Below, one piece after another: positions 1 through 64,000 of a stretch of DNA of 64,000 nt. The translations under genes and the position numbers were made by a program. Within the stretch, counting starts at the first letter, position 1. Each line of letters starts with the position of its first letter. The stretch covers positions 678,295 through 742,294 of the forward strand of contig NZ_BSNQ01000009.1 in NCBI RefSeq assembly GCF_030160075.1. The letters are read 5' to 3'. The notes under the pieces are model-generated. The model was given only the letters and a program-made list of their open reading frames with translations. It was not told the origin of the DNA and made no database searches. The stretch comes from Dyella lipolytica (GTDB taxonomy: Bacteria; Pseudomonadota; Gammaproteobacteria; Xanthomonadales; Rhodanobacteraceae).

Positions 1-102
1 ACGAACTCCTGCAAGGGCCAGAACTCGTGCAAGGGTCAGGGTTTCACCATGCAGAAGACCCAGGCCGATTGCGACGCTGCGCAGGCCGCCGCGAAGAAGT
101 GA
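1..102 (+). CDS. Bufferin-type RiPP precursor, C-terminal part only
   Basis: Only the last 33 codons are in the window. They contain two repeats of the form N-S-C-K-G-Q followed by a second Cys-Lys-Gly-Gln-Gly and end in an Ala/Lys-rich tail with one more Cys. Cys-Lys-Gly repeats directly upstream of an MNIO (DUF692) enzyme and a DUF2063 protein are typical of bufferin precursors, small exported peptides whose cysteines are modified to bind copper. The N-terminal signal peptide lies outside the window, so the subfamily (BufA1 or BufA2) cannot be settled; the motif spacing looks closer to the BufA2 type. The family call rests on the motif plus the next two genes. Confidence 0.75.
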   Translation, partial: TNSCKGQNSCKGQGFTMQKTQADCDAAQAAAKK

Positions 103-109
103 TGGATCC

Positions 110-143
110 GGCGGGGTCGCGCGCACATCGCGCGCACCCCGCC
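110..143 (+). promoter_or_regulatory. Stable hairpin between precursor and modification genes
   Basis: Arms at 110-117 and 136-143 are perfectly complementary (GGCGGGGT with ACCCCGCC) and enclose a second 6-bp CGCGCG stem (118-123 with 129-134). No T-tract follows, only a short CTTATCT. It starts 8 bases after the precursor stop. Such a hairpin could protect the precursor transcript or partly terminate transcription, keeping peptide above enzyme levels; that role is inferred. Confidence 0.6.
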
Positions 144-169
144 CTTATCTCGAGAATACGAGTCACGCC

Positions 170-1027
170 ATGGCCATAACATCCACGACATGTTCCGGCT
201 CACTTCCCTATCTCGGCTACGGACTCGGTTTGCGCGTGGAGCACTACGAAGCGCTGCTCGCCAACCCCGGCAAGGTCGAATGGCTGGAAGTGGTTTCGGA
301 GAACTACATGGTGAGCGGCGGCTTGCCGCTGGTGTGGCTCGATCGTTTCCGCGAACGCTTCCCGCTGGTGATGCATGGCGTGTCGTTGTCGATCGGCAGT
401 ACCGACCCGCTGGATGACGACTATCTCGCTCGGCTGGCTGCACTGGCACAACGCATCGAGCCGGCGTGGGTGTCCGATCATCTGTGCTGGACCGGCGTGC
501 AGGGCGTCAATCTGCATGACCTGATGCCGCTGCCGTATACCGAAGAAGCGCTCGACCATGTCGTAAGCCGTGTGAAACGCGTGCAGGACACGCTCAAACG
601 ACGCATCCTGCTGGAGAACGTCTCCAGTTACGTGAGCTTCGCCGATTCGCAACTGAGCGAATGGGACTTCCTGGCCGCGGTGGCGGAACGCGCCGATTGC
701 CTGATCCTGCTCGATGTCAACAACGTGCATGTCAGCGCGATGAACCATGGCTTCTCGCCGTTGGATTATCTGCGCGGCATTCCCGCATCGCGTGTACAGC
801 AATTTCATCTTGCCGGTTACGAGCAAGGCGAGCAATTGATTATCGACACGCACGATGCGCCCGTTTCCAACGCGGTGTGGGACCTGTATCTCGAGGCCGT
901 ACGCCGTTTCGGTCGCGTATCGACCATGATCGAACGCGACGACAACTTCCCGCCGCTGGCCGAACTCATGGCCGAGCTCGAACATGCCCGCACGCTGGCC
1001 GAACCGCTGCTGCAGGATGCCGCATGA
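170..1027 (+). CDS. bufB: MNIO-family bufferin maturase (DUF692)
   Basis: The protein has 285 residues, the usual size for DUF692 TIM-barrel enzymes of the MbnB/BufB group, which use a multinuclear iron centre and oxygen to convert peptide cysteines into metal-binding heterocycles. The expected metal-ligand segments are visible: SDHLCW near residue 103, LLENVSSY, the LLDVNNVHVSA segment near residue 180, HLAGYE and DTHDAPV. It follows the Cys-rich precursor and overlaps the next gene by 4 bases (ATGA), so the two are translationally coupled. Substrate assignment to the upstream precursor is inferred from context. Confidence 0.88.
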   Translation: MAITSTTCSGSLPYLGYGLGLRVEHYEALLANPGKVEWLEVVSENYMVSGGLPLVWLDRFRERFPLVMHGVSLSIGSTDPLDDDYLARLAALAQRIEPAWVSDHLCWTGVQGVNLHDLMPLPYTEEALDHVVSRVKRVQDTLKRRILLENVSSYVSFADSQLSEWDFLAAVAERADCLILLDVNNVHVSAMNHGFSPLDYLRGIPASRVQQFHLAGYEQGEQLIIDTHDAPVSNAVWDLYLEAVRRFGRVSTMIERDDNFPPLAELMAELEHARTLAEPLLQDAA

Positions 1028-1827
1028 GCTCGCTGCAAGCGATCCAGCAACAGATGCTGCAGGCGGTGCTTGCCGAGAAGGCGCTGCCGCCGCACATCGT
1101 GCGCGGTGACCGCATCGCCGATACCAACAGCCGGCTTGCTGTTTATCGGCATGGCTACCGCTTTCGCTTGCGCGATGCTTTGAAAGGTGAATTCACCGGC
1201 CTGCAATGCATGGTTGGCCAGCGCTTCGAGACGTTGCTGGACCGTTACATCGACGCGCATCCTTCCGAGCACTACAACATTCGCTGGTATGGCGCCGGCC
1301 TGGCCGCATTCCTCGACTACGCCCGGCCTTGGCGCGACAAGCCGCAGCTGACCGAGATGGCTCGCCTTGACTGGGCCATTTCCACCGCATTTGACGCGGC
1401 AGACGAATCGAGCATGGGCGTCGCTGAACTATCGGTCGTGCCGCCCGATGCATGGGCCGATCTGCGCTTGTCGTTGCAGAAGAATCTGCAAGTACTTACA
1501 TGTATGCACAACACCGATGCATTCCGCCGCGCCGCGGACCGCGACGCCAAACGCCCGCGCCTGCAACGCTTTGCCCACCCGCACCAAGTGATGGTGTGGC
1601 GACAAGCGATGACGGTTCACTATCGCCCCCTGGATGGCGACGAATGGCAAGTGCTAGGCGCTGCGATGCGCGGCGAGCCCTTCGCGTCACTGTGCGAAAG
1701 GCTGGCCGAGCACCATGACGAATCCGCCGCTACGCTGCGCATGGTGGCCTTGCTGAAACGCTGGCTGGAGGCTGGCCTGATATGCGGCTGGACATTCGAC
1801 CCCTCCTTGTCGGGGTCCGCGATGTAA
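1024..1827 (+). CDS. bufC: HvfC/BufC-type partner protein (DUF2063 N-terminal domain)
   Basis: A 267-residue protein starting at the ATG that overlaps the bufB stop. The N-terminal half carries the DUF2063 signature (YRHGYRFRLRDAL, then FTGLQCMVG), and the C-terminal half is a helical domain as in BufC/HvfC. In related systems this protein binds the precursor and presents it to the MNIO enzyme. No signal peptide is visible, so it should act in the cytoplasm. The start is well supported by the overlap. Confidence 0.82.
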   Translation: MSSLQAIQQQMLQAVLAEKALPPHIVRGDRIADTNSRLAVYRHGYRFRLRDALKGEFTGLQCMVGQRFETLLDRYIDAHPSEHYNIRWYGAGLAAFLDYARPWRDKPQLTEMARLDWAISTAFDAADESSMGVAELSVVPPDAWADLRLSLQKNLQVLTCMHNTDAFRRAADRDAKRPRLQRFAHPHQVMVWRQAMTVHYRPLDGDEWQVLGAAMRGEPFASLCERLAEHHDESAATLRMVALLKRWLEAGLICGWTFDPSLSGSAM

Positions 1828-1884
1828 CCGGCGCCGGCTTCCGGCGAATAACTGGCATAGAGCCCAGTCACGGAAGCGTCGCCC

Positions 1885-2796
1885 ATGTACATCGAGCACC
1901 AACCCGTTCTCGCCGACAGGCCGCGGCCGCTGCTGGTCGAGCCAGCCCTGGAATCCCTGCTCAACCAATCCATGCTACGCGTGGACGTCGTGGCCGAGCT
2001 GCATCACTGCGGATCATGGTTCATGGACGAGCCGCGTTATGCCTGCGGACTGTTCCATCTGGTGGGCGCCGGCGAATGCCTCGTGGAAAGCACGGTGCTC
2101 ACCGAAGCACTGCATCTTGAAGCCGGCGACCTGATCGTGCTCCCGCACGGCGACCCGCATCGCTTATGTGCAGCCGATGGCAGCGACACCTCTTCGACCA
2201 GCCTTATCTGCGGCGAACTGCATTTTTCCAGTCATACCCAGCATCCGCTCAGCCATGCCCTGCCTACCTGTTTCGTCGTGCGCGCAGCGCAAGCCGACCA
2301 GGTGTTCCGGCGCTTGTCGGCCATGATGGTCGACGTTGTGAATTCCGGTATGGCCGGACGCCAGGTGCTGTTGAACAAACTCGCCGATACGCTGTTCACG
2401 CTCGCCGTCTGCGACTATGCCAATCGCAACACGGATCACCGCGGCCTGTTCGCCGCGCTGACCGATACGCGCATCTGCAAAGTATTGCAGGCCGTGCACG
2501 AAAATCCCGGCCGCCCGTGGACTATGCAATCGATGGCCTCGCTCGCCTGCATGTCGCGTTCCGCCTTCGCCGAACGCTTTGCGCAACTGATGAAAATGCC
2601 GCCGATGCAGTACGTCACGCAATGGCGAGTGAGCGTTGCCGAACGTTTGCTTCGCGATCGGCAGCTGTCTGTGGCATCGATTGCCGATCAGCTCGGCTAT
2701 AGCAGCGAAGCGGCGTTCCGGCGGCTATTCAAGCGAGTGAGCGGCATATGCCCGGGGCGAATCCGCGCGGGGCGAGAAGTCCGCACGTTGAACTGA
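1885..2796 (+). CDS. AraC-family transcriptional regulator with cupin N-terminal domain
   Basis: 303 residues. The N-terminal 150 residues form a cupin-like sensor domain (AraC-binding type, with HLEAGDLIVLPHGDPHRL near residues 80-97). The C-terminal 100 residues hold two helix-turn-helix units, including the second-motif segment SVASIADQLGYSSEAAF, followed by a Phe-Lys-Arg stretch where the family has FKRxxGxSP. Here the last part reads SGICPG, a slight deviation. It lies 57 bp after bufC on the same strand and is closed by a strong terminator, so it may be co-transcribed with the buf genes, though AraC/cupin regulators of this kind often control unrelated oxidoreductases. Confidence 0.85.
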   Translation: MYIEHQPVLADRPRPLLVEPALESLLNQSMLRVDVVAELHHCGSWFMDEPRYACGLFHLVGAGECLVESTVLTEALHLEAGDLIVLPHGDPHRLCAADGSDTSSTSLICGELHFSSHTQHPLSHALPTCFVVRAAQADQVFRRLSAMMVDVVNSGMAGRQVLLNKLADTLFTLAVCDYANRNTDHRGLFAALTDTRICKVLQAVHENPGRPWTMQSMASLACMSRSAFAERFAQLMKMPPMQYVTQWRVSVAERLLRDRQLSVASIADQLGYSSEAAFRRLFKRVSGICPGRIRAGREVRTLN

Positions 2797-2798
2797 GA

Positions 2799-2829
2799 AA
2801 AAAGGGCCGACAATATGCCGGCCCTTTTT
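2799..2829. terminator. Bidirectional intrinsic terminator
   Basis: Perfect 11-bp arms AAAAAGGGCCG (2799-2809) and CGGCCCTTTTT (2819-2829) with a 9-base loop. The A/T ends supply a T-tract in both directions. It lies between the convergent araC-type gene and the M3 peptidase gene. Confidence 0.93.
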
Positions 2830-2852
2830 GCATTGCTTTGCGCACGCACATC

Positions 2853-5063
2853 TTACTTCGCGGGCGCCTGCTTCAGACCACGATCGATCAGCATCGGCTC
2901 GATGACCGGGTCCTGGCCGCGCCAGTCCTTGTACAACTTGGACAGTTCTACCGTGTTGCCGCGCGAGAGGATCATGGCGCGGAAGTGGTCGCCGTTTTCG
3001 CGGGTCAGGCCGCCGTGCTCCTTGAAATCTTCGAACGCGTCGTCAGCCAGCATCTGCGTCCACAGATAGGCGTAGTAACCCGCCGAGTAGCCGTTGCTCC
3101 AAATGTGCAGGAAGTAGCTGGAGCGGTAGCGCGGCGGCACATAGGAAAGATCCACGCCGTCTTTTTTCAGCGAAGCGGTTTCGAAGGCATCGGCATCCTG
3201 CTTGGGCGCGTCGGCGCTGAGCATGTGCCAGTTCATGTCGAGCATCGCCGCGGCGACTAGCTCGGTCATGTCGTAGCCCTTGTTGAACAGGCCGGCCTTT
3301 TTCATCTTGTCGACCAGTGGCTGCGGCATCGGCTCGGCGGTCTTGTAGTTCTTGGCGTAGTTGGCGAACACCTTCGGATCGGTGGCCCAGTGTTCGTTGA
3401 ACTGCGACGGGAACTCGACGAAGTCGCGTGCGGTTTGCGTACCGGACAGCGTCGGGTATTGCTCGTCGGCGAACAAGCCATGCAGACCGTGGCCGAATTC
3501 GTGGAACATGGTGATCACGTCGTCCATCGACAGCAAGGCCGGCTGGCCTGCGGCAGGCTTGGTGAAGTTGGCGACGTTGTAGATCACCGGCTTGGTGCCA
3601 AGCAGCTTGGACTGGCCGACAAAGTTGTCCATCCAGGCGCCGCCGTTCTTGTTGTCGCGCTTGAAGTAGTCGCAATAGAACAGTGCCAGCGACTTGCCGT
3701 CCTTGTCGAACACTTCGAACACGCGTACATCCGGGTTGTACACCGGGATGTCCTTGCGCTCCTTGAAGGTCAAGCCGTAGAGCTGGTTCGCGGCGTAGAA
3801 CACGCCGTTCTGCAGCACGTTATCCAGTTCGAAGTACGGCTTGATCTGCGAGTCGTCGAGATCGTATTTGGCCTTGCGCACTTCTTCGGCGTAGTGCTCC
3901 CAATCCCACGGTTCGAGCTTAAAGGTCGGCTGCTTGAGCGCAGCCTGATCCTGGTCGATCTGCTTCTGGATATCGGCAGCTTCGACCTTGGCGCGCGCCA
4001 CAGCGGCCGGTGCCAGCTTGTCCATGAAGCTCATGACCGTCTCGGGCGTCTTGGCCATCTGGTCTTCCAGCGTCCAGGCGGCGAAGTTGGGGAAGCCGAG
4101 CAGCTTGGCTTCCTGCGCACGCAACTGGGCAAGACGCTCGATGATTTCGCGAGTGTCGTTGGCATTGCCCTTTTCGGCACGATTCCACGAGGCCTCGAAC
4201 AGCGCCTGGCGCGTGGCGCGATCGGTCAGGTCCTGCAGCAGGGGCTGCTGCGTGGTGTTCTGCAGCGTGAGTACCCACTTGCCGTCGAGATGACGATCCT
4301 TGGCGGCCTGCGCAGCGGCTGCGATGTCTTCATCGGAAAGACCGGCGAGCTTGCTCTTGTCGTCAACTACCAGCGCGCCATCCTTCGCAGCGGCAAGCAG
4401 CTTGTTGTTGAACTGTGCTTCAAGCCCGGCCTCTTCCTTGTTGTATTCCTTGAGCTTGGTCTTGTCGGCTTCCGACAGCTTCGCACCCGCCATCACGAAC
4501 TGGCGATAGACGACTTCGATCAGGCGCTGCGATTCGGGATCGAGCTTGAGCGAATTACGCTGGTCATACACCGTCTGGATGCGCTGGAACAGTTTGTCGT
4601 TGAGATGGATAGCATCGGCATGCGCAGCGAGCTTGGGCGCTTCGTCTTCCTGCACTTTCTGCAGCGCGTCGTTGGTGTTGGCGGCAGTCACGCCGTTGAA
4701 TACCATCATCACGCGACTGAGCAGCACACCGGATTTCTCCAGCGCCACATACGTGTTCTCGAATGTCGGCGGCTCAGGGTTGTTAGCGATCTTGTCGACT
4801 TCCGTCAGCTGCTGCTTCATGCCTTCTTCGATGGCCGGCTGGTAGTCGCTGTCCTGGATCTTGTCGAACGGCGGCGCCTGATACGGCAGCGTGCTGGCAG
4901 TGAAGAACGGATTGCTGGCCGGTGCCTGCGCCGCCGTGCTGGCCGCCTGGGCCGGCGCACTCGCGGACGATTCCGGTGTCGGGTTGCCTGCGTTATTGGA
5001 ACTCTGCGAACAGGCGGCGAGAGCGATCGAGGTGGCAATCGCTAGAAGACGAAGACGAGGCAT
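2853..5063 (-). CDS. dcp: M3-family metallopeptidase lipoprotein (peptidyl-dipeptidase Dcp-like)
   Basis: 736 residues with a signal peptide and lipobox (SIALAAC, Cys about residue 18), then a Ser/Ala/Pro-rich linker to about residue 55. The catalytic zinc motif HEFGH is at residues 521-525, followed by GLHGLF, and the C-terminal Tyr-rich segment typical of M3 peptidases (SNGYSAGYYAYLW) is present. Family members cleave oligopeptides; the lipidation signal places this one at the envelope. The gene stands alone, 119 bp upstream of hpnB in position but transcribed as its own unit. Dipeptidyl versus oligopeptidase specificity cannot be told from the sequence. Confidence 0.9.
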   Translation of the reverse strand: MPRLRLLAIATSIALAACSQSSNNAGNPTPESSASAPAQAASTAAQAPASNPFFTASTLPYQAPPFDKIQDSDYQPAIEEGMKQQLTEVDKIANNPEPPTFENTYVALEKSGVLLSRVMMVFNGVTAANTNDALQKVQEDEAPKLAAHADAIHLNDKLFQRIQTVYDQRNSLKLDPESQRLIEVVYRQFVMAGAKLSEADKTKLKEYNKEEAGLEAQFNNKLLAAAKDGALVVDDKSKLAGLSDEDIAAAAQAAKDRHLDGKWVLTLQNTTQQPLLQDLTDRATRQALFEASWNRAEKGNANDTREIIERLAQLRAQEAKLLGFPNFAAWTLEDQMAKTPETVMSFMDKLAPAAVARAKVEAADIQKQIDQDQAALKQPTFKLEPWDWEHYAEEVRKAKYDLDDSQIKPYFELDNVLQNGVFYAANQLYGLTFKERKDIPVYNPDVRVFEVFDKDGKSLALFYCDYFKRDNKNGGAWMDNFVGQSKLLGTKPVIYNVANFTKPAAGQPALLSMDDVITMFHEFGHGLHGLFADEQYPTLSGTQTARDFVEFPSQFNEHWATDPKVFANYAKNYKTAEPMPQPLVDKMKKAGLFNKGYDMTELVAAAMLDMNWHMLSADAPKQDADAFETASLKKDGVDLSYVPPRYRSSYFLHIWSNGYSAGYYAYLWTQMLADDAFEDFKEHGGLTRENGDHFRAMILSRGNTVELSKLYKDWRGQDPVIEPMLIDRGLKQAPAK

Positions 5064-5182
5064 GAAAGCTCCCCAAAGTGGTGTGCCCGGCGGGCGGGGC
5101 GTGAATAGTCAGCCTCCGACTCTAGCCAGAGCGTGCCGATCTTCCAAGCCTGACGGACGACACGGGCGGGAAGCAGGCCCCG

Positions 5183-6292
5183 TCAAGTGCTGTAGGTACG
5201 GTCTTTCCAGCGCGAGCGGACGCCGCGCCAGTAGCGGATCGCCGAGCTCCAGGTCATGCCCAGGTAGAGCACCGCACTGACCGGCAGCAGCAAAGCCCAG
5301 GCCAGCGGCATCCGGTAATAGCGCAGCATCGGCAGGTAACTGAGCATCATGGCCACCCAGGCGATCAATCCCAACCGCCAGGCGTGCGCCGAACCCAGCA
5401 GTAGAAATGGCAACCCGTAGGCCAGGCCAAACAATGCCGTCACCACCAGCAACAACAGCGTGGAATAGCCGAGCTGGGTGAAGGCTGAGCGAGCCACCAT
5501 GTCGTGGATGGAACGCAGCGTGCCGTAAGGACGCAGGCTCACCACGCTGCGACTCAGGCCCAGCCAGATACGATAGCCAGCGTTCTTGACCTGGCGTGCC
5601 AGCGTGCAGTCGTCGATCAGTGCATGGCGCAAGCTGGCGAAAGCACCTGCGCGTTGCAGGGCCTCGGTATCGACCAGGATGCAGCCGCCGGCCGCCGCCG
5701 CCACGTGGCGGAAGCTGGAATTGGACAGCGCAAACGGATACAGCAGCTTGAAGTAGTACACGAAGGCCGGCAGCAGCAGGCGATCCCAGAAGCTGGTGCG
5801 ACGCAGGTCGGCCATCAGCGAGACGAATTGGCGGTTGTCGTGCCGCTTGTGCGCCAGCAGAGCCGCGAGCAGGCCAGGCTGCAGCTGGATATCGGCATCC
5901 AGCAGCAAGGTCATCGGCGTATGCACATGCGCCTTGCCCTGTTCCAGCGCCCACAACTTGCCGGCCCAGCCTTCCGGCAAGGGCTGGCCGCTGACAACGC
6001 GGGTGTTCGGAAAAGAGGCGGCGATCTGCGCGGTGGCGTCGCTGGATTGGTCATCGATCACGACGACCTGCAAACCTGTTCCTTGCGTTTGCAGACCAGC
6101 GAGCGTGAGGCCGATGACATCGGCCTCGTTGCGCGCGGGAATAAGTACCGTGATCTCGCCGAGATCGGCCAACCCGGCTTGCGGGTCGGCCTCAATGCGT
6201 TCGCGGGTACTCCAGGGCCGCCACGGTACGAGCAGCAGGCCCACCCACATTACTGCCGGTATCGACGCGGCAATCCATCCCAGCATGCCCAT
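5183..6292 (-). CDS. hpnB: Hopanoid-associated glycosyltransferase HpnB
   Basis: 369 residues: an N-terminal membrane helix, a GT2 catalytic domain (ITVLIPARNEADVIG, then VVIDDQSSD and the LLLDADI metal-binding Asp motif), and about three C-terminal membrane helices. The ALIDDCTLARQVK segment matches the acceptor/catalytic region seen in HpnB proteins. It is the last gene of the minus-strand mevalonate/hopanoid operon, 18 bp after hpnH. HpnB proteins accompany hopanoid loci, but their sugar and acceptor are not firmly established. The family call is confident because of the direct neighbour HpnH. Confidence 0.9.
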   Translation of the reverse strand: MGMLGWIAASIPAVMWVGLLLVPWRPWSTRERIEADPQAGLADLGEITVLIPARNEADVIGLTLAGLQTQGTGLQVVVIDDQSSDATAQIAASFPNTRVVSGQPLPEGWAGKLWALEQGKAHVHTPMTLLLDADIQLQPGLLAALLAHKRHDNRQFVSLMADLRRTSFWDRLLLPAFVYYFKLLYPFALSNSSFRHVAAAAGGCILVDTEALQRAGAFASLRHALIDDCTLARQVKNAGYRIWLGLSRSVVSLRPYGTLRSIHDMVARSAFTQLGYSTLLLLVVTALFGLAYGLPFLLLGSAHAWRLGLIAWVAMMLSYLPMLRYYRMPLAWALLLPVSAVLYLGMTWSSAIRYWRGVRSRWKDRTYST

Positions 6293-6310
6293 CGGTCTCG
6301 GCGGTTTGCG

Positions 6311-7450
6311 TCAATGATTCGCGTCGGTACCCGTCGCACTACGGCGCTGGATCGAGCTGATCGGAATATGGATCGCGGTGGCGTCAGCACGGTTGCCGTA
6401 CTTCACCGGTAGATCCGGCGCCATCGGACCGTCGGTGCGCGGACCGAACATCGACACCTTCAGCGCCTTCAGCGGATGGGCAAACATATCGTCGACCGCC
6501 GTACCTTCGAAGCCGCAGTGCGCCATGCAGTTGTCGCACTTCGGATTGATGCCGACACCGTATTTTTCCCACTCGGTGTCTTCCATCAGTTCCTTGTACG
6601 TCTTGGCATAGCCTTCATCCACCAGCAGATAGCACGGCTTCTGCCAACCGAAAATGTTGTAGGTGGGGTTGGACCACGGCGTGCACTGGTAGGACTGATT
6701 GCCCGCGATGAAATCCACGAACAGCGCCGACTGATTGAACGCCCACTTGCGCTTGCGTTCCTTGCCGACCTTGAAGATGTTGCGGAACAGCTGCTTGCTT
6801 TCGCTGCGACCGAGGAACACGTCCTGGCGCGGCGCATGCTGGTAGCTGTAGCCGGGCGACACGGTGATGCCTTCCACGCCCAGTTCCATCGCATAGTCGA
6901 AGAAGTCGGCCACTTCTTCCGGCGGCTCGCTGTTGAACAGCGTGCAGTTGACCGTGACGCGGAAACCCTTGGACAGCGCAAGCTTGATCGCCGTCACCGC
7001 CTTCTCGAACACGCCATCCATGCAAACGGATTCGTCGTGACGCTTTTCAAGGCCATCCAGATGCACCGACCAAGTGAAGTATGGCGACGGTTTGTATTCG
7101 TCGATGTGCTTGGGCATCAGGATCGCATTGGTGCACAGGTATACGAACTTCTTGCGCTCAATGAGGCCCTCGACGATCTTCGGCAGGTCCTTGTGGATCA
7201 GCGGCTCGCCGCCGGGAATCGAAACCACCGGTGCGTCGCATTCGTCCACAGCTGCCAAAGCCTGCTCGACGCTCATGCGCTTTTGCAGGATTTCCTTGGG
7301 CTGGTCGATCTTGCCGCAGCCTGCGCACGCCAGATTGCACTGGAACAGCGGCTCCAACATCATCGCCAACGGGTAACGCTTCTGACCGCTCAGCTTCTTG
7401 CCGAGGATGTAGCGCGCGATCGTGGTCTGCTGAATAAGTGGGATACCCAA
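6311..7450 (-). CDS. hpnH: Adenosylhopane synthase, radical SAM protein HpnH
   Basis: 379 residues. The radical SAM cluster motif is CNLACAGC (Cys38, Cys42, Cys45), followed by the GGEPL motif and a C-terminal CDNCMAHCGFEG segment (SPASM-like extra cysteines). HpnH adds a 5'-deoxyadenosyl group to diploptene/hopene, the first step of side-chain extension. The start is a TTG at 7448-7450 with a GGAGAG ribosome site 5 bases upstream. It follows idi by 130 bp and precedes hpnB. HpnG, which releases adenine from the product, is encoded at 23514 in the same window. Confidence 0.95.
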   Translation of the reverse strand: MGIPLIQQTTIARYILGKKLSGQKRYPLAMMLEPLFQCNLACAGCGKIDQPKEILQKRMSVEQALAAVDECDAPVVSIPGGEPLIHKDLPKIVEGLIERKKFVYLCTNAILMPKHIDEYKPSPYFTWSVHLDGLEKRHDESVCMDGVFEKAVTAIKLALSKGFRVTVNCTLFNSEPPEEVADFFDYAMELGVEGITVSPGYSYQHAPRQDVFLGRSESKQLFRNIFKVGKERKRKWAFNQSALFVDFIAGNQSYQCTPWSNPTYNIFGWQKPCYLLVDEGYAKTYKELMEDTEWEKYGVGINPKCDNCMAHCGFEGTAVDDMFAHPLKALKVSMFGPRTDGPMAPDLPVKYGNRADATAIHIPISSIQRRSATGTDANH

Positions 7451-7580
7451 AGGACTCTCCGGAACGTCAGTTCGTTTCGCGCAAGCAGACCATCGGGTAC
7501 AGCTCGCGCATCAACGGAATCAAGTCTTGCACATGGTTCAGTATAAGCCACCCGCGTGGCCGCTGTTATTACTACCCTGC

Positions 7581-8183
7581 CTAACCCTTGGACTGCGGCG
7601 CGAACACGTGAGCGTGTTCACGACGAATCCGCTGCCATTCGATCTTGAACCAGGGTGTGAAAGCCTCCGGCTTGGCCGCCATCTCCGCATCGAGCGCGTC
7701 CGGCGAGATATAGCGCAAAGCTGAGATCTCGTTCACATTAACGGTCGGTGCGTCGTCGCTGCGGCCTGCATAGACCCAGCAAAGTTCGTGCTCCGCACCC
7801 TCGGCGTCGAATTGCGCTTGGTACTCGAACTTGAACAGAAATTCGAGCGGACACGCCAGACCCAGCTCTTCTTTCAAGCGACGATGAATCGCGTTGTCCA
7901 GCGTTTCGCCGCGGCGCGGATGGCTGCAACAGGTGTTGGACCAGTAACCCGGCCACAGGCGCTTGCCTGCTGCTCGCTGTTGCAGCAGCAGCTCGCCCTT
8001 CGCGTTGAACACGAACAGCGAGAACGCCCGGTGCAAGGTGCCCTTGCCGGTATGCGCGGAAGCCTTATCGAGGAAACCTACTTCGCGATCGTCTTGATCG
8101 ACCAGCACCAAGGGCTCGTCGTCGAAGGAGACTACTTCCTTCGAATCGCGCCACTCTTGGCGTTCCAGTTCTTGATTATCCAA
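7581..8183 (-). CDS. idi: Isopentenyl-diphosphate delta-isomerase, type I (Nudix)
   Basis: About 200 residues starting at TTG 8181-8183, chosen because a GGAGG ribosome site sits 6 bases upstream and the start overlaps the end of the preceding gene by 8 bases. A longer upstream reading would run into the HMG-CoA reductase/mevalonate kinase gene. Type I IDI motifs are present: GTLHRAFSLFVF, the NTCCSHP catalytic Cys segment, and the Nudix helix RRLKEELGL. It interconverts IPP and DMAPP, needed because the mevalonate route yields only IPP. Confidence 0.93.
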   Translation of the reverse strand: MDNQELERQEWRDSKEVVSFDDEPLVLVDQDDREVGFLDKASAHTGKGTLHRAFSLFVFNAKGELLLQQRAAGKRLWPGYWSNTCCSHPRRGETLDNAIHRRLKEELGLACPLEFLFKFEYQAQFDAEGAEHELCWVYAGRSDDAPTVNVNEISALRYISPDALDAEMAAKPEAFTPWFKIEWQRIRREHAHVFAPQSKG

Positions 8184-10476
8184 TGTCGACCTCCATCGCC
8201 TGATAACCGGCGTCGCGCATCGCGGCCGCGACTTTCTCGCGGTTCTGCGGGCACAAGGCGACGATGGAACCGCCGCCGCCACCGCCGGTGAGCTTGGCGC
8301 CGAGCGCGCCATGCTCGCGCGCGATCTGCACCAGTTCTTCCACTTCCCAGCTCGATACGCGCAACGCATTGAGCAGGCCGTGGCAGATGTTCATCAAATC
8401 GCCGAGACGCTCCAGGTCGTACTGCTGCATGGCTTCCACGCCTTGCAGGGTCAATCCGTCGATCTGCTGGAAGATGCCGTCGTATAGCGCTGGGTTGCGC
8501 TGCCACGCCGTCCGCACCTTGCCGACCGTTACAGCGGTAAGACTTTCCTTGCCGCTGATGCCGATCACCAGCGGAATGCGCTTGGGCAGTTTCAACTCCT
8601 GCACCATCGGTGCGCCGCCCGCTTTGGCCGCCCGCTTGTAGAGCAGAGGTTTACCGTAAGTTGCCACCGTGTTGTCGATGCCGGAGGCCGAGCCGTGCGC
8701 CACTTCTTCGCAGCGGAAGGCCAGCGCGTTGATTTCCTCATCGCTCAGGCCAAGCTTGTAATGCTGGTCGAGTGCACGGATCACCGCCACCGCCATCGCC
8801 GCGGAACCACCCAGGCCCATCGCGCGCGGCACATTCGGGAACACTTCGATGCGCACCGAGCGCTCGGTCAGTTCCAGCGTGTCGAAGATGATGCCGAGCG
8901 AGCGCTGGAACGAATCGCGGTGTGCCGGATCGCGATGCAGGCGATATTCCACACCCCAGCGCGGGATAAGCATGTCGACGCCGCCGGATGTCGTGTCCTG
9001 CGCGATGGCGCGCACAGCCAGCGGCACCGGTGCGGCGATCGCGTGGCTGCCGTAAACCACGGCATGCTCGCCGAGCAGGATGATCTTGCCGTGACCGCAA
9101 GCGCGGTGATCGACCGCCGGATGCTCGACCGTTGTTTCGGGAACGCCGCGCGACTCCTTGCGCACCTGATCGACGATCTCCTGCGCTTTCCAGATCTTGA
9201 TCTCGCCGCTTTCCACCAGGCGCTCGACCACCGTGTCGAAGATCTCCGCCGTGGCACCTGCGGCCACCGCAACACTGCGCGCATGCAGGGTCATATGACC
9301 TTGCTGGATGCCTTCGGTGACAAGCGCACGCAGCGCCGAGAAATTCTGCGCCAGACCGACCGCGCCCATCACTTCAGCCAGTTCGCGCGCGGTCTTCACG
9401 CCAAGCAGGCGTAGATCGAGCGCTACCGTGGCATTGGATTGCAGCGGGCCGCCGACGATACCGACCTTCATCGGAATATCGAGCTCGCCGATCAGCTCAC
9501 CCTTCTCGCCCTTGTACCAGCGCGTCAGCGAGGTATAACGACCGCCGCGCGCAGCATAAGCATGCGCAGCAGCCTCGATCGCGCGCCAGTCGTTGCCGGT
9601 GGCCAGCGCGACGGCATCCACGCCGTTCATGATGCCCTTGTTGTGCGTGGCGGCGCGGTAAGGATCGATGCTGGCGAACTCGTTCGCGAGCATGATGCCA
9701 TCACGCACTTCCTCGCCCGCAAAACCTTTGCCGGTGAGATGCTCGACGGGAATCACGCAACGCGCGCGCACCATCGAACGATCGGTGAGGTTGGAGAGAA
9801 TGCGCAGGAATACGCGGCCGCCGGTCATCGTCTCCACCAGCGAGGCAACGCCTTCGCACATGGTGTTGACCAGGTTGGCGCCCATCGCATCGCGCGTATC
9901 GACCAGCAAATGCACCACCAGCATGTCGCCGCCTTCGGCGCGAGCATGCACATGCACTTCCAGATCCTGCGCACCGCCGCCGCGCGCCACCATCTGCGGA
10001 TGCAGACTGTTGGCGAGGTTGAGCAGTTCGTCTTTCCGTTGCAGCAACGTCGCCTTGGCATGCGCCAGGTGCGGCACATCCACCACTTGCACTTGTCCGA
10101 TCAGCACCGGCTCAGTGCTTTCGACGGTGAAGCCACCGGTGCCGCGAACGACTTTGGCTGCCGACGACAAGGCCGCCACGATCGACGGCTCTTCCACCAC
10201 CAGCGGCACGATGTAATCGCGACCATTGACGAGAAAATTGAGACCCAGGCCGACCGGCAGACCCATCACGCCGACGACGTTCTCGATCATCTTGTCGGCT
10301 TTGTGAATCTTCAGCGTGTGCTCGCCGGACACGAGCGCCTGATAGTCCTCCGAGGACAACCAGCCGCGCTCATGCATGATGCGTACGCGGTCGGAGACGG
10401 AAAGTTTGTAGAAGGCGGGGAATCGGGAACGTTCGGCACTCGAAGATTCGGCGCTCATGCTTTCTGCACTCCGCAT
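8176..10476 (-). CDS. HMG-CoA reductase (class II) fused to mevalonate kinase
   Basis: One uninterrupted 766-residue frame. Residues about 18-445 are a class II HMG-CoA reductase: MIENVVGVMGLPVG, catalytic Glu in VVEEPSIVAA (about 95), Lys in THNKGIMNG (280), Asp in TGNDWRA (296) and the His of QGHMTLHAR (394). Residues about 459-766 are a GHMP-type mevalonate kinase: GHGKIILLGEHAVVYG, then PRAMGLGGSAAMAV, the Asp of SGIDNTVATYGKP (601) and LTGGGGGGSIV near the C-terminus. No stop or frameshift separates the halves; the linker is about 15 residues. It would turn HMG-CoA into mevalonate and then 5-phosphomevalonate. Start could be Met1 or Met7. All key residues look intact. Confidence 0.93.
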   Translation of the reverse strand: MRSAESMSAESSSAERSRFPAFYKLSVSDRVRIMHERGWLSSEDYQALVSGEHTLKIHKADKMIENVVGVMGLPVGLGLNFLVNGRDYIVPLVVEEPSIVAALSSAAKVVRGTGGFTVESTEPVLIGQVQVVDVPHLAHAKATLLQRKDELLNLANSLHPQMVARGGGAQDLEVHVHARAEGGDMLVVHLLVDTRDAMGANLVNTMCEGVASLVETMTGGRVFLRILSNLTDRSMVRARCVIPVEHLTGKGFAGEEVRDGIMLANEFASIDPYRAATHNKGIMNGVDAVALATGNDWRAIEAAAHAYAARGGRYTSLTRWYKGEKGELIGELDIPMKVGIVGGPLQSNATVALDLRLLGVKTARELAEVMGAVGLAQNFSALRALVTEGIQQGHMTLHARSVAVAAGATAEIFDTVVERLVESGEIKIWKAQEIVDQVRKESRGVPETTVEHPAVDHRACGHGKIILLGEHAVVYGSHAIAAPVPLAVRAIAQDTTSGGVDMLIPRWGVEYRLHRDPAHRDSFQRSLGIIFDTLELTERSVRIEVFPNVPRAMGLGGSAAMAVAVIRALDQHYKLGLSDEEINALAFRCEEVAHGSASGIDNTVATYGKPLLYKRAAKAGGAPMVQELKLPKRIPLVIGISGKESLTAVTVGKVRTAWQRNPALYDGIFQQIDGLTLQGVEAMQQYDLERLGDLMNICHGLLNALRVSSWEVEELVQIAREHGALGAKLTGGGGGGSIVALCPQNREKVAAAMRDAGYQAMEVDIG

Positions 10477-10548
10477 AGGTCTGTATGTACGTGCCCCACT
10501 GCCGGGACGTCGCTTGCGATCACGTCAAATATCCTGGGCATGGAAAAC

Positions 10549-11625
10549 TCACGTCTGCCGCATATGGCAGCTGAATCCTTGGGATTCAAGGTGCAAGGGC
10601 ACAACTCGCATATCTTCCATAACGATGGCGCGTTCAAATGTCGCCAACCTTTCTGCATCTTCGGCAAAAACCACGCCGAAGTCGCCACCCGCGCCGCAAG
10701 GCTTGTAACTGACGCCTGCACTGACCGCCATTTGCGCCAAATGTTTCTGCGCAGGCGAATAGATTTCCAGGCCGCAGGCATCGCCGAAGTTCTGCAATGC
10801 CAATGCGTAGTCTTTTGTCAGTTCAATGAAAGATTGCGCACGTTGCTGCTGCCATGCATCCACGGCGGCCTCGGAAATCATGCGAAGTTTGCCCATATGC
10901 GCGGCATAGTCAGCGGCCCGAGTCACGCGCCACTGCGCCAGACGCTGCAGGAAATCGTTGGTCGATACGGCATGGCCGGACCACACGAACAGGCCATGCA
11001 CCCCGGGTATAGGCCATGTCAGCGGCGTGAACGTAGGCACGCGCTCCGGCCCTGTCAGCTGATAGCTGATCAAACCTCCGGCCACGCTCGCTGCGACATC
11101 CACGCCACTGCCGCGTCCACCCTGCCAGCCGCCGTGCATGTGGAACAACCGGCGCAGCCATTGCAGGCGATCCGCGGTCGCATCGCCATGACCGGCATAC
11201 GTCGCCAACGCAGAGGCAAGTGCGACGGTCAGCGCCGCGCTGGAGCCGAGCCCCAGCTTGGCGCGCGCTGCGCCATCTGTGTGGAAGAAGCCCGAGGTAT
11301 CCAGATGCAGGCTGAAACCTTCAGCGGCATGCGGCGACAGCCCTTCGCGCACGAGGCCTTGCCACACGTGACTGACCAGCGTGAGGCGGGCCGACGTAGC
11401 CTCGTCGCACTGCCACTGCAATGCCCCGTCGGCTCCGATGGACATGCGAGCGTCGGTGATATCAAGATCTGGTGCATACACATTGCATACACCATCAGCA
11501 CGCGAGGTGATGCGCACATGGGCGCGGCGATTCACTGCTAGCACCAGCGCGGGTGCACCTTCCAGTACGGCGTATTCACCCAGCAACACCAGCTTGCCAG
11601 GCGCGCTTGCGGTGAGCTCCATCAT
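10549..11625 (-). CDS. Phosphomevalonate kinase (GHMP family)
   Basis: 358 residues from ATG 11623-11625, which overlaps the stop of the preceding decarboxylase gene by 4 bases. Motifs: SAPGKLVLLGEYAVLEG at the N-terminus, KLGLGSSAALTVA (ATP-binding loop) around residue 125, GRGSGVDVAAS around 167, and a C-terminal KPCGAGGDFGV loop. The N-terminal EYAVLEG and the GSGVDVAAS element are characteristic of phosphomevalonate kinase rather than mevalonate kinase. It converts 5-phosphomevalonate to the diphosphate, between the two adjacent operon enzymes. The gap to the next gene is 72 bp. Confidence 0.9.
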   Translation of the reverse strand: MMELTASAPGKLVLLGEYAVLEGAPALVLAVNRRAHVRITSRADGVCNVYAPDLDITDARMSIGADGALQWQCDEATSARLTLVSHVWQGLVREGLSPHAAEGFSLHLDTSGFFHTDGAARAKLGLGSSAALTVALASALATYAGHGDATADRLQWLRRLFHMHGGWQGGRGSGVDVAASVAGGLISYQLTGPERVPTFTPLTWPIPGVHGLFVWSGHAVSTNDFLQRLAQWRVTRAADYAAHMGKLRMISEAAVDAWQQQRAQSFIELTKDYALALQNFGDACGLEIYSPAQKHLAQMAVSAGVSYKPCGAGGDFGVVFAEDAERLATFERAIVMEDMRVVPLHLESQGFSCHMRQT

Positions 11626-12650
11626 GCCTCCAGCGTGCTCGCCGAAATGCTGCGCGCGCCCGCCCCGAGACCGGTGTCGAGCACATCGAGTACGCCGGGA
11701 ACATCCTTCAGCGCCGCTTTCACCCGCTCGATCGCCGACGGCTCGCACACCGCTTTCAACTGCGGCCCTGCATCGACGGTGAAGAACACCGGCAAACCTT
11801 GCTGACGCAGCGCGCGCACGCGATGCATGCACTCGATGGTGGCGCCATTCCAGTACAGCAATCCAGGCTGCGCGGCCATCGCCAGCGCATGCATCTTCAG
11901 GCAACTGTGTTCGGAAATCAGCGCGAGCGCCTCGAAATCGCGCGCAAGAATGGCACGACGCGCGGTGGCGAGATCCGCTTCCTGCGTATCGATCCAGGCG
12001 GACTGAAACGGTGACGTCTGCGCGGTGCGGCGCATGCCTTCGCTGGAACCGACCTGCTTGGCTGCGGTGGAAGTGATCGCCACCGCGACGCGCAACGGCC
12101 ATGCGTCCGCAGCCAGTAACGGCCGTGCAACGGAGTCGGTGCCATCGACCCGTTGACCATGCGCCCATTCGACATAACCGCCGAAGATGGAGCGCGCTGC
12201 CGATCCCGAGCAACGCCGCGCCAGCACCGATTGCTCCGCTTCGCTGAGATCAAGACCTAACGCTTGCGTGCCGGCGTGCACCAGCGCGGCAAACCCGGAG
12301 GCGGAAGAAGCCAGACCCGCAGCCGTTGGGAAATTATTGCGGCTCGCCACGTCAGCGCCGTAGTCGACCGCCGCGCGTTGGCGCAGCAGATCCAGGCAGG
12401 CCGTGACGCGCTTCGATTCGGCTTCGTCGCTGCGCCCGTTGAGGCTGACGCGGTCCTGCTTCTGTCCGGGCACAAAGCGCACTTCCGTGCGCGTCCACAG
12501 ACTTTCCAGCGTGATGGAAATGGAGCCGACCACGGGCAGGTTCAGCGCGGCATCGCGCTTGCCCCAATATTTGATCAGGGCGATGTTGGGCTGAGCCTGC
12601 GACGCAGCATGGAGTTCACCGAGTGCATCGGCGTGGGGTTCACGTTTCAT
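11622..12650 (-). CDS. mvaD: Diphosphomevalonate decarboxylase
   Basis: 342 residues. The N-terminal NIALIKYWGKRD motif is diagnostic for mevalonate diphosphate decarboxylases, and the family's FPTAAGLASSASGFAAL phosphate loop (about residue 109) and an SGSAARS segment follow; a VDAGPQLKAV segment lies near the C-terminus. It produces IPP from mevalonate diphosphate. It is the second gene of the minus-strand operon, 46 bp after the DUF2147 gene and overlapping the phosphomevalonate kinase start. Together with the fusion protein it gives every step from HMG-CoA to IPP. Confidence 0.95.
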   Translation of the reverse strand: MKREPHADALGELHAASQAQPNIALIKYWGKRDAALNLPVVGSISITLESLWTRTEVRFVPGQKQDRVSLNGRSDEAESKRVTACLDLLRQRAAVDYGADVASRNNFPTAAGLASSASGFAALVHAGTQALGLDLSEAEQSVLARRCSGSAARSIFGGYVEWAHGQRVDGTDSVARPLLAADAWPLRVAVAITSTAAKQVGSSEGMRRTAQTSPFQSAWIDTQEADLATARRAILARDFEALALISEHSCLKMHALAMAAQPGLLYWNGATIECMHRVRALRQQGLPVFFTVDAGPQLKAVCEPSAIERVKAALKDVPGVLDVLDTGLGAGARSISASTLEA

Positions 12651-12696
12651 ACGTTTCGCTGGGGAAGGGAGCAGTTAAAAATAAACCGGGCGGGGG

Positions 12697-13269
12697 TTAT
12701 TTGTCTGGCACATCCATCACAAAGGGTAAGCCGCCAGGGCCGGGGTTCCTCATGGCAACCCGGCTCCACACGGTGTTTCCGCCCAACAGGCTGATACCGA
12801 TGTAACCACGGAGCTGCAGCCGGTTCGGACTGAGCAACCGCACCAAACAACGGTATGTACGCCCATTCTCTGCATTATAAACGCGACCGCCGGTCCACTT
12901 GTTGTCGCCAACGTCATAGCGCAGTCCTTTGAGCAGGCGCAACCCGGTCAGCGGCTGGGAGCGCTGCGCTGGATCGGGGTTGTTTCGATCCGTGACGGTC
13001 TTGCCGTTGAGCTGCGGACCATCCTCCGGCCCATAGGTATCGTGCAACTGCCAAAGGATATAGCCCTGATATTCATCGCCGACGCGCTCGATGCGGATCA
13101 CGGCGTCACGGCTTTCCACCAGCCAGTCGCCGACGATGGCCGAAGCGGCGGGCGCCGCGGTGACGACATCCGCTACCGCGACACCTTCAAAGCCACCAGG
13201 CACTACGAAAAAAACGAGCACGCACAACCACAGGTAACGATATGCGCGTCCGAAGCGAAAAGCAGTCAT
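12697..13269 (-). CDS. DUF2147-family secreted protein
   Basis: 190 residues from ATG 13267-13269, chosen because AGGAGGGG lies just upstream and a signal peptide follows at once (a hydrophobic stretch near residues 10-30). The mature part reads as a DUF2147 beta-rich domain: GDWLVESRDAVIRIE, then GYILWQLHDTYG, LLKGLRYD, WTGGRVYNAENGRTYRC, and the C-terminal LRGYIGISLLGGNTVWSR. The molecular function of DUF2147 is unknown. As first gene of the mevalonate/hopanoid operon it may serve envelope homeostasis, but that is only contextual. Confidence 0.8.
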   Translation of the reverse strand: MTAFRFGRAYRYLWLCVLVFFVVPGGFEGVAVADVVTAAPAASAIVGDWLVESRDAVIRIERVGDEYQGYILWQLHDTYGPEDGPQLNGKTVTDRNNPDPAQRSQPLTGLRLLKGLRYDVGDNKWTGGRVYNAENGRTYRCLVRLLSPNRLQLRGYIGISLLGGNTVWSRVAMRNPGPGGLPFVMDVPDK

Positions 13270-13348
13270 CGGCCCCTCCTTGCGTGATGGGTGTATGGAC
13301 CACATGTCCGCCCTTCCGGCGAAATATTTGCCTGTAGCATAAACGTCC
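13270..13348. promoter_or_regulatory. Divergent promoter region of the two hopanoid operons
   Basis: A 79-bp gap separates the DUF2147-mevalonate-hpnHB operon (minus) from hpnIJKL (plus). Both transcripts must start in or near it, or inside the flanking 5' ends. No clear -35/-10 pair could be picked by eye in either direction, so only the location is asserted. Confidence 0.5.
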
Positions 13349-14494
13349 ATGTCATCAAGCTGGATCGCCCACGCCATTATCCACGGGCTCGGCATCGCAC
13401 TCACTTTTGCTGCGACCGGGTACGCCTGTGTCGCCCTGTGGGCCGTGCTGAGAGGCAGGCGCGCGTCGAACCGTGCGGAACGCGGCCTGCAACCGGTCAC
13501 CATCCTCAAACCACTGCATGGGACAGAGCCCAGGCTTTACGAGAACCTGCGCAGCTTCTGTGTGCAGGTGCATCCGGATTATCAACTGGTGTTCGGCGTG
13601 CGCGATCCGGACGATCCGGCCATTGCGGTCGTGCAGCGGCTTCGCGCGGAATTCCCGCAGCTTGCGATGGTGTTGGCGGTGGAGCCGCGCGTGCATGGCG
13701 CGAATCTGAAAGTCAGCAATCTTATGAACATGCTGCCGCATGCGCAGCACGACTGGCTGGTGCTGGCCGACAGCGACATCAGCGTGTCCGCCGATTACCT
13801 GACGCGTGTGACTGCACCGCTGGCGGACCCCGAGGTGGGCATTGTCACTTGCCTTTACCACGGCATCCCCGGGCCTTCGTTCTGGTCGCGCCTCGGCCGC
13901 CTGTTTATCGATGACTGGTTCGCGCCCTCGGTGCGGCTCTCGCATGCCTTCGGTTCGACGCGTTTCGCCTTCGGCTCGACCATCGCATTACGGCGCAACG
14001 CGCTGGCGACGATCGGCGGGTTCGAGGTCTTGCGCGATACGCTCGCCGACGACTTCTGGCTCGGCGAACTGACGCGCCGCGCCGGACTGCGCACCGTGCT
14101 ATCAGACGTGGTGGTGGGCACGGATGTCGGCGAAGCCCGATTGTCCGAGTTATGGACGCATGAGCTGCGCTGGCTGCGCACCATACGGTCCATCGCTCCC
14201 TTGGGTTTTGCGATGACCTTCGTGTGTTTCACCACCCCGTTACTGCTGCTCGGACTTTGTCTGGCGCCCGGCCCAGCGACGATGGCCCTGGCACTACTGG
14301 GTGGCGCCGCGCGGGTTTTGCTACACTTTTTGCAGCGGCGCACCAGTGATGAAGCCTTCGCCTGGCATGAAGTCCTGTTGGTCCCCCCCCGCGATGTCTT
14401 ATTGCTGATGGAATGGGCAGTCGCCCTGGCCGGTTGGCAGGTAAGATGGCGCGGGCAGGTACTGCACGCACGCGGTGGCGGTTCAGCGCCGTAG
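13349..14494 (+). CDS. hpnI: Hopanoid glycosyltransferase HpnI
   Basis: 381 residues: an N-terminal membrane helix, a GT2 domain like ceramide glucosyltransferases (QPVTILKPLHGTEPRLYENL, VLADSDISVSADYL, then LADDFWLGELTRRAG and a HELRWLRTIR segment corresponding to the QxxRW motif), and C-terminal membrane helices. HpnI adds N-acetylglucosamine to bacteriohopanetetrol in the pathway HpnI-HpnK-HpnJ leading to the cyclitol ether. It leads the plus-strand operon; hpnJ starts 78 bp downstream. Confidence 0.92.
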   Translation: MSSSWIAHAIIHGLGIALTFAATGYACVALWAVLRGRRASNRAERGLQPVTILKPLHGTEPRLYENLRSFCVQVHPDYQLVFGVRDPDDPAIAVVQRLRAEFPQLAMVLAVEPRVHGANLKVSNLMNMLPHAQHDWLVLADSDISVSADYLTRVTAPLADPEVGIVTCLYHGIPGPSFWSRLGRLFIDDWFAPSVRLSHAFGSTRFAFGSTIALRRNALATIGGFEVLRDTLADDFWLGELTRRAGLRTVLSDVVVGTDVGEARLSELWTHELRWLRTIRSIAPLGFAMTFVCFTTPLLLLGLCLAPGPATMALALLGGAARVLLHFLQRRTSDEAFAWHEVLLVPPRDVLLLMEWAVALAGWQVRWRGQVLHARGGGSAP

Positions 14495-14572
14495 ACCTAA
14501 GCTATTTGCCATATTTCTGAACTATCTGCTGTCCCCGGGCACAGTTAAGTGCCTCCGCAGGAGTCATTCGTA

Positions 14573-16000
14573 ATGAAAACGCTTTTTCTGCAAGCTCCCT
14601 CTTTTGACGGCTTCGATGGCGGCGCCGGTTCGCGCTATCAGGCCAAACGCGAGATCAAGAGCTTTTGGTACCCGACCTGGCTGGCGCAGCCGGCAGCGAT
14701 GGTGCCCGATTCGCGCGTGCTCGATGCGCCCGCCGACGAGATCTCGGTGGAAGACAGCCTGCGCATCGCCGAGGGCTACGACTTGGTGATCATCCACACC
14801 AGCACGCCTTCGTTCCCGACGGATGCGAAGTTCGCGGAGCTGCTGAAGGAACGCAAGCCGAATGTGATGATCGGCCTGGTGGGTGCGAAGGTCGCGGTGG
14901 ATCCGTCCGGTTCGCTGACCGCCTCGTCCGCCATCGACTTTGTCGCGCGCGAAGAGTTCGACTACACCTGCAAGGAAGTCGCCGAGGGTCGTCCGTTCGA
15001 AAGCATCACCGGCATCAGCTACAAGCTGGCCGACGGCACGGTGCAGCACAATCCGCCGCGCGCGATGATCGAGAACATGGATGATCTGCCCTTCGTGGCG
15101 CCGATCTACAAGCGCGACCTGACGATCAACAATTACTTCATCGGTTATCTCAAGCACCCGTACGTCTCGATCTACACGGGTCGCGGCTGCCGCTCCAAGT
15201 GCACGTTCTGCCTGTGGCCGCAGACCGTGGGCGGTCACCGCTACCGCACGCGTTCGGCCGCCAATGTGCTGGCCGAAGCGAAGTGGATCAAGGAGAACAT
15301 GCCCGAAGTGAAGGAGCTGATGTTCGATGACGACACCTTCACCGACAGCTCCAACATGGATCGCGTGCACGAGATCGCGCGCGGCCTGGGTGCGATGGGC
15401 TGGACCTGGTCCTGCAACGCCAAGGCGAACGTGCCGTACGAGTCGTTGAAGATCATGAAGGAAAACGGCCTGCGCCTGCTGTTGGTGGGCTACGAGTCGG
15501 GCGACGACCAGATCCTGCACAACATCAAGAAGGGCCTGCGTACCGACATCGCGCGCCGCTTCACCGAAGACTGCCGCAAGCTCGGCGTCATGATCCACGG
15601 CACCTTCATCCTGGGTCTGCCGGGCGAGACGAAAGAAACGATCGACAAGACGATCCAGTTCGCCAAGGAAATCAATCCGCATACCATCCAGGTATCGCTA
15701 GCCGCGCCGTATCCAGGTACCACCCTGTACAAACAGGCCGTCGACAACGGCTGGCTGCAGGAAAATGAAGCAGTCAACCTGGTCAATGACAAGGGTGTGC
15801 AGTTGGCGCTGATCGAGTACCCGCATCTTTCCAAGCAAGACATCTTCCACGGTGTCGAGAAGTTCTACCGGGCGTTCTATTTCCGCCCGTCGAAAATCTG
15901 GGAAATCGTCAAGGAAATGCTGGCCAGCTGGGAAATGATGAAGCGTCGTTTACGCGAAGGTGTGGAGTTCTTCCGCTTCCTGCGCGCGCACGAGGCTTGA
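14573..16000 (+). CDS. hpnJ: Hopanoid radical SAM protein HpnJ
   Basis: 475 residues from ATG 14573, preceded by GCAGGAG. The N-terminal third is a cobalamin-binding-like Rossmann domain (LVIIHTSTPSFPTD and VMIGLVGAKVAVD). The radical SAM cluster motif CRSKCTFC has Cys206, Cys210 and Cys213, followed by an LLVGYESGDD segment and GTFILGLPGET. HpnJ contracts the glucosamine ring to the cyclitol of bacteriohopanetetrol cyclitol ether. The gene lies between hpnI and hpnK in the expected order. Confidence 0.95.
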   Translation: MKTLFLQAPSFDGFDGGAGSRYQAKREIKSFWYPTWLAQPAAMVPDSRVLDAPADEISVEDSLRIAEGYDLVIIHTSTPSFPTDAKFAELLKERKPNVMIGLVGAKVAVDPSGSLTASSAIDFVAREEFDYTCKEVAEGRPFESITGISYKLADGTVQHNPPRAMIENMDDLPFVAPIYKRDLTINNYFIGYLKHPYVSIYTGRGCRSKCTFCLWPQTVGGHRYRTRSAANVLAEAKWIKENMPEVKELMFDDDTFTDSSNMDRVHEIARGLGAMGWTWSCNAKANVPYESLKIMKENGLRLLLVGYESGDDQILHNIKKGLRTDIARRFTEDCRKLGVMIHGTFILGLPGETKETIDKTIQFAKEINPHTIQVSLAAPYPGTTLYKQAVDNGWLQENEAVNLVNDKGVQLALIEYPHLSKQDIFHGVEKFYRAFYFRPSKIWEIVKEMLASWEMMKRRLREGVEFFRFLRAHEA

Positions 16001-16059
16001 GCGGGCTTACGCATGTGCGTACTGCACGGTCGACTGCTTTTTTCTGAGGTATAGCGACC

Positions 16060-16896
16060 GTGCAGACCTCGCCCACCACGACGATCCGTCCGCGCCTGAT
16101 CGTCACAGCGGATGATTTCGGTTTGCATGAGGCCGTCAACGAAGCCGTCGAGCGCGGCTATCGCGACGGCGTGCTGCGCGCCGCCAGCCTGATGGTTACC
16201 GCCCCTGCCGCGGCCGACGCCGTTCTTCGTGCGCGCCGGCTTCCGGGTTTGGCCGTGGGGCTGCATCTCGTGCTCGCTGACGGCAAGGCCATACTGCCTC
16301 CTGCACAGATTCCCGATCTGGTTGATGCGCAAGGCATGTTCAACTCCGACATGGTGCGCAACGGTTTCCGTTTTTTCTTTTTGCCGCACGTGCGGCGGCA
16401 ACTAGCTGCTGAGATCCGCGCGCAATTCAAAGCGTTCGCCGCCACAGGGCTGCGTCTTGATCACGTCAATGCACACAAGCATTTTCATTTGCACCCCACG
16501 ATTCTGTCGCTGATGCTCTCGATCGGTGGCGAATATGGTCTGCGCGCAATCCGTCTGCCGGCGGAACCCGGCATGGGACCGTGGCTGCGTCCGTGGCTAG
16601 CGCTGATGCGCTGGCGCATGAAGAAAGCCGGCATCACGTACAACGATCATGTCTTTGGCATTCGCCATAGCGGCGGCATGGACGAAACCGTGATGCTGGA
16701 TATCTTGAGACAACTGCCGCCTGGCCTTTCGGAGGTGTATCTGCACCCTGCCTCGCACGGCCACCTGACTGACAGCATGGCCGATTACCGTCACGCCGAC
16801 GAACTCGCCGCACTGCTGTCGCCGCGCGTGCGCGACACCATCGCCGAACGCTATCGCTTGTGCGATGGCTTCGCCGATCCGGCGGCAGCCGCGTGA
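16060..16896 (+). CDS. hpnK: Hopanoid-associated deacetylase HpnK (YdjC family)
   Basis: 278 residues starting at GTG 16060 with TGAGGT upstream. YdjC-family motifs are clear: RLIVTADDFGLHEAVN at the N-terminus (metal-binding Asp-Asp), AVGLHLVLADGKA, and LDHVNAHKHFHLHPT (His ligands near residue 140), with LHPASHGHL at the C-terminus. HpnK removes the acetyl group from the GlcNAc-hopanoid before HpnJ acts. Its stop overlaps the hpnL start. Confidence 0.93.
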   Translation: MQTSPTTTIRPRLIVTADDFGLHEAVNEAVERGYRDGVLRAASLMVTAPAAADAVLRARRLPGLAVGLHLVLADGKAILPPAQIPDLVDAQGMFNSDMVRNGFRFFFLPHVRRQLAAEIRAQFKAFAATGLRLDHVNAHKHFHLHPTILSLMLSIGGEYGLRAIRLPAEPGMGPWLRPWLALMRWRMKKAGITYNDHVFGIRHSGGMDETVMLDILRQLPPGLSEVYLHPASHGHLTDSMADYRHADELAALLSPRVRDTIAERYRLCDGFADPAAAA

Positions 16897-17930
16897 ACAT
16901 GAAGCTGCTCAGCTATATCGCCGGCCTGCTTGGCCTGGCTGTCGCCATCGCACTGGTGGCACATCAGGGTTGGGGTGAAATCGCCAGCGCCATCGATCGC
17001 GCCGGCTGGCCCCTGTTGTGGTTGTTGCCGTTCCACGTACTCCCACTGCTGCTGGACGTGATCGGCTGGCGCGTGCTGATCGCGCCACGCGATCCACATC
17101 GGCGAGCCACCCTTCCTTTCCTGTTCTGGATCGCCGCGATCCGCGAGGCAAGCAACCGCTTGTTGCCGGTCGCGAACATCGGCGGCGAAATCATCGGCAT
17201 CCGCCTGGTGAAGTGGCGCGGCATCGCCGGCGCGGCCGCGGCGGCAAGCATCATCATGGAAGTGCTGCTCACACTGGTGAACCAATATCTGTTCACCGCG
17301 CTGGGCATCATCCTGTTGATCGAACTGACGCGGAATATCAGCGCTTTCAGCACGGTCATTTCGGCGCTCGTCGCCAGCCTGCCGCTGCCGATTTTCCTGA
17401 TCATCGTGTTGCGTCATGGCAAGGTGTTTTCGCGCCTGGAGACCTTCGCGGAGAAATTGCTGGGTGGCCGCTCGAAGCTTACGGAGCTGATCGACGGTTC
17501 GAACCTGGATCTGGAAATCCGCGCGCAATATTCGCGACCGCTACGCCTGATCGTCGCCTGCGGCTGGCAATTCCTCGGTTACGTAGTCGGCAGTTTCGAA
17601 ACCTGGCTGGCGCTGCACCTGCTGGGTTATCCGATCAGCATGTGGGACGCTATTGCTATCGAAGCGGTGACGCAGGCGCTGCGCCATATCATCTTCGTGG
17701 TGCCGGCCGGCCTGGGTGTGCAGGAAGGCGGTCTGGTGCTGTTTGGCAACATGATCGGCCTTCCGCCGGAAGCCAGCGTGGCGCTGTCGCTGGTCAAGCG
17801 CATGCGCGAGGTTGGCTTCGGCGTGCCCGCGCTGATTTCCTGGCAGTGGGCCGAAGCGCGCCGAATACGCACCCAGTGGCGCGACGGCGCGGGCGCGGCG
17901 CCTGAATTGTCCAACAGCCGCGACGCATAA
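16893..17930 (+). CDS. hpnL: Hopanoid-associated membrane protein HpnL (LPG synthase-like fold)
   Basis: 345 residues from GTG 16893, overlapping the hpnK stop by 4 bases; ATG 16899 is an equally possible start. It has about seven to eight membrane helices and belongs to the lysylphosphatidylglycerol synthase transmembrane/UPF0104 group (EASNRLLPVANIGGEIIGIRLVKWRG near the first third, ending with VPAGLGVQEGGLVLFGNMIG). It probably takes part in moving or handling hopanoids at the membrane; the exact role in this family is not proven. Confidence 0.88.
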   Translation: MNMKLLSYIAGLLGLAVAIALVAHQGWGEIASAIDRAGWPLLWLLPFHVLPLLLDVIGWRVLIAPRDPHRRATLPFLFWIAAIREASNRLLPVANIGGEIIGIRLVKWRGIAGAAAAASIIMEVLLTLVNQYLFTALGIILLIELTRNISAFSTVISALVASLPLPIFLIIVLRHGKVFSRLETFAEKLLGGRSKLTELIDGSNLDLEIRAQYSRPLRLIVACGWQFLGYVVGSFETWLALHLLGYPISMWDAIAIEAVTQALRHIIFVVPAGLGVQEGGLVLFGNMIGLPPEASVALSLVKRMREVGFGVPALISWQWAEARRIRTQWRDGAGAAPELSNSRDA

Positions 17931-17976
17931 CACCGCCCAACGCCATACGTTAAAAGAAAGAAGACGAGGTTTTTTG

Positions 17977-18870
17977 ATGTCGAACGACGCCGCCATTGCT
18001 GCCGCCGATTACGCCATGCGCAACTGGCTGGGTGCCGAGCCCGGCAAGATCAAAATCGGCTCGGATGCACACAAGCGCCTGTTCTGCCGGATGCTGCTGG
18101 ACACGCATAACCCGTATAAGCCCGCCGTCATCGTGTGGCCAACGTTGGGCGCGGATGCTTTGCATCGCATCACCTCGCTACCGATCTGGGATATCGCGGT
18201 GCAAACCGAAGGCCGCGCCACGTTGCGCGTGGAGACATTCACCAAGACGGTAAAAGATCCGCTGCTGGTGGACGCGCTAACCATGGACGGTGGTGAAGAA
18301 GCGCGCCACAAGGTAGTGCTGAGCAAGCTGGTGGAAGCCTATGGCATTGCACTCGCGCCGGAACCCGAATACGAAGTACCGAAGGATCCCGAATGGGGTT
18401 GGCTGGTCACCGGCTACAGCGAATGTATCGACAGCTTCTTCGCTTTCGGTCTGTTCGAATCGGCCAAGCGCACCGGCTACTTTCCTGCCGAACTGGTGGA
18501 AACCTTCGAGCCGGTGATCCAGGAAGAAGCGCGGCATATTTTGTTCTTTGCCAACTGGGCGGCGTGGTACCGCCGCCAGCTGCCCTGGTGGCGACGTCCG
18601 CTGTTCGCGCTGAAAGTGCTGCGCGTATGGACGTTCCTGATCTGGGAGCGCATCGGCATCGCCAAGGGCCTGGACACCAATGGTGAGATGCAGGATGCGA
18701 ACTTCGCGATGACCGGTCACGAACAGATGGGCATCGACCTCAAGGTCGGCGAACTGATCGACATCTGCCTGGCCGAAGACAAGCGGCGCATGGATGGTTA
18801 TGACAGCCGGCTTCTACGCCCGACCTTTGTTCCGCGCTTGGCACGCATCGCGCGCTTCTTTATCCGCTAA
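17977..18870 (+). CDS. Ferritin-like putative diiron protein, function unknown
   Basis: 297 residues from ATG 17977 with GACGAGG upstream; 46 bp after hpnL on the same strand. Two EEARH motifs (residues 107-111 and 183-187), plus Glu79 in a first helix and Glu149 in a third, give the E/ExxH pattern of a four-helix carboxylate-bridged diiron protein. There is no clear signal peptide. A Trp/Arg-rich hydrophobic stretch (about 191-225) could lie on the membrane surface. It is not one of the named Hpn proteins. In this position it might carry out an oxygen-dependent modification of a hopanoid or isoprenoid, which is inference only. Alternatives are an oxidoreductase of another lipid or a metal-handling ferritin-like protein. 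Confidence 0.7.
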   Translation: MSNDAAIAAADYAMRNWLGAEPGKIKIGSDAHKRLFCRMLLDTHNPYKPAVIVWPTLGADALHRITSLPIWDIAVQTEGRATLRVETFTKTVKDPLLVDALTMDGGEEARHKVVLSKLVEAYGIALAPEPEYEVPKDPEWGWLVTGYSECIDSFFAFGLFESAKRTGYFPAELVETFEPVIQEEARHILFFANWAAWYRRQLPWWRRPLFALKVLRVWTFLIWERIGIAKGLDTNGEMQDANFAMTGHEQMGIDLKVGELIDICLAEDKRRMDGYDSRLLRPTFVPRLARIARFFIR

Positions 18871-18879
18871 CGGGGCGTT

Positions 18880-19146
18880 AGAGCCTGTCTACGATGTCGG
18901 CGTGGCCCGCGCCGGGACTGTTTGCCTGTCGGGCAAGGAGGAACGAAGGCGTGTATGTCGATACACAACTGAGTGAGGACGCAGCCCGGCGGGCAAACAG
19001 ACCCGGCCCTTCGGGTTGTCACGGTGCGGCCGCCATGCGGCAGCGCGCGGCTTGGCTTGCCAGCCAGGCAAGCGCTGCGCCACGCACTACCACCTGCCGG
19101 CCGCACCGTGACAACGCGGGCTACGCCGACATCGTAGACAGGCTCT
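18880..19146. repeat. 267-bp multi-armed inverted-repeat element (MITE-like)
   Basis: Outer arms 18880-18911 and 19115-19146 are complementary at 31 of 32 positions. Inside lie two further hairpin arms: 18918-18934 with 18984-19000 (15 of 17 paired, itself holding a GTGTAT/ATACAC hairpin) and 19016-19032 with 19098-19114 (17 of 17, holding GCAGCGC/GCGCTGC and GCTTGCC/GGCAAGC pairs). A small CCCG/CGGG hairpin separates them. The whole folds as a cloverleaf. It fills the gap between the ferritin-like gene and hpnA, its right end touching the hpnA stop codon. Confidence 0.85.
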
Positions 19147-20123
19147 CACTGCTGCTGACGAAACCACTGCACGGCATCTTCCAGCGCCAGACGTGCGGGA
19201 CGCGCCGAGTAACCGAGTTCGCGCTCGGCCTTCGCACTGGAAAAGAACATGCGTTTTTTCGACATGCGCACTTCTTCCACGGTGGCGATCGGATTCATGC
19301 CCGTGAGGCGCGCCCATGCTTCGGATGCATACGCAATCGGCATCACCACCGCATGCGGCAAGCGAACCTTGGGCGGCGACCGTCCCGCGATGTCCGCGAT
19401 CTCGATCAGCACATCGCGCAGGCTCATATCGAAGCCGCCAAGAATGTAGCGCTCGCCCACCACGCCGCGTTCGAACGCCAGCCAGTGTCCTTCGGCCACA
19501 TCGTCCACATGCACGATGTTGAGTCCGGTATCGACGTACGCAGGAACGCGGCCGTTCATCGCGTCGCGCACCACGCGGCCGGTAGGCGTGGGTTTGATGT
19601 CGTGCGGACCGATCGGCGTGGAGGGATTGACGATCACCACCGGCAAACCGTCGGCGGCAAATTTTCTAGCCTCCGCTTCGGCGAGAAATTTGGAGCGCTT
19701 GTAGTGTCCGATCATGTCGTCGACCGTCACCGGGGTGGTCTCGCTGCCGGGCGTACCGTCCTTGGGGATACCCAGCGTGGCGACGCTGCTGGTGTAGACG
19801 ATGCGCGGCACGCCGACCCGCTTCGCCGCTTCCAGGATCGCGCGCGTACCGTCGACATTGGCGCGATACAACTCCGCGGGATCGGGCGCCCAAAGTCGAT
19901 AATCGGCCGCGACATGGAACAGCGCATCGCAGCCGTCGCAAGCTGGCAGCAAGGAAGCCGGCTTGGTGAGATCACCCTCGAGGACTTCTACGTCGAGCCC
20001 CTGCAAATTGCGGCGATCCGAGCCGGCTCTCGCCAGCACTCGGACACTATGTCCGCCGCGGAGCAAGCGCCGTGCGACCGCCGAGCCGACAAAACCCGTG
20101 GCCCCCGTGACCAGCGCCTTCAC
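19146..20123 (-). CDS. hpnA: Hopanoid-associated sugar epimerase/NAD-dependent reductase HpnA
   Basis: About 325 residues from GTG 20123 (an alternative GTG at 20138 adds five). The SDR/epimerase fold is clear: ALVTGATGFVGSAVARRLL (NAD-binding GxxGxxG), then a YTSSVATLG segment with the catalytic Ser/Thr, and in place of YxxxK the local GHYKRSKFLAE stretch (Tyr-Lys-Arg-Ser-Lys). This matches the HpnA group found in hopanoid loci, whose exact substrate is uncertain. It is the only minus-strand gene between plus-strand hopanoid genes and abuts the cloverleaf element. Confidence 0.9.
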   Translation of the reverse strand: MKALVTGATGFVGSAVARRLLRGGHSVRVLARAGSDRRNLQGLDVEVLEGDLTKPASLLPACDGCDALFHVAADYRLWAPDPAELYRANVDGTRAILEAAKRVGVPRIVYTSSVATLGIPKDGTPGSETTPVTVDDMIGHYKRSKFLAEAEARKFAADGLPVVIVNPSTPIGPHDIKPTPTGRVVRDAMNGRVPAYVDTGLNIVHVDDVAEGHWLAFERGVVGERYILGGFDMSLRDVLIEIADIAGRSPPKVRLPHAVVMPIAYASEAWARLTGMNPIATVEEVRMSKKRMFFSSAKAERELGYSARPARLALEDAVQWFRQQQ

Positions 20124-20344
20124 GGTGAAACCGCCCACATGGGGACCGGCGGCGCGTATCGGTCATGGGCCCGCACATTCAAACGAGTTGGGACTGTCAT
20201 CGCACAATTATGGACGAAAACCGCTCGCTGCTTCAGCATAATAGCGATGGTTGCCCCACCCCCACCCGCTTCGCAACCTGATGCGCGTTGTGACGCGGGA
20301 ACTTCAAACAGCGCCAGCATTCCAAATTCCAGCACTCGTCGGTG

Positions 20345-20353
20345 TGGCATAAT
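20345..20353 (+). promoter_or_regulatory. Possible extended -10 promoter for the squalene synthase operon
   Basis: TGGCATAAT has the TG-N-(T/C)ATAAT form of an extended -10 element, 22 bp upstream of the chosen ATG. No -35 box at the right distance is seen, which extended -10 promoters do not require. Confidence 0.4.
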
Positions 20354-20374
20354 TGGAACGGCCGAGGCATGCCC

Positions 20375-21544
20375 ATGACCCAACAACAAAATGCCACCAT
20401 CCACGCGATAGGCGATGAGGCCAACACCTATCAGGATGCGATCCTGCCGAAGGTGTCCCGGACCTTTGCGCTGACCATCCCCCAGCTTCCCCCGGAGCTG
20501 CGGCGCGCCGTGGCCAACGCCTATCTGCTGTGTCGCATCGCCGACACCATCGAAGACGAGCCGGCGCTGTCGGCCGCACAGAAGCGCGCTTTCGAGAATG
20601 CCTTCGTCGATGCCGTCACCGGCGATGCCGATCCGCAACGCGTCGCCAACGATGTTGCGCCCCTACTTTCGAACGAGACGCTGGAAGCCGAACGCGACCT
20701 GATGCGGCAGCTGCCGCTGGTGTTGCAGGTCACGCGCAGCCTCGCGCCTGCGCAGCAAGCCTCCATCGTGAAGTGCCTGCAGATCATGTCGCACGGCATG
20801 CACGACTTTCAGCGCAAGGCCGGACTGCATGGCCTGCCCACGCTGCATGACCTGGATCGCTACTGCTACTGCGTCGCCGGCGTGGTGGGCGAGATGCTGA
20901 CCGAACTGTTCGTCGACTTCGAACCTGCACTCGCTCCGCATCGCAACACCATGTTGCGTCTGGCCGTGTCCTTCGGTCAGGGCTTGCAGATGACCAACAT
21001 CCTCAAGGATCAATGGGAAGACCGCGCGCGCGGCGCCTGCTGGTTGCCGCAGGACATGTTTGCGCGTCACGGCATCAAGCTGATCGATCTGCAAGCCGGC
21101 AAGCAGAACGCTGGTTATGCCGCCACGATGTCCGAGCTGATCGGCATTGCCCATGCGCACCTGCGCCAGGCGCTCGAGTACACCCTGCTGATTCCGGTCA
21201 AGCATGCTGGCATTCGCCGTTTCTGCCTGTGGGCGATCGGCTTGGCGCTGCCGACCCTGCGCAATCTGCAGAACAACCTCGACTTCTCGGCCGGTACGCA
21301 AATCAAGATTTCGCGCAAGGCCGTCGGGCGCACCATCGTGATGACGCGCCTGCTCGGCAAATCCAACGCGGGTTTGCGCTGGCTGTTTGCGATGAACGCG
21401 CGCGGTCTGCCGCTCACGCCGCTGACCGTCGAATGGAGCGAGCCTTCGACGCCCACGCACACCTGGCCTAAGCGCTCCATTCCGCACATCACGAACGTTA
21501 CCTGGCACGAGCCGGCGGAAGTCCAGGAAGTTCGGCAGCGATGA
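20375..21544 (+). CDS. Squalene synthase-type enzyme (trans-isoprenyl diphosphate synthase, head-to-head)
   Basis: 389 residues from ATG 20375, chosen because GAGG lies 7 bases upstream; ATG 20369 is also possible. Two Asp-rich motifs are present: LCRIADTIEDEP (about residue 55) and GLQMTNILKDQWED (about 213). The protein is about 100 residues longer than HpnC or HpnD, and no HpnC or HpnE is in the locus, so it looks like a one-enzyme squalene synthase converting two FPP to squalene with NADPH. A role as HpnD (presqualene diphosphate synthase) with partners elsewhere is the alternative. Its stop overlaps the cyclase start (ATGA). Confidence 0.82.
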   Translation: MTQQQNATIHAIGDEANTYQDAILPKVSRTFALTIPQLPPELRRAVANAYLLCRIADTIEDEPALSAAQKRAFENAFVDAVTGDADPQRVANDVAPLLSNETLEAERDLMRQLPLVLQVTRSLAPAQQASIVKCLQIMSHGMHDFQRKAGLHGLPTLHDLDRYCYCVAGVVGEMLTELFVDFEPALAPHRNTMLRLAVSFGQGLQMTNILKDQWEDRARGACWLPQDMFARHGIKLIDLQAGKQNAGYAATMSELIGIAHAHLRQALEYTLLIPVKHAGIRRFCLWAIGLALPTLRNLQNNLDFSAGTQIKISRKAVGRTIVMTRLLGKSNAGLRWLFAMNARGLPLTPLTVEWSEPSTPTHTWPKRSIPHITNVTWHEPAEVQEVRQR

Positions 21545-23517
21545 AGTCTTCGACGCCCAACACCGCTTCCGCCGCCACTGCCGATCTCTTCCAGTCACCT
21601 CAAACGACCCGCCTGGACGAGGCCATCGAACGCGGCCGCGCAGCCCTGCTGGCGCATCAGCACCATGACGGACACTGGTGCTTCGAACTGGAGTCCGACT
21701 GCACGATCACCGCCGAATACATCCTGATGATGCATTACATGGATGAGATCGACGATGTGTTGCAGGAAAAGATGGCGCGATACCTGCGCGCCATCCAGGC
21801 GACCGATACGCACGGCGGTTGGCCGCAGTATATCGGCGGCGCGATTGACCTGTCGTGCACCGTGAAGGCTTATTACGCGCTCAAAGCTGCGGGCGACGAT
21901 CCCGCGGCGGAACACATGCGGCTGGCGCGCGAAGCCATTCTGGCACTCGGCGGTGCGGCGAAAACCAATGTGTTCACGCGTATTCTGCTGGCTTTGTTCG
22001 AGCAGGTGCCGTGGCGCGCCACGCCGTACGTGCCGGTCGAAATCATGCTGCTGCCGCGCTGGTTCCCGTTCCATATCGAGAAGATTTCGTATTGGGCGCG
22101 CACCACGCTGGTGCCGCTGACCGTGCTCTGCTCGCTCAAGGCCAAAGCGATCAATCCGCGCAAGATCGACATCCGCGAGTTGTTCGTCACACCGCCCGAA
22201 CTGGAGCGTCACTATTTCATTCGCGGCAACCTGCTGAATCGCAGCTTCCTGGTGCTGGACAAGGTCGGCCGCATGGTCGATCGCTTCATTCCTAAGAAAC
22301 TGCGGCAACGCGCGGTCAAGAAAGCGGAAGCGTGGTTCTTACCTCGCATGAACGGCGAAGACGGCATCGGCGCCATCTTTCCGCCGATGGTCAACAGTTA
22401 CGAAGCGATGGCCCTGCTCGGCTATCCGAAGGATCATCCGGCGCGACAGACGTGTCTGCGCTCGATCCAGAAGCTGGTGATCCATCGCAGCGACGGTTCT
22501 GCCTACTGCCAGCCTTGCGTGTCGCCGATCTGGGACACCGTGTGGAGCGCGTTGACGCTGATGCATACCAGCGACGATGCATCGACACAGGCCGCCGTTG
22601 CCAAGTCCGTCGACTGGCTCACCGCGAAGCAGGAGCTGGAACTCAAGGGCGACTGGGCCGCACGGGCGCCCGATGCAGCACCGGGCGGCTGGGCCTTTCA
22701 GTACAACAACGCGTATTACCCCGATATCGACGATACGGCGGTAGTCGCCGCTTTGCTGCATATCCAGGATCGCCGTCGTGGCGAATCGGGGCGTCATCGT
22801 TTCAACACCGATCGCGCTGCCGACTGGATGATCGCGCTGCAATCGAAGAATGGCGGCTTCGCTGCCTTCGATGCCGACAACACGCATTACAACCTCAACG
22901 CGATTCCCTTCGCCGACCACGGCGCGCTGCTTGATCCGCCGACCGAGGATGTATCCGGTCGCGTCGCGGCGTGCCTGGGTGTGCTTGCACGTCCGCAAGA
23001 CAAAGAAAGCTTGCGCCGCTGCATCGACTACCTGCGCTCCGCGCAGCTGGACGATGGCAGCTGGTGGGGCCGCTGGGGTAGCAACTACATCTACGGCACC
23101 TGGAGCGTGCTCGGCGGTCTTGCGCTGGCCGGCGAGGATCTTCGCCAGCCATATATTCGCAAAGCCATCGACTGGTTGCGCTCGAAGCAACATGCCGACG
23201 GCGGCTGGGGCGAAACCAACGACAGCTACATCGAGGCCGCTCTGCGCGGCACCAATCACAACGTAAGCACGCCGCAATCCACCGCGTGGGCCGTGCTCGC
23301 ACAGCTGGCCGTGGGTGACGTGCACTCGGAGTCGGTGCGACGCGGCATCGCTTTCCTGATGGCCGACCAGCGGGCGAATGGGTTGTGGTTCCACCCTTCG
23401 CACAACGCACCCGGCTTCCCACGCGTGTACTACCTCAAATACCACGGCTACACGGCGTATTTCCCGCTGTGGGCGTTGGCCCGGTATCGGCAACTGCTGC
23501 AACCGGCTGCGGCTTGA
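21541..23517 (+). CDS. shc: Squalene-hopene cyclase
   Basis: 658 residues, normal for the family. The catalytic DxDD motif is DIDD at residues 395-398 (YYPDIDDTAV). Several QW repeats are visible, for example QSKNGGFAAFD, QLDDGSWWGRWG and KQHADGGWGETNDSY, and the N-terminal HQHHDGHWCFELESD. It cyclises squalene to hopene/hopanol as a monotopic membrane enzyme. The gene sits between the squalene synthase and hpnG, overlapping both by 4 bases, so the three are tightly coupled. Confidence 0.97.
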   Translation: MKSSTPNTASAATADLFQSPQTTRLDEAIERGRAALLAHQHHDGHWCFELESDCTITAEYILMMHYMDEIDDVLQEKMARYLRAIQATDTHGGWPQYIGGAIDLSCTVKAYYALKAAGDDPAAEHMRLAREAILALGGAAKTNVFTRILLALFEQVPWRATPYVPVEIMLLPRWFPFHIEKISYWARTTLVPLTVLCSLKAKAINPRKIDIRELFVTPPELERHYFIRGNLLNRSFLVLDKVGRMVDRFIPKKLRQRAVKKAEAWFLPRMNGEDGIGAIFPPMVNSYEAMALLGYPKDHPARQTCLRSIQKLVIHRSDGSAYCQPCVSPIWDTVWSALTLMHTSDDASTQAAVAKSVDWLTAKQELELKGDWAARAPDAAPGGWAFQYNNAYYPDIDDTAVVAALLHIQDRRRGESGRHRFNTDRAADWMIALQSKNGGFAAFDADNTHYNLNAIPFADHGALLDPPTEDVSGRVAACLGVLARPQDKESLRRCIDYLRSAQLDDGSWWGRWGSNYIYGTWSVLGGLALAGEDLRQPYIRKAIDWLRSKQHADGGWGETNDSYIEAALRGTNHNVSTPQSTAWAVLAQLAVGDVHSESVRRGIAFLMADQRANGLWFHPSHNAPGFPRVYYLKYHGYTAYFPLWALARYRQLLQPAAA

Positions 23518-24251
23518 GCGGCGCGGCGACCATCCGCACCACCGGTGTCGTGGTGGCACTGGCATCGGAAGCCAAGGCGCTTGTTTCACGTAACGTGCAA
23601 CCCGAATGCGTGACACCGCTCGCGGATGGAGCAGCACTGTGGTTGAGCGGCATGGGTCAGGCTGCGGCACAGCGTGCGGCACATGGATTGATCGATGCTG
23701 GCGCCAAGGCGCTGGCAATCTTTGGTGTCGCAGGCGCACTGGATGCACGCCTGCGCAATGGCACGTTGTTTTGTCCTGAGTGCATTCTCGACGACAACGG
23801 CCGTGACTACGCGACAGACGCTCGCTGGCGCACCCATCTAGTACAGCGATTGGCGGCGACAACACAGCTACCGCATGCAAACGGATCGTTACTCAGCGTC
23901 CAAACACCCTTGCTGACAGCGTTGGCAAAGACGGCCGCACATGAACGTTACGCGACACTGGCGGTAGACATGGAAAGCGCCGCAGTCGCCGCGGTCGCAC
24001 GCGAGCGCGACCTGCCATTCGTGTGTGTGCGCGCCATCGTCGACGAAGTGGACGACACGGTTCCCCTCGCCTTGCACGACAGCGTCGATGCATGGGGGCG
24101 TCCGCGTCCGCTCGGCCTGATCGCCGCCCTCTGCCGCCATCCGTCGCTATGGGCAGACCTGCCCCGACTATACTCACGCATGCAAGGAGCCACGCTTGCG
24201 CTACGCACCGTCGCCGAGGCGACGGGACCGACGCTTGGCTGGCGCGCATGA
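23514..24251 (+). CDS. hpnG: Adenosylhopane nucleosidase/phosphorylase HpnG
   Basis: About 245 residues from TTG 23514, which overlaps the cyclase stop as TTGA; longer readings would invade the cyclase. It has the purine nucleoside phosphorylase/MTA nucleosidase fold: TGVVVALASEAKALV, an LWLSGMGQAAAQRAA segment, IFGVAGALD, and LAVDMESAAVAAVARE with the conserved Met-Glu. HpnG removes adenine from adenosylhopane made by HpnH. It ends the sqs-shc-hpnG unit; the CopC-like gene starts 55 bp later. Confidence 0.9.
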   Translation: MSGAATIRTTGVVVALASEAKALVSRNVQPECVTPLADGAALWLSGMGQAAAQRAAHGLIDAGAKALAIFGVAGALDARLRNGTLFCPECILDDNGRDYATDARWRTHLVQRLAATTQLPHANGSLLSVQTPLLTALAKTAAHERYATLAVDMESAAVAAVARERDLPFVCVRAIVDEVDDTVPLALHDSVDAWGRPRPLGLIAALCRHPSLWADLPRLYSRMQGATLALRTVAEATGPTLGWRA

Positions 24252-24306
24252 GTCGCCTATTTCGTATCGCCGTCATCACGGCCACGTCCCACCGGAGAAC
24301 CCTCTG

Positions 24307-24675
24307 ATGTCCCTGCATCGTCGTTTTGGAATTTTCCTGGTCGCTGCGACCTGCACTTTCGTCAGCCTGTCCGCATCGGCGCATGCCATTCTGGTCGACA
24401 GCACGCCCAAGCCAAACGGCACGCTGACCGCGGGCCACGCAGCATTGGTCTTCAAGTACAACAGCAAGATCGACCAGCATCGTTCGCGGCTTACCCTGGT
24501 CAAGCCCGACCACAGCGAAACGGTGCTGACTATCGCCGCCAACAGCAAAAGCAACGAACTGGATAGCAGTGCCGATCTTGCGCCGGGTTCGTACTCGGTG
24601 CGCTGGCAGGCGCTTGCTCTGGATGGACACATCACCCGTGGCGATGTGCCCTTCACCGTCATTGCCGCGCCGTAA
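24307..24675 (+). CDS. copC: CopC-domain periplasmic copper-binding protein
   Basis: 122 residues with a signal peptide cut after SASA, leaving an N-terminal His (HAILVDSTP) as in copper-binding CopC proteins. The C-terminal DGHITRGDVPF segment supplies the second Asp/His ligand pair. The single Ig-like domain lacks a Met-rich loop, so it should be a Cu(II)-type CopC. It is followed 31 bp later by a CopD-like membrane protein, the usual partner in copper delivery or uptake. Confidence 0.88.
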   Translation: MSLHRRFGIFLVAATCTFVSLSASAHAILVDSTPKPNGTLTAGHAALVFKYNSKIDQHRSRLTLVKPDHSETVLTIAANSKSNELDSSADLAPGSYSVRWQALALDGHITRGDVPFTVIAAP

Positions 24676-24706
24676 CGCCTAACCCCTCCAGTCTGAGCGA
24701 ACCCTC

Positions 24707-26362
24707 GTGGAACTTCTCGTCGATCTCTTCGGCTACTTGAGCATCATTCTGCACGGCTTCGTGATCGTCGCCCAATCGATGACGCTTGGTGGTGTGCTAT
24801 TTCTGGTTTTCCTGTTGCGGCCATTTGTGAATGTGCTCGCACAAGGCGCGGAACTGGAGCGACGCGTAGCGCGCCTCACCATGTACAGCGCAGTGGGCCT
24901 TGCGGTCGCGGAGCTCTTAGGCACGGCCTTGCAAGTCTCAGTGCTGATGTCCACCGTTGACCTGTCGTTCTTTGACGTGATGCAGGCGCCGTTCGCCGTC
25001 AGTGGTGTCGTCAAGATCGCATGCGCCCTGATACTGATTCCCTGCCTGGGCAAGCGTGTTTCCTCCAGTCCGCTGTCCGCCGTATTGCCGCTGCTGATCG
25101 GCGCAGTAGAACTGACCGCCGCGACCTTCACCACGCACGCTTATGCGCGACTGGGCGACAACACACTGTTGTTGTTCGTCGAGGGACTGCATCAGTTCGG
25201 CGCGGCGATCTGGGTTGGCGCCATTCCCTGCTTCGTTCTCGCGCTCAGCAAGCTAAACGATGCAAACGGTTGGCGATTGGTCGGCGCGCGTTTCTCGCGC
25301 ATGTCGATGATCGGCGTAGCCTCCATCGTGATCTCCGGCGCGATCATGACTGTGTTCTACATCGGTAGCCTGCAAGGGTTTTACGGCACGGCTTATGGCG
25401 TGATGGTGGGTGCGAAGATCGCGATGTTCCTCGCGCTGCTCGCGCTCGGCCTCGGCAACCTGATGGTGACCGAACGGCTGCGCAAGAACCAAGACACGTC
25501 GGTGATCCGACTGCGTCGCTTCGCGGAAGTGGAGATCGGCATCGGCTTCACTATTTTCTTTGCCGCTGCGTCACTGACTTCCGTGCCGCCGGCGGTCGAT
25601 CTCACGACCGACCGCGTGACGCTGCACGAGATCGCCGTGCGCAATGCGCCGGTGTGGCCGCGCTTTACGTCGCCCGATCACGATCAGCTGGCGATTTCGC
25701 AAATGCAGACGCAGCTGGATCAAGAAGCCGCGCAGCGCCATCAAATCGCCGCACAGGCCAATGTGCCAGGCTCGGGCATTATCCCGCCGCGTAATGCGCA
25801 GGACATCGCGTGGTCGGAATACAACCATCACTGGGCCGGCGTCTTCGTGTTGTTGATCGGCTTGCTGGCTTTGCTCAATCGCGCCGGCGTGGGATGGCTC
25901 AAGCACTGGCCACTGTTGTTTCTGTTGATGGCCGGGTTCTTGCTGGTCCGTTCGGATCCGGAAGTGTGGCCGATGGGCAACGAAGGATTCTGGGTGGCGT
26001 GGCGCGATGTGGAAGTCGCACAGCATCGGTTCTTCGTGCTGTTGATCGTGCTGTTCGGGGTGTTCGAATGGGCGGTGCGCACGGGCAAGCTGCGCAGTCC
26101 CAAGGCGGCCCTGGTGTTTCCATTGTTGGTGTCGGCCGGTGGCGCGATGTTGTTGACGCACAACCACCAAATTGCCAACGTCAAGGATCAGCTGCTGATC
26201 GAACTGACCCACACGCCGCTGGCGCTAGCCGGCGTGTCTGCGGGCTGGGCGCGTTGGCTGGAGCTGCGCCTACCCGGGCGCGGTGGTCGCATCGCCGGCT
26301 GGGTATGGCCGATCTGCTTCATGTTGGTCGGCGTGATCCTGCTCTGGTATCGCGAAGCCTGA
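24707..26362 (+). CDS. copD: CopD-domain integral membrane protein
   Basis: 551 residues from GTG 24707, with about twelve membrane helices. The CopD-type core spans roughly residues 10-290 (HGFVIVAQSMTLGG, then GLHQFGAAIWVGAIPCF and FSRMSMIGVASIVISGAIM). A second, less familiar half (from about 350) carries NHHWAGVF, VEVAQHRFF, LLTHNHQIAN and LTHTPLALAG, histidines well placed for metal or haem binding. It probably transfers copper across the inner membrane with CopC. The length is well above a minimal CopD, so a fused extra module is likely. Confidence 0.82.
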   Translation: MELLVDLFGYLSIILHGFVIVAQSMTLGGVLFLVFLLRPFVNVLAQGAELERRVARLTMYSAVGLAVAELLGTALQVSVLMSTVDLSFFDVMQAPFAVSGVVKIACALILIPCLGKRVSSSPLSAVLPLLIGAVELTAATFTTHAYARLGDNTLLLFVEGLHQFGAAIWVGAIPCFVLALSKLNDANGWRLVGARFSRMSMIGVASIVISGAIMTVFYIGSLQGFYGTAYGVMVGAKIAMFLALLALGLGNLMVTERLRKNQDTSVIRLRRFAEVEIGIGFTIFFAAASLTSVPPAVDLTTDRVTLHEIAVRNAPVWPRFTSPDHDQLAISQMQTQLDQEAAQRHQIAAQANVPGSGIIPPRNAQDIAWSEYNHHWAGVFVLLIGLLALLNRAGVGWLKHWPLLFLLMAGFLLVRSDPEVWPMGNEGFWVAWRDVEVAQHRFFVLLIVLFGVFEWAVRTGKLRSPKAALVFPLLVSAGGAMLLTHNHQIANVKDQLLIELTHTPLALAGVSAGWARWLELRLPGRGGRIAGWVWPICFMLVGVILLWYREA

Positions 26363-26458
26363 ACCCCGCGATGCTAAAGTTATCCGGCAGCCCTCGGCCC
26401 GCTCCGGGCGGGGGCCTGCCATAACCATGATCGCCCCGCTCCCTGCCCCGGATACCGC

Positions 26459-27361
26459 ATGAGCCTGATTTCCCAAGAGGTTCCCGCCTTCGACACCCGC
26501 GTTCCCGCCTATCTGCAGCGGCTGGAGCGCGCTATGGACGCCCTCCTGCCTCCTGCCGGCACCGATCCTGATCGACTCCATCAGGCCATGCGCTATGCCT
26601 GCGATGGCGGCAAGCATCTGCGTGCGCTGATGGTGTACGCCACCGGCGAGACGCTGGGCGTGGCACCGGAATGTCTCGACCCGGCCGCCTGCGCTGTCGA
26701 ACTGATCCACGCCTACTCACTGGTACACGACGACCTGCCGGGCATGGACAACGACGATCTGCGTCGCGGTCGCCCGACCGTGCACAAGGCGTTCGACATC
26801 GCCACCGCGATCCTGGTTGGCGATGCGTTGCAGACGCTTGCCTTCGAGGCGCTAGCGAATGCGGGCGCGATCGATGCGGAGCAAAAGGTGCGGATGATTC
26901 GCAGTCTCGCCCATGCTTCCGGATCGCTAGGCATGGTCGGCGGTCAGGCCGTGGATATGGCCTCGGAAAATCTCACCTTGAACATCGGTCAGCTGGAGTC
27001 GCTGCATGCTCGCAAGACCGGTGCGTTGATTCTCGTCACTTGTCAGCTTGCCGGCATCGCCGCACGTGCACCGGAACAGGTTCGCCACGCGCTCGACCGC
27101 TACGGCCGGTGTATCGGCCTGGCGTTCCAGATCCAGGACGATGTGCTCGATCAGATCGCCGATACCGCCACGCTCGGCAAGACGGCCGGTAAGGATCAGG
27201 TGCAGAACAAATCCACGTTCCCTTCCTTGCTTGGATTGGAACAGGCCCAGCATCGCGCGAATGCGCTGTTCGACGAAGCACGCGACGCCGCACGCAGCAT
27301 CTCAGGCGATGCTGAGCCGTTGTTGTGGTTGGCCGATCACATCCAGCAGCGCGATCACTGA
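26459..27361 (+). CDS. ispA: Farnesyl diphosphate synthase (polyprenyl synthetase, short chain)
   Basis: 300 residues. The first Asp-rich motif is HDDLPGMDNDDLRRGRPT (about residues 87-105) and the second is FQIQDDVLD (about 223-231); GGKHLRALMVYATGE marks the IPP-binding region. The small residues before the first motif and the length fit a bacterial IspA making FPP from IPP and DMAPP. It closes the supercluster and supplies substrate for the squalene synthase at 20375. A hairpin follows at 27373. Confidence 0.95.
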   Translation: MSLISQEVPAFDTRVPAYLQRLERAMDALLPPAGTDPDRLHQAMRYACDGGKHLRALMVYATGETLGVAPECLDPAACAVELIHAYSLVHDDLPGMDNDDLRRGRPTVHKAFDIATAILVGDALQTLAFEALANAGAIDAEQKVRMIRSLAHASGSLGMVGGQAVDMASENLTLNIGQLESLHARKTGALILVTCQLAGIAARAPEQVRHALDRYGRCIGLAFQIQDDVLDQIADTATLGKTAGKDQVQNKSTFPSLLGLEQAQHRANALFDEARDAARSISGDAEPLLWLADHIQQRDH

Positions 27362-27372
27362 TTTTGCTTTAG

Positions 27373-27509
27373 CCCCTCTCCCCTCGGGAGAGGGGTTGGG
27401 GTGAGGGTTCGGACAGCGCGCGGCGTTGAACGCTTGCACAAGATTCGTTTATCACGCTCCGATCGTACCCTCATCCGCCCCATGGGCACCTTCTCCCAAA
27501 GGGAGAAGG
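27373..27509. repeat. Paired inverted hairpins (REPIN-like)
   Basis: Hairpin one has arms 27373-27382 and 27386-27395 (CCCCTCTCCC/GGGAGAGGGG). Hairpin two has arms 27489-27497 and 27501-27509 (CCTTCTCCC/GGGAGAAGG). Between them, GTGAGGGT and ACCCTCAT face each other as further inverted sequence. Two REP-like hairpins in opposite orientation are the hallmark of a REPIN. The first may also terminate ispA. Confidence 0.65.
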
Positions 27510-27517
27510 ACAACAGC

Positions 27518-27868
27518 TCAGGCCGGGCGCACGTCGTGCAATTTCCAGCTTGCGCCGATCAGCCAATTCAGACGCTGGCGCAGGATGCTCATCGGCAAAT
27601 CGCTGATCACTTCCACTTCGGTGTGAAGATCAACGACCTTCGCGCTCACGCTGGCCAGTTGGTCGGTGACACCAAGGCGTTCATCCACCTCATCGGGTTC
27701 GGGCTGCATCGCGCGCCAGCGCTGGAACAACAGCGGACTGCGCAGCGCTTCCTGCAGCGCTGCGGCGAAATCGCCCGGACCGGCGCCGCCGTAACTCAAC
27801 TCGGGTTGCGCACCTCGCGCATGTGCAAGGTCGCTGACCTGCAAGTAGTAATGATTGCGATGGGTCAT
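27518..27868 (-). CDS. Conserved hypothetical small protein
   Basis: 116 residues from ATG 27868 with GGGAG 5 bases upstream. It begins THRNHYYLQVSDLAHARG and contains an ALQEALRSPLLFQRWR segment; no membrane helix or signal peptide is seen. Nothing in it points to a known catalytic family. It lies 60 bp downstream of bioD on the same strand and could be co-transcribed. Confidence 0.65.
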   Translation of the reverse strand: MTHRNHYYLQVSDLAHARGAQPELSYGGAGPGDFAAALQEALRSPLLFQRWRAMQPEPDEVDERLGVTDQLASVSAKVVDLHTEVEVISDLPMSILRQRLNWLIGASWKLHDVRPA

Positions 27869-27928
27869 AGTCGCTCCCTTTGTGCCTGACCGTACTCACG
27901 AAGCACCGGCGTGCCGGTCCCCTTCCCT

Positions 27929-28609
27929 TCAAAACCCTATCGCGACGCAATCCAGCAAGCTCGACGCCCGTTCGGCTGCCAGCCCATGCGGCAGAATGCC
28001 CAGGCAAGGCGCCGGCAATAGCGTACGCAGGGTGTCGATATTCTCCTCGATGGCGGCCATCTGCGGGTCGATCCGGTTGCCGATCCATCCGACCAGACGG
28101 CAGCCATCGGCTTCGATCGCCTCGGCAGTGAGCAGTGCATGACTGAGACACCCCAGGCGCAGCCCGACCACCAGCACGACTGGCAGCGACCATGTCTTGG
28201 CGATATCCGCTGCAAACAACCCAGGCAGCGCCAGCGGCACGCGCCAGCCACCGACGCCTTCGACCACTACCGTGTCGTAGCGTGAACGCAGCACGTCGAA
28301 TGCGGCGTGCAACGGCGGCAACGTGATCGTTACACCTTCGCGCGCAGCAGCCAGATGTGGCGACAGCGCGTCACGCAAGGCGACGGGGTTGACCTGCTCG
28401 TAAGACGGTTGCGGCGCACTGCTGGCCGCCAGCAGCGCCAGCGCATCGTCGTTGCGCAAACCTTGCGGCGTCTCGATGCAGCCACTGGCGACCGGCTTCA
28501 TCCCGCATACGTTGCGACCGGTTGCGCGCAGGGCGTGCAGCACGGTACACGCCGCATGCGTTTTGCCAATGCCGGTGTCGGTGCCGGCGATAAACAAAGC
28601 ACGCGTCAT
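27929..28609 (-). CDS. bioD: Dethiobiotin synthetase
   Basis: 226 residues from ATG 28609. The P-loop is AGTDTGIGKTHAA, followed by GMKPVASG and the VVEGVGGWRVPL Mg-binding segment typical of BioD. It closes the ureido ring of dethiobiotin from diaminopelargonate, CO2 and ATP. Its start overlaps the stop of the upstream TMEM175-like gene by 4 bases. Other biotin genes are not in the window. Confidence 0.95.
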   Translation of the reverse strand: MTRALFIAGTDTGIGKTHAACTVLHALRATGRNVCGMKPVASGCIETPQGLRNDDALALLAASSAPQPSYEQVNPVALRDALSPHLAAAREGVTITLPPLHAAFDVLRSRYDTVVVEGVGGWRVPLALPGLFAADIAKTWSLPVVLVVGLRLGCLSHALLTAEAIEADGCRLVGWIGNRIDPQMAAIEENIDTLRTLLPAPCLGILPHGLAAERASSLLDCVAIGF

Positions 28610-29310
28610 GCCGTTCGCGCCAACGCTCGTCTCGACCAACGGCCAGGAATCCAGTAGGCCACGAACAGCAAGCCATAGATGTAGCCCGGCAGTCCGCTCC
28701 ATGCGCCTGTATCGGGTATCAGTAGTGCCGCGATCAAGGACAACAACGCCACTGCGATGGAACCCAGTTGCGCGTAGAACGTAGCGCAGGCCTCGATCCG
28801 TTCCGCGTGCACCACATCCGATCGCCGCAAGCTGTGACCGTAAAGCGCGGCGAGACAGCCGGCCATGCATGCGTATGCCAGGCCGTAGCAGATGTAGAGG
28901 GCTTTGAGCTCATGCACGCTGCCGATCATCGGTTCGTTCGGCAACGCCGTATGCGTCAACGCATCGTGGATCGAACCGAAGAAAGCCTGGAAAAGCATGT
29001 TGAGCGGGTACACGAAGATCAAGGCGAAAAACACCAGCATCAGGCTGAGAAAAATACTGAGCCCGTCGTGAAGACGGAAACGATCGCGCCAGCGCACGTG
29101 CCGGTGCCAGAAAAGCAGCAGCGTAGCGAAACTGCAGGCAAAGCCCGGAACACGATCCAGCGCCAACAACAGATCGTGCAGGCTGTGCGGGACATCCGCC
29201 CCGGCGATGGCCAGCACGCTTACCGCAAAGGCGAATGCCGCGTCGATAAAGCCATCCAGTCGGTGCGCCTCGACGCGTCCGACACGTGCCGCATCGTGCT
29301 GATCGCTCAT
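28606..29310 (-). CDS. TMEM175-like (DUF1211) membrane protein
   Basis: 234 residues from ATG 29310. About six membrane helices. The first has EAHRLDGFIDAAFAFAVSVLAI, a variant of the family's R..FSDGVFAIAIT element in which the usual Ser-Asp reads Ile-Asp. Bacterial TMEM175 proteins are potassium-selective channels with this element lining the pore, so the change could alter conduction. It overlaps bioD by 4 bases, with no obvious functional link to biotin. Confidence 0.75.
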   Translation of the reverse strand: MSDQHDAARVGRVEAHRLDGFIDAAFAFAVSVLAIAGADVPHSLHDLLLALDRVPGFACSFATLLLFWHRHVRWRDRFRLHDGLSIFLSLMLVFFALIFVYPLNMLFQAFFGSIHDALTHTALPNEPMIGSVHELKALYICYGLAYACMAGCLAALYGHSLRRSDVVHAERIEACATFYAQLGSIAVALLSLIAALLIPDTGAWSGLPGYIYGLLFVAYWIPGRWSRRALARTA

Positions 29311-29390
29311 GGTGTTCGTACTCCCCTTGTACCCTGGCTCAAGACGTCCCATCTTGTTGTACCAGTCTGCAGCAATCGAGCCTTCTCGTC

Positions 29391-29888
29391 ATGTTTGAGA
29401 TCAAAAACGGCCAAGCGGCCAACAAATCCGAGCACTATGCCGACCTGGCCCAGCAGGCCCGGGGCGTGCTGGCCGGCGAACCCAGCCTGATCGCCAACGC
29501 CGCCAATTTCGCCGCACTGGTGTTTCACAGCCTGCCCGACCTGAATTGGGCCGGGTTCTATCTCTATGACGGCACCGAGCTGGTGGTGGGTCCATTCCAA
29601 GGTAAGCCGGCGTGTATCCGCATCGCGCTTGGCAAGGGCGTCTGCGGCACCGCCGCGCTAACGCGCCAAACGCAAGTCGTACGCGATGTAGACAGCTTCG
29701 CCGGCCATATTGCCTGCGATGCGGCGTCGCAATCGGAGATCGTGGTGCCGCTAGTGAAGGCCGATGGCAGTTTGCTAGGCGTGTGGGACGTGGACAGTCC
29801 GTCGATCGCACGCTTCGACGAGGAAGATCGCGCCGGTATGGAAGCGCTGTGCGACGTGTTTATGGAAAGTCTTACCAGTAGCAAGTGA
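29391..29888 (+). CDS. msrC: Free methionine-(R)-sulfoxide reductase (GAF domain)
   Basis: 165 residues from ATG 29391. A single GAF domain with the three Cys positions of fRMsr: GKPACIRIALGKGVCGTAA (two Cys) and HIACDAASQSEIVVPL (the catalytic region), plus NWAGFYLYDG. It reduces free Met-R-sulfoxide in the cytoplasm. It is a single gene between the TMEM175 gene (divergent) and engB (convergent). Confidence 0.92.
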   Translation: MFEIKNGQAANKSEHYADLAQQARGVLAGEPSLIANAANFAALVFHSLPDLNWAGFYLYDGTELVVGPFQGKPACIRIALGKGVCGTAALTRQTQVVRDVDSFAGHIACDAASQSEIVVPLVKADGSLLGVWDVDSPSIARFDEEDRAGMEALCDVFMESLTSSK

Positions 29889-29941
29889 ACTGGAACGAGA
29901 GGTCAGCAAAGCCCGCCAGGTTGGGCATGTCCTCCATGGAC

Positions 29942-30586
29942 TCACTTCTCTTCGCTCACCTCACCTTTTAAGAACGCCATCACCTTCGCCCGCGCCTCCT
30001 CGACACCGGTCCCTTCGGCAGCAGAAAACACCTGCGCAGTCACCGGCGTGCTCGCATCCAGCTGCTTGCGCAGCGTAGCCAGCGCCTGGCTGGCCTGATT
30101 GCGCGACAGCTTGTCTGCCTTGGTCATCAGCACATGGCAAGGCAACAGGGTGCCGAAGCAGAACTCCAACATCGTCCGGTCGAATTCCTTCAAGGGATGG
30201 CGAATATCGACGATAAGCACCACGCCTCGCAAACTGCGCCGCTGATGCAAATAGTTATCGATCTCCTGCCGCCAATGCTCGCGCAGGGATTCGGGAACCT
30301 TGGCATAGCCATAGCCGGGAAGATCGATCAGACGCGTTTCCATGGCCTGCGACATTTCGCCCTGCACGGTAGACGGCAATGAGAACGCCACCATCTGCTG
30401 GGTGCGGCCCGGTGTCTTGGAGGTGCGCGCAAGCCCCTTATGGCCAGTCAACGCGTTCAATGCACTCGACTTTCCGGCATTGGAGCGGCCAGCAAACGCA
30501 ACCTCGGCCCCCTCATCGGCGGGTAATTGGTCAATGCGATGGGCAGCCAGCACGAACTGTGCGCCTTGCAGCGGATTAGTAGACAT
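29942..30586 (-). CDS. engB: Ribosome biogenesis GTPase EngB (YihA)
   Basis: 214 residues. G1 is GRSNAGKS (about 33-40), G3 is DLPGYG, G4 is TKAD and G5 lies around FSAAEG. The TPGRTQQ switch I segment is diagnostic of EngB. It assists assembly of the 50S subunit. The gene is divergent from the cytochrome c4 gene, as is common in Gammaproteobacteria. Confidence 0.96.
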   Translation of the reverse strand: MSTNPLQGAQFVLAAHRIDQLPADEGAEVAFAGRSNAGKSSALNALTGHKGLARTSKTPGRTQQMVAFSLPSTVQGEMSQAMETRLIDLPGYGYAKVPESLREHWRQEIDNYLHQRRSLRGVVLIVDIRHPLKEFDRTMLEFCFGTLLPCHVLMTKADKLSRNQASQALATLRKQLDASTPVTAQVFSAAEGTGVEEARAKVMAFLKGEVSEEK

Positions 30587-30700
30587 ATACGGTAGTTTGA
30601 CCGGCTAGTATGGCGTGGCGATAATTTCGAGGTTCTGCCAGTCACGGTCGCTGAGGGTGCGTGCCGTACATTCGTAGCAGTATTTCCTGGAGGCAAGTGT

Positions 30701-31513
30701 ATGAGTTTTCGGCTCGCCGGTTTGCGGCCCGCTGTTGTGAGTGCAGTAGCCCTAGTCTTCGCGCTGTCTGCCAGCGTGGCATGTGCGCAGAATGCAAAGG
30801 GTCAGGCGGCCCAGAAAGCACCGGCTCCGGCCACGGCCTCCAGCGCTGCGAAGCCCGCGGTCGCCAGCAGTGCCCCGGCCGCCGCCGCGCCCGCTTCCGA
30901 CGACGATGCGATGGCCGCCGCGAAGCCCGGCGATGCCACGGCGGGTCAGGCCAAGGCCGCCGCCTGTGGCGCCTGCCATGGCATGGACGGCAATTCCACC
31001 GATCCGCAGTACCCGAAACTCGCCGGTCAGCACGAGGCTTATATCGTCCATCAGCTGCACAACTTCAAGTCGGGCTCGCGGCAGAACCCGATCATGATGG
31101 GCATGTCCACACCGCTTTCCTCGCAGGACATGCATGACGTTGGCGCGTACTTCGCCAGCAAGCAGTCGCTGCCCGGCGTGGCCGACCAGGCGCTGGTCGC
31201 GCAGGGTGAGAAGCTCTATCGCGAAGGCGACGCCACGCGCGGCATTCCCGCCTGCATGGCCTGCCACGCCATCGACGGACGCGGCAACCCGGGCGCGATG
31301 TATCCGCAGCTCACCAGCCAGCACGCGCAGTATGTCGAAGCCACGCTGAAAGCGTTCCATGACGGCACCGTCTGGGGTACCGAGGCGCACGCCCAGATCA
31401 TGCCGACGATCGCCAAGAAGCTCGAACCGCAGGACATCGCCGCGTTGGCTAGCTATATCGAAGGCCTGCACGTGGCGGACAACGGCAGCGCCCCGACATC
31501 GGCATCGCCGTAA
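30701..31513 (+). CDS. Dihaem cytochrome c4-type protein
   Basis: 270 residues with a signal peptide (cleavage near VACAQ, about residue 30), an Ala/Pro-rich spacer (about 31-70), and two haem-binding motifs: CGACH (Cys89, Cys92) and CMACH (Cys185, Cys188). Met ligands are likely in the PIMMGM and AQIMP segments. It would carry electrons in the periplasm to terminal oxidases. The extended Ala-rich spacer is unusual for plain cytochrome c4. It precedes two DsbA-like genes on the same strand. Confidence 0.9.
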   Translation: MSFRLAGLRPAVVSAVALVFALSASVACAQNAKGQAAQKAPAPATASSAAKPAVASSAPAAAAPASDDDAMAAAKPGDATAGQAKAAACGACHGMDGNSTDPQYPKLAGQHEAYIVHQLHNFKSGSRQNPIMMGMSTPLSSQDMHDVGAYFASKQSLPGVADQALVAQGEKLYREGDATRGIPACMACHAIDGRGNPGAMYPQLTSQHAQYVEATLKAFHDGTVWGTEAHAQIMPTIAKKLEPQDIAALASYIEGLHVADNGSAPTSASP

Positions 31514-31570
31514 CTTCCCGGTGTCGATGTTGTCTAAGGCTCTTCTGTTTTTCCCATTTCGAGGCCAGCC

Positions 31571-32467
31571 ATGCTGAAGCGATTGTCTTTCCTTTGCGCG
31601 GCGCTGCTTGCGCTCTCCGCCTGCAGTCATAACGGTTCCGACAACGGCACCTCCCCGCAACCCGCACCTGCGCAGACCTCGGCCCCGGCAGCACCGGCAT
31701 CGGCGACCAAACCGGCGGCGACTACCACCACGCCAGCTCCGGCTGCTGCCTCTACCGCTGCGGCAACCAGCAGCAGTAGCGCGGCCGCTCCGGCCGCCGC
31801 CAGCACGGCAGCGTCGAAGCCTGCCGCTCCGGCAGAGCCGTTTGTCGACAACGGCAAGTGGGTGGAAGGCAAGAACTACTTCACCATCGAACCGGCGCAG
31901 CCGACCGGTGTCCCGGACAAGATCACGGTGACCGAGGCGTTCTCTTACGCCTGCCCGGCCTGCAATGCGTTCCACACCACGGCCGACCAGCTTGCGCAGG
32001 GCCTGCCGCCGAATGCGGTGATGACCTATTTGCCCGTGTCGTTCCGTCCGGACGAAAACTTCCCGTTGTTCCAACGCGCGTACTTCGCCGCGAAGGCGCT
32101 GGGCGTGGCCGACAAGACTACCGACGCGATGTTCGATGCCGTGTGGAAGACCGGCGAGCTGGCGTCCGACGATCTCACCACCGGCCGGCCAAAACCGCAG
32201 TCCGCATGGCCCACCATCGACGACGTGGCGAAGTTCTATGCCAAGTACGGTGTCGATCCGAAGGAATTCGTCGCTGTGGCGAACTCCTTTAGCATCAACA
32301 CGCAAATGAAGCGTGCGGATGACATGGTGAAAGCCTATGGCGTCGACGGCACGCCGACGATCATTGTCAATGGCAAGTACCGCTTTTCGCCGGGGGATGC
32401 CGGCGGTTACCCGCAATCGATCGAGCTGACCAAGTGGTTGATCGCCAAGGAAGCGGCCGGCAAGTAA
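31571..32467 (+). CDS. DsbA-like thiol:disulfide oxidoreductase lipoprotein with long linker
   Basis: 298 residues. A lipobox (LALSAC, Cys18) is followed by about 70 residues rich in Ala, Pro, Ser and Thr, then a DsbA thioredoxin domain with active site C-P-A-C (Cys128, Cys131) and the cis-Pro segment VDGTPTIIVNGKYRF. The linker would hold the domain away from the membrane. It oxidises or handles thiols in the periplasm. A TTCG-loop terminator separates it from a second DsbA gene. Confidence 0.9.
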   Translation: MLKRLSFLCAALLALSACSHNGSDNGTSPQPAPAQTSAPAAPASATKPAATTTTPAPAAASTAAATSSSSAAAPAAASTAASKPAAPAEPFVDNGKWVEGKNYFTIEPAQPTGVPDKITVTEAFSYACPACNAFHTTADQLAQGLPPNAVMTYLPVSFRPDENFPLFQRAYFAAKALGVADKTTDAMFDAVWKTGELASDDLTTGRPKPQSAWPTIDDVAKFYAKYGVDPKEFVAVANSFSINTQMKRADDMVKAYGVDGTPTIIVNGKYRFSPGDAGGYPQSIELTKWLIAKEAAGK

Positions 32468-32477
32468 TTCTTAAGTG

Positions 32478-32505
32478 CAAAGCGCCCGGTTCGCCGGGCG
32501 CTTTG
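32478..32505 (+). terminator. Intrinsic terminator with TTCG tetraloop
   Basis: Perfect 12-bp arms CAAAGCGCCCGG (32478-32489) and CCGGGCGCTTTG (32494-32505) around a TTCG loop, followed by TTGTTTT. It lies just after the first DsbA gene. Confidence 0.95.
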
Positions 32506-32559
32506 TTGTTTTCAATACCTCGTACATACAACGACCGTCGTCATTGCGCAGGAAGAATC

Positions 32560-33222
32560 ATGTTCAAGACCGCCCGCTTCCGTTTAATCACCTTGTTCTG
32601 CGGCTTGCTGTTGACCGGCGCATGCAACGCCGCCGGCCCCAATACCTCGGCTGCGGCTCCGTTTACAGATGGCGACCAGTACGTGACGCTGCCCGCGCCG
32701 TATCAGCGCGACAGCAGCAGCGGCAAGGTCGAAGTAACGGAGGTGTTCTCCTACGCCTGCGTCCATTGCGCCGAGTTTTCGACCTACGCTGACGACTTGC
32801 GCGCATCACTGCCGCCGGGTGTGGAGTTCAAGCTGGTGCCGGCGCCGTTCAACAACGCGTGGGTACCGTTCGCACGCGCTTACTATGCGGCCAAGAAGCT
32901 GGGCGTGGTCGAACAAACGCACGATGCGCTGTTCAAGGCCAAATTCGCGGATAACTATCCGATCAATTCCATGGATGAAATTGCCGATTTCTACGTCAGC
33001 CACGGCGTGAAACGCGACGAATTCCTGAGCATTGTCAATTCGCCCGAAGTGAACTCTCAGATCCAGCACGACCTCACGCTGCTCCAGACCTGGGGCGTCG
33101 ATGGCACGCCCACTATCGTCGTTGACGGCAAGTACCGCAGCGCCAACGTCAAGAGCTTCGATCAGCTGGTTGCGTTGACGAAGTGGCTGGTGCAGCGCGA
33201 GCTGGATGCCAAGGGTAAATAA
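32560..33222 (+). CDS. dsbA: Second DsbA-like thiol:disulfide oxidoreductase (lipoprotein)
   Basis: 220 residues from ATG 32560. Lipobox-like LLTGAC at Cys16, so probably a lipoprotein. Active site C-V-H-C (Cys67, Cys70), nearer to the classical DsbA CPHC than its neighbour's CPAC, with cis-Pro in VDGTPTIVVDGKYRS. No long linker. The two genes look like an old tandem duplication that diverged in active-site dipeptide and tether. Confidence 0.9.
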   Translation: MFKTARFRLITLFCGLLLTGACNAAGPNTSAAAPFTDGDQYVTLPAPYQRDSSSGKVEVTEVFSYACVHCAEFSTYADDLRASLPPGVEFKLVPAPFNNAWVPFARAYYAAKKLGVVEQTHDALFKAKFADNYPINSMDEIADFYVSHGVKRDEFLSIVNSPEVNSQIQHDLTLLQTWGVDGTPTIVVDGKYRSANVKSFDQLVALTKWLVQRELDAKGK

Positions 33223-33278
33223 CACTCGGCGGTGCGGCTTTCACAACGGCTGCACCGCAAGCAGGTAACGTTGGACCC

Positions 33279-34064
33279 ATGACCCGCGCCGGATCCCCCG
33301 TCAAGCAACGGCTGCGCCTGTTGAGCTGTAATGTCCTGGCCGGCGCCAGCGTACAGCGTTACCGGCAATACGTTACGCGCAGCATCAATGCAGTGCTGCC
33401 GGCACGCAGCAAGCTGGACAACCTCGATCGTCTGGCTGAACTGCTGCCGCAGTTCGATGTGATTGGTCTGCAAGAGGTCGATGCCGGAAGCTTACGATCC
33501 GGCTTCCTCAACCAGACGCGCTATCTCGCCGAAACCTCCGGCATGCCGTTCTGGAGCCATCAGCCCAATCGGCCGGTGGCGCAGCTCTCGCATACCGCGA
33601 ACGGCCTGATCTGCCGGTTCGAACCCAGGGCAGTGATCGACTATCCGTTGCCCAGCCGCATTCCGGGACGCGGCGCGTTACTGGCTCGCTTCGGCGATGA
33701 CGCCAACGGGCTGGCCGTGATGATTGCGCACCTGTCGCTGAGCGCGCAGGCGCGGACCAAGCAGCTCGGCTTCATTGCCGAAGTGTTACAGGATCATCCA
33801 CATGCGGTGTTGATGGGCGACCTCAACACCGACGCGCACAGCAAAGAGATGCGGCATCTGTTTGCACGTTGCAATCTGCAACCGCCGGCGCATCCGGTGC
33901 CGACATTTCCAAGCTGGAAACCGCGGCGCGCACTCGATCACATTCTGGTTTCTGCGGAAATTCACGTCGAGAAAGTATGGACGTTGCCGCAAGCCTTCTC
34001 CGATCATCTGGCGCTGGCCGCCGAGATCCAGTTGCCCTCACATTCCGCCAGGCCGCATCGATGA
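33279..34064 (+). CDS. Endonuclease/exonuclease/phosphatase-family protein
   Basis: 261 residues. The EEP fold is seen in LLSCNVLAG, DVIGLQEVDAG (metal-binding Glu), MIAHLSLSAQ, VLMGDLNTDAHS (Asp-x-Asn) and the final FSDHLALAAEI (catalytic Asp-His). No signal peptide, so it is probably cytoplasmic. Substrate, whether DNA or a phosphoester, cannot be told. Its stop overlaps the next gene's ATG. Confidence 0.85.
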   Translation: MTRAGSPVKQRLRLLSCNVLAGASVQRYRQYVTRSINAVLPARSKLDNLDRLAELLPQFDVIGLQEVDAGSLRSGFLNQTRYLAETSGMPFWSHQPNRPVAQLSHTANGLICRFEPRAVIDYPLPSRIPGRGALLARFGDDANGLAVMIAHLSLSAQARTKQLGFIAEVLQDHPHAVLMGDLNTDAHSKEMRHLFARCNLQPPAHPVPTFPSWKPRRALDHILVSAEIHVEKVWTLPQAFSDHLALAAEIQLPSHSARPHR

Positions 34065-34483
34065 CAGCCAAACGATTCGTTTCCGTTTTCTTACCGTGGC
34101 TCATGCTCGCCGCGGTCGGCGTGTTGTCGGCATGGTTGCGCTACGGCTTTATCGAGCCGCCTGCGCTGGCGCACCTTTGCGACGACCGCAACGGCCCGGC
34201 GTCATGCAGCTTGCGCCAGTTCATCGTGGTGGGATTCAACAGTTACGGCTTCGGTTTCGCCGCACTGGCCATCACGCTGCTTGCACTGATTTGGAAAAAA
34301 CCGGCGTTGGCGTGGCTGGCAGCGGCGCTCGGCATGTTCGCCCTCGTCATGTACTGCTACGACGCCGGTGCCGTGGCGCTATTGATCGGCAGCCTACGCT
34401 TGCTGCGGCTGCAGGCGGACCGCATGGCGACGCCAATTGACGAACACCGGCAACGCAATCAACAGGTTCAAGCCCAGCCATAG
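34061..34483 (+). CDS. Small integral membrane protein, unknown
   Basis: 140 residues from ATG 34061 (ATGA overlap with the preceding gene). About four membrane helices, with a Cys-containing periplasmic loop (HLCDDRNGPASC). No recognised family. The last 90 bases overlap, tail to tail, the end of the GH17 gene on the other strand, so one C-terminus may be shorter than drawn; the hydrophobic core and the coupled start support the gene itself. Confidence 0.65.
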   Translation: MTAKRFVSVFLPWLMLAAVGVLSAWLRYGFIEPPALAHLCDDRNGPASCSLRQFIVVGFNSYGFGFAALAITLLALIWKKPALAWLAAALGMFALVMYCYDAGAVALLIGSLRLLRLQADRMATPIDEHRQRNQQVQAQP

Positions 34484-35992
34484 CCAGGCGATTTTGTTCA
34501 TGCCGACTTCCTGCACCACCGGCACGACGGCGAGCAAAGGGGCGGCGCAGGCAAGAAAGCGTTGCTCCAGCGACGGCATGGCGTGCTCGCGCGTCAGCAG
34601 CCCGAACACGGCATACGCCACGCACGGCAGCGCGAACAAGCCCATCGGAAAATCCATATAGCGGCCATTGAACGCCATCAGAATGTCGTACAGCACCAGC
34701 GCGAACAGCGAGCCGAAGCGCCACCATGACGCTGGCTCCGTGCTGTCGTAACGATCCGCAAGATGCGCCGCGATACGGCGCGCCAAAGCTAACGCCACCG
34801 CTACCGCCAACATCAGGCAAATCGACGACAACAACCACTCCCACAGTGGCCCGCAGGCGTACATCATTTTTCTCAGCTGCCACGCAGTGGCCGTACCGGC
34901 CGCAAAACCCGCCAGCAACAGCGCGAGCCAGCCGCGTGCGCTATGCCATGTGCGAGGCCAAGCGCCAACCACTATAAACAGGATCACGCCGGCTGCGCCG
35001 GCCAGCCAGCCCAGCCACCAGCGTGGTTCTTCGGTCACCGGCCCTAGCATCGAGAACTTCGGCTGCGCCTGTGAATTGAAGATGCCCCAATAACCGCCCA
35101 CCGTACCTTCCTGCGCACGCTTCCACGGCTGGTCGAAGGCCTCGATCACGTTGTAAGGCATGTGCACCTGCGCGGCAAAACGAAGAAATTCGCGCAGGTA
35201 GCGCGCTTCGTTGACGATGCTCGGTTCTGCCGTACGACGCAGACGTCCCGCACTGGGCCAGCCGGTTTCACCGATCATCAGCTGCTTACCGGGGAACACA
35301 TGCTGCATGCGTTCGTAAACATCTTCTACGTGATGCACGGCATCAACCGTCGCCACCGGGTTGTCCTCCCAGTACGGAAGAATATGGATGGTGACGAAGT
35401 CCACTGCACTAGCCATTTGCGGGTAGCGCAGCCAGTTTTCCCACACGTCAGCATAGGTGACCGGGATCGATGGTGGCGTCGCGACGCGCACGGTCTTGAT
35501 GTATTCGGCCAAGCGCTTGGGTGATAGTTCACCGCGCAGCAGCACTTCATTGCCCACGATGATGCCGCGGATCGTCTGGGGATTCGCCTGTGCCGTGGCA
35601 ATGCCGAGCGCCACTTCTTTCTCGTTATCTTTCACCACGCCGCCAAGCCAGATGCCCATTAACACCTGCATGTGATAGCGCGCAGCAATCGCGGGCACAG
35701 CATTGAGTCCATTGCCCTGCGAGTAGGTACGCACGCAGTCAAAACGCTGCGATAGCGCGCGTAAGTCCTCATCGATCCGCTCAGGGGTAATGATGAACTT
35801 CGCGTTGTAAGGCGTTTCGCCCGGTTTGCGGAACGGCGCATATGAGACGCAGGCGATGCGCGCCGACGGCGCATCGGGCAAGTCAACCGGCCGTCCGACA
35901 CTCCACCACCAGACACCGCCCGTGAGCGCGGTCAGCGCCAGCAACAGCCAGGCGAATCCGTAGGAAGCAGCGTTGTTGGACGGTGACGACAT
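34394..35992 (-). CDS. Membrane-anchored GH17-like glucan hydrolase/transglycosylase
   Basis: 532 residues from ATG 35992. One N-terminal helix, a GH17 TIM-barrel domain (about 35-310) with general acid Glu149 in GNEVLLRGE and nucleophile Glu242 in GETGWPSAG, then roughly seven C-terminal membrane helices. GH17 enzymes act on beta-1,3-glucans, and membrane-embedded bacterial forms may remodel periplasmic or extracellular glucans. It is monocistronic and divergent from the lytic transglycosylase gene at 36163. Confidence 0.85.
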   Translation of the reverse strand: MSSPSNNAASYGFAWLLLALTALTGGVWWWSVGRPVDLPDAPSARIACVSYAPFRKPGETPYNAKFIITPERIDEDLRALSQRFDCVRTYSQGNGLNAVPAIAARYHMQVLMGIWLGGVVKDNEKEVALGIATAQANPQTIRGIIVGNEVLLRGELSPKRLAEYIKTVRVATPPSIPVTYADVWENWLRYPQMASAVDFVTIHILPYWEDNPVATVDAVHHVEDVYERMQHVFPGKQLMIGETGWPSAGRLRRTAEPSIVNEARYLREFLRFAAQVHMPYNVIEAFDQPWKRAQEGTVGGYWGIFNSQAQPKFSMLGPVTEEPRWWLGWLAGAAGVILFIVVGAWPRTWHSARGWLALLLAGFAAGTATAWQLRKMMYACGPLWEWLLSSICLMLAVAVALALARRIAAHLADRYDSTEPASWWRFGSLFALVLYDILMAFNGRYMDFPMGLFALPCVAYAVFGLLTREHAMPSLEQRFLACAAPLLAVVPVVQEVGMNKIAWLWLGLNLLIALPVFVNWRRHAVRLQPQQA

Positions 35993-36162
35993 GCGGGCCC
36001 TATAGATACAGCACACTCGAAGCGCGCAAGCTTAGCAGCCTGTCTGCAGCGAGCATCAGACAGTCACTGATCGTCGACACCAGCGCTGCAAAACTTACGA
36101 CCCGTTCAGGGCGCTCCGAACCCATCCATTACACTTCGTCGGGATTGTTCGCAGGAGTTTCC

Positions 36163-38235
36163 ATGGCCCCGCAAGTCGCACCGCCGCGCCTTGGCCCCCG
36201 TCTGCTGATCGTGTTTGCCGGCTGGATGCTGGTCAATGCGGCTACGGCGCAGACGGACACCACCCCTCGTCTCGAGGCCCAACGCGTCGCCTTCAAACAA
36301 GCCTACGCGGCAGCCAGTCAGGGCGGCGACAGCTGGCGCGCGCTGGCTGACGGTCTGCAGAATTATCCGCTGTATCCGTACTTGCAAGCCGCATCGCTGC
36401 AGCACGATATCCGGCAGGTGGACCGTCCGACCGTAGAGGCTTATCTCAAGCAGTACCCGGACATGATCCCGACCAACGATCTGCGCCGCAATTTTCTGCA
36501 GGAACTGGCACAGCGCCAGGATTGGAGCGATTTCCAGGCGATGTACCAGCCCGGCCTCGGCGACGCGCTCACCTGCGACGCCTTGCAGGCGCGGCTGGCG
36601 GGCGGCGCTACGCTCGACTTCGACAAAGATCTCGCAACGCTATGGACGCAACCCTCCCTGCCATCCGACTGCGACGCCGTGCTGCAGGCGGCGCACGATC
36701 AGGGCCTGCTGACCCCGGAGCGCCTGTGGGCGCGTATCGACCTGGCGGCTGATGCCGGCAAGGGCGGCACCATTTCAAACATGACGCAGTGGCTATCGGA
36801 CGATGACGCTGAAGAGGCGAAGTACCTGGCCCTGGCACTCAATGAACCCGCGACAGCCGTACAGGCTGCCGCAAACTGGCCCGACACGGCCCGCGCGCGA
36901 CAAGCCGCCACGCTTGCCCTGGTGCGCCTGGCACGACGCCAGTCCGACACAGCCGATACCGCATGGCAAAACCTGCAGAGTCGCCTTCACCTCGCGCCGA
37001 CGCAGCGCGACAGCGTGCTCAACGCCCTGGCTGTCTTTCATGCCACCGATTACGACGCCAATGCCCTGACGCGCCTGGTCGATCTGCCGCTTAACGCGCA
37101 GACCGACGTCAGCCGCGAATGGCGCGTGCGCGTAGCCCTCGCGGAACAGAACTGGAGCGCCGTACTGTCCGCGATCGATGCGATGCCGCCCGGCCAGCAG
37201 CAGAACGACGAGTGGCTCTACTTTCGCGCACGTGCGCTGAGCGAACTGGGGCAGTCCGACAATGCGCAACGCGCGTACGTCCGAGCTGCCGCGCAATCCA
37301 GTTACTTCGGTTACCTTGCTGCCGATCATCAGCACGCGTCTTATTCCCTGTGTGTCTTGCAGCCCGTCGTCAGTCCGCAAGGCGAGCAAGCGGTGCTGGC
37401 GATCCCCGGCATGCAGCGCGCCTTCGAGCTGTTCGCCGTCGGCATGCTCAAACCGGCACGCCGCGAATGGAGCCAGGCGCTGGCCAATGCCGATGCGCAG
37501 ACCTTGCGGCAAGCGGTGAATCTTGCCGATCGGCGCGGTTGGTACGACCGCGCCGTGTTCACCTTCAACAATGGACAAGCCCTGGGCTACTACACGCTGC
37601 GCTTCCCGCTCGCCAGTCAGGACGGCGTGGTGTCGCAGGCCGAGCAGGCCGGTATCGATCCCGCCTGGGCCTACGGCATCCTGCGGCAGGAAAGCGCCTG
37701 GATGAGCGACGCTCAATCGGGCGCCGATGCGCGCGGACTCATGCAACTGCTGCCTGACACCGCAGCTGACGTGGCACGCCATAACGGCCTGCCCTGGGAT
37801 GGCGGCAACAGCCTGTACGACCCTGCCGTCAACATCGAGCTAGGCACACGCTACCTCGCGCAGATGGCAGGGCGCTTCAACGGCGCACCGTGGCTCGCCA
37901 GCGCGGCCTACAACGCAGGCGCAGCACGGGTAAGCCAGTGGCTGGACGCACGCGGCACCCTGCCGCCCGATATCTTCGTCGCCACCATTCCGTTCAAGGA
38001 AACCCGCGAATACGTCGCGCGTGTGATGTACTACAGCGTGATCTATGATTGGCGTCTGCACGGCACGGCCGCAGCGATCTCCACCCGCATGACGCCGATC
38101 GGACAGCCGTATAGCCGTCCGGATGCCCAGGATCCTCGCAAAAACATAAGCTGTACGACGCCGCCTGCAGCGGCCCCTGCGCCCTCGACTACGACCTCGA
38201 AAGCCAGCGCACCCGCCACGGACAAGGCGCACTGA
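36163..38235 (+). CDS. slt: Soluble lytic murein transglycosylase (Slt70 type)
   Basis: 690 residues from ATG 36163 with GCAGGAG upstream. A signal peptide (LIVFAGWMLVNAATAQ) precedes a large alpha-superhelical region and a C-terminal GEWL-like domain whose catalytic Glu510-Ser511 lies in RQESAWMSDAQS, followed by ARGLMQLLPDTA and NIELGTRYLAQM. It cleaves peptidoglycan to 1,6-anhydro products in the periplasm. A Pro/Ala/Thr-rich tail ends the protein. Confidence 0.94.
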   Translation: MAPQVAPPRLGPRLLIVFAGWMLVNAATAQTDTTPRLEAQRVAFKQAYAAASQGGDSWRALADGLQNYPLYPYLQAASLQHDIRQVDRPTVEAYLKQYPDMIPTNDLRRNFLQELAQRQDWSDFQAMYQPGLGDALTCDALQARLAGGATLDFDKDLATLWTQPSLPSDCDAVLQAAHDQGLLTPERLWARIDLAADAGKGGTISNMTQWLSDDDAEEAKYLALALNEPATAVQAAANWPDTARARQAATLALVRLARRQSDTADTAWQNLQSRLHLAPTQRDSVLNALAVFHATDYDANALTRLVDLPLNAQTDVSREWRVRVALAEQNWSAVLSAIDAMPPGQQQNDEWLYFRARALSELGQSDNAQRAYVRAAAQSSYFGYLAADHQHASYSLCVLQPVVSPQGEQAVLAIPGMQRAFELFAVGMLKPARREWSQALANADAQTLRQAVNLADRRGWYDRAVFTFNNGQALGYYTLRFPLASQDGVVSQAEQAGIDPAWAYGILRQESAWMSDAQSGADARGLMQLLPDTAADVARHNGLPWDGGNSLYDPAVNIELGTRYLAQMAGRFNGAPWLASAAYNAGAARVSQWLDARGTLPPDIFVATIPFKETREYVARVMYYSVIYDWRLHGTAAAISTRMTPIGQPYSRPDAQDPRKNISCTTPPAAAPAPSTTTSKASAPATDKAH

Positions 38236-38246
38236 GGACTTTCGCC

Positions 38247-39191
38247 ATGACAATCCAGCGTCTCGTCCTACTCGGCGGAACCGGTTTCGTCGGCAGTTAT
38301 CTCGTGCCTCGCCTGGCCGCCGACGGGCACCGCATCACGTTGTTATCGCGCAATCGCGAACTGCATCGCTCCTTGGCAGTGCTGCCCAACGTTGCCGTCC
38401 GCAGCGCAGATGTCTACGACGACGCGGCGTTGCGCCAGCAGCTTGAAGGGGCCGATGCGGTGATCAACCTGATCGGCATTCTCAACTCAAGCGGCCGTCA
38501 TACCTTCCAGCGCGCGCACGTGGAACTGGCACGCCGGCTGATCGACGCCTGCAAAGTCATCGGCGTAAAACGCCTGCACCAGATGAGCTCGCTGAAGGCT
38601 GGTCAAGGGCTTTCGCAATACTTGAAGACGCGTGGCGAGGCGGAGGCACTGGTCAAGGCATCGCCGCTCGACTGGACGATCTACCAGCCGAGCGTCATCT
38701 TCGGCGATGGCGATGGCCTGGTCACGCGCTTCGCTGCCTTGCTGCGAAAGATGCCGGCGCTACCGCTGGCACGCGTCACATCAAAGCTTGCGCCCACTTA
38801 TGTAGGCGACGTGGCCGAAGCCATCGCGCGTTGCGTGGCCGACGACAAGCTTGCCACGCGCAGCAGCTTCGAACTTTACGGACCTGAGGTGCTTACGCTC
38901 GGCGAGATCGTGCACGCCATCCGCGACGCAGCCGGCCTGCACACACCGATCATTCCCCTGCACGACAGCCTCGGACGCCTGCAGGCGCAGTTCGCCGGCA
39001 TGCTGCCCGGCAAACCATTTTCGCCGGACAATTTCCTGTCGCTGCGCACCGATTCCGTCGGCAAGCTGGACGGCTATGCCGCGCTTAGCATCGTGCCGCA
39101 GCCATTTACGCCATGGTTGCCCACGCTTGTTCATGGGTTGCCGCGGCAACGTCGATTGGATATGGCACGGCAAGCCTTTCGCCACCACTGA
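38247..39191 (+). CDS. NAD(P)-binding SDR-like protein, complex I NDUFA9 subgroup
   Basis: 314 residues. Rossmann motif VLLGGTGFVGSYLVPRLA at the N-terminus, then VINLIGILNSSG, and the YLKTRGEAEALVKASPLDWTIYQPS stretch characteristic of the NDUFA9-like atypical SDRs. Bacterial members may bind quinone or NADPH; the function is uncertain. It lies 11 bp after slt and 48 bp before cca on the same strand, suggesting co-transcription. Confidence 0.85.
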   Translation: MTIQRLVLLGGTGFVGSYLVPRLAADGHRITLLSRNRELHRSLAVLPNVAVRSADVYDDAALRQQLEGADAVINLIGILNSSGRHTFQRAHVELARRLIDACKVIGVKRLHQMSSLKAGQGLSQYLKTRGEAEALVKASPLDWTIYQPSVIFGDGDGLVTRFAALLRKMPALPLARVTSKLAPTYVGDVAEAIARCVADDKLATRSSFELYGPEVLTLGEIVHAIRDAAGLHTPIIPLHDSLGRLQAQFAGMLPGKPFSPDNFLSLRTDSVGKLDGYAALSIVPQPFTPWLPTLVHGLPRQRRLDMARQAFRHH

Positions 39192-39239
39192 GCCAGCCGG
39201 CGCCAAAGCGCGATCAGCGCGGCATGGCAGAATGCCCCT

Positions 39240-40463
39240 ATGCGTACCTATCTGGTGGGCGGCGCCGTCCGCGACAAATGGCTGGGACGACCGGTGGTCG
39301 ATCGCGACCACGTGGTCGTCGGCGCGCAACCGGATGACTTGCTGGCACGGGGATACAAGCCCGTCGGCAAGGATTTCCCGGTTTTCCTGCATCCCGAATC
39401 CGGCGAGGAATATGCGTTGGCGCGCACCGAGCGCAAAACCGGACGCGGCTATCACGGCTTTGCCTTCCATGCCGATCCAAACGTGACGCTCGAGCAGGAT
39501 CTCGCCCGGCGCGACCTCACCATCAACGCGATCGCCGAGGATGAGCACGGCGTGCTGGTAGACCCTTACGGCGGCGTACGTGACCTTGAGCAGCGCTTGC
39601 TGCGGCACGTCTCGCCAGCCTTCGTGGAAGATCCTGTACGCTTGTTGCGTGTGGCCCGCTTTGCCGCGCGCTTCGCGCCACTCGGCTTCACGGTGGCCGA
39701 AGAAACGATGACGTTGCTGCAGCAGATGGTGCGCAATGGCGAAATCGATCATCTGGTGCCGGAGCGCGTGTGGGCCGAAACACGCAAAGCGCTTGGCGAA
39801 GCGCAGCCTTCGGCATTTCTGCGCGTGCTACGCGACGCTGGGGCGCTGGCGGTGTTGTTTCCGGAGATCGATGCTTTGTACGGCGTTCCGCAACGCGCCG
39901 AATTCCACCCTGAAATCGACACCGGCGTACATCAGGAAATGGTGTTGGATGCCGCCGCGCAACTCGCACCTGGCAACGACTTGGTCGGCTTCTGCGCACT
40001 TACCCACGATCTTGGCAAAGCACTGACACCTGCGGATGAATTGCCGCGTCATATCGGGCACGAGCAACGTGGCGTGAAGCCGTTGCGCGCACTGGCTGCG
40101 CGGCTCAAGGTGCCTACTGACTATGCCGAGCTGGCAGAACTTGTCTGCCGCGAACATCTCAATGCGCATCGGGCGCTGGAATTGAAGCCCGCCACGCTGT
40201 TGAAGCTGTTCGTGGCACTTGACGCTCTGCGCCGGCCGGATCGGTTGGAGACGTTCCTCACCGCCTGCATGGCGGACAAACGCGGCCGGCTCGGACACGA
40301 GCAGGATGACTATCCGCAAGCGACATGGTTGCGGCAGGCACGCCATGCGGCGGCATCGATCACGTCGGATCCGTTCGTAGCGCAAGGGCTGCAAGGTCCA
40401 GCCATCGGCGCGGCCATGGAAAAGGCGCGGATCCGGGCGATTGCCGAAATGAAACTTATGTAA
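39240..40463 (+). CDS. cca: CCA-adding tRNA nucleotidyltransferase with HD domain
   Basis: 407 residues. The N-terminal class II nucleotidyltransferase domain has YLVGGAVRD and the catalytic DRD of [10 protein letters not shown], then [10 protein letters not shown] and the [16 protein letters not shown] motif. The C-terminal HD phosphohydrolase domain has [10 protein letters not shown] and LTHDLGKA. This is the multifunctional type found in Gammaproteobacteria that builds and repairs tRNA 3' ends. Confidence 0.96.
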
Positions 40464-40604
40464 CGCCTAAAGGCTTCGGATGCACCCGCCGTGATTCCGG
40501 CACAGGTGAATTCCACGCCCACTACGTCAAGCAGTGCCGCCAAAGGTCTTTTCGGTCGCTGCCGCGCATGCCACCATGTTGCGGGCTTCCAGGGCATGAT
40601 CACG

Positions 40605-41540
40605 ATGACTCGTATAGCCGTATTGATTCCATGCTTCAACGAGGCGGTCGCCGTTCCCACCGTCATACGCGATTTTGCCGCGGCGTTGCCTCAGTCGCGC
40701 ATCTATGTCTACGACAACAACTCTACGGATGGAACGGCAGAGGTAGCGAAGGCTGCCGGAGCCATCGTCCGCAAGCAGGACCTTCAGGGCAAAGGGCATG
40801 TCGTACGGCGCATGTTCGCCGACGTGGAGGCCGATGTGTATGTGATGATAGACGGTGACGCGACCTATGAAGCCGCCGCCGCTCCCGCGATGATCGAAAA
40901 GCTGCTGGCCGAAAAGCTGGATATGGTCGTAGGCACACGCAGCAGCACCGAACTCGAGGCTTATCGGCAGGGACATCGTTTCGGCAACTGGCTGTTGACC
41001 GACCTGACAGGCCGCATCTTCGGCCGCACGTTTAGCGACATGCTTTCCGGATATCGCGTGCTTTCCCGGCGATTCGTGAAATCGTATCCCGCGCACGCGG
41101 GCGGCTTCGAAGTGGAAACGGAATTGACCGTCCACGCGCTGGAGCTGCATATGCCGGTCGCCGAGCACTCGACTCGCTATATCAGCCGCATGAATGACTC
41201 CCATAGCAAATTGAATACATGGGGCGATGGCTGGCGCATTCTTATGGCTATTCTGAAGTTGACCAAGAATGGCAAACCATTGTTGTTCTTCAGCTCTGCG
41301 GCTGCGATCTGTTTCATCGTCGCCATTTTGCTTGCACTGCCGCTACTGGCGACTTATCTCCACACCGGCCTGGTGCCGCGCTTTCCCACGGCGATCCTGT
41401 GTTCTGCATTGACGGTACTCGCGGGCATCTTCGTAGTGTGCGGACTGGTGCTGGATACCGTCACACTTGGGCGGCGCGAGCAAAAGCATCTGACCTATCT
41501 GTCCTACCAGTCTCCGTACGCTGAAGGCGAGAATGACTGA
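40605..41540 (+). CDS. Family 2 glycosyltransferase with C-terminal membrane helices
   Basis: 311 residues from ATG 40605 (ATG 40596 also possible; longer readings lack support). GT2 domain with IAVLIPCFNEAVAVP, YVYDNNSTDGT and VMIDGDATYE, then two membrane helices (about 223-280). It resembles DPM1/GtrB-like polyprenyl-phosphate sugar transferases. Substrate unknown. It ends 11 bp from the convergent methyltransferase gene. Confidence 0.85.
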   Translation: MTRIAVLIPCFNEAVAVPTVIRDFAAALPQSRIYVYDNNSTDGTAEVAKAAGAIVRKQDLQGKGHVVRRMFADVEADVYVMIDGDATYEAAAAPAMIEKLLAEKLDMVVGTRSSTELEAYRQGHRFGNWLLTDLTGRIFGRTFSDMLSGYRVLSRRFVKSYPAHAGGFEVETELTVHALELHMPVAEHSTRYISRMNDSHSKLNTWGDGWRILMAILKLTKNGKPLLFFSSAAAICFIVAILLALPLLATYLHTGLVPRFPTAILCSALTVLAGIFVVCGLVLDTVTLGRREQKHLTYLSYQSPYAEGEND

Positions 41541-41551
41541 CAGCGATCGTA

Positions 41552-42757
41552 TCAAAGCCGGTTGCTTTGATCGGCGGAGAGAATCTCTGCAGGCACGGGC
41601 AACGCAGAAAGTCCGCGTGCCATCATCATGGCCTGGAACCGCTCACCCATCTGGTCGGGCAGCATGAGCTTCTTCACCTGCTGCGCGAGACGGTAAGCTG
41701 CGGCATTATCGTCGGCTCGCTCATACGCCTGCTCGAACACTTGCTGTAAGCCAGCAGCAATCAGGAATTGAGCCTGCGGCAAATAGGCTGCCACACCGAA
41801 ACCGGCGCCGTTGCCGGCCTCTGCCAGCGCGGTGAAATCAACCGAAGCGGTAAGGTCGTTGAGGCCAGGTAGGTACAGCGGATCGTTATGCGCGCGATGG
41901 CGATAGTGCGCCATCAGCGTGCCGTCCTGGCGCTCGGGCAAATAGAACTCACGACGCACATAGCCATAGTCGATGAACAGCATCAAGCCGGCCTCGAGCG
42001 AGCCAGCTATGGCCTGAATCCAGTAAGGCAGTTGCGGCAGTATTTCGGAGCGGTACTCGTTGTCGAATGGACGGCCGAGGTCGCGCTCGACATGCCGCAC
42101 CGCGCCTGCCACCAACGCATCCGCGGGACGGTCGACACGCAATAAGCGACCGTCGCCGTCGAGCGCCACGTACTCTTCGTACACCTCACCGTGGCGCATG
42201 ACGAATCGCGTGGTTGGTAAGGCGTCGATCACCTCGTTGGCGAACAACACGCCGCGCCAGGTTTCCTCCGGCGGACGATCCACCCAGGCAACACGCGCGA
42301 ACAGTTCCTTCGACAACGCGGCGCCGAGTCGCTCGCGTTGTCGTTCGCGTAGATCGGCGCTTGGCTCAAGAATTAGGTAGCGACGCGGCAACATGCCGTT
42401 ATCGGCAAATGCCAGCAGCGCCGCTTCGGCAAACGCGCCACTGCCGCCGCCGAGCTCAAGAAAGTCCGCCTCGTCGCCCAGCATGGCCAGCGCAGGTTGC
42501 ACAACCTGGACAACGCAACGCGCGAAGAGGTCGCCGAGTTCCGGTGCCGTGACAAAGTCACCTGCTTCACCAAACTTGGTCTTGCCAGCGCTGTAGTAGC
42601 CCAGCCCAGGCGCGTAGAGGCAACGTTCCATGTATTGCGAGAACGGCATAGCGCCGCGCGAAGCGATCTGTTCGCGCAGATGCTGAAGCAGGCGCTGGGA
42701 ATGCGCGAGCTCGTCCGGAGCGGGCTCGGGCAGCTGCGAAGTCTTGGATGGATTCAT
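41552..42757 (-). CDS. SAM-dependent methyltransferase, NDUFAF7/MidA family
   Basis: 401 residues. The family's hallmark N-terminus GAMPFSQYMERCLYAPGLGYY is followed by SAM motif FLELGGGSGAFAEAAL and ANEVIDALPTTRFV. Mitochondrial NDUFAF7 methylates an Arg of complex I; bacterial targets are not established. It is the last gene of the tatABC operon, 3 bp after tatC, a frequent arrangement only in some lineages. Confidence 0.9.
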   Translation of the reverse strand: MNPSKTSQLPEPAPDELAHSQRLLQHLREQIASRGAMPFSQYMERCLYAPGLGYYSAGKTKFGEAGDFVTAPELGDLFARCVVQVVQPALAMLGDEADFLELGGGSGAFAEAALLAFADNGMLPRRYLILEPSADLRERQRERLGAALSKELFARVAWVDRPPEETWRGVLFANEVIDALPTTRFVMRHGEVYEEYVALDGDGRLLRVDRPADALVAGAVRHVERDLGRPFDNEYRSEILPQLPYWIQAIAGSLEAGLMLFIDYGYVRREFYLPERQDGTLMAHYRHRAHNDPLYLPGLNDLTASVDFTALAEAGNGAGFGVAAYLPQAQFLIAAGLQQVFEQAYERADDNAAAYRLAQQVKKLMLPDQMGERFQAMMMARGLSALPVPAEILSADQSNRL

Positions 42758-42760
42758 GGA

Positions 42761-43516
42761 CTAAGACGCGGCTTCCGCGGCATGAGGCTTGAGCAGCCAG
42801 CGCACGGCGAGCACGCCGATTTCGTAAAGCAGGCACATCGGAATGGCCAGCATGATCATCGATGTGATATCTGGCGGGGTGACTACAGCGGCAATGGCGA
42901 ACGCACCGACCATGGCGTAACGACGGCCCTTGCGCAGCTTGTCCAGATCGACGATGCCGACGGCGGCGAGGATCACTACCGCCACCGGTACCTCGAAACA
43001 CAAACCGAAAGCGAAAAACATCAGCATCACGAAATCGAGGTAATGAGTGATGTCGGTCATCATCTCCACGCCCTGCGGCGTGACCGCCGTGAGGAAGCGG
43101 AATGCCGCCGGCAGCACCAGGAAAAACGCGAAGGCGCAACCGATGTAAAACAAGATCAACGCGGCAATCAGCAGTGGACGCGCCAGACGTTTTTCGTGCT
43201 TGTACAAGCCCGGGCTGACGAAAGCCCACAGCTGATAGAGGATGACCGGCATGCTGATAAAGAGCGCCGCATAGAACGCCAGCTTCAACGGCGTTACGAA
43301 GGGGCTAGCGACTTCGGTAGCAATCAGATGCGCGCCTTGCGGCAAACGCGACACCAAGGGTGCGGCCAGCAACGAATAAAGACGATTGGCGAACGGCACC
43401 AGTGCGACCAGCACGACTACGACCGCCAGAATCGCTTTGATCAAGCGGGTGCGAAGTTCGAGCAGGTGCGAGAACAGACCTTGTTGCAGATCCAGCTCAG
43501 GCTCAGGCGCTGCCAT
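42761..43516 (-). CDS. tatC: Twin-arginine translocase subunit TatC
   Basis: 251 residues from ATG 43516, overlapping tatB by 14 bases. Six membrane helices. The N-terminal SHLLELRTRLIKA and the FVTPLKLAFYAALFISMP segment are TatC hallmarks, binding the twin-arginine signal peptide. It exports folded proteins together with TatA and TatB. Confidence 0.97.
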   Translation of the reverse strand: MAAPEPELDLQQGLFSHLLELRTRLIKAILAVVVVLVALVPFANRLYSLLAAPLVSRLPQGAHLIATEVASPFVTPLKLAFYAALFISMPVILYQLWAFVSPGLYKHEKRLARPLLIAALILFYIGCAFAFFLVLPAAFRFLTAVTPQGVEMMTDITHYLDFVMLMFFAFGLCFEVPVAVVILAAVGIVDLDKLRKGRRYAMVGAFAIAAVVTPPDITSMIMLAIPMCLLYEIGVLAVRWLLKPHAAEAAS

Positions 43517-43865
43517 GCGAGGATTCCTTCGGCGCGTCGATCTGCGTGATGTCGTGCTGCACTTCGGCGATGCTGTCCTTCGCTTCGGCCGCCGTGGTAG
43601 CAACCTGTTCGCGTGTCTGACGCATCACGTTGTTCACTTCGGCCTGGGCGGCCTCGGCACGTGCCGCTGCTTCGCGTGCGGTGCGCTTGAGTTCTTCGAT
43701 TTCCAGTTCGCGCTCGACTTCGGCGCGCACGCTATCCCAGCCCGAGCGCAGACGGCGCACCAAAGCGCCGGCGGTGCGCGCTGCGTGTGGGAGTTTTTCG
43801 GGGCCAAGCACGATCAGGGCGACCAGCGCTAGCAACACCAGCTTGCCGAGGCTGATCTCGATCAT
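43503..43865 (-). CDS. tatB: Sec-independent translocase subunit TatB
   Basis: 120 residues: N-terminal membrane helix with the LGPEKLPHAAR hinge, then a long charged amphipathic and coiled-coil helix rich in Ala/Glu/Arg. It forms the receptor complex with TatC. Six bases separate it from the tatA stop. Confidence 0.95.
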   Translation of the reverse strand: MIEISLGKLVLLALVALIVLGPEKLPHAARTAGALVRRLRSGWDSVRAEVERELEIEELKRTAREAAARAEAAQAEVNNVMRQTREQVATTAAEAKDSIAEVQHDITQIDAPKESSHGSA

Positions 43866-43871
43866 GGCGCG

Positions 43872-44123
43872 TTACTTCGATTCGCTGGAGTCGCGCTGGC
43901 TCTGATTGGCCTGGGTACTGCTGCCGGCCGCCGGCGGCGGATCGGCCTTCAGCGTTTCCTGCGCCTTGCGCTTTTCCTCGTCCTCGTCACCTTGCATGGC
44001 CTTCTTGAAGCCACGCACGGCGTTACCGAGATCGGAGCCAACCCGAGTCAGCTTGCCGGTGCCGAACACCAGCAAAATGATGACCAGCAGGATCGCCCAA
44101 TGCCAAATGCTGTCCAAACCCAT
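43872..44123 (-). CDS. tatA: Sec-independent translocase subunit TatA
   Basis: 83 residues: short N-terminal membrane helix ([15 protein letters not shown]), the [14 protein letters not shown] hinge and amphipathic GFKKAM segment, then an acidic, Gln/Ser-rich tail. It polymerises into the translocation pore. First gene of tatABC plus methyltransferase. Confidence 0.95.
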
Positions 44124-44183
44124 GAGTACCTCGTTGCGGAAGTTTGCCGTAGACGACTGCGGGTGCAGCGCCGGCGTTCCGGA

Positions 44184-44876
44184 TCAATGTGAAGTGTACT
44201 CCTCCAGGGTGTCACGGAAGTGGACCACCGGCCCAGGAACGTTGCTCACGCCACCCTCGAAAATGCGCCGCGGGGTGATGCCCTGTCCATAAACAGCCGC
44301 ATTGGCGTCACGATCGATCTTGATCACGGAACCATCCAGCGCCACGCCGGCAAACAGGCCGCGTGCCCGCGAGTAGGAATAGATTTCGGCTTTGAGCTGC
44401 TGGTCGGTGGCGGCCGATGCGGTACGGCCGACGGGGCCCGCCGCCGCCGATGCATCCGCACCGATGGTGAATTTGCCGTTGACGATGGAGTCCACGCCAC
44501 GCTGCGTGCGGAAAACCAGAATCACATCGGTTTTGGACACACCGATCTGGAAGCCGACGCTGCCCCCGCCAAAAGAAATGAAGCTGGGATTGGACCAGGT
44601 GCCATCGGGGCTCTTCACCGAAATGAGACCTTCGCCACGCCGGCCGCCGAAGACGAAACCGACCTTCAGCACATCGGGGATGACCGCAATCGCCTTGGCG
44701 TCCTTGAGCAGATCGCCCGGAATGGACTTGTCCGGCGCCTGCTCGATCTCGTTGAGCACGCGCACAGCATTCTGCGCACGCTCCAGCGGGGTGTCGTCTT
44801 CGGCATGCACGATTGCGACGGGCAACAACAGCGTCAAGGCGAGGAACGAAATACGACGCAGCGATGCTTTGAACAT
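44184..44876 (-). CDS. SYLF (Ysc84-like) lipid-binding domain protein
   Basis: 230 residues with a signal peptide cleaved near VHAED (about residue 26). The SYLF domain follows: AKAIAVIPDVLKVGFVFGGRRGEG, then GGSVGFQIGVSKTDVILVF and YSYSRARGLFAGVALDG. SYLF domains bind phosphoinositides or other lipids in eukaryotes; in bacteria the periplasmic versions are uncharacterised. It is divergent from hemH and 60 bp upstream of tatA, on the same strand. Confidence 0.88.
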   Translation of the reverse strand: MFKASLRRISFLALTLLLPVAIVHAEDDTPLERAQNAVRVLNEIEQAPDKSIPGDLLKDAKAIAVIPDVLKVGFVFGGRRGEGLISVKSPDGTWSNPSFISFGGGSVGFQIGVSKTDVILVFRTQRGVDSIVNGKFTIGADASAAAGPVGRTASAATDQQLKAEIYSYSRARGLFAGVALDGSVIKIDRDANAAVYGQGITPRRIFEGGVSNVPGPVVHFRDTLEEYTSH

Positions 44877-45002
44877 GGGCAGCTCCGGTTGGTCAATAAA
44901 TTAGATCGCAGCGGGTTGGATCGCAGCAGCGACGGCACGGAACCGGCGCGGTGCGGAGCGCTTGTGGCAGACTTTGTCCGCTATCCAGCCGCCCTAGCCA
45001 CG

Positions 45003-46085
45003 ATGCCACGCAGCTACTATACCGGCCTTACCGGCCCATCCCACGACCCGTCTGCACAGACTGGCGTACTGCTCGTGAACCTTGGCACACCGGTGGCCCC
45101 CACCGCGCGGGCGGTGCGGCCCTACCTGGCGGAATTTCTTGGCGATCCTCGGGTGATCGAGTATCCGCGCTGGCTGTGGTGGCCAATCCTGCACGGCGTG
45201 ATCCTGCGCCTCCGACCGGCACGTTCCGCCCACGCCTATGCGCGCATCTGGACGGCCGAAGGCTCGCCGCTACGCGTCGGCTCCGAAAAGCTCGCCGAAG
45301 GCCTGCAGGACAAACTGCGCCGCGATCGCGGGGAGCCGATTCGCGTCGCACTGGCTATGCGTTATGGCGAGCCATCGGTGCGCGCGCAGATCGAACAGCT
45401 GCAACGCGAGGGAGTGCGCCGGCTACTGGTGCTACCCCTGTACCCGCAGTACTCGGCCACCTCCACCGGTTCGGTGATCGACGCAGTCGCCGATACGCTC
45501 AAGCACCTGCGCTGGCCGCCGGAGTTGCGCATCGTCAACGATTACCACGATGACAACGACCATATCGAGGCACTGGCCCTTTCCATCGAACGCGGGTGGG
45601 CGGTGCACGGTCGCGGCGAGAAACTGCTGCTCTCTTTTCATGGTATTCCGCAGCGCTACGTCGATGCCGGCGATCCTTACTTCAACCAGTGCCACACCAC
45701 CGCACGCTTGCTGCGCGCGCGGCTCGGACTGGACGAATCGCGGCTCGTGGTGAGTTTTCAGTCACGCGTGGGTCGCGAGCCATGGCTGCAACCCTATACC
45801 GATGCCACCGTGCGGCGCCTCGCTGCGGAAGGCATCAGGCGACTGGATGTGGCATGCCCGGGCTTTGCCGTCGATTGCCTGGAAACGCTGGAAGAGATCG
45901 CGATGCAGAACCGCGATTTCTTTACCGCAGCCGGCGGCGAAACACTGCGTTATATCCCTGCGCTCAACGATAGTCCGGAACAAGTCAACAGCCTTGCGGT
46001 GCTCATCCAGCGACACATGCAAGGCTGGCCGGCATGCGCTGCGACGGCAACACCGCACCATGGATACGGCGGGAAATCTGCGTGA
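45003..46085 (+). CDS. hemH: Ferrochelatase
   Basis: 360 residues from ATG 45003. Motifs: GVLLVNLGTP, LLVLPLYPQYSATSTGS, the metal-binding His of LLLSFHGIPQRYVDAGDPY and the FQSRVGREPWLQPYTD stretch, then DVACPGFAVDCLETLEEI. It inserts iron into protoporphyrin IX. Its stop overlaps the GTG of the following hydrolase gene by 4 bases. Confidence 0.96.
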   Translation: MPRSYYTGLTGPSHDPSAQTGVLLVNLGTPVAPTARAVRPYLAEFLGDPRVIEYPRWLWWPILHGVILRLRPARSAHAYARIWTAEGSPLRVGSEKLAEGLQDKLRRDRGEPIRVALAMRYGEPSVRAQIEQLQREGVRRLLVLPLYPQYSATSTGSVIDAVADTLKHLRWPPELRIVNDYHDDNDHIEALALSIERGWAVHGRGEKLLLSFHGIPQRYVDAGDPYFNQCHTTARLLRARLGLDESRLVVSFQSRVGREPWLQPYTDATVRRLAAEGIRRLDVACPGFAVDCLETLEEIAMQNRDFFTAAGGETLRYIPALNDSPEQVNSLAVLIQRHMQGWPACAATATPHHGYGGKSA

Positions 46086-46924
46086 CCGCACCGACTGAGC
46101 AGCGCATTGCACTCCCTCATCATCTCTCGCTGACCGCGCAAGTCTGGGGCGAACCGGACGCACCACCGCTGCTGGCGCTGCACGGCTGGTTGGACAACGC
46201 GGGCAGTTACGCCTTTCTCGCCCCGATCCTCGTGCGACGTTGGCGAGTGATAGCGCTTGAATTGCCCGGTCACGGCCACTCCGGCCATCTGCCTGCTGGT
46301 GCCGGCTATCACTTCCTCGATTACGTAGGTGCAGTGCTTGCGGCGGCTGACGCGTTAGGGTTGGAACGCTACACGCTGCTTGGTCATTCGCTTGGCGCGG
46401 GCATCGCTTCGTTGGTGGCAGCCGCAGCGCCGCAACGCGTTGAAAGGTTGTGCCTGATCGAAGGCCTTGGCCCGCTTGGCGATGATGGCACGCACACATT
46501 GCAACGTTTTCGCGATGCTTTTGCCGCCCCCACAACGAACGGCAAATCGATGCGGATATTCCGCAACATCGACCAGGCGATCAGTGCACGCACGCTTGCC
46601 AGCGGTTTGCGTGCCGACCTGGCGCGCCCGATTGTCGAGCGCGGCCTGATCGAGACCGAAAACGGCTGGCGCTGGCGCAGCGATTCGCGCCTTACGCGGC
46701 CCAGTCCAGCGCGGCTAGCCGAGGATCAGGTCCGCGCGCTTATTGCGGGCATTGATGCGCCGACGACTCTGCTGCTGGCAAACCCGATGACCCCGTACCT
46801 GCCAACGCCATTGATGCAGGCGCGCGCAAACAAGGTGCGGCAGATTGCCGTCACGCACATGGACGGCGGTCATCATCTCCATCTGGAACATCCCGAAGCA
46901 GTCGCCGCGTGGCTCGTGTCTTAG
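46082..46924 (+). CDS. Alpha/beta hydrolase
   Basis: 280 residues from GTG 46082, chosen for its GTGA overlap with hemH. The fold is clear: LLALHGWLDNAGSYAFLAP (oxyanion region), VIALELPGHGHSGH, the nucleophile elbow GHSLGAG and a C-terminal His in DGGHHLHLEHPE. Resembles serine hydrolases of the MhpC group. Substrate unknown. Confidence 0.88.
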   Translation: MTAPTEQRIALPHHLSLTAQVWGEPDAPPLLALHGWLDNAGSYAFLAPILVRRWRVIALELPGHGHSGHLPAGAGYHFLDYVGAVLAAADALGLERYTLLGHSLGAGIASLVAAAAPQRVERLCLIEGLGPLGDDGTHTLQRFRDAFAAPTTNGKSMRIFRNIDQAISARTLASGLRADLARPIVERGLIETENGWRWRSDSRLTRPSPARLAEDQVRALIAGIDAPTTLLLANPMTPYLPTPLMQARANKVRQIAVTHMDGGHHLHLEHPEAVAAWLVS

Positions 46925-46926
46925 CA

Positions 46927-46948
46927 CCCTCTCCCCATGGGGAGAGGG
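46927..46948. terminator. Bidirectional hairpin between convergent genes
   Basis: Perfect 10-bp arms CCCTCTCCCC (46927-46936) and GGGGAGAGGG (46939-46948), separated by AT only. It sits between the hydrolase and the ABC permease stops. It shares its stem with the first hairpin at 27373, so it may be a lone copy of that repeat acting as terminator. Confidence 0.7.
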
Positions 46949-46955
46949 CGCCGTC

Positions 46956-48131
46956 TTAAACAGAAATCGCGAGCCGCTCGGAACGGTACACCCAAGCCGT
47001 GACCAGGGTTGCCAGGATCGCTATGACGAGGCCGGATGCCATGCAGGTCGAAATCTGCATCGTCGTGACCTGCTCGCCGCGAAGCAGCTGAGCAATACCC
47101 ACCTGCTGTCCGAGCAGTGGCACCGTGTACATCCAGTTGGCTACCTTGATCGGCAACACGCTCAGCAGAACCGATGGCAGCGCCGGCACCATCATCAGGA
47201 TCGACAAATAGGTCTGCGCCTCGCGGTAACTTTTGGCGAACGCGGCGACCAGGGTTTGCAACGAAGCCAGCAGGATCACCAACGGCACCATCATCAGTAG
47301 CACCTGCAATGCGAAGGCAGGCCCAAGGCTCAAGGTCATGCCGAGCTTCTCGGCGGGAATGATCCTGCCGCACACCCCAAAACCCACGACGCAGATCAGC
47401 AAGCTGGTCAGCGAGAACACGCAAATCGCACCCAGCTTGCCCAGCAACACCTGCCAACGCGGCACGGGATTGGCGAACAGCGGCTCCAACGATTGCCGCT
47501 CCCGTTCGCCCGCTGTGAGATCGATGGCGAGATACATGCCGCCCATGAAAATGGTCAGCACGAAGAAGTACGGCAGAATAGAGAACAGCTGCCCGGCACG
47601 GGATTGCGGCGTGGACTGATCGCGGTCATCGACCGACACCGGTGCCATCATGGTTGGCGACAAGCCGCGCGCCACCAACCGCATCGCGCCCTGGTGACGG
47701 CTGTAGGTCTCGAGCATGCGCCGCAAGCGATCGACCGAACTGCCGGTCTCGCGCTGAGAGGAGTCGTAGACCATCTCGACCTGCGACGTCTCACCCTTAC
47801 GCCAGGATGTGCCGAAATCCGCCGGAATGCGTAACACCACGTCGGCATCCTGATTGCGCACGGCAGCTTCCGGATCGGCGATCGCCAACTGCGGTTGCAA
47901 ACCCTGTTGCTTGAGCGCGTCGATCAGGTTCGGCGCGTATTGCGCGCCGATCACTGGAATCTTGAGCGGTTGATCGGCCTTGTTCAGTTCGCGCGTGATG
48001 ATCGTGTTCATCAGCATCACGAAAATGATCGGTCCGATCAGGGGGCCATAGAGCAAGGCGCTCATGACGGTGCGCTTGTCGCGCAGGTTTTCCTTCACTT
48101 CTTTGACGAAGACGGTCAGCATCGCGTTCAT
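46956..48131 (-). CDS. ABC-2 type transporter permease (NatB-like)
   Basis: 391 residues. One N-terminal helix (about 18-42), a large periplasmic domain (about 45-170) and five to six C-terminal helices, as in NatB/YhaP permeases. Motif-like ERERQSLEPLFANPVPRWQVLLGK lies between helices and matches the coupling region. It overlaps the ATPase stop by 4 bases. The substrate is unknown; peptide, sodium or drug export are all possible. Confidence 0.88.
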   Translation of the reverse strand: MNAMLTVFVKEVKENLRDKRTVMSALLYGPLIGPIIFVMLMNTIITRELNKADQPLKIPVIGAQYAPNLIDALKQQGLQPQLAIADPEAAVRNQDADVVLRIPADFGTSWRKGETSQVEMVYDSSQRETGSSVDRLRRMLETYSRHQGAMRLVARGLSPTMMAPVSVDDRDQSTPQSRAGQLFSILPYFFVLTIFMGGMYLAIDLTAGERERQSLEPLFANPVPRWQVLLGKLGAICVFSLTSLLICVVGFGVCGRIIPAEKLGMTLSLGPAFALQVLLMMVPLVILLASLQTLVAAFAKSYREAQTYLSILMMVPALPSVLLSVLPIKVANWMYTVPLLGQQVGIAQLLRGEQVTTMQISTCMASGLVIAILATLVTAWVYRSERLAISV

Positions 48132-48862
48132 GCAGCAAGGCCCTCCTCGCTGCCGATGATTTTCACGAAAGCATCCTCCAGATTCGCTTGGCCGGTTTGC
48201 GCACGCAGCGCGTCGGGCGTTTCGTCGGCGACTACGCGGCCGTGCGCGATCACCACGATACGATCGCAGAGCGCGGCCACCTCCTGCATGATGTGGCTGG
48301 AAAACAGCACGCAGCGGCCTTCGTCTTTCAGTCGGCGCATGAACTGGCGCAGCCCGCGTGTCGCCATCACGTCGAGGCCGTTGGTCGGCTCGTCCAAAAT
48401 CACGTTCTTCGGATCGTGCACCAGCGCACGCGCGATCGCTGTCTTCACCCGCTGGCCTTGCGAGAAGCCTTCGGCGCGGCGGTCGCCGATGTCGGCCATC
48501 TCCAGTGCCTGGATCAATTGCTCGCGACGCGTTCGGATCAGCGCATCGTCCATGCCCTGAAGACGTGCGAAATAGTCGATGTTCTCGCGCGCCGTCAGCC
48601 GCTTGTACAAACCGCGCGCATCGGGCAACACACCCAGCTGACGCCGCACCGCTTGCGCATCGCGCGCCACGTCGATGCCGTCGACCAATACCTGACCCTT
48701 ATCGGGATTCATCAACGTGTAAAGCATGCGCAACGTGGTGGTTTTACCGGCACCGTTGGGGCCGAGCAAGCCGGTGATTTCGCCGTCGCGTGCCTTGAAA
48801 CTGACCCCATCGACGGCTTTGACCGTGCCGAAGTGTTTGTGCAGATCCCTTACTTCGATCAT
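48128..48862 (-). CDS. ABC transporter ATP-binding protein (NatA-like)
   Basis: 244 residues. Walker A is GPNGAGKTT (about 34-42), signature is EGFSQGQR (about 137), Walker B is NVILDEP with the following TNGLDVMATRGLR. The signature reads FSQGQ, normal for NatA-type ATPases. Coupled by 4-base overlaps to the peptidase upstream and the permease downstream. Confidence 0.94.
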   Translation of the reverse strand: MIEVRDLHKHFGTVKAVDGVSFKARDGEITGLLGPNGAGKTTTLRMLYTLMNPDKGQVLVDGIDVARDAQAVRRQLGVLPDARGLYKRLTARENIDYFARLQGMDDALIRTRREQLIQALEMADIGDRRAEGFSQGQRVKTAIARALVHDPKNVILDEPTNGLDVMATRGLRQFMRRLKDEGRCVLFSSHIMQEVAALCDRIVVIAHGRVVADETPDALRAQTGQANLEDAFVKIIGSEEGLAA

Positions 48863-50436
48863 GGCGAAGCTCCGTTGAAGTCGATGAACGCGGGCATGTC
48901 GCTTAGTTTGTCCAAACAGCTCGCGTCGAGCTGTTTCGGATCGGGCTTGGTGATGAACTTGCCCAGCAGTTGCGGCATGCAGCCGCGGGCGAGCAAGGAA
49001 TGGCCCTGACCTTTGAAGATCAGCTGCCGTCCGTTCGTCAGTCCCGGAAGGATTTGCTCGCCGTAGCTGGGTGGCGTAACGGGATCGAATTCACCGGACA
49101 GTATCAGGATCGGCTTGTCGCTTTTCAGCGGCGCGTGAAAATCGGCCGGGCGTATGCCGTGCGGCCATACATCGCATTGCGCCTTGATCGCGTCGACAAG
49201 GTGATTGCCCAGGATGGCGTTCTGATCCTGCGGCCTTGGCTGTAGCAGGTCTGCATCTTCGCTGCAGATCACGCTCATCGACATACCGTTGTTCATATCT
49301 CCTCTGAGATCGCCGTTGAGCAGTTTGGCCTGACCCAGCAGCGGACCGACGTCGCCGTGTGCGGCAGCGTTGATCGACAGCGGGAGCAGCGCCGCCGTCT
49401 CGGGTTCATACGCAAACATGCGCACGACGCTGGCAAGCGAGAACTCGCTCAACGGACGCTCTACGGTTTCGTAGGTTTGCGGGTCGCGGAAACTTACCGT
49501 ATGCGGATTGGCGCGCAAGGCGTCGCGCAACTGGTACAGCGTCTGCATCGAATCGCCGAAGCGTTGCTTGCATGCAGCGACCGCGATGCAGCCGGCAAAA
49601 TTCTTCTTAAGCGCATTGTCCAGGTTGGCGGCGAAATCCTCGCCCAGTACCGCTTGGTTCGGTACGGCAGAATCGAGTACGACACTGCGCACGCTATCGG
49701 GGTAATGCACCAGATATTGCTGGGCCATGCGCGTGCCGTAGGACACGCCAATCAGATCGAAGGTGGGCGACCCCAGCGCCTTGCGCACGTCCTCCAAATC
49801 TTGCGCGGCAATCGTGGTGGTGTAGTAGCGCGGGTCGGCCTTCTGTTTCACCTCGGCCAGACAGGCAGCCACATTCTTGCGCACCTTGTCCAAGTCCAGC
49901 GTGAAAGTCGTTTCATCGGCGGCGTCCTCCGCTTTTTTGCAGCTCAGCGGATTGGAGCCGCCGGTGCCACGCTGATCGAGCAGCAGCACGTCATGATGTT
50001 TGCGTACTTCGGCGAACGCGGGTGCTTCGATGACCCACGATTCGGTAGCTGCTTCGCCAGGACCGCCCGCTAGCAGCACCGCCATGTCGGGTTCGGGCAC
50101 TTGCGCATCGCTGCGTGCGATCGCCAGTTTCAGCCCGATGCGCCGGCTTTGCGGATCATCGCGGTTCTCCGGCACCTCGAAGACGGTGCACCAGGCCTCG
50201 GCGGTAGCACCACTGCCCGGACGCCCCAGTTCACACGACTTGAACGTGAGCGCACCGCGTTGCCACGTGCGCACCACTGGCGGTACCTGCTTCGTTGACG
50301 CCGATGCGCTATCCGTTGCGGCATGGTTCTCGGTCGCTCCATTCGCTTCGTCGCGATGCCAATGCTGGTACGCCAGCAGGCCAATCGCGGCCGCGGCGAC
50401 AACAATGCGTAAAGCGGTTTTTGCCTGCATGGCCAT
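48859..50436 (-). CDS. Secreted or membrane-anchored alpha/beta serine hydrolase (tripeptidyl aminopeptidase-like)
   Basis: 525 residues with an N-terminal hydrophobic signal or anchor (ALRIVVAAAAIGLLAY). Catalytic triad candidates are Ser232 in GVSYG, Asp451 in GEFDPVTPP and His479 in KGQGHSLLA; LLAGGPGEAATESW provides the oxyanion hole and LLDQRGTGGSNPL is the usual proline-iminopeptidase/TAP stretch. It starts 7 bp after the XRE gene and overlaps the ATPase gene. Role in the operon could be processing or degradation of an exported or attacking peptide, which is inference. Confidence 0.88.
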   Translation of the reverse strand: MAMQAKTALRIVVAAAAIGLLAYQHWHRDEANGATENHAATDSASASTKQVPPVVRTWQRGALTFKSCELGRPGSGATAEAWCTVFEVPENRDDPQSRRIGLKLAIARSDAQVPEPDMAVLLAGGPGEAATESWVIEAPAFAEVRKHHDVLLLDQRGTGGSNPLSCKKAEDAADETTFTLDLDKVRKNVAACLAEVKQKADPRYYTTTIAAQDLEDVRKALGSPTFDLIGVSYGTRMAQQYLVHYPDSVRSVVLDSAVPNQAVLGEDFAANLDNALKKNFAGCIAVAACKQRFGDSMQTLYQLRDALRANPHTVSFRDPQTYETVERPLSEFSLASVVRMFAYEPETAALLPLSINAAAHGDVGPLLGQAKLLNGDLRGDMNNGMSMSVICSEDADLLQPRPQDQNAILGNHLVDAIKAQCDVWPHGIRPADFHAPLKSDKPILILSGEFDPVTPPSYGEQILPGLTNGRQLIFKGQGHSLLARGCMPQLLGKFITKPDPKQLDASCLDKLSDMPAFIDFNGASP

Positions 50437-50443
50437 CTAAGCC

Positions 50444-50641
50444 TTACTCCTCTCCAGGAACGAAGATCGTTTCGATCGGCATGCCGAACAGGCGCGCGAT
50501 CTTGAACGCCAGCGGCAGACTGGGATCGTATTTCCCGGTCTCGATGGCATTGATGGTTTGTCGCGATACATCCAGTTTTTGCGCAAGGTCGGCTTGCGAC
50601 CAGTCGCGCTCACCGCGCAGTGCACGGACATAATTGTTCAT
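50444..50641 (-). CDS. XRE-family small DNA-binding regulator
   Basis: 65 residues, essentially one helix-turn-helix: RGERDWSQADLAQKLDVSRQTINAIETGKYDPS, followed by AFKIARLFGMPIETIF. This short type often partners a DUF2178-like membrane protein, here the gene just upstream. It probably autoregulates the operon by binding the palindrome at 51425-51438. Confidence 0.92.
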   Translation of the reverse strand: MNNYVRALRGERDWSQADLAQKLDVSRQTINAIETGKYDPSLPLAFKIARLFGMPIETIFVPGEE

Positions 50642-50686
50642 GGCGCTTGGCGTCCACGCCGTTTGTGCGGCTGGTGCAGCACACGC

Positions 50687-51289
50687 TTATCCATTGCGAT
50701 CCCTTCGCTTGCGCCAGCGCGCAACGCCCAGGGCAATGCCGAGTGCGGTGAATCCAGCACCCATTCCCCATAAAAACCCGAGGCGCATGTCATCGAGCGC
50801 CGCGCGACACCACCATGCGATGACTAGCACGATCGCGCCAGCACTCAGGAAACGCACATAAAGCGGTATTGCAGCTTCCTCGTCGCATGTCATGTCACCG
50901 CCATAACCACGCAAAACCCGCCAGCGTGCCAGGCCGTAACAGAACGCCATCACAGGAAATACCCAAATCAGAATCGAGCCATCCAGCGTCAGGACGCCGG
51001 CGATGCTCAGAAACCCTCCCGCGAGACTGAGCGCGCTCACCACTCCCGTCGCGACGCTCAGTGCAACCAGGTGCGTACGCTGTTCGAGTTCATCACTAGC
51101 GCGGATACGCCGGACCAGCTGCGCGATCACGTAGAACACCGGCACAACCGGCGCGAGCGCCAATAGCACCTTCAGCGGAAGACTCTCCGTGGCACGCACC
51201 AGCGGCCATGCGATCAGCATGAACCCGCTATAGATCGCCATGGCCACCAGAACGCGCCATTGGTACTGCTTTTCCGTAAAGCGCGTCAT
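50687..51289 (-). CDS. Multi-helix membrane protein preceding an XRE regulator
   Basis: 200 residues. About five membrane helices (near 15-30, 37-60, 80-105, 110-125 and 150-170) with a C-terminal Arg/Lys-rich tail. No signal peptide. The pairing with a small XRE regulator 45 bp downstream is frequent, but its function is not known. It may be a sensor or an anchor for the regulator. First gene of the five-gene operon. Confidence 0.75.
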   Translation of the reverse strand: MTRFTEKQYQWRVLVAMAIYSGFMLIAWPLVRATESLPLKVLLALAPVVPVFYVIAQLVRRIRASDELEQRTHLVALSVATGVVSALSLAGGFLSIAGVLTLDGSILIWVFPVMAFCYGLARWRVLRGYGGDMTCDEEAAIPLYVRFLSAGAIVLVIAWWCRAALDDMRLGFLWGMGAGFTALGIALGVARWRKRRDRNG

Positions 51290-51400
51290 GGCGCCCGCCT
51301 AACCGCTATTGGGCAAACGCGCATCGAGGTGGCCGCTGCCGCTCGTGCCCGGCGAATCATCTGTTCGCTATGCATATCCCCTCCCCAGCATCCATGTAAA

Positions 51401-51450
51401 GCGTACTTGACATGAAGCCTAGATTGCATACGTATGCATGTCAAGCACGC
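51401..51450 (-). promoter_or_regulatory. Promoter with palindromic operator for the XRE operon
   Basis: On the minus strand TTGACA (51439-51444) and TAGGCT (51416-51421) are spaced by 17 bp, a good sigma-70 promoter 127 bp upstream of the first ATG. A perfect 14-bp palindrome TGCATACGTATGCA (51425-51438) lies between them. A second inverted repeat flanks it: GCGTACTTGACATG (51401-51414) and CATGTCAAGCACGC (51437-51450), 13 of 14 paired. A further TTGACA is at 51451-51456 on the plus strand. Confidence 0.75.
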
Positions 51451-51456
51451 TTGACA

Positions 51457-51780
51457 AAGTGGCCATTTTTGACCTTAGGGGGACCTGCTGGTTGGACCTA
51501 TCGCGTCACTTTTGGACGGACCACTTCGTGAATTTCGGGATTCAAGCCGTGTCTTTCCTTTAAAAATGTCAACTTTTTCTTAAATTCGTGAAGGTAATGT
51601 GTAGGAAAATAGGCGGCCAACAGGGAAAATGTGATGGGTATCACGCTTTGGCCCGATTGTTGCTCAAGTGTCCCTGCAAGGCGTGGGCCTGCCCGAGAGG
51701 GGGCGGGAAGACGCCCGGCCCACCGCAAGCGCTTTACCGAACGCTGCACCCTTACCTAGACGTTAAACAAGGAAATTTGT
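51457..51780 (+). other. Leader region of the fimbrial operon
   Basis: No convincing gene. The region holds the CRP/Clp-like site at 51630-51645, AT-rich stretches around 51555-51600 and a GC-rich segment near 51690-51725. The sequence just before the fimbrial ATG is AACAAGGAAATTTGT, with AAGGA as ribosome site. Confidence 0.6.
51630..51645 (+). promoter_or_regulatory. CRP/Clp-type binding site
   Basis: TGTGATGGGTATCACG matches the consensus TGTGA-N6-TCACA except for the last base, and lies 136 bp upstream of the fimbrial ATG. In Xanthomonadales the CRP-like protein Clp binds this kind of site and controls adhesion and biofilm genes. Direct control here is inferred. Confidence 0.65.
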
Positions 51781-52338
51781 ATGAAGAAGACTCTACTTAC
51801 CGCCGCGCTGATTGCTAGCTTTGGCGTTATCGCAATGGCTCCGAACATCGCCGGGGCTGCTGCTCCCGATGGCACCATTACTTTCACCGGCAAGGTTGTT
51901 GCCAATACCTGCACGTTCAGCGTGGCTGGCGGCAGCGCCTCCAACACGGTTCAGTTGCCGGTGGTGTTCACGACGGCCCTGAATGCAGCCGGCAGCGTTG
52001 CCGGTAACACGCCCTTCACCATCAAGGTGAGCGGTTGCGATCCGAACCTCACCAGCGTGCAGGAACAGTTCGGCGGCGCCAACATCAATGCTGCCGACGG
52101 CAACCTCAAGAACATCGCTACCGCTACTTCTCCGCAGACCGTCGCCGGCAATGTCGAAGTGCAGTTGCTCAGCGGCACCGGCACGGCCATCAATCTCAAC
52201 ACCAATGCCAACTCGCCAGTGGGAACGCTCTCGAGTGGCGGCGTTACGCTGAGCTATCAGGCTCAGTACTACGCCACTGCCGCCGCTACCGCGGGCCTGG
52301 TGAACACGACCGTGACGTACACGACCCAGTACCAGTAA
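51781..52338 (+). CDS. Type 1 fimbrial major subunit
   Basis: 185 residues with a signal peptide ending at NIAGAAA (about residue 26). The mature domain has the type 1 pilin pattern: GTITFTGKVVANTCTF (first Cys), KVSGC (second Cys), an N-terminal donor strand, and the C-terminal TTVTYTTQYQ beta-zipper with penultimate Tyr. It is assembled by the chaperone-usher pair downstream. First and presumably most expressed gene of the operon. Confidence 0.95.
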   Translation: MKKTLLTAALIASFGVIAMAPNIAGAAAPDGTITFTGKVVANTCTFSVAGGSASNTVQLPVVFTTALNAAGSVAGNTPFTIKVSGCDPNLTSVQEQFGGANINAADGNLKNIATATSPQTVAGNVEVQLLSGTGTAINLNTNANSPVGTLSSGGVTLSYQAQYYATAAATAGLVNTTVTYTTQYQ

Positions 52339-52429
52339 GTCGCGGAACAAGTGCGCTGCGGCAGGGCAATTTCTGCCGCAGCGTAGTTCGGACACGCTCC
52401 GTCATTCGTTGACCTTCGAGAGTCCTTCC

Positions 52430-53173
52430 ATGAATACCCTCATCCGCGCTGTCCGCGCGGGCCTGATGTCCATGTGCCTCGTCGCCGGTGCTGCGAATGC
52501 CAGCGTGCTGATCGCAGGCACGCGCGTGGTGTTTCCGGCCCAGGACGGCGAAGTCACCGTGCGGCTGACCAACGACAACGCCCATCCGGCACTGGTGGAA
52601 GCATGGATCGACAATGGCGATCCCAAGTCCACGCCGGACAAGGTCAATGTGCCGTTTCTGATCACGCCTCCGCTGTTCCGTATGGAGGCGCACAAGGATC
52701 AGAGCCTGCGCATCATTTCCACGCCCACGCAGCTGCCCAGTGACCGCGAGTCGCTGTTCTGGCTCAACGTGCTTGAAATACCTCCCAAGCCCAGCGGAGA
52801 AGAAGCTGCTGGCAAGAACCTGTTGCAGTTCGCGATCCGCTCGCGCCTCAAACTTTTCTACCGTCCCGCGCACCTGCCCGGCGACGCGCAGAAAGCACCC
52901 GAACAGGTGACCTGGAAGGCTGTTGCCGATGGCCAAGGCTACGCACTGGAAGTGCGCAACCCCACGCCATACCACGTCACTATCGTCAAATTGTCGCTGG
53001 ATGTCGGCGGCAAGTCGTACAGCGCCGACACCGGCATGGTCGATCCGCTCGGCGTGCTGCACCTGAAAGTAAAGGGACTGACGGCGACGCCGGCAGCGGG
53101 CACGTCCGTCGCCTATGACATCGTCAATGACTACGGCGCGACGGCCTCGTTCAAGGGCAGCGTTTCGCCGTGA
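52430..53173 (+). CDS. Periplasmic fimbrial chaperone (PapD-like)
   Basis: 247 residues from ATG 52430 with a signal peptide (MSMCLVAGAANA). Chaperone motifs are present: TRVVFPAQDGEVTVRLTND in the first strands, SLFWLNVLEIPP and an IRSRLKLFYRP stretch, whose Arg/Lys anchors the subunit C-terminus. It overlaps the usher start by 4 bases. Confidence 0.95.
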   Translation: MNTLIRAVRAGLMSMCLVAGAANASVLIAGTRVVFPAQDGEVTVRLTNDNAHPALVEAWIDNGDPKSTPDKVNVPFLITPPLFRMEAHKDQSLRIISTPTQLPSDRESLFWLNVLEIPPKPSGEEAAGKNLLQFAIRSRLKLFYRPAHLPGDAQKAPEQVTWKAVADGQGYALEVRNPTPYHVTIVKLSLDVGGKSYSADTGMVDPLGVLHLKVKGLTATPAAGTSVAYDIVNDYGATASFKGSVSP

Positions 53174-55977
53174 CGCATCGTCGGCACACATTTCATGGAA
53201 CAGGCCCTGCGCCTAAACATGGTGTGTGTCGCCAGATTTTGCTTTGCGTAGGAATTGCTGCCGCGCTAAGCAGCTGGACGAGCGCTTTTGCTGCTCCCGC
53301 TGCCGCATCACCCGACGCATCCGCGGCTGCAGCCAACGGTGCGGATGCCAGCGCCAGCAGCGGCTTTGCCGATTTCGATCGCAGCCTGCTCGCCGGTGCC
53401 GGACAGAACACCACGGACCTTTCTCGCTTCGAGCACGGCAATCCCGTGCTTCCAGGCAGTTACAACGCGGACGTCTATCTCAATAACGTCTGGGTTGGCC
53501 GCAGCGACGTACGTTTCGCTGCCACTTCCGCGAATGCCAGCGCCATGCCGTGCATCGACCGGCGATTGCTCGATCAATTGGGTCTGCACCCGGCGAAGCT
53601 GTCTGCCGAGACCGTTGCCAGCCTGAGCGACCCAAAGACCTGCGTGAGCATGGGCAGCCTGATCCCGGGGGCGACCATGGCATTCGACATGTCGCAGCTG
53701 CGCGTCGATGTCAGCGTGCCGCAGGCTTACCTGGGCCAGGTGGCTCGTGGCTACGTCAACCCGGAATACTGGGACGCCGGCGTGCCGGCGGCCCTGCTGA
53801 ACTACAACTTCAACAGCTACCGCAGCCGCAGCCAGGGCCAGACGCAGACCACGTCGTATCTGGGGCTAAACAGCGGCCTGAATCTCGGCCCCTGGCATTT
53901 CCGCGAAGACGCCACCGCCAACTGGGAATCAGGGGCTGCCGGTGCGCCGGCGCGCAGTCAGTGGCAAAACATCAATACCTACGTACAGCGCGACCTGTCT
54001 TCACTGCGCGCGCAGCTGACGATCGGCGACAGCTTTACGGATGGCGCCGTCTTCGACAGTTACGGTATTCGTGGCATACAGCTCGGTACCGACGATCGCA
54101 TGCTGCCGCAGTCGCTGCAGGGCTACGCTCCAGTAGTGCATGGCGTGGCCCAGACCAATGCCAAGATCACCGTGCGGCAGAACGGCGTAGTGATCTACGA
54201 GACCACCGTGTCACCCGGTCCGTTCACGCTCAGCGACCTTTATCCCACCGGTTACGGCGGTAGCCTGCAGGTTACGGTGACCGAGGCAGACGGCCGTGTG
54301 AGCACCTTCGCCGTACCTTATGCCTCGGTGGCGCAACTGTTGCGCCCCGGCATCACCCGCTTCGACATCGCCGTCGGCCAGTTGCGTGATGCGACGATCC
54401 AGGACAAGCCGGCCGTGGTGCAGGCCACTGTGCAGCACGGTTTCAACAACCTGCTGACGGGATATGCCGGCATCGCAGGCTCACAAGGCTATGGCGCGCT
54501 GCTGGCGGGTGCCGCGATCAATACGCGCTATGGCGCATTGGCGATGGACGTCACCGAGGCCGATGCCCATATCCGGGGTTACTCGACGCAGTCGGGCCAG
54601 AGTGTGCGTTTGACCTACAGCAAGATCATCCCGTCGACAGGAACGACTCTGTCGGTTGCCACCTATCGCTATTCCACCGGCGGCTTCCTCAGCCTGACCC
54701 AGGCCGAACAAGCCCGCGATTACGCGCGCCAGGGCATCAATGCCTTTGATGTCGTGCCACAGCAGATCGTGCCGACGATCGATGGCGTGCCGGCACAGAG
54801 TGTATTGACGCCCGCCCAGCAGGCTGCCCTCACCGGAAGCGCGTTCACCACCAATCCGATCCTCTCCGCCACCGGAGTGGAACGGCAGCGCAGCAATTTC
54901 ACGCTTTCGGTCAACCAGTCCCTGGGACACAACGGCGGCTCGTTCTACGCCAACGTGTCCGCCAGCGACTACTGGAATCGCCGCGGCAACGACACGCAAT
55001 TTCAGGTCGGCTACAACAACCACTTCCACCAGCTCACCTACAGCCTGTCCGCGACACGCTCGGTGGACCCGCTGGGCCACTACGACAACGAGTACTTCGT
55101 GAGCGTCTCGTTGCCGCTGGGCCGCAACACGCACTCGCCGACCTTTACGCTGAACGTCAGTCATGATCAACAAGGTGGCTCGCAGGATCAGGCGATGCTC
55201 AACGGCACGCTCGGCAGCGATAGCCAGTTCAACTACAGCGCCGCGGCGACGCACAGCAGCGATGGCGGCGGCAATGCCGGCTCGGTGAACGTGGGCTACC
55301 GCAGTCCGTACGCGGTGTTCAACGCCAGCTACGGCGACGGCAACGGTTATTCGCAGGCATCGGTAAACGCGAGTGGTTCGGTGATTGCGCACCCGGGTGG
55401 TGTTACGTTCGGTCAGCCGCTCGGCGACACCGTAGGTATCGTGTATTTGCCAGACGCCGCCGGCGCACGCCTGGCCAATGCCCCGGGCGCACGCGTGGAC
55501 CGCTTCGGTTATGCGGTGGTGCCGTACCTGACGCCTTACCAGCTAAATACCATCCAGATCGATCCCAAAGGATTGCCGCTGGATGTGCAACTCGATGCCA
55601 CCAGCGCGCAAGTCGTACCCTATGCTGGCGCAGTGGTGATGCTGAAATTCAAGACCGAAAACGGTCGCACGCTCATCGTGCGCGCGCGCCTCAAGGACGG
55701 CGAGGCGTTGCCATTCGGTGCCGAAGTGTTCAATGAGAAAGGTTTCTCGCTGGGTGTCGTGGGTCAGGCGGGACAGATTCTGCTGCGCGGTGTCGATCAG
55801 GCTGGTCGATTGACCGCGCGCTGGCAGGACGATAATGGGGCGGCACAATCGTGTTCGTTCGATTATCGGCTCGAGCCCAAATCCAAGCACAAAAAAACGA
55901 CAGTGGGCTACGAACAGATGAGCGTCACATGCACAAAACCGGGCACCGACGCACTTGTTTTGAGGGACGGCACATGA
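53170..55977 (+). CDS. Fimbrial outer membrane usher
   Basis: 935 residues from GTG 53170. Signal peptide, then the N-terminal targeting domain, a 24-strand beta-barrel with plug (TIRGIQL-like YGIRGIQLGTDDRMLP and GYAPVVHGVAQTNAKITV near residue 310), and C-terminal domains with two late Cys (QSCSFDY and VTCTKP). A Ser/Ala-rich insertion follows the signal peptide (about 45-70). It forms the pore through which pilin subunits assemble. Confidence 0.96.
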   Translation: MTHRRHTFHGTGPAPKHGVCRQILLCVGIAAALSSWTSAFAAPAAASPDASAAAANGADASASSGFADFDRSLLAGAGQNTTDLSRFEHGNPVLPGSYNADVYLNNVWVGRSDVRFAATSANASAMPCIDRRLLDQLGLHPAKLSAETVASLSDPKTCVSMGSLIPGATMAFDMSQLRVDVSVPQAYLGQVARGYVNPEYWDAGVPAALLNYNFNSYRSRSQGQTQTTSYLGLNSGLNLGPWHFREDATANWESGAAGAPARSQWQNINTYVQRDLSSLRAQLTIGDSFTDGAVFDSYGIRGIQLGTDDRMLPQSLQGYAPVVHGVAQTNAKITVRQNGVVIYETTVSPGPFTLSDLYPTGYGGSLQVTVTEADGRVSTFAVPYASVAQLLRPGITRFDIAVGQLRDATIQDKPAVVQATVQHGFNNLLTGYAGIAGSQGYGALLAGAAINTRYGALAMDVTEADAHIRGYSTQSGQSVRLTYSKIIPSTGTTLSVATYRYSTGGFLSLTQAEQARDYARQGINAFDVVPQQIVPTIDGVPAQSVLTPAQQAALTGSAFTTNPILSATGVERQRSNFTLSVNQSLGHNGGSFYANVSASDYWNRRGNDTQFQVGYNNHFHQLTYSLSATRSVDPLGHYDNEYFVSVSLPLGRNTHSPTFTLNVSHDQQGGSQDQAMLNGTLGSDSQFNYSAAATHSSDGGGNAGSVNVGYRSPYAVFNASYGDGNGYSQASVNASGSVIAHPGGVTFGQPLGDTVGIVYLPDAAGARLANAPGARVDRFGYAVVPYLTPYQLNTIQIDPKGLPLDVQLDATSAQVVPYAGAVVMLKFKTENGRTLIVRARLKDGEALPFGAEVFNEKGFSLGVVGQAGQILLRGVDQAGRLTARWQDDNGAAQSCSFDYRLEPKSKHKKTTVGYEQMSVTCTKPGTDALVLRDGT

Positions 55978-57161
55978 AATACGCAACATTTGCCTCGCCG
56001 CTCGCAAGACGAGTCGCCGCACTAGTGCTAGCCGTTGGCCTGTTGTCGCCCACGATCTGCTCTGCGTTTGTCATCAAGACCGTATCGGGTGGCAAGACCG
56101 GACATGCTCACGCCTTAGCCGCTCAGGTCGCGGGCGGCCAAGCCCCCGCATGCAGCGCAACACCGACCAGTGCTGCCATTGCCCTGCCGTCCACCATCAG
56201 CATTGCGCCGGGCACGGCCAACGGACTGATTGGCAGTGCGGCGTCCGTAACGGTAGATGTCAATTGCTATACGGCCTTTGCGTTGACGCCGAACTATTAC
56301 GATGACTTCACGGTACTGGCCGGCCAACTGGCAACCATCGACTCGACGAATGCCTCTCCCAGCGGAAGCGGCATCATGTTCCAGACCAATGTGCCGGGCA
56401 TCGATGTGCTGCTCACCGCGACGCCTACCCAGGCGAGTAGCGGCAGCAACGGTCCCAATGGCACCACCGGATGGGCCGTACAAACCAGCAATTGCACTTC
56501 AGCAGGTGGAACCAACAACAATCCCGGAAGTTGCACCCCAAACCCTATTGCAGCCAAATTTACCGCTCAGCTGGTCAAAACCGGCCCGGTGAGTCCAGGC
56601 ACCATAAGCAGCATCCAGCTGCTGCAGCTTTTCGATTCCGATAGCGTCCCCCCCAATCCCCCGGGAAATGGCCCGATAACGACGTACAGCAGCGCTTCCG
56701 TTTCCTTCGCCACGGTGACGCTGAACGCAATCACCGTATCCATGAGCACCTGCAGTGTCGTCGCGGGTTCGAGCAATCTCAGCGTCACGTTGCCAACGAT
56801 AGTCAGCAACGCATTGCCGACAACCGGTTCCGTGGCGGGCAAGACGTCTTTCAACATCCAGTACACCTGCCCGTCAGGCTGGTCGCTCTACATGACAATG
56901 AGCACGGCGAATCCCGGAACGGCAACGGGTGTGATCCTGCCTTCCGCTACCTGCGCGGCGGGCACACCGGCGACGAATGTCGGCATTCAACTGCTGCAAA
57001 GCAATCTGCAGGCCGTGCAATTCAATACCGCGCAATCGGTCGGCAACTCGCCCAATGGCAAGCTCACGCTCCCTTACTACGCGCAATACTATGCAACTGG
57101 CTCGCCGATCAGCGCAGGTCAAGTCTGCGGCACTGCCACGTTTACTATGTCTTATCAGTGA
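55974..57161 (+). CDS. Fimbrial tip adhesin, two-domain
   Basis: 395 residues from ATG 55974 (overlap with the usher stop). Signal peptide ending at ICSA, a lectin-like N-terminal domain (about 30-250), and a C-terminal pilin domain (about 255-395) with MSTCSVV, TGSVAGKTSFNIQYTC and the final QVCGTATFTMSYQ beta-zipper. This two-domain layout is that of FimH-type adhesins. The ligand is unknown; the N-terminal domain shows no familiar sugar-binding motif. Confidence 0.85.
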   Translation: MKYATFASPLARRVAALVLAVGLLSPTICSAFVIKTVSGGKTGHAHALAAQVAGGQAPACSATPTSAAIALPSTISIAPGTANGLIGSAASVTVDVNCYTAFALTPNYYDDFTVLAGQLATIDSTNASPSGSGIMFQTNVPGIDVLLTATPTQASSGSNGPNGTTGWAVQTSNCTSAGGTNNNPGSCTPNPIAAKFTAQLVKTGPVSPGTISSIQLLQLFDSDSVPPNPPGNGPITTYSSASVSFATVTLNAITVSMSTCSVVAGSSNLSVTLPTIVSNALPTTGSVAGKTSFNIQYTCPSGWSLYMTMSTANPGTATGVILPSATCAAGTPATNVGIQLLQSNLQAVQFNTAQSVGNSPNGKLTLPYYAQYYATGSPISAGQVCGTATFTMSYQ

Positions 57162-57230
57162 GCACGCTACATGCTGAGCGTGCAACTAAGGCTCAAGTTT
57201 TCCTCAGCGCGTACCGATAAATCCCCAGCA

Positions 57231-57638
57231 TCACTCATAGGTCTGCGTTAGCAACACCGGATCCGCCGAGCTGGGCTGGGCAGCGCGAACATAATTGGCG
57301 AAGTACTTGAGCACCCGGTCGGATTCCGAACCGGACAGATGCACGACATCGACGTCGTAGGGCCGGGACGCATTCGCTACTGCGCCCGTAGTCGTTGGAT
57401 CAGAACAGCTTCGCTGAAGCGACGGATGCGTTTGCGCAGCGCTGACGACCAGCCTCACGTCGTCATGCATGCCCGCAACACTGCACGTCGGCTCTACCAC
57501 AGCGCCGACGAAGGTGATTGTTCCGCCTTCGATCGTTCCGCCACCGCTCGCCTTCGCGGCAGATGACGCGAACATCATCGCGACTGAACAACTTGCCAAA
57601 ACAAACCAGTGCGGCCCACGCATAATGCTGCCCTCCAC
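57231..57638 (-). CDS. Orphan type 1 pilin-like minor subunit
   Basis: 135 residues (or 130 from the Met at 57623) with a signal peptide (VAMMFASSAAKA) and a short pilin-like domain, beginning GGTITFVGAVVEPTCSVAG and ending VLLTQTYE. It has two Cys (VEPTCSV and LQRSCSD). Unlike the other four genes it is on the opposite strand, convergent with the adhesin. It is shorter than the major pilin and could be a terminator or minor tip subunit. No start-site evidence beyond the signal peptide. Confidence 0.75.
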   Translation of the reverse strand: MEGSIMRGPHWFVLASCSVAMMFASSAAKASGGGTIEGGTITFVGAVVEPTCSVAGMHDDVRLVVSAAQTHPSLQRSCSDPTTTGAVANASRPYDVDVVHLSGSESDRVLKYFANYVRAAQPSSADPVLLTQTYE

Positions 57639-58059
57639 CGGCGCCCACGCGTATCGCGGGTACCTGTAGGCACCATCGGCCGCGATGCACCGGCCTTAAG
57701 AGGCTCTGCCGACTCCAGTGACGAAAATGCGAAATGGATCACATTCTTCGCGTGATCGGACCGTCAAAAGACTCGCGCACATCAGTTACGTCGGCAATTG
57801 TGTTGATTGCGTGAATTTCTTGTGAAACAAATAGTTACCCGCACATTTTCGCCATTGAGCCAGGCGTTGGTTTTTTGTCGCGATAAACGTTGGAACGTGT
57901 CCGCGGTCCGCACTCACCTCGGCTCAAGGGCAGTTGAACCGTCGCGAGAGAACGCTTTTTGCTCCAACGCGTCATGACTATGACGCTCGCGCAGGACGCT
58001 CATGTCCCGCACTTTCCATATCGGCAAAAAATCGACGCGCTTTAGGCCCGATGAAGCGT
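57639..58059. other. Intergenic region, no gene seen
   Basis: 421 bp between the orphan pilin and the flavin reductase. An inverted pair GATCAC (57737-57742) and GTGATC (57752-57757) with a 9-base spacer lies about 100 bp upstream of the pilin ATG and may be an operator. The stretch 57790-57880 is AT-richer than its surroundings. Otherwise nothing recognisable. Confidence 0.5.
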
Positions 58060-58806
58060 TTAGCGAGACGAAATGTATTTCTCGCGGCGAATCTGCGGAA
58101 TCGGCAAAGCGAATTCCTTCAACGCATTGAAAGCAGCGTCGACCATGTTGGGATTGCCGCACAGATAAGCGATATCGCGCTGCGCGGAAGGCGCCAATTC
58201 CGCCAGCACGCTCTGCACATGGCCCTGGCGGTCATGCGGACGCGGCACCGCGCGCGGCTGACGACTCAGGCAACCATGGAAGGTGAAGCCGGGATGCGTT
58301 TGTGCAAAGGCTTCGAATTCTTCGCCATAGAGCAATTCCGTTTCGTTGCGCGCGCCGTACAGAAGCACCACTTCGCGGTTGCCCTGCGCCAGCAGCTTTT
58401 CGAATTGCGGCAGCATGGCGCGATACGGCGTAACGCCGGTGCCCGTGGCCAGCAAAAGGTAGCGCGGATGCGTATCGGCATCCTGCAGGCAGAAACGACC
58501 ATACGGGCCGCTCGCTTCGATCGTCCCGCCCATCTCCAGACCGCTCAGCAGCTTGGTGGCCGCACCACCGTCCACATAACTCACCGCGATCTCGATGCGC
58601 TGCACCGGCGAACCGCCATCGCCCACGGTCGCCACCGAATAGCTGCGCTTGGTGGCCGTGCCGTCGTCGTAGTGAAAGTGGATCTGCAGGAACTGACCGG
58701 GAATGAAGGCCAGCGGCTGTCCATCGACTCGCTCGAAGACCAGATGTCGCACGGTGGGAGCCAGCATGCGGCTGTCGGCGAGGCGTAGGGTGAAGTGTTC
58801 GGCCAT
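58060..58806 (-). CDS. Ferredoxin/flavin-type NAD(P)H oxidoreductase (FNR fold)
   Basis: 248 residues. FAD-binding half with the RSYSVAT motif (about 55) and GPYGRF; NAD(P)-binding half with LLLATGTGVTPYRAM and a YLCGNPNMVDAA segment. The C-terminal REKYISSR is typical of CDP-6-deoxyglucoseen reductase/ferredoxin reductase-like members. There is no 2Fe-2S domain, so it needs a separate electron acceptor. Physiological partner unknown. Confidence 0.88.
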   Translation of the reverse strand: MAEHFTLRLADSRMLAPTVRHLVFERVDGQPLAFIPGQFLQIHFHYDDGTATKRSYSVATVGDGGSPVQRIEIAVSYVDGGAATKLLSGLEMGGTIEASGPYGRFCLQDADTHPRYLLLATGTGVTPYRAMLPQFEKLLAQGNREVVLLYGARNETELLYGEEFEAFAQTHPGFTFHGCLSRQPRAVPRPHDRQGHVQSVLAELAPSAQRDIAYLCGNPNMVDAAFNALKEFALPIPQIRREKYISSR

Positions 58807-58868
58807 GCGGGTATCCGGGGGAAACAGTGAGTGCGCCCGGCGGGACCGGTCGGCTGGACAAGGCCCGC

Positions 58869-58874
58869 TATAAT
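58869..58874 (+). promoter_or_regulatory. Consensus -10 element upstream of ABC transporter genes
   Basis: A perfect TATAAT stands 28 bp before ATG 58902. No well-placed -35 box was found (TGGACA at 58855-58860 is too close). If used, transcription would begin near 58881, favouring the ATG at 58902 over the one at 58890. Confidence 0.45.
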
Positions 58875-58901
58875 AGAGGGCTAGCCCCTATGGTGCAGCT
58901 C

Positions 58902-59852
58902 ATGTCTTCTACCCCCGCGCTTGTCGTCGATAACCTGCGTAAAACCTACGGAAACGGTGTCCAGGCGCTCAAAGGCATCAGCCTGACGGTGCAACCCGGC
59001 GATTTCTTTGCCCTGCTTGGCCCCAACGGCGCCGGCAAATCCACGTTGATCGGCATTCTTTCCTCGCTGGTGAATTCCACCAGCGGCGATGCCCAGATCT
59101 TCGGCATGTCGGTCAACAAGCAGCGCAACGAGGCGATGAAGCTGATCGGCCTGGTGCCGCAGGAGCTCAACTTCAACCAGTTCGAGCGACCCTTCGACAT
59201 CTGCGTGAACGAGGCCGGCTTCTATGGCATCCCCCGCAAGATCGCCGCCGAGCGTGCCGAGAAGTACCTGAAGGAGCTGCGCCTGTGGGACAAGGCCAAG
59301 GATCAGGCGCGCATGCTTTCCGGCGGCATGAAGCGACGACTGATGATCGCACGCGCGATGATGAACGAGCCGCGCCTGCTGATTCTGGATGAACCGACGG
59401 CCGGCGTGGATATCGAGATACGCCGTTCGATGTGGCAGTTCATCAGCGGCATCAACGCTGCCGGCACCACGGTGATTCTCACCACGCATTACCTGGAAGA
59501 AGCCGAACAGCTGTGCCGCAATATCGCCATCATCGACCACGGCACCATCGTGGAGAACACCACGATGAAACAGCTGCTGTCCAAGCTGGACGTGGAAACG
59601 TTTGTGTTCGACGTCAACCACGCGCCGAACCCGCTGCCGTCCCTCCCCGGAATCACTTTCCGTCGCGTCGACGAGCACACGCTGGAAGCGGAAATGCCTC
59701 GCACGCAGGCGCTCAACGTGTTGTTCGAGACATTCAGCGCGCACGGCATCACCGTCACGTCGATGCGCAACAAGACCAATCGCCTCGAAGAATTGTTCGT
59801 GCGATTGGTGGAGAACGGTCGACAAGTGCCCGGTAAGGAGAAAGTGGCATGA
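58902..59852 (+). CDS. ABC transporter ATP-binding protein (YadG-like)
   Basis: 316 residues from ATG 58902; ATG 58890 is possible and has a GAGGG site upstream. Walker A is GPNGAGKST, signature is LSGGMKRR, Walker B is LLILDEPTAGVD. The NGVQALKGISL start and the C-terminal region of about 90 residues resemble YadG. It overlaps the permease gene by 4 bases. Confidence 0.92.
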   Translation: MSSTPALVVDNLRKTYGNGVQALKGISLTVQPGDFFALLGPNGAGKSTLIGILSSLVNSTSGDAQIFGMSVNKQRNEAMKLIGLVPQELNFNQFERPFDICVNEAGFYGIPRKIAAERAEKYLKELRLWDKAKDQARMLSGGMKRRLMIARAMMNEPRLLILDEPTAGVDIEIRRSMWQFISGINAAGTTVILTTHYLEEAEQLCRNIAIIDHGTIVENTTMKQLLSKLDVETFVFDVNHAPNPLPSLPGITFRRVDEHTLEAEMPRTQALNVLFETFSAHGITVTSMRNKTNRLEELFVRLVENGRQVPGKEKVA

Positions 59853-60628
59853 GCTATATGTCCGGCAACCTCGTCGCCCTGCAGACCATCGTCCGCCGCG
59901 AAATCGTGCGCATCCTGCGTATCTGGACGCAGACGCTTATCCCACCGGCCATCACGATGACGCTGTATTTCGTGATTTTCGGCAAGTTGATCGGCAGCCG
60001 TATCGGCACCATCCAGGGCGGCTTCAGCTACATGCAGTACATCGTGCCCGGACTGGTGATGATGAGCATCATCACCAATAGCTACGGCAATATCTCCAGC
60101 TCGTTCTTCGGCGCGAAATTCCAGCGCTCGGTGGAGGAGATGCTGGTGTCGCCGATGTCGAACTGGGTCATTTTGCTGGGTTACGTGACGGGTGCGGTAG
60201 CGCGCGGTCTTGTGGTCGGCCTGTTGGTGCTGCTGATCGCACTGGGTTTCACGTCGCTGCACGTCGCACATCCGCTGATCACACTGCTTTCCGTGCTGTT
60301 CGGCGCCACGATCTTTTCGCTAGCCGGCTTCGTCAACGCCATCTACGCGAAGAAGTTCGACGATATCGCGCTGGTGCCGACCTTCGTGCTCACGCCGCTG
60401 ACCTATCTCGGCGGTGTGTTCTACTCGGTCACCATGCTCGGCGAACCGTGGCAAGCCATCTCGCGCATCAACCCGATCCTCTACATGGTCAATGCCTTCC
60501 GCTTTGGCGTGCTGGGCATCAGCGATGTGCAGATTGGCGTTGCTTTTGCGGTGATGATGGCGTTCGTGATCGGCTTGTCCTGGCTCGCGCTGAATTTGCT
60601 CAAGCGCGGCGTCGGGCTGCGTTCGTGA
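59849..60628 (+). CDS. ABC-2 type permease (YadH-like)
   Basis: 259 residues, six membrane helices. The family pattern is seen in PGLVMMSIITNSYGNISSSFFG and FLGYVTG-like ILLGYVTGAVARG, with EEMLVSPMSNW the coupling segment and YLGGVFYSVTMLGEPWQAISRINPI near the C-terminus. Together with the ATPase it forms an exporter of unknown substrate. Confidence 0.92.
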   Translation: MSYMSGNLVALQTIVRREIVRILRIWTQTLIPPAITMTLYFVIFGKLIGSRIGTIQGGFSYMQYIVPGLVMMSIITNSYGNISSSFFGAKFQRSVEEMLVSPMSNWVILLGYVTGAVARGLVVGLLVLLIALGFTSLHVAHPLITLLSVLFGATIFSLAGFVNAIYAKKFDDIALVPTFVLTPLTYLGGVFYSVTMLGEPWQAISRINPILYMVNAFRFGVLGISDVQIGVAFAVMMAFVIGLSWLALNLLKRGVGLRS

Positions 60629-60637
60629 TTCTGGATG

Positions 60638-60663
60638 GTCATTCCGGCTTGCGCCGGCGTGAC
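60638..60663. repeat. Single REP-like palindrome
   Basis: GTCA-TTCCGGC-TTGC-GCCGGCG-TGAC: GTCA/TGAC ends and CCGGC/GCCGG inner arms around a TTGC loop. This form, GTCATTC to GTGAC, is a common bacterial intergenic palindrome. It lies between the permease and rluF genes and may help terminate the former. Confidence 0.65.
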
Positions 60664-60683
60664 GATCAGGCCTGAACACGCTC

Positions 60684-61403
60684 ATGCGCGTCAATAAATA
60701 CATCAGCGAAGCCGGTCTCTGCTCGCGCCGCGAAGCGGACGAACTGCTACTGGCTGGCCGCGTCACCATCAACGGCGAGGTGGTCGGCACGGGTGCCAAA
60801 GCGCTGGATGGCGATGAGGTGCGGGTGGACGGCGAGATCGTCCGTGCCCGTATTCTCGCCAGCACGCCAGGCGCAAAGCGCGCGGTCTATATCGCACTGT
60901 ACAAACCGGTCGGCATCACCTGCACCACCGACCAGAGCGTGGACGGCAACATCGTCGATTTCGTCGACCACCAGGAACGCATTTTTCCTATCGGTCGGCT
61001 GGACAAAGATTCCGAAGGATTGATCCTGCTAACCAGCAACGGCGATATCGTCAACGAGATTCTGCGGGCGGAAAATCACCACGAAAAAGAATATCTCGTG
61101 GCGGTGAACAAGCCGGTTACCGATGAATTTCTCGCTGCCATGGCGAAAGGTGTGCGCATCCACCGCCAGATGACCAAGCCGTGCCGCACGCGCAAGATCG
61201 CCAAATTCGGCTTCGCCATCGTGCTGACCCAGGGCCTGAATCGGCAAATTCGCCTGATGGCTGCCGAGTTCGGCTACCGCGTGACCCAGTTGCGTCGCGT
61301 GCGCATCATCAACGTAAAGCTAGGCCATCTGAAACCTGGCCAGTGGCGCAATCTCACCGACGCGGAACTGAAAGGGTTGCTTCCAAACCGCACTCAGTGG
61401 TGA
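60684..61403 (+). CDS. rluF: 23S rRNA pseudouridine synthase RluF (RsuA family)
   Basis: 239 residues. An N-terminal S4 domain (MRVNKYISEAGLCSRREADELLLAGRV) precedes the catalytic domain with the Asp of PIGRLDKDSEGL and the KEYLVAVNKPV segment; GLNRQIRLMAAEFGYRV matches the RsuA/RluF core. Length and the NKYISE start fit RluF (U2604) rather than RluB or RluE. Conversion of a specific 23S uridine is inferred from family. Confidence 0.9.
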   Translation: MRVNKYISEAGLCSRREADELLLAGRVTINGEVVGTGAKALDGDEVRVDGEIVRARILASTPGAKRAVYIALYKPVGITCTTDQSVDGNIVDFVDHQERIFPIGRLDKDSEGLILLTSNGDIVNEILRAENHHEKEYLVAVNKPVTDEFLAAMAKGVRIHRQMTKPCRTRKIAKFGFAIVLTQGLNRQIRLMAAEFGYRVTQLRRVRIINVKLGHLKPGQWRNLTDAELKGLLPNRTQW

Positions 61404-61406
61404 TGA

Positions 61407-62983
<1,577 letters not shown>

Positions 62984-63009
62984 ATATAGTGCACTGGTCA
63001 GTTCAGTCA

Positions 63010-63711
63010 ATGGGTCGTATCACCATGGTGGCGCGAAACGCCGACAAACCCGCCGTACGGAAGCCAAAAAACACACCGCGCCGGCCAGGACGGCCATCCG
63101 GTGCCGCCAGCGGCCCAGAGCAACGCAATCGCTTGCTCGATACGGCGCTGGTGTTGTTCGCCCGGCAAGGTATCGCTGACACCTCGCTCGCCGCCATCGC
63201 ACGCCAAGCCGGTGTGACGCCGGCCATGCTGCACTACTACTTCAAGACGCGCGATCAGCTGCTGGATGTCTTGATCGAGGAGCGTATCCAGCCGCGCAGA
63301 GCTGCCATCGGCAAGATGTTCGACATCAACGCAGGCGATCCCGTTACGGTCATCACGCAATTGGCGGAGCGCCTTATGCACACGGCCACGGAGCACGAGT
63401 GGTTTCCCGCGCTATGGATGCGCGAAGTGCTTAGCGACAACGGTATGTTGAGGCAGCGCATCGTCAAGCGCTACGGCAAGCTACATCAGCAACCGGCCAT
63501 AGACTGCATCGCACATTGGCAAGCCGAAGGTAAGCTCAACCCTGATCTCGAACCTGCACTGATCTTCATCTCGATCTTCGGTCTGACCATTGTGCCGCTC
63601 ATCGCCGCCAAGTCGTGGAGCAGAGATTCCATGGGTGGCAAGTTGAGCGCCGCAGACATTGCGCGGCATTCCGTGGCGCTACTTGCCCATGGCGTCGGCC
63701 CGAAGCGATAA
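63010..63711 (+). CDS. TetR-family transcriptional regulator
   Basis: 233 residues from ATG 63010 (ATG 63025 also possible). A basic N-terminal tail (KPKNTPRRPGRPSG) precedes the helix-turn-helix: LLDTALVLFARQGIADTSLAAIARQAGV followed by TPAMLHYYFKTRDQLL. The C-terminal ligand domain is divergent. It presumably represses the MFS gene on the other side of the operator. Confidence 0.92.
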   Translation: MGRITMVARNADKPAVRKPKNTPRRPGRPSGAASGPEQRNRLLDTALVLFARQGIADTSLAAIARQAGVTPAMLHYYFKTRDQLLDVLIEERIQPRRAAIGKMFDINAGDPVTVITQLAERLMHTATEHEWFPALWMREVLSDNGMLRQRIVKRYGKLHQQPAIDCIAHWQAEGKLNPDLEPALIFISIFGLTIVPLIAAKSWSRDSMGGKLSAADIARHSVALLAHGVGPKR

Positions 63712-63733
63712 ATCGAATGCCTCCAAATAAATA

Positions 63734-63772
63734 GATAGGGCCGCCTTTCGGCAGCCCTATCCGTCTTTCTTG
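63734..63772. terminator. Intrinsic terminator after the TetR gene
   Basis: Arms GATAGGGC (63734-63741) and GCCCTATC (63754-63761) with an inner GCC/GGC pair, followed by CGTCTTTCTT. It separates the TetR gene from the convergent gene at 63813 and may serve both. Confidence 0.75.
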
Positions 63773-63812
63773 CCGCTTCAAGGCGCGCATGACTCGCCTT
63801 GATCGCAGACGC

Positions 63813-64000
63813 TTACTGCGCGTTCAACTGAACCTGGCCGAGCACGAACGAGGTCTCTCTACCGCGCCTCGGCGCTTCTTTACCCGTGAACTTCAAAGTG
63901 AACGTTTGGCCGATCAAGGAGCTGACGTTTACCGATTCGGCGACATAGCCCGACGACGGATTGAGGTTGGAGTACGTCGCCAGCGTGGTCGCTGTACCGT
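63813..64000 (-). CDS. C-terminal end of a secreted protein (protease-type accessory domain)
   Basis: The last 62 codons of a minus-strand gene are in the window. The segment reads as a beta-rich domain: TLATYSNLNPSSGYVAESVNV, then GQTFTLKFTG and SFVLGQVQLNAQ before the stop. This TLKFTGxE...TSFVxD/GxxxLN pattern resembles a C-terminal domain found on secreted sedolisin-like and other proteases of Xanthomonadales. The rest of the protein lies outside, so the catalytic type cannot be given. Confidence 0.55.
   Translation of the reverse strand, partial: GTATTLATYSNLNPSSGYVAESVNVSSLIGQTFTLKFTGKEAPRRGRETSFVLGQVQLNAQ

Follow-up and report, generated by a model that had tools for sequence, protein, structure and literature searches.

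A single gene in the window, by which we mean the whole stretch of 64,000 nucleotides analysed here, from a soil-type bacterium, encodes one protein made up of a complete class II HMG-CoA reductase (HMGR), a flexible linker and a complete mevalonate kinase. The fusion is widespread and has been kept intact in many bacteria, and a cassette of further mevalonate-pathway genes recurs with it. We consider it likely that the protein is a biosynthetic bifunctional enzyme, whose single chain would carry HMG-CoA through both steps to mevalonate-5-phosphate.

Architecture of the fusion protein

The gene lies on the minus strand (10476 to 8176), a point on which the initial annotation is silent, as an uninterrupted open reading frame of 766 residues without an internal stop; translation could also begin at a second in-frame ATG, at 10458. 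Its class II HMGR domain (9160-10428, minus strand; residues 17-439) carries E96, K280, N284, D296 and H394 and ends in a C-terminal small (lid) domain, the alignment showing that the stretch after H394 found in unfused reductases is kept. This half passes the NCBIfam family model TIGR00532 (424.3 bits against a cut-off of 259.95, residues 7-399) and matches PF00368 in Pfam (363.7 bits, residues 27-399); its top NCBIfam name is “hydroxymethylglutaryl-CoA reductase, degradative”. The mevalonate kinase domain, of the GHMP type (8179-9099, minus strand; residues 460-766; K464, S558, E590, D601, T647), passes TIGR00549 (234.3 bits against a cut-off of 163.05, residues 462-741; NCBIfam), and both the GHMP N and the GHMP C domains are matched. 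Only HMGR and GHMP-type families were matched on the chain in Pfam and NCBIfam, with no thiolase domain, so that the protein is not of the MvaE type.

Between the two domains, the profile boundaries leave a linker of 20 residues (440-459; 9100-9159, minus strand), of which residues 444-456 have a pLDDT below 50 in the AlphaFold2 model. The initial annotation had predicted the place of this linker correctly (window 9159-9100), but had taken it to be about 15 residues long. The full-length model has a pTM of 0.49, its halves have no confident mutual arrangement, and it is uncertain at residues 389-394; given this pTM, it was left out of any argument on domain contacts.

Conservation of active sites and selection

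Residues were counted across 109 fused rows, L001 and L011 being left out; the rows were not de-duplicated and some genomes appear twice. E95, E96, K280, N284, D296 and H394 of the reductase, as well as K464, S558, D601 and T647 of the kinase, are present in all 109, and E590 in 108. We take E96, K280, D296 and H394 to be the catalytic Glu, Lys, Asp and His of class II HMGR, and K464, S558, E590, D601 and T647 are presumably the active-site residues of mevalonate kinase, with roles as in the rat enzyme. The initial annotation had read the frame as a complete class II HMGR (Glu95/96, Lys280, Asp296, His394) followed by a complete GHMP mevalonate kinase (Asp601); both identifications are borne out, and all the residues it named are invariant here.

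One position departs from the enzyme of Pseudomonas mevalonii. Where that enzyme has D146, which we take to be the nucleotide-site Asp with a role in cofactor choice (NAD vs NADPH), 108 of the 109 fused rows have His, whereas 17 of 31 unfused reductases have Asp. The His suggests NADPH or dual cofactor use and, since NADPH use would go with synthesis, a synthetic role over NAD-dependent breakdown.

Strong purifying selection acts on each of the two halves: the median dN/dS within the genus (120 pairs, 16 genomes) is 0.032 for the HMGR half and 0.044 for the kinase half, against 0.131 for the linker, which is the least conserved part of the protein. This pattern looks like that of two working enzymes joined by a loose tether.

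Distribution of the fusion

The full-length fusion was detected in every one of the 16 genomes sampled from the genus (the nearest named one being Dyella), the window's own included, in 36 of 197 genomes of the family sample, in 9 of 369 of the class sample (with a further copy, in G181, clipped by a contig end) and in 2 of 398 of the phylum sample, where 13 other genomes have an unfused reductase at E <= 1e-80; the family, class and phylum samples each take in the window's own genome.

A collection of species genomes was searched with patterns derived from the HMGR half, which confirmed at least 581 relatives; the best 80, ranked by their match to the fusion, were kept. Both domains lie in one frame at all 80 of these best loci (of at least 581), reaching down to 58% identity, a count that describes the best-scoring part of the relatives, as a split copy would tend to rank lower. 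One locus, L085, is clipped by a contig end. The linker measures 16-28 residues across the best 80 loci (of at least 581) and 11 residues in the most divergent fused copy, L010 of the class sample, giving an overall range of 11-28. Among the best 80 of at least 581, the nearest named relatives of the window's fusion are Dyella species (94-96% identity; family Rhodanobacteraceae), and record titles name Dyella, Nevskia, Wenzhouxiangella, Rhodanobacter, Marinobacter and Litchfieldella, while metagenome-assembled genomes (MAGs) in the same set carry the labels Acidobacteriota, Thermoanaerobaculia, Calditrichota, KSB1, Myxococcota and Deltaproteobacteria, labels that can be wrong. A 916-residue frame at L044 was considered as another fusion and rejected: it has an unfused reductase at its end, and a second known domain was not found. 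In the plasmid collection 58 records matched, none covering 80% of the query; the reductase half alone was found among the matches listed.

A mevalonate cassette within a hopanoid gene cluster

In the window, the fusion belongs to a cassette with the order MVD-PMK-[HMGR-MK]-IDI, all on the minus strand. Diphosphomevalonate decarboxylase (MVD; 11622-12650; TIGR01240, 293 bits against a cut-off of 171) has a stop codon that overlaps the start of a phosphomevalonate kinase-like GHMP kinase (PMK; 10549-11622), which scores 63.7 bits with TIGR01220, below the cut-off of 165.7. Downstream of the fusion, the likely TTG start of a type I isopentenyl-diphosphate isomerase (IDI; 7581-8183) overlaps the fusion's stop codon. 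The cassette recurs with the fusion: at the best 80 species-genome loci (of at least 581), to which these counts are confined, leaving out the loci of the genome samples, IDI is a neighbour at 77, PMK at 70, MVD at 66 and hpnH at 35, with some loci clipped by contig ends.

The window's cassette sits inside a hopanoid cluster. On one side lie the genes for the adenosyl-hopene transferase HpnH (6311-7450) and the hopene-associated glycosyltransferase HpnB (5183-6292), both on the minus strand; on the other side, on the plus strand, are those for HpnI (13349-14494), HpnJ (14549-16000), HpnK and HpnL (16060-17930), a squalene synthase-like protein (20342-21544; TIGR01559, 126 bits, below the cut-off of 286.75), squalene-hopene cyclase (21541-23517) and farnesyl diphosphate (FPP) synthase (26459-27361). 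The isoprenoid supply route and a main consumer are thus adjacent here.

Isoprenoid supply in fusion-bearing genomes

The fusion is the only HMGR match in the window's genome, and the only mevalonate kinase match above the cut-off. Three further kinase hits were set aside: the PMK of the operon, a frame best matching heptose 7-phosphate kinase (below cut-off) and a homoserine kinase.

Three genes of the MEP pathway were searched for: DXR, IspG and IspH. Of the 197 family genomes, 169 gave a DXR match: 158 of the 161 without the fusion (two of the three misses are genomes just 82 and 85% complete) and 11 of the 36 with it; eight unmatched genomes in this count were identified by elimination. 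Five of these 11 copies, that of the window's genome included, score above the family cut-off, and six Dyella copies fall below it, lying, where read, between cdsA and rseP-like genes. Compared pairwise with the adjacent rseP, the five full-length copies among the six have a dN of 0.34-0.52 vs 0.08-0.15 (2.4 to 4.9 times), synonymous change of 0.86-1.83 vs 0.55-0.81 and a dN/dS of about 0.2-0.5 vs 0.13-0.21, whereas DXR is slower than rseP in four intact relatives; the sixth (G915) is broken across two frames. By these rates, constraint on the below-cut-off Dyella DXR is relaxed but has not vanished.

IspH was unmatched in the window's genome and in 14 of the 15 other genus members, the exception (G923) being a fragmented genome with 4% contamination. 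For IspG, the window's genome gave no match either. Nor did 13 of the 14 fusion carriers from a second genus of the family, where the single positive genome, G871, is fragmented, or 7 of 9 fusion carriers from other parts of the class; IspG was matched in all six fusion-free family members examined for it. Four fusion genomes (G782, G786, G879, G893) retain DXR and IspH, and therefore both routes can coexist. In this genus, isoprenoid supply seems to have passed from the MEP pathway to the cassette. Given how few fusion genomes have DXR, and with IspG and IspH unmatched in the window's genome, this cell probably relies on the fusion alone as reductase and kinase for its isoprenoid precursors.

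A divergent HMG-CoA synthase, 501 residues long when read from a TTG, is encoded on another contig of the window's genome; it is 86% identical to a Dyella copy that scores 154 bits with TIGR01835, below the cut-off of 360. Protein searches matched this divergent synthase in 11 of 22 fusion genomes vs none of 13 fusion-free genomes, and it lies inside 13 of the 80 best fusion loci (of at least 581). The other 11 of the 22 were unmatched in the protein search; six of them also lack a PF08540 match, a weak test, as this model missed three synthase-bearing Dyella genomes (G897, G809, G823) in which the protein search detects the enzyme. Two of the six (G873, G880) have no DXR or IspH match either. 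An archaeal HMG-CoA synthase model matched all 22 genomes as well as E. coli; the two hits inspected, in G118 and G873, are beta-ketoacyl-ACP synthase III. Synthase-negative fusion genomes may either have a synthase that is still more divergent, or draw HMG-CoA from another source.

Phylogeny of the reductase half

For the tree of the reductase half, L001, L011 and L085 were dropped, and a 93% identity threshold then brought the 108 fused rows down to 66. The 66 fused and 31 unfused sequences fall on opposite sides of one branch (SH-aLRT 99), in a quick search that carries a long-branch warning (the unfused L029 and L030 meet). With all fused reductases on one side of a single branch, one fusion event would be enough to explain the known copies.

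Within the fused clade, the four copies from the family (the window's and L060-L062) and two from Rhodanobacter fail to form a group, and a constraint grouping these six, which were picked after the first tree had been seen, was rejected (p-AU 4e-67; quick tree, both halves). The group code places L060-L062 in the family, their NCBI name is Rhodanobacter, and the two naming systems cannot be matched. The window's copy shares a clade with MAGs that carry the label Nevskia (order Nevskiales). Taken together, this placement and the failure of the six copies to group point to horizontal transfer of the fusion.

Discussion

Class II HMG-CoA reductases are reversible. In the mechanism we propose, the reductase half would make mevalonate from HMG-CoA, and the tethered kinase half would phosphorylate it at once to mevalonate-5-phosphate. 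The likely gain would be an equal (1:1) dosage of reductase and kinase, with the ATP-driven kinase beside the reductase exit pulling the reversible step forward and committing carbon that, as mevalonate, would otherwise be open to loss; of the possible benefits, dosage and ATP pull need the fewest assumptions. We infer both activities, the biosynthetic direction, the pull effect and the sole supply from several lines of evidence: both halves pass equivalog cut-offs, their residues are conserved and both are under selection; the cassette is recurrent, the fused copies form one clade, IspG and IspH are unmatched, and there is no other HMGR or above-cut-off mevalonate kinase. Against this reading stand the scores of PMK and HMG-CoA synthase below their family cut-offs, the 11 of 22 fusion genomes without a synthase match, the “degradative” top name, a pTM that lends no support to a fixed arrangement, the DXR above cut-off in the window's genome, the four other fusion genomes of the family with both DXR and IspH, and the long-branch warning on the quick tree.

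How the fusion benefits the cell could also be explained in other ways. It is possible, if somewhat doubtful, that it serves equal expression and assembly alone, having no kinetic benefit, and that it became fixed through chance and travelled with the cassette. The flexible linker would suit this, as would the overlapping coding ends at MVD-PMK and fusion-IDI and the horizontal transfer suggested by the tree; however, a split version is absent from the best 80 loci (of at least 581), though a split copy may rank lower, and the unfused homologues lie outside the fused clade. We regard substrate channelling as unlikely, in which the kinase would sit on the reductase's mobile C-terminal lid and mevalonate would be passed on without bulk mixing. 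The idea is attractive in that the kinase follows the C-terminal small domain directly, the model shows uncertainty at 389-394, the fused rows keep their linkers between 11 and 28 residues long, and the P. mevalonii chains are listed with 425 (1qax_A) and 372 residues (1qax_B), which by our own reading fits a C-terminal lid that is not always ordered; on the other side, the linker varies (dN/dS 0.131) and is modelled with low confidence, and the pTM is 0.49. Of the initial annotation's interpretation, both enzyme identities and the fusion stand, but the channelling it suggested is a possibility at most, with the linker the least conserved part and the model at this pTM. The wide occurrence of the fusion, its recurrent cassette within a hopanoid cluster and the missing MEP genes lay beyond what that annotation could see. 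A bolder combination strikes us as improbable: a lid-riding kinase would take mevalonate directly on lid opening and make the reductase one-way, so compact a unit would have enabled a transferable cassette to displace the MEP pathway repeatedly, and in hosts without a recognisable HMG-CoA synthase it would be fed, e.g., by leucine breakdown.

Two further readings concern what the gene is. The best family name and the closest solved structures, those of P. mevalonii, would fit an enzyme that degrades mevalonate, its reductase half oxidising it to HMG-CoA as happens in that species; yet the attached kinase would compete for this mevalonate, MVD, PMK and IDI of the cassette lie beside hopanoid genes, IspG and IspH are unmatched, so that synthesis needs the mevalonate route, and His replaces Asp at the D146 position. 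On the grounds of cassette context, missing IspG and IspH matches and this His, we set degradation aside as the main role and hold it to be very improbable. The chance that an assembly artefact or frameshift has merged two adjacent genes is negligible: the initial annotation had allowed for a stop or frameshift in the linker, and the identical open frame is found in 16 of 16 genus genomes and at all 80 best loci (of at least 581).

HMG-CoA reductase is the rate-limiting step of the mevalonate pathway. If the biosynthetic reading is true, the fusion would offer a naturally occurring two-step enzyme built on this reductase, a test bed for channelling and a part for terpenoid engineering, and the replacement of the MEP by the mevalonate route could be traced at several stages inside one bacterial family. 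The fusion is easily missed because its best-scoring name is that of a degradative HMG-CoA reductase.

Comparison with known systems

A search of the open literature by title and opening abstract, outside which most subscription papers lie, found no HMGR-mevalonate kinase fusion; the exact phrase led to papers that, by their titles, concern fungi, human splicing and tumour genomes. This agrees with the initial annotation's statement that no characterised reductase-kinase fusion was known to it, and the accessible text of a 2026 review names MvaE and IspDF as fusions, using “fusion” once and “fused” never (PMC13001223). In the accessible part of another study, the mevalonate pathway is specific to Wenzhouxiangella as compared with Marinicella, and no fusion is mentioned there (PMC7691419); that of a third has no mention of Xanthomonad-, Dyella or Rhodanobacter (PMC10663253). 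While fusions in isoprenoid synthesis are known, the pairing of HMGR with mevalonate kinase and its cassette appear undescribed in the open literature.

Taken singly, both halves have relatives of solved structure. The best solved relative of the reductase half (residues 17-439) is the HMGR of P. mevalonii, with 51% identity to 1qax_A over 429 columns and the same fold and set of catalytic residues; this enzyme and the class II HMGR of Delftia acidovorans (6dio), however, are unfused and have Asp where the fusion has His. The kinase half shares 31-32% identity in structure matches with the mevalonate kinases of Leishmania major (2hfs) and Methanosarcina mazei (4hac, 6mde), and matches them by sequence with 145 and 119 bits; unlike the fused half, these are free-standing.

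Among fused enzymes, MvaE has its thiolase first in domain order. It joins HMGR to acetoacetyl-CoA thiolase, a non-adjacent earlier step, whereas in the present fusion HMGR leads, and its partner, the kinase, catalyses the step that follows immediately. The MvaE of Enterococcus faecalis is like our protein in being a bifunctional, HMGR-containing member of the mevalonate pathway, as described in the accessible text of the review (PMC13001223). The same text gives IspDF as a natural fusion in isoprenoid precursor synthesis by the MEP pathway (PMC13001223); it differs from the HMGR-mevalonate kinase fusion in belonging to the other pathway and in joining non-consecutive steps.

Mevalonate enzymes outside and beside the fusion

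A divergent HMG-CoA synthase of about 500–530 residues co-occurs with the HMG-CoA reductase–mevalonate kinase fusion, being matched in 11 of the 22 fusion-bearing genomes examined as opposed to none of the 13 fusion-free ones. The genome holding the window encodes it on another contig (C1:107509-109038; L176), and a second copy (L160, 1378-2961) scores 154 bits with TIGR01835, under the cut-off of 360. The synthase was unmatched in the remaining fusion genomes (G873, G880, G118, G331, G234, G040, G732, G782, G786, G879 and G893), and in two of these, G873 and G880, DXR and IspH were likewise unmatched.

Within the cassette itself, the putative phosphomevalonate kinase (window 10549-11622, reverse strand) is divergent, reaching 63.7 bits with TIGR01220 against a cut-off of 165.7; we assume its substrate from the position of the gene in the cassette.

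Drift of dxr in Dyella

The genome holding the window has its own dxr (L151, 1495-2670). Six further Dyella copies, five full-length (L153-L157) and one split over two frames (L158/L159), all miss the DXR family cut-off by family-model score. In the five full-length copies amino-acid change is 2.4–4.9 times higher than in the adjoining rseP. In Dyella, dxr next to rseP is drifting, its reading frame nonetheless retained in five of the six copies below the cut-off; perhaps rseP still requires translation running through dxr.

The squalene step in the hopanoid cluster

Between hpnL and a squalene synthase-like gene lie two forward-strand frames of 298 and 494 residues (window 17974-20378), for which neither Pfam (E 0.001) nor NCBIfam (E 1e-10) gave a family; the second, 494-residue frame was matched in 6 of the 80 fusion loci, the best 80 of at least 581 relatives. 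The squalene synthase-like protein (window 20342-21544, forward strand) scores 126 bits with TIGR01559, below its cut-off, followed by HpnD (83.5) and HpnC (56.9). Since TIGR01559 outscores both, squalene may be made via a one-enzyme route instead of HpnCDE.
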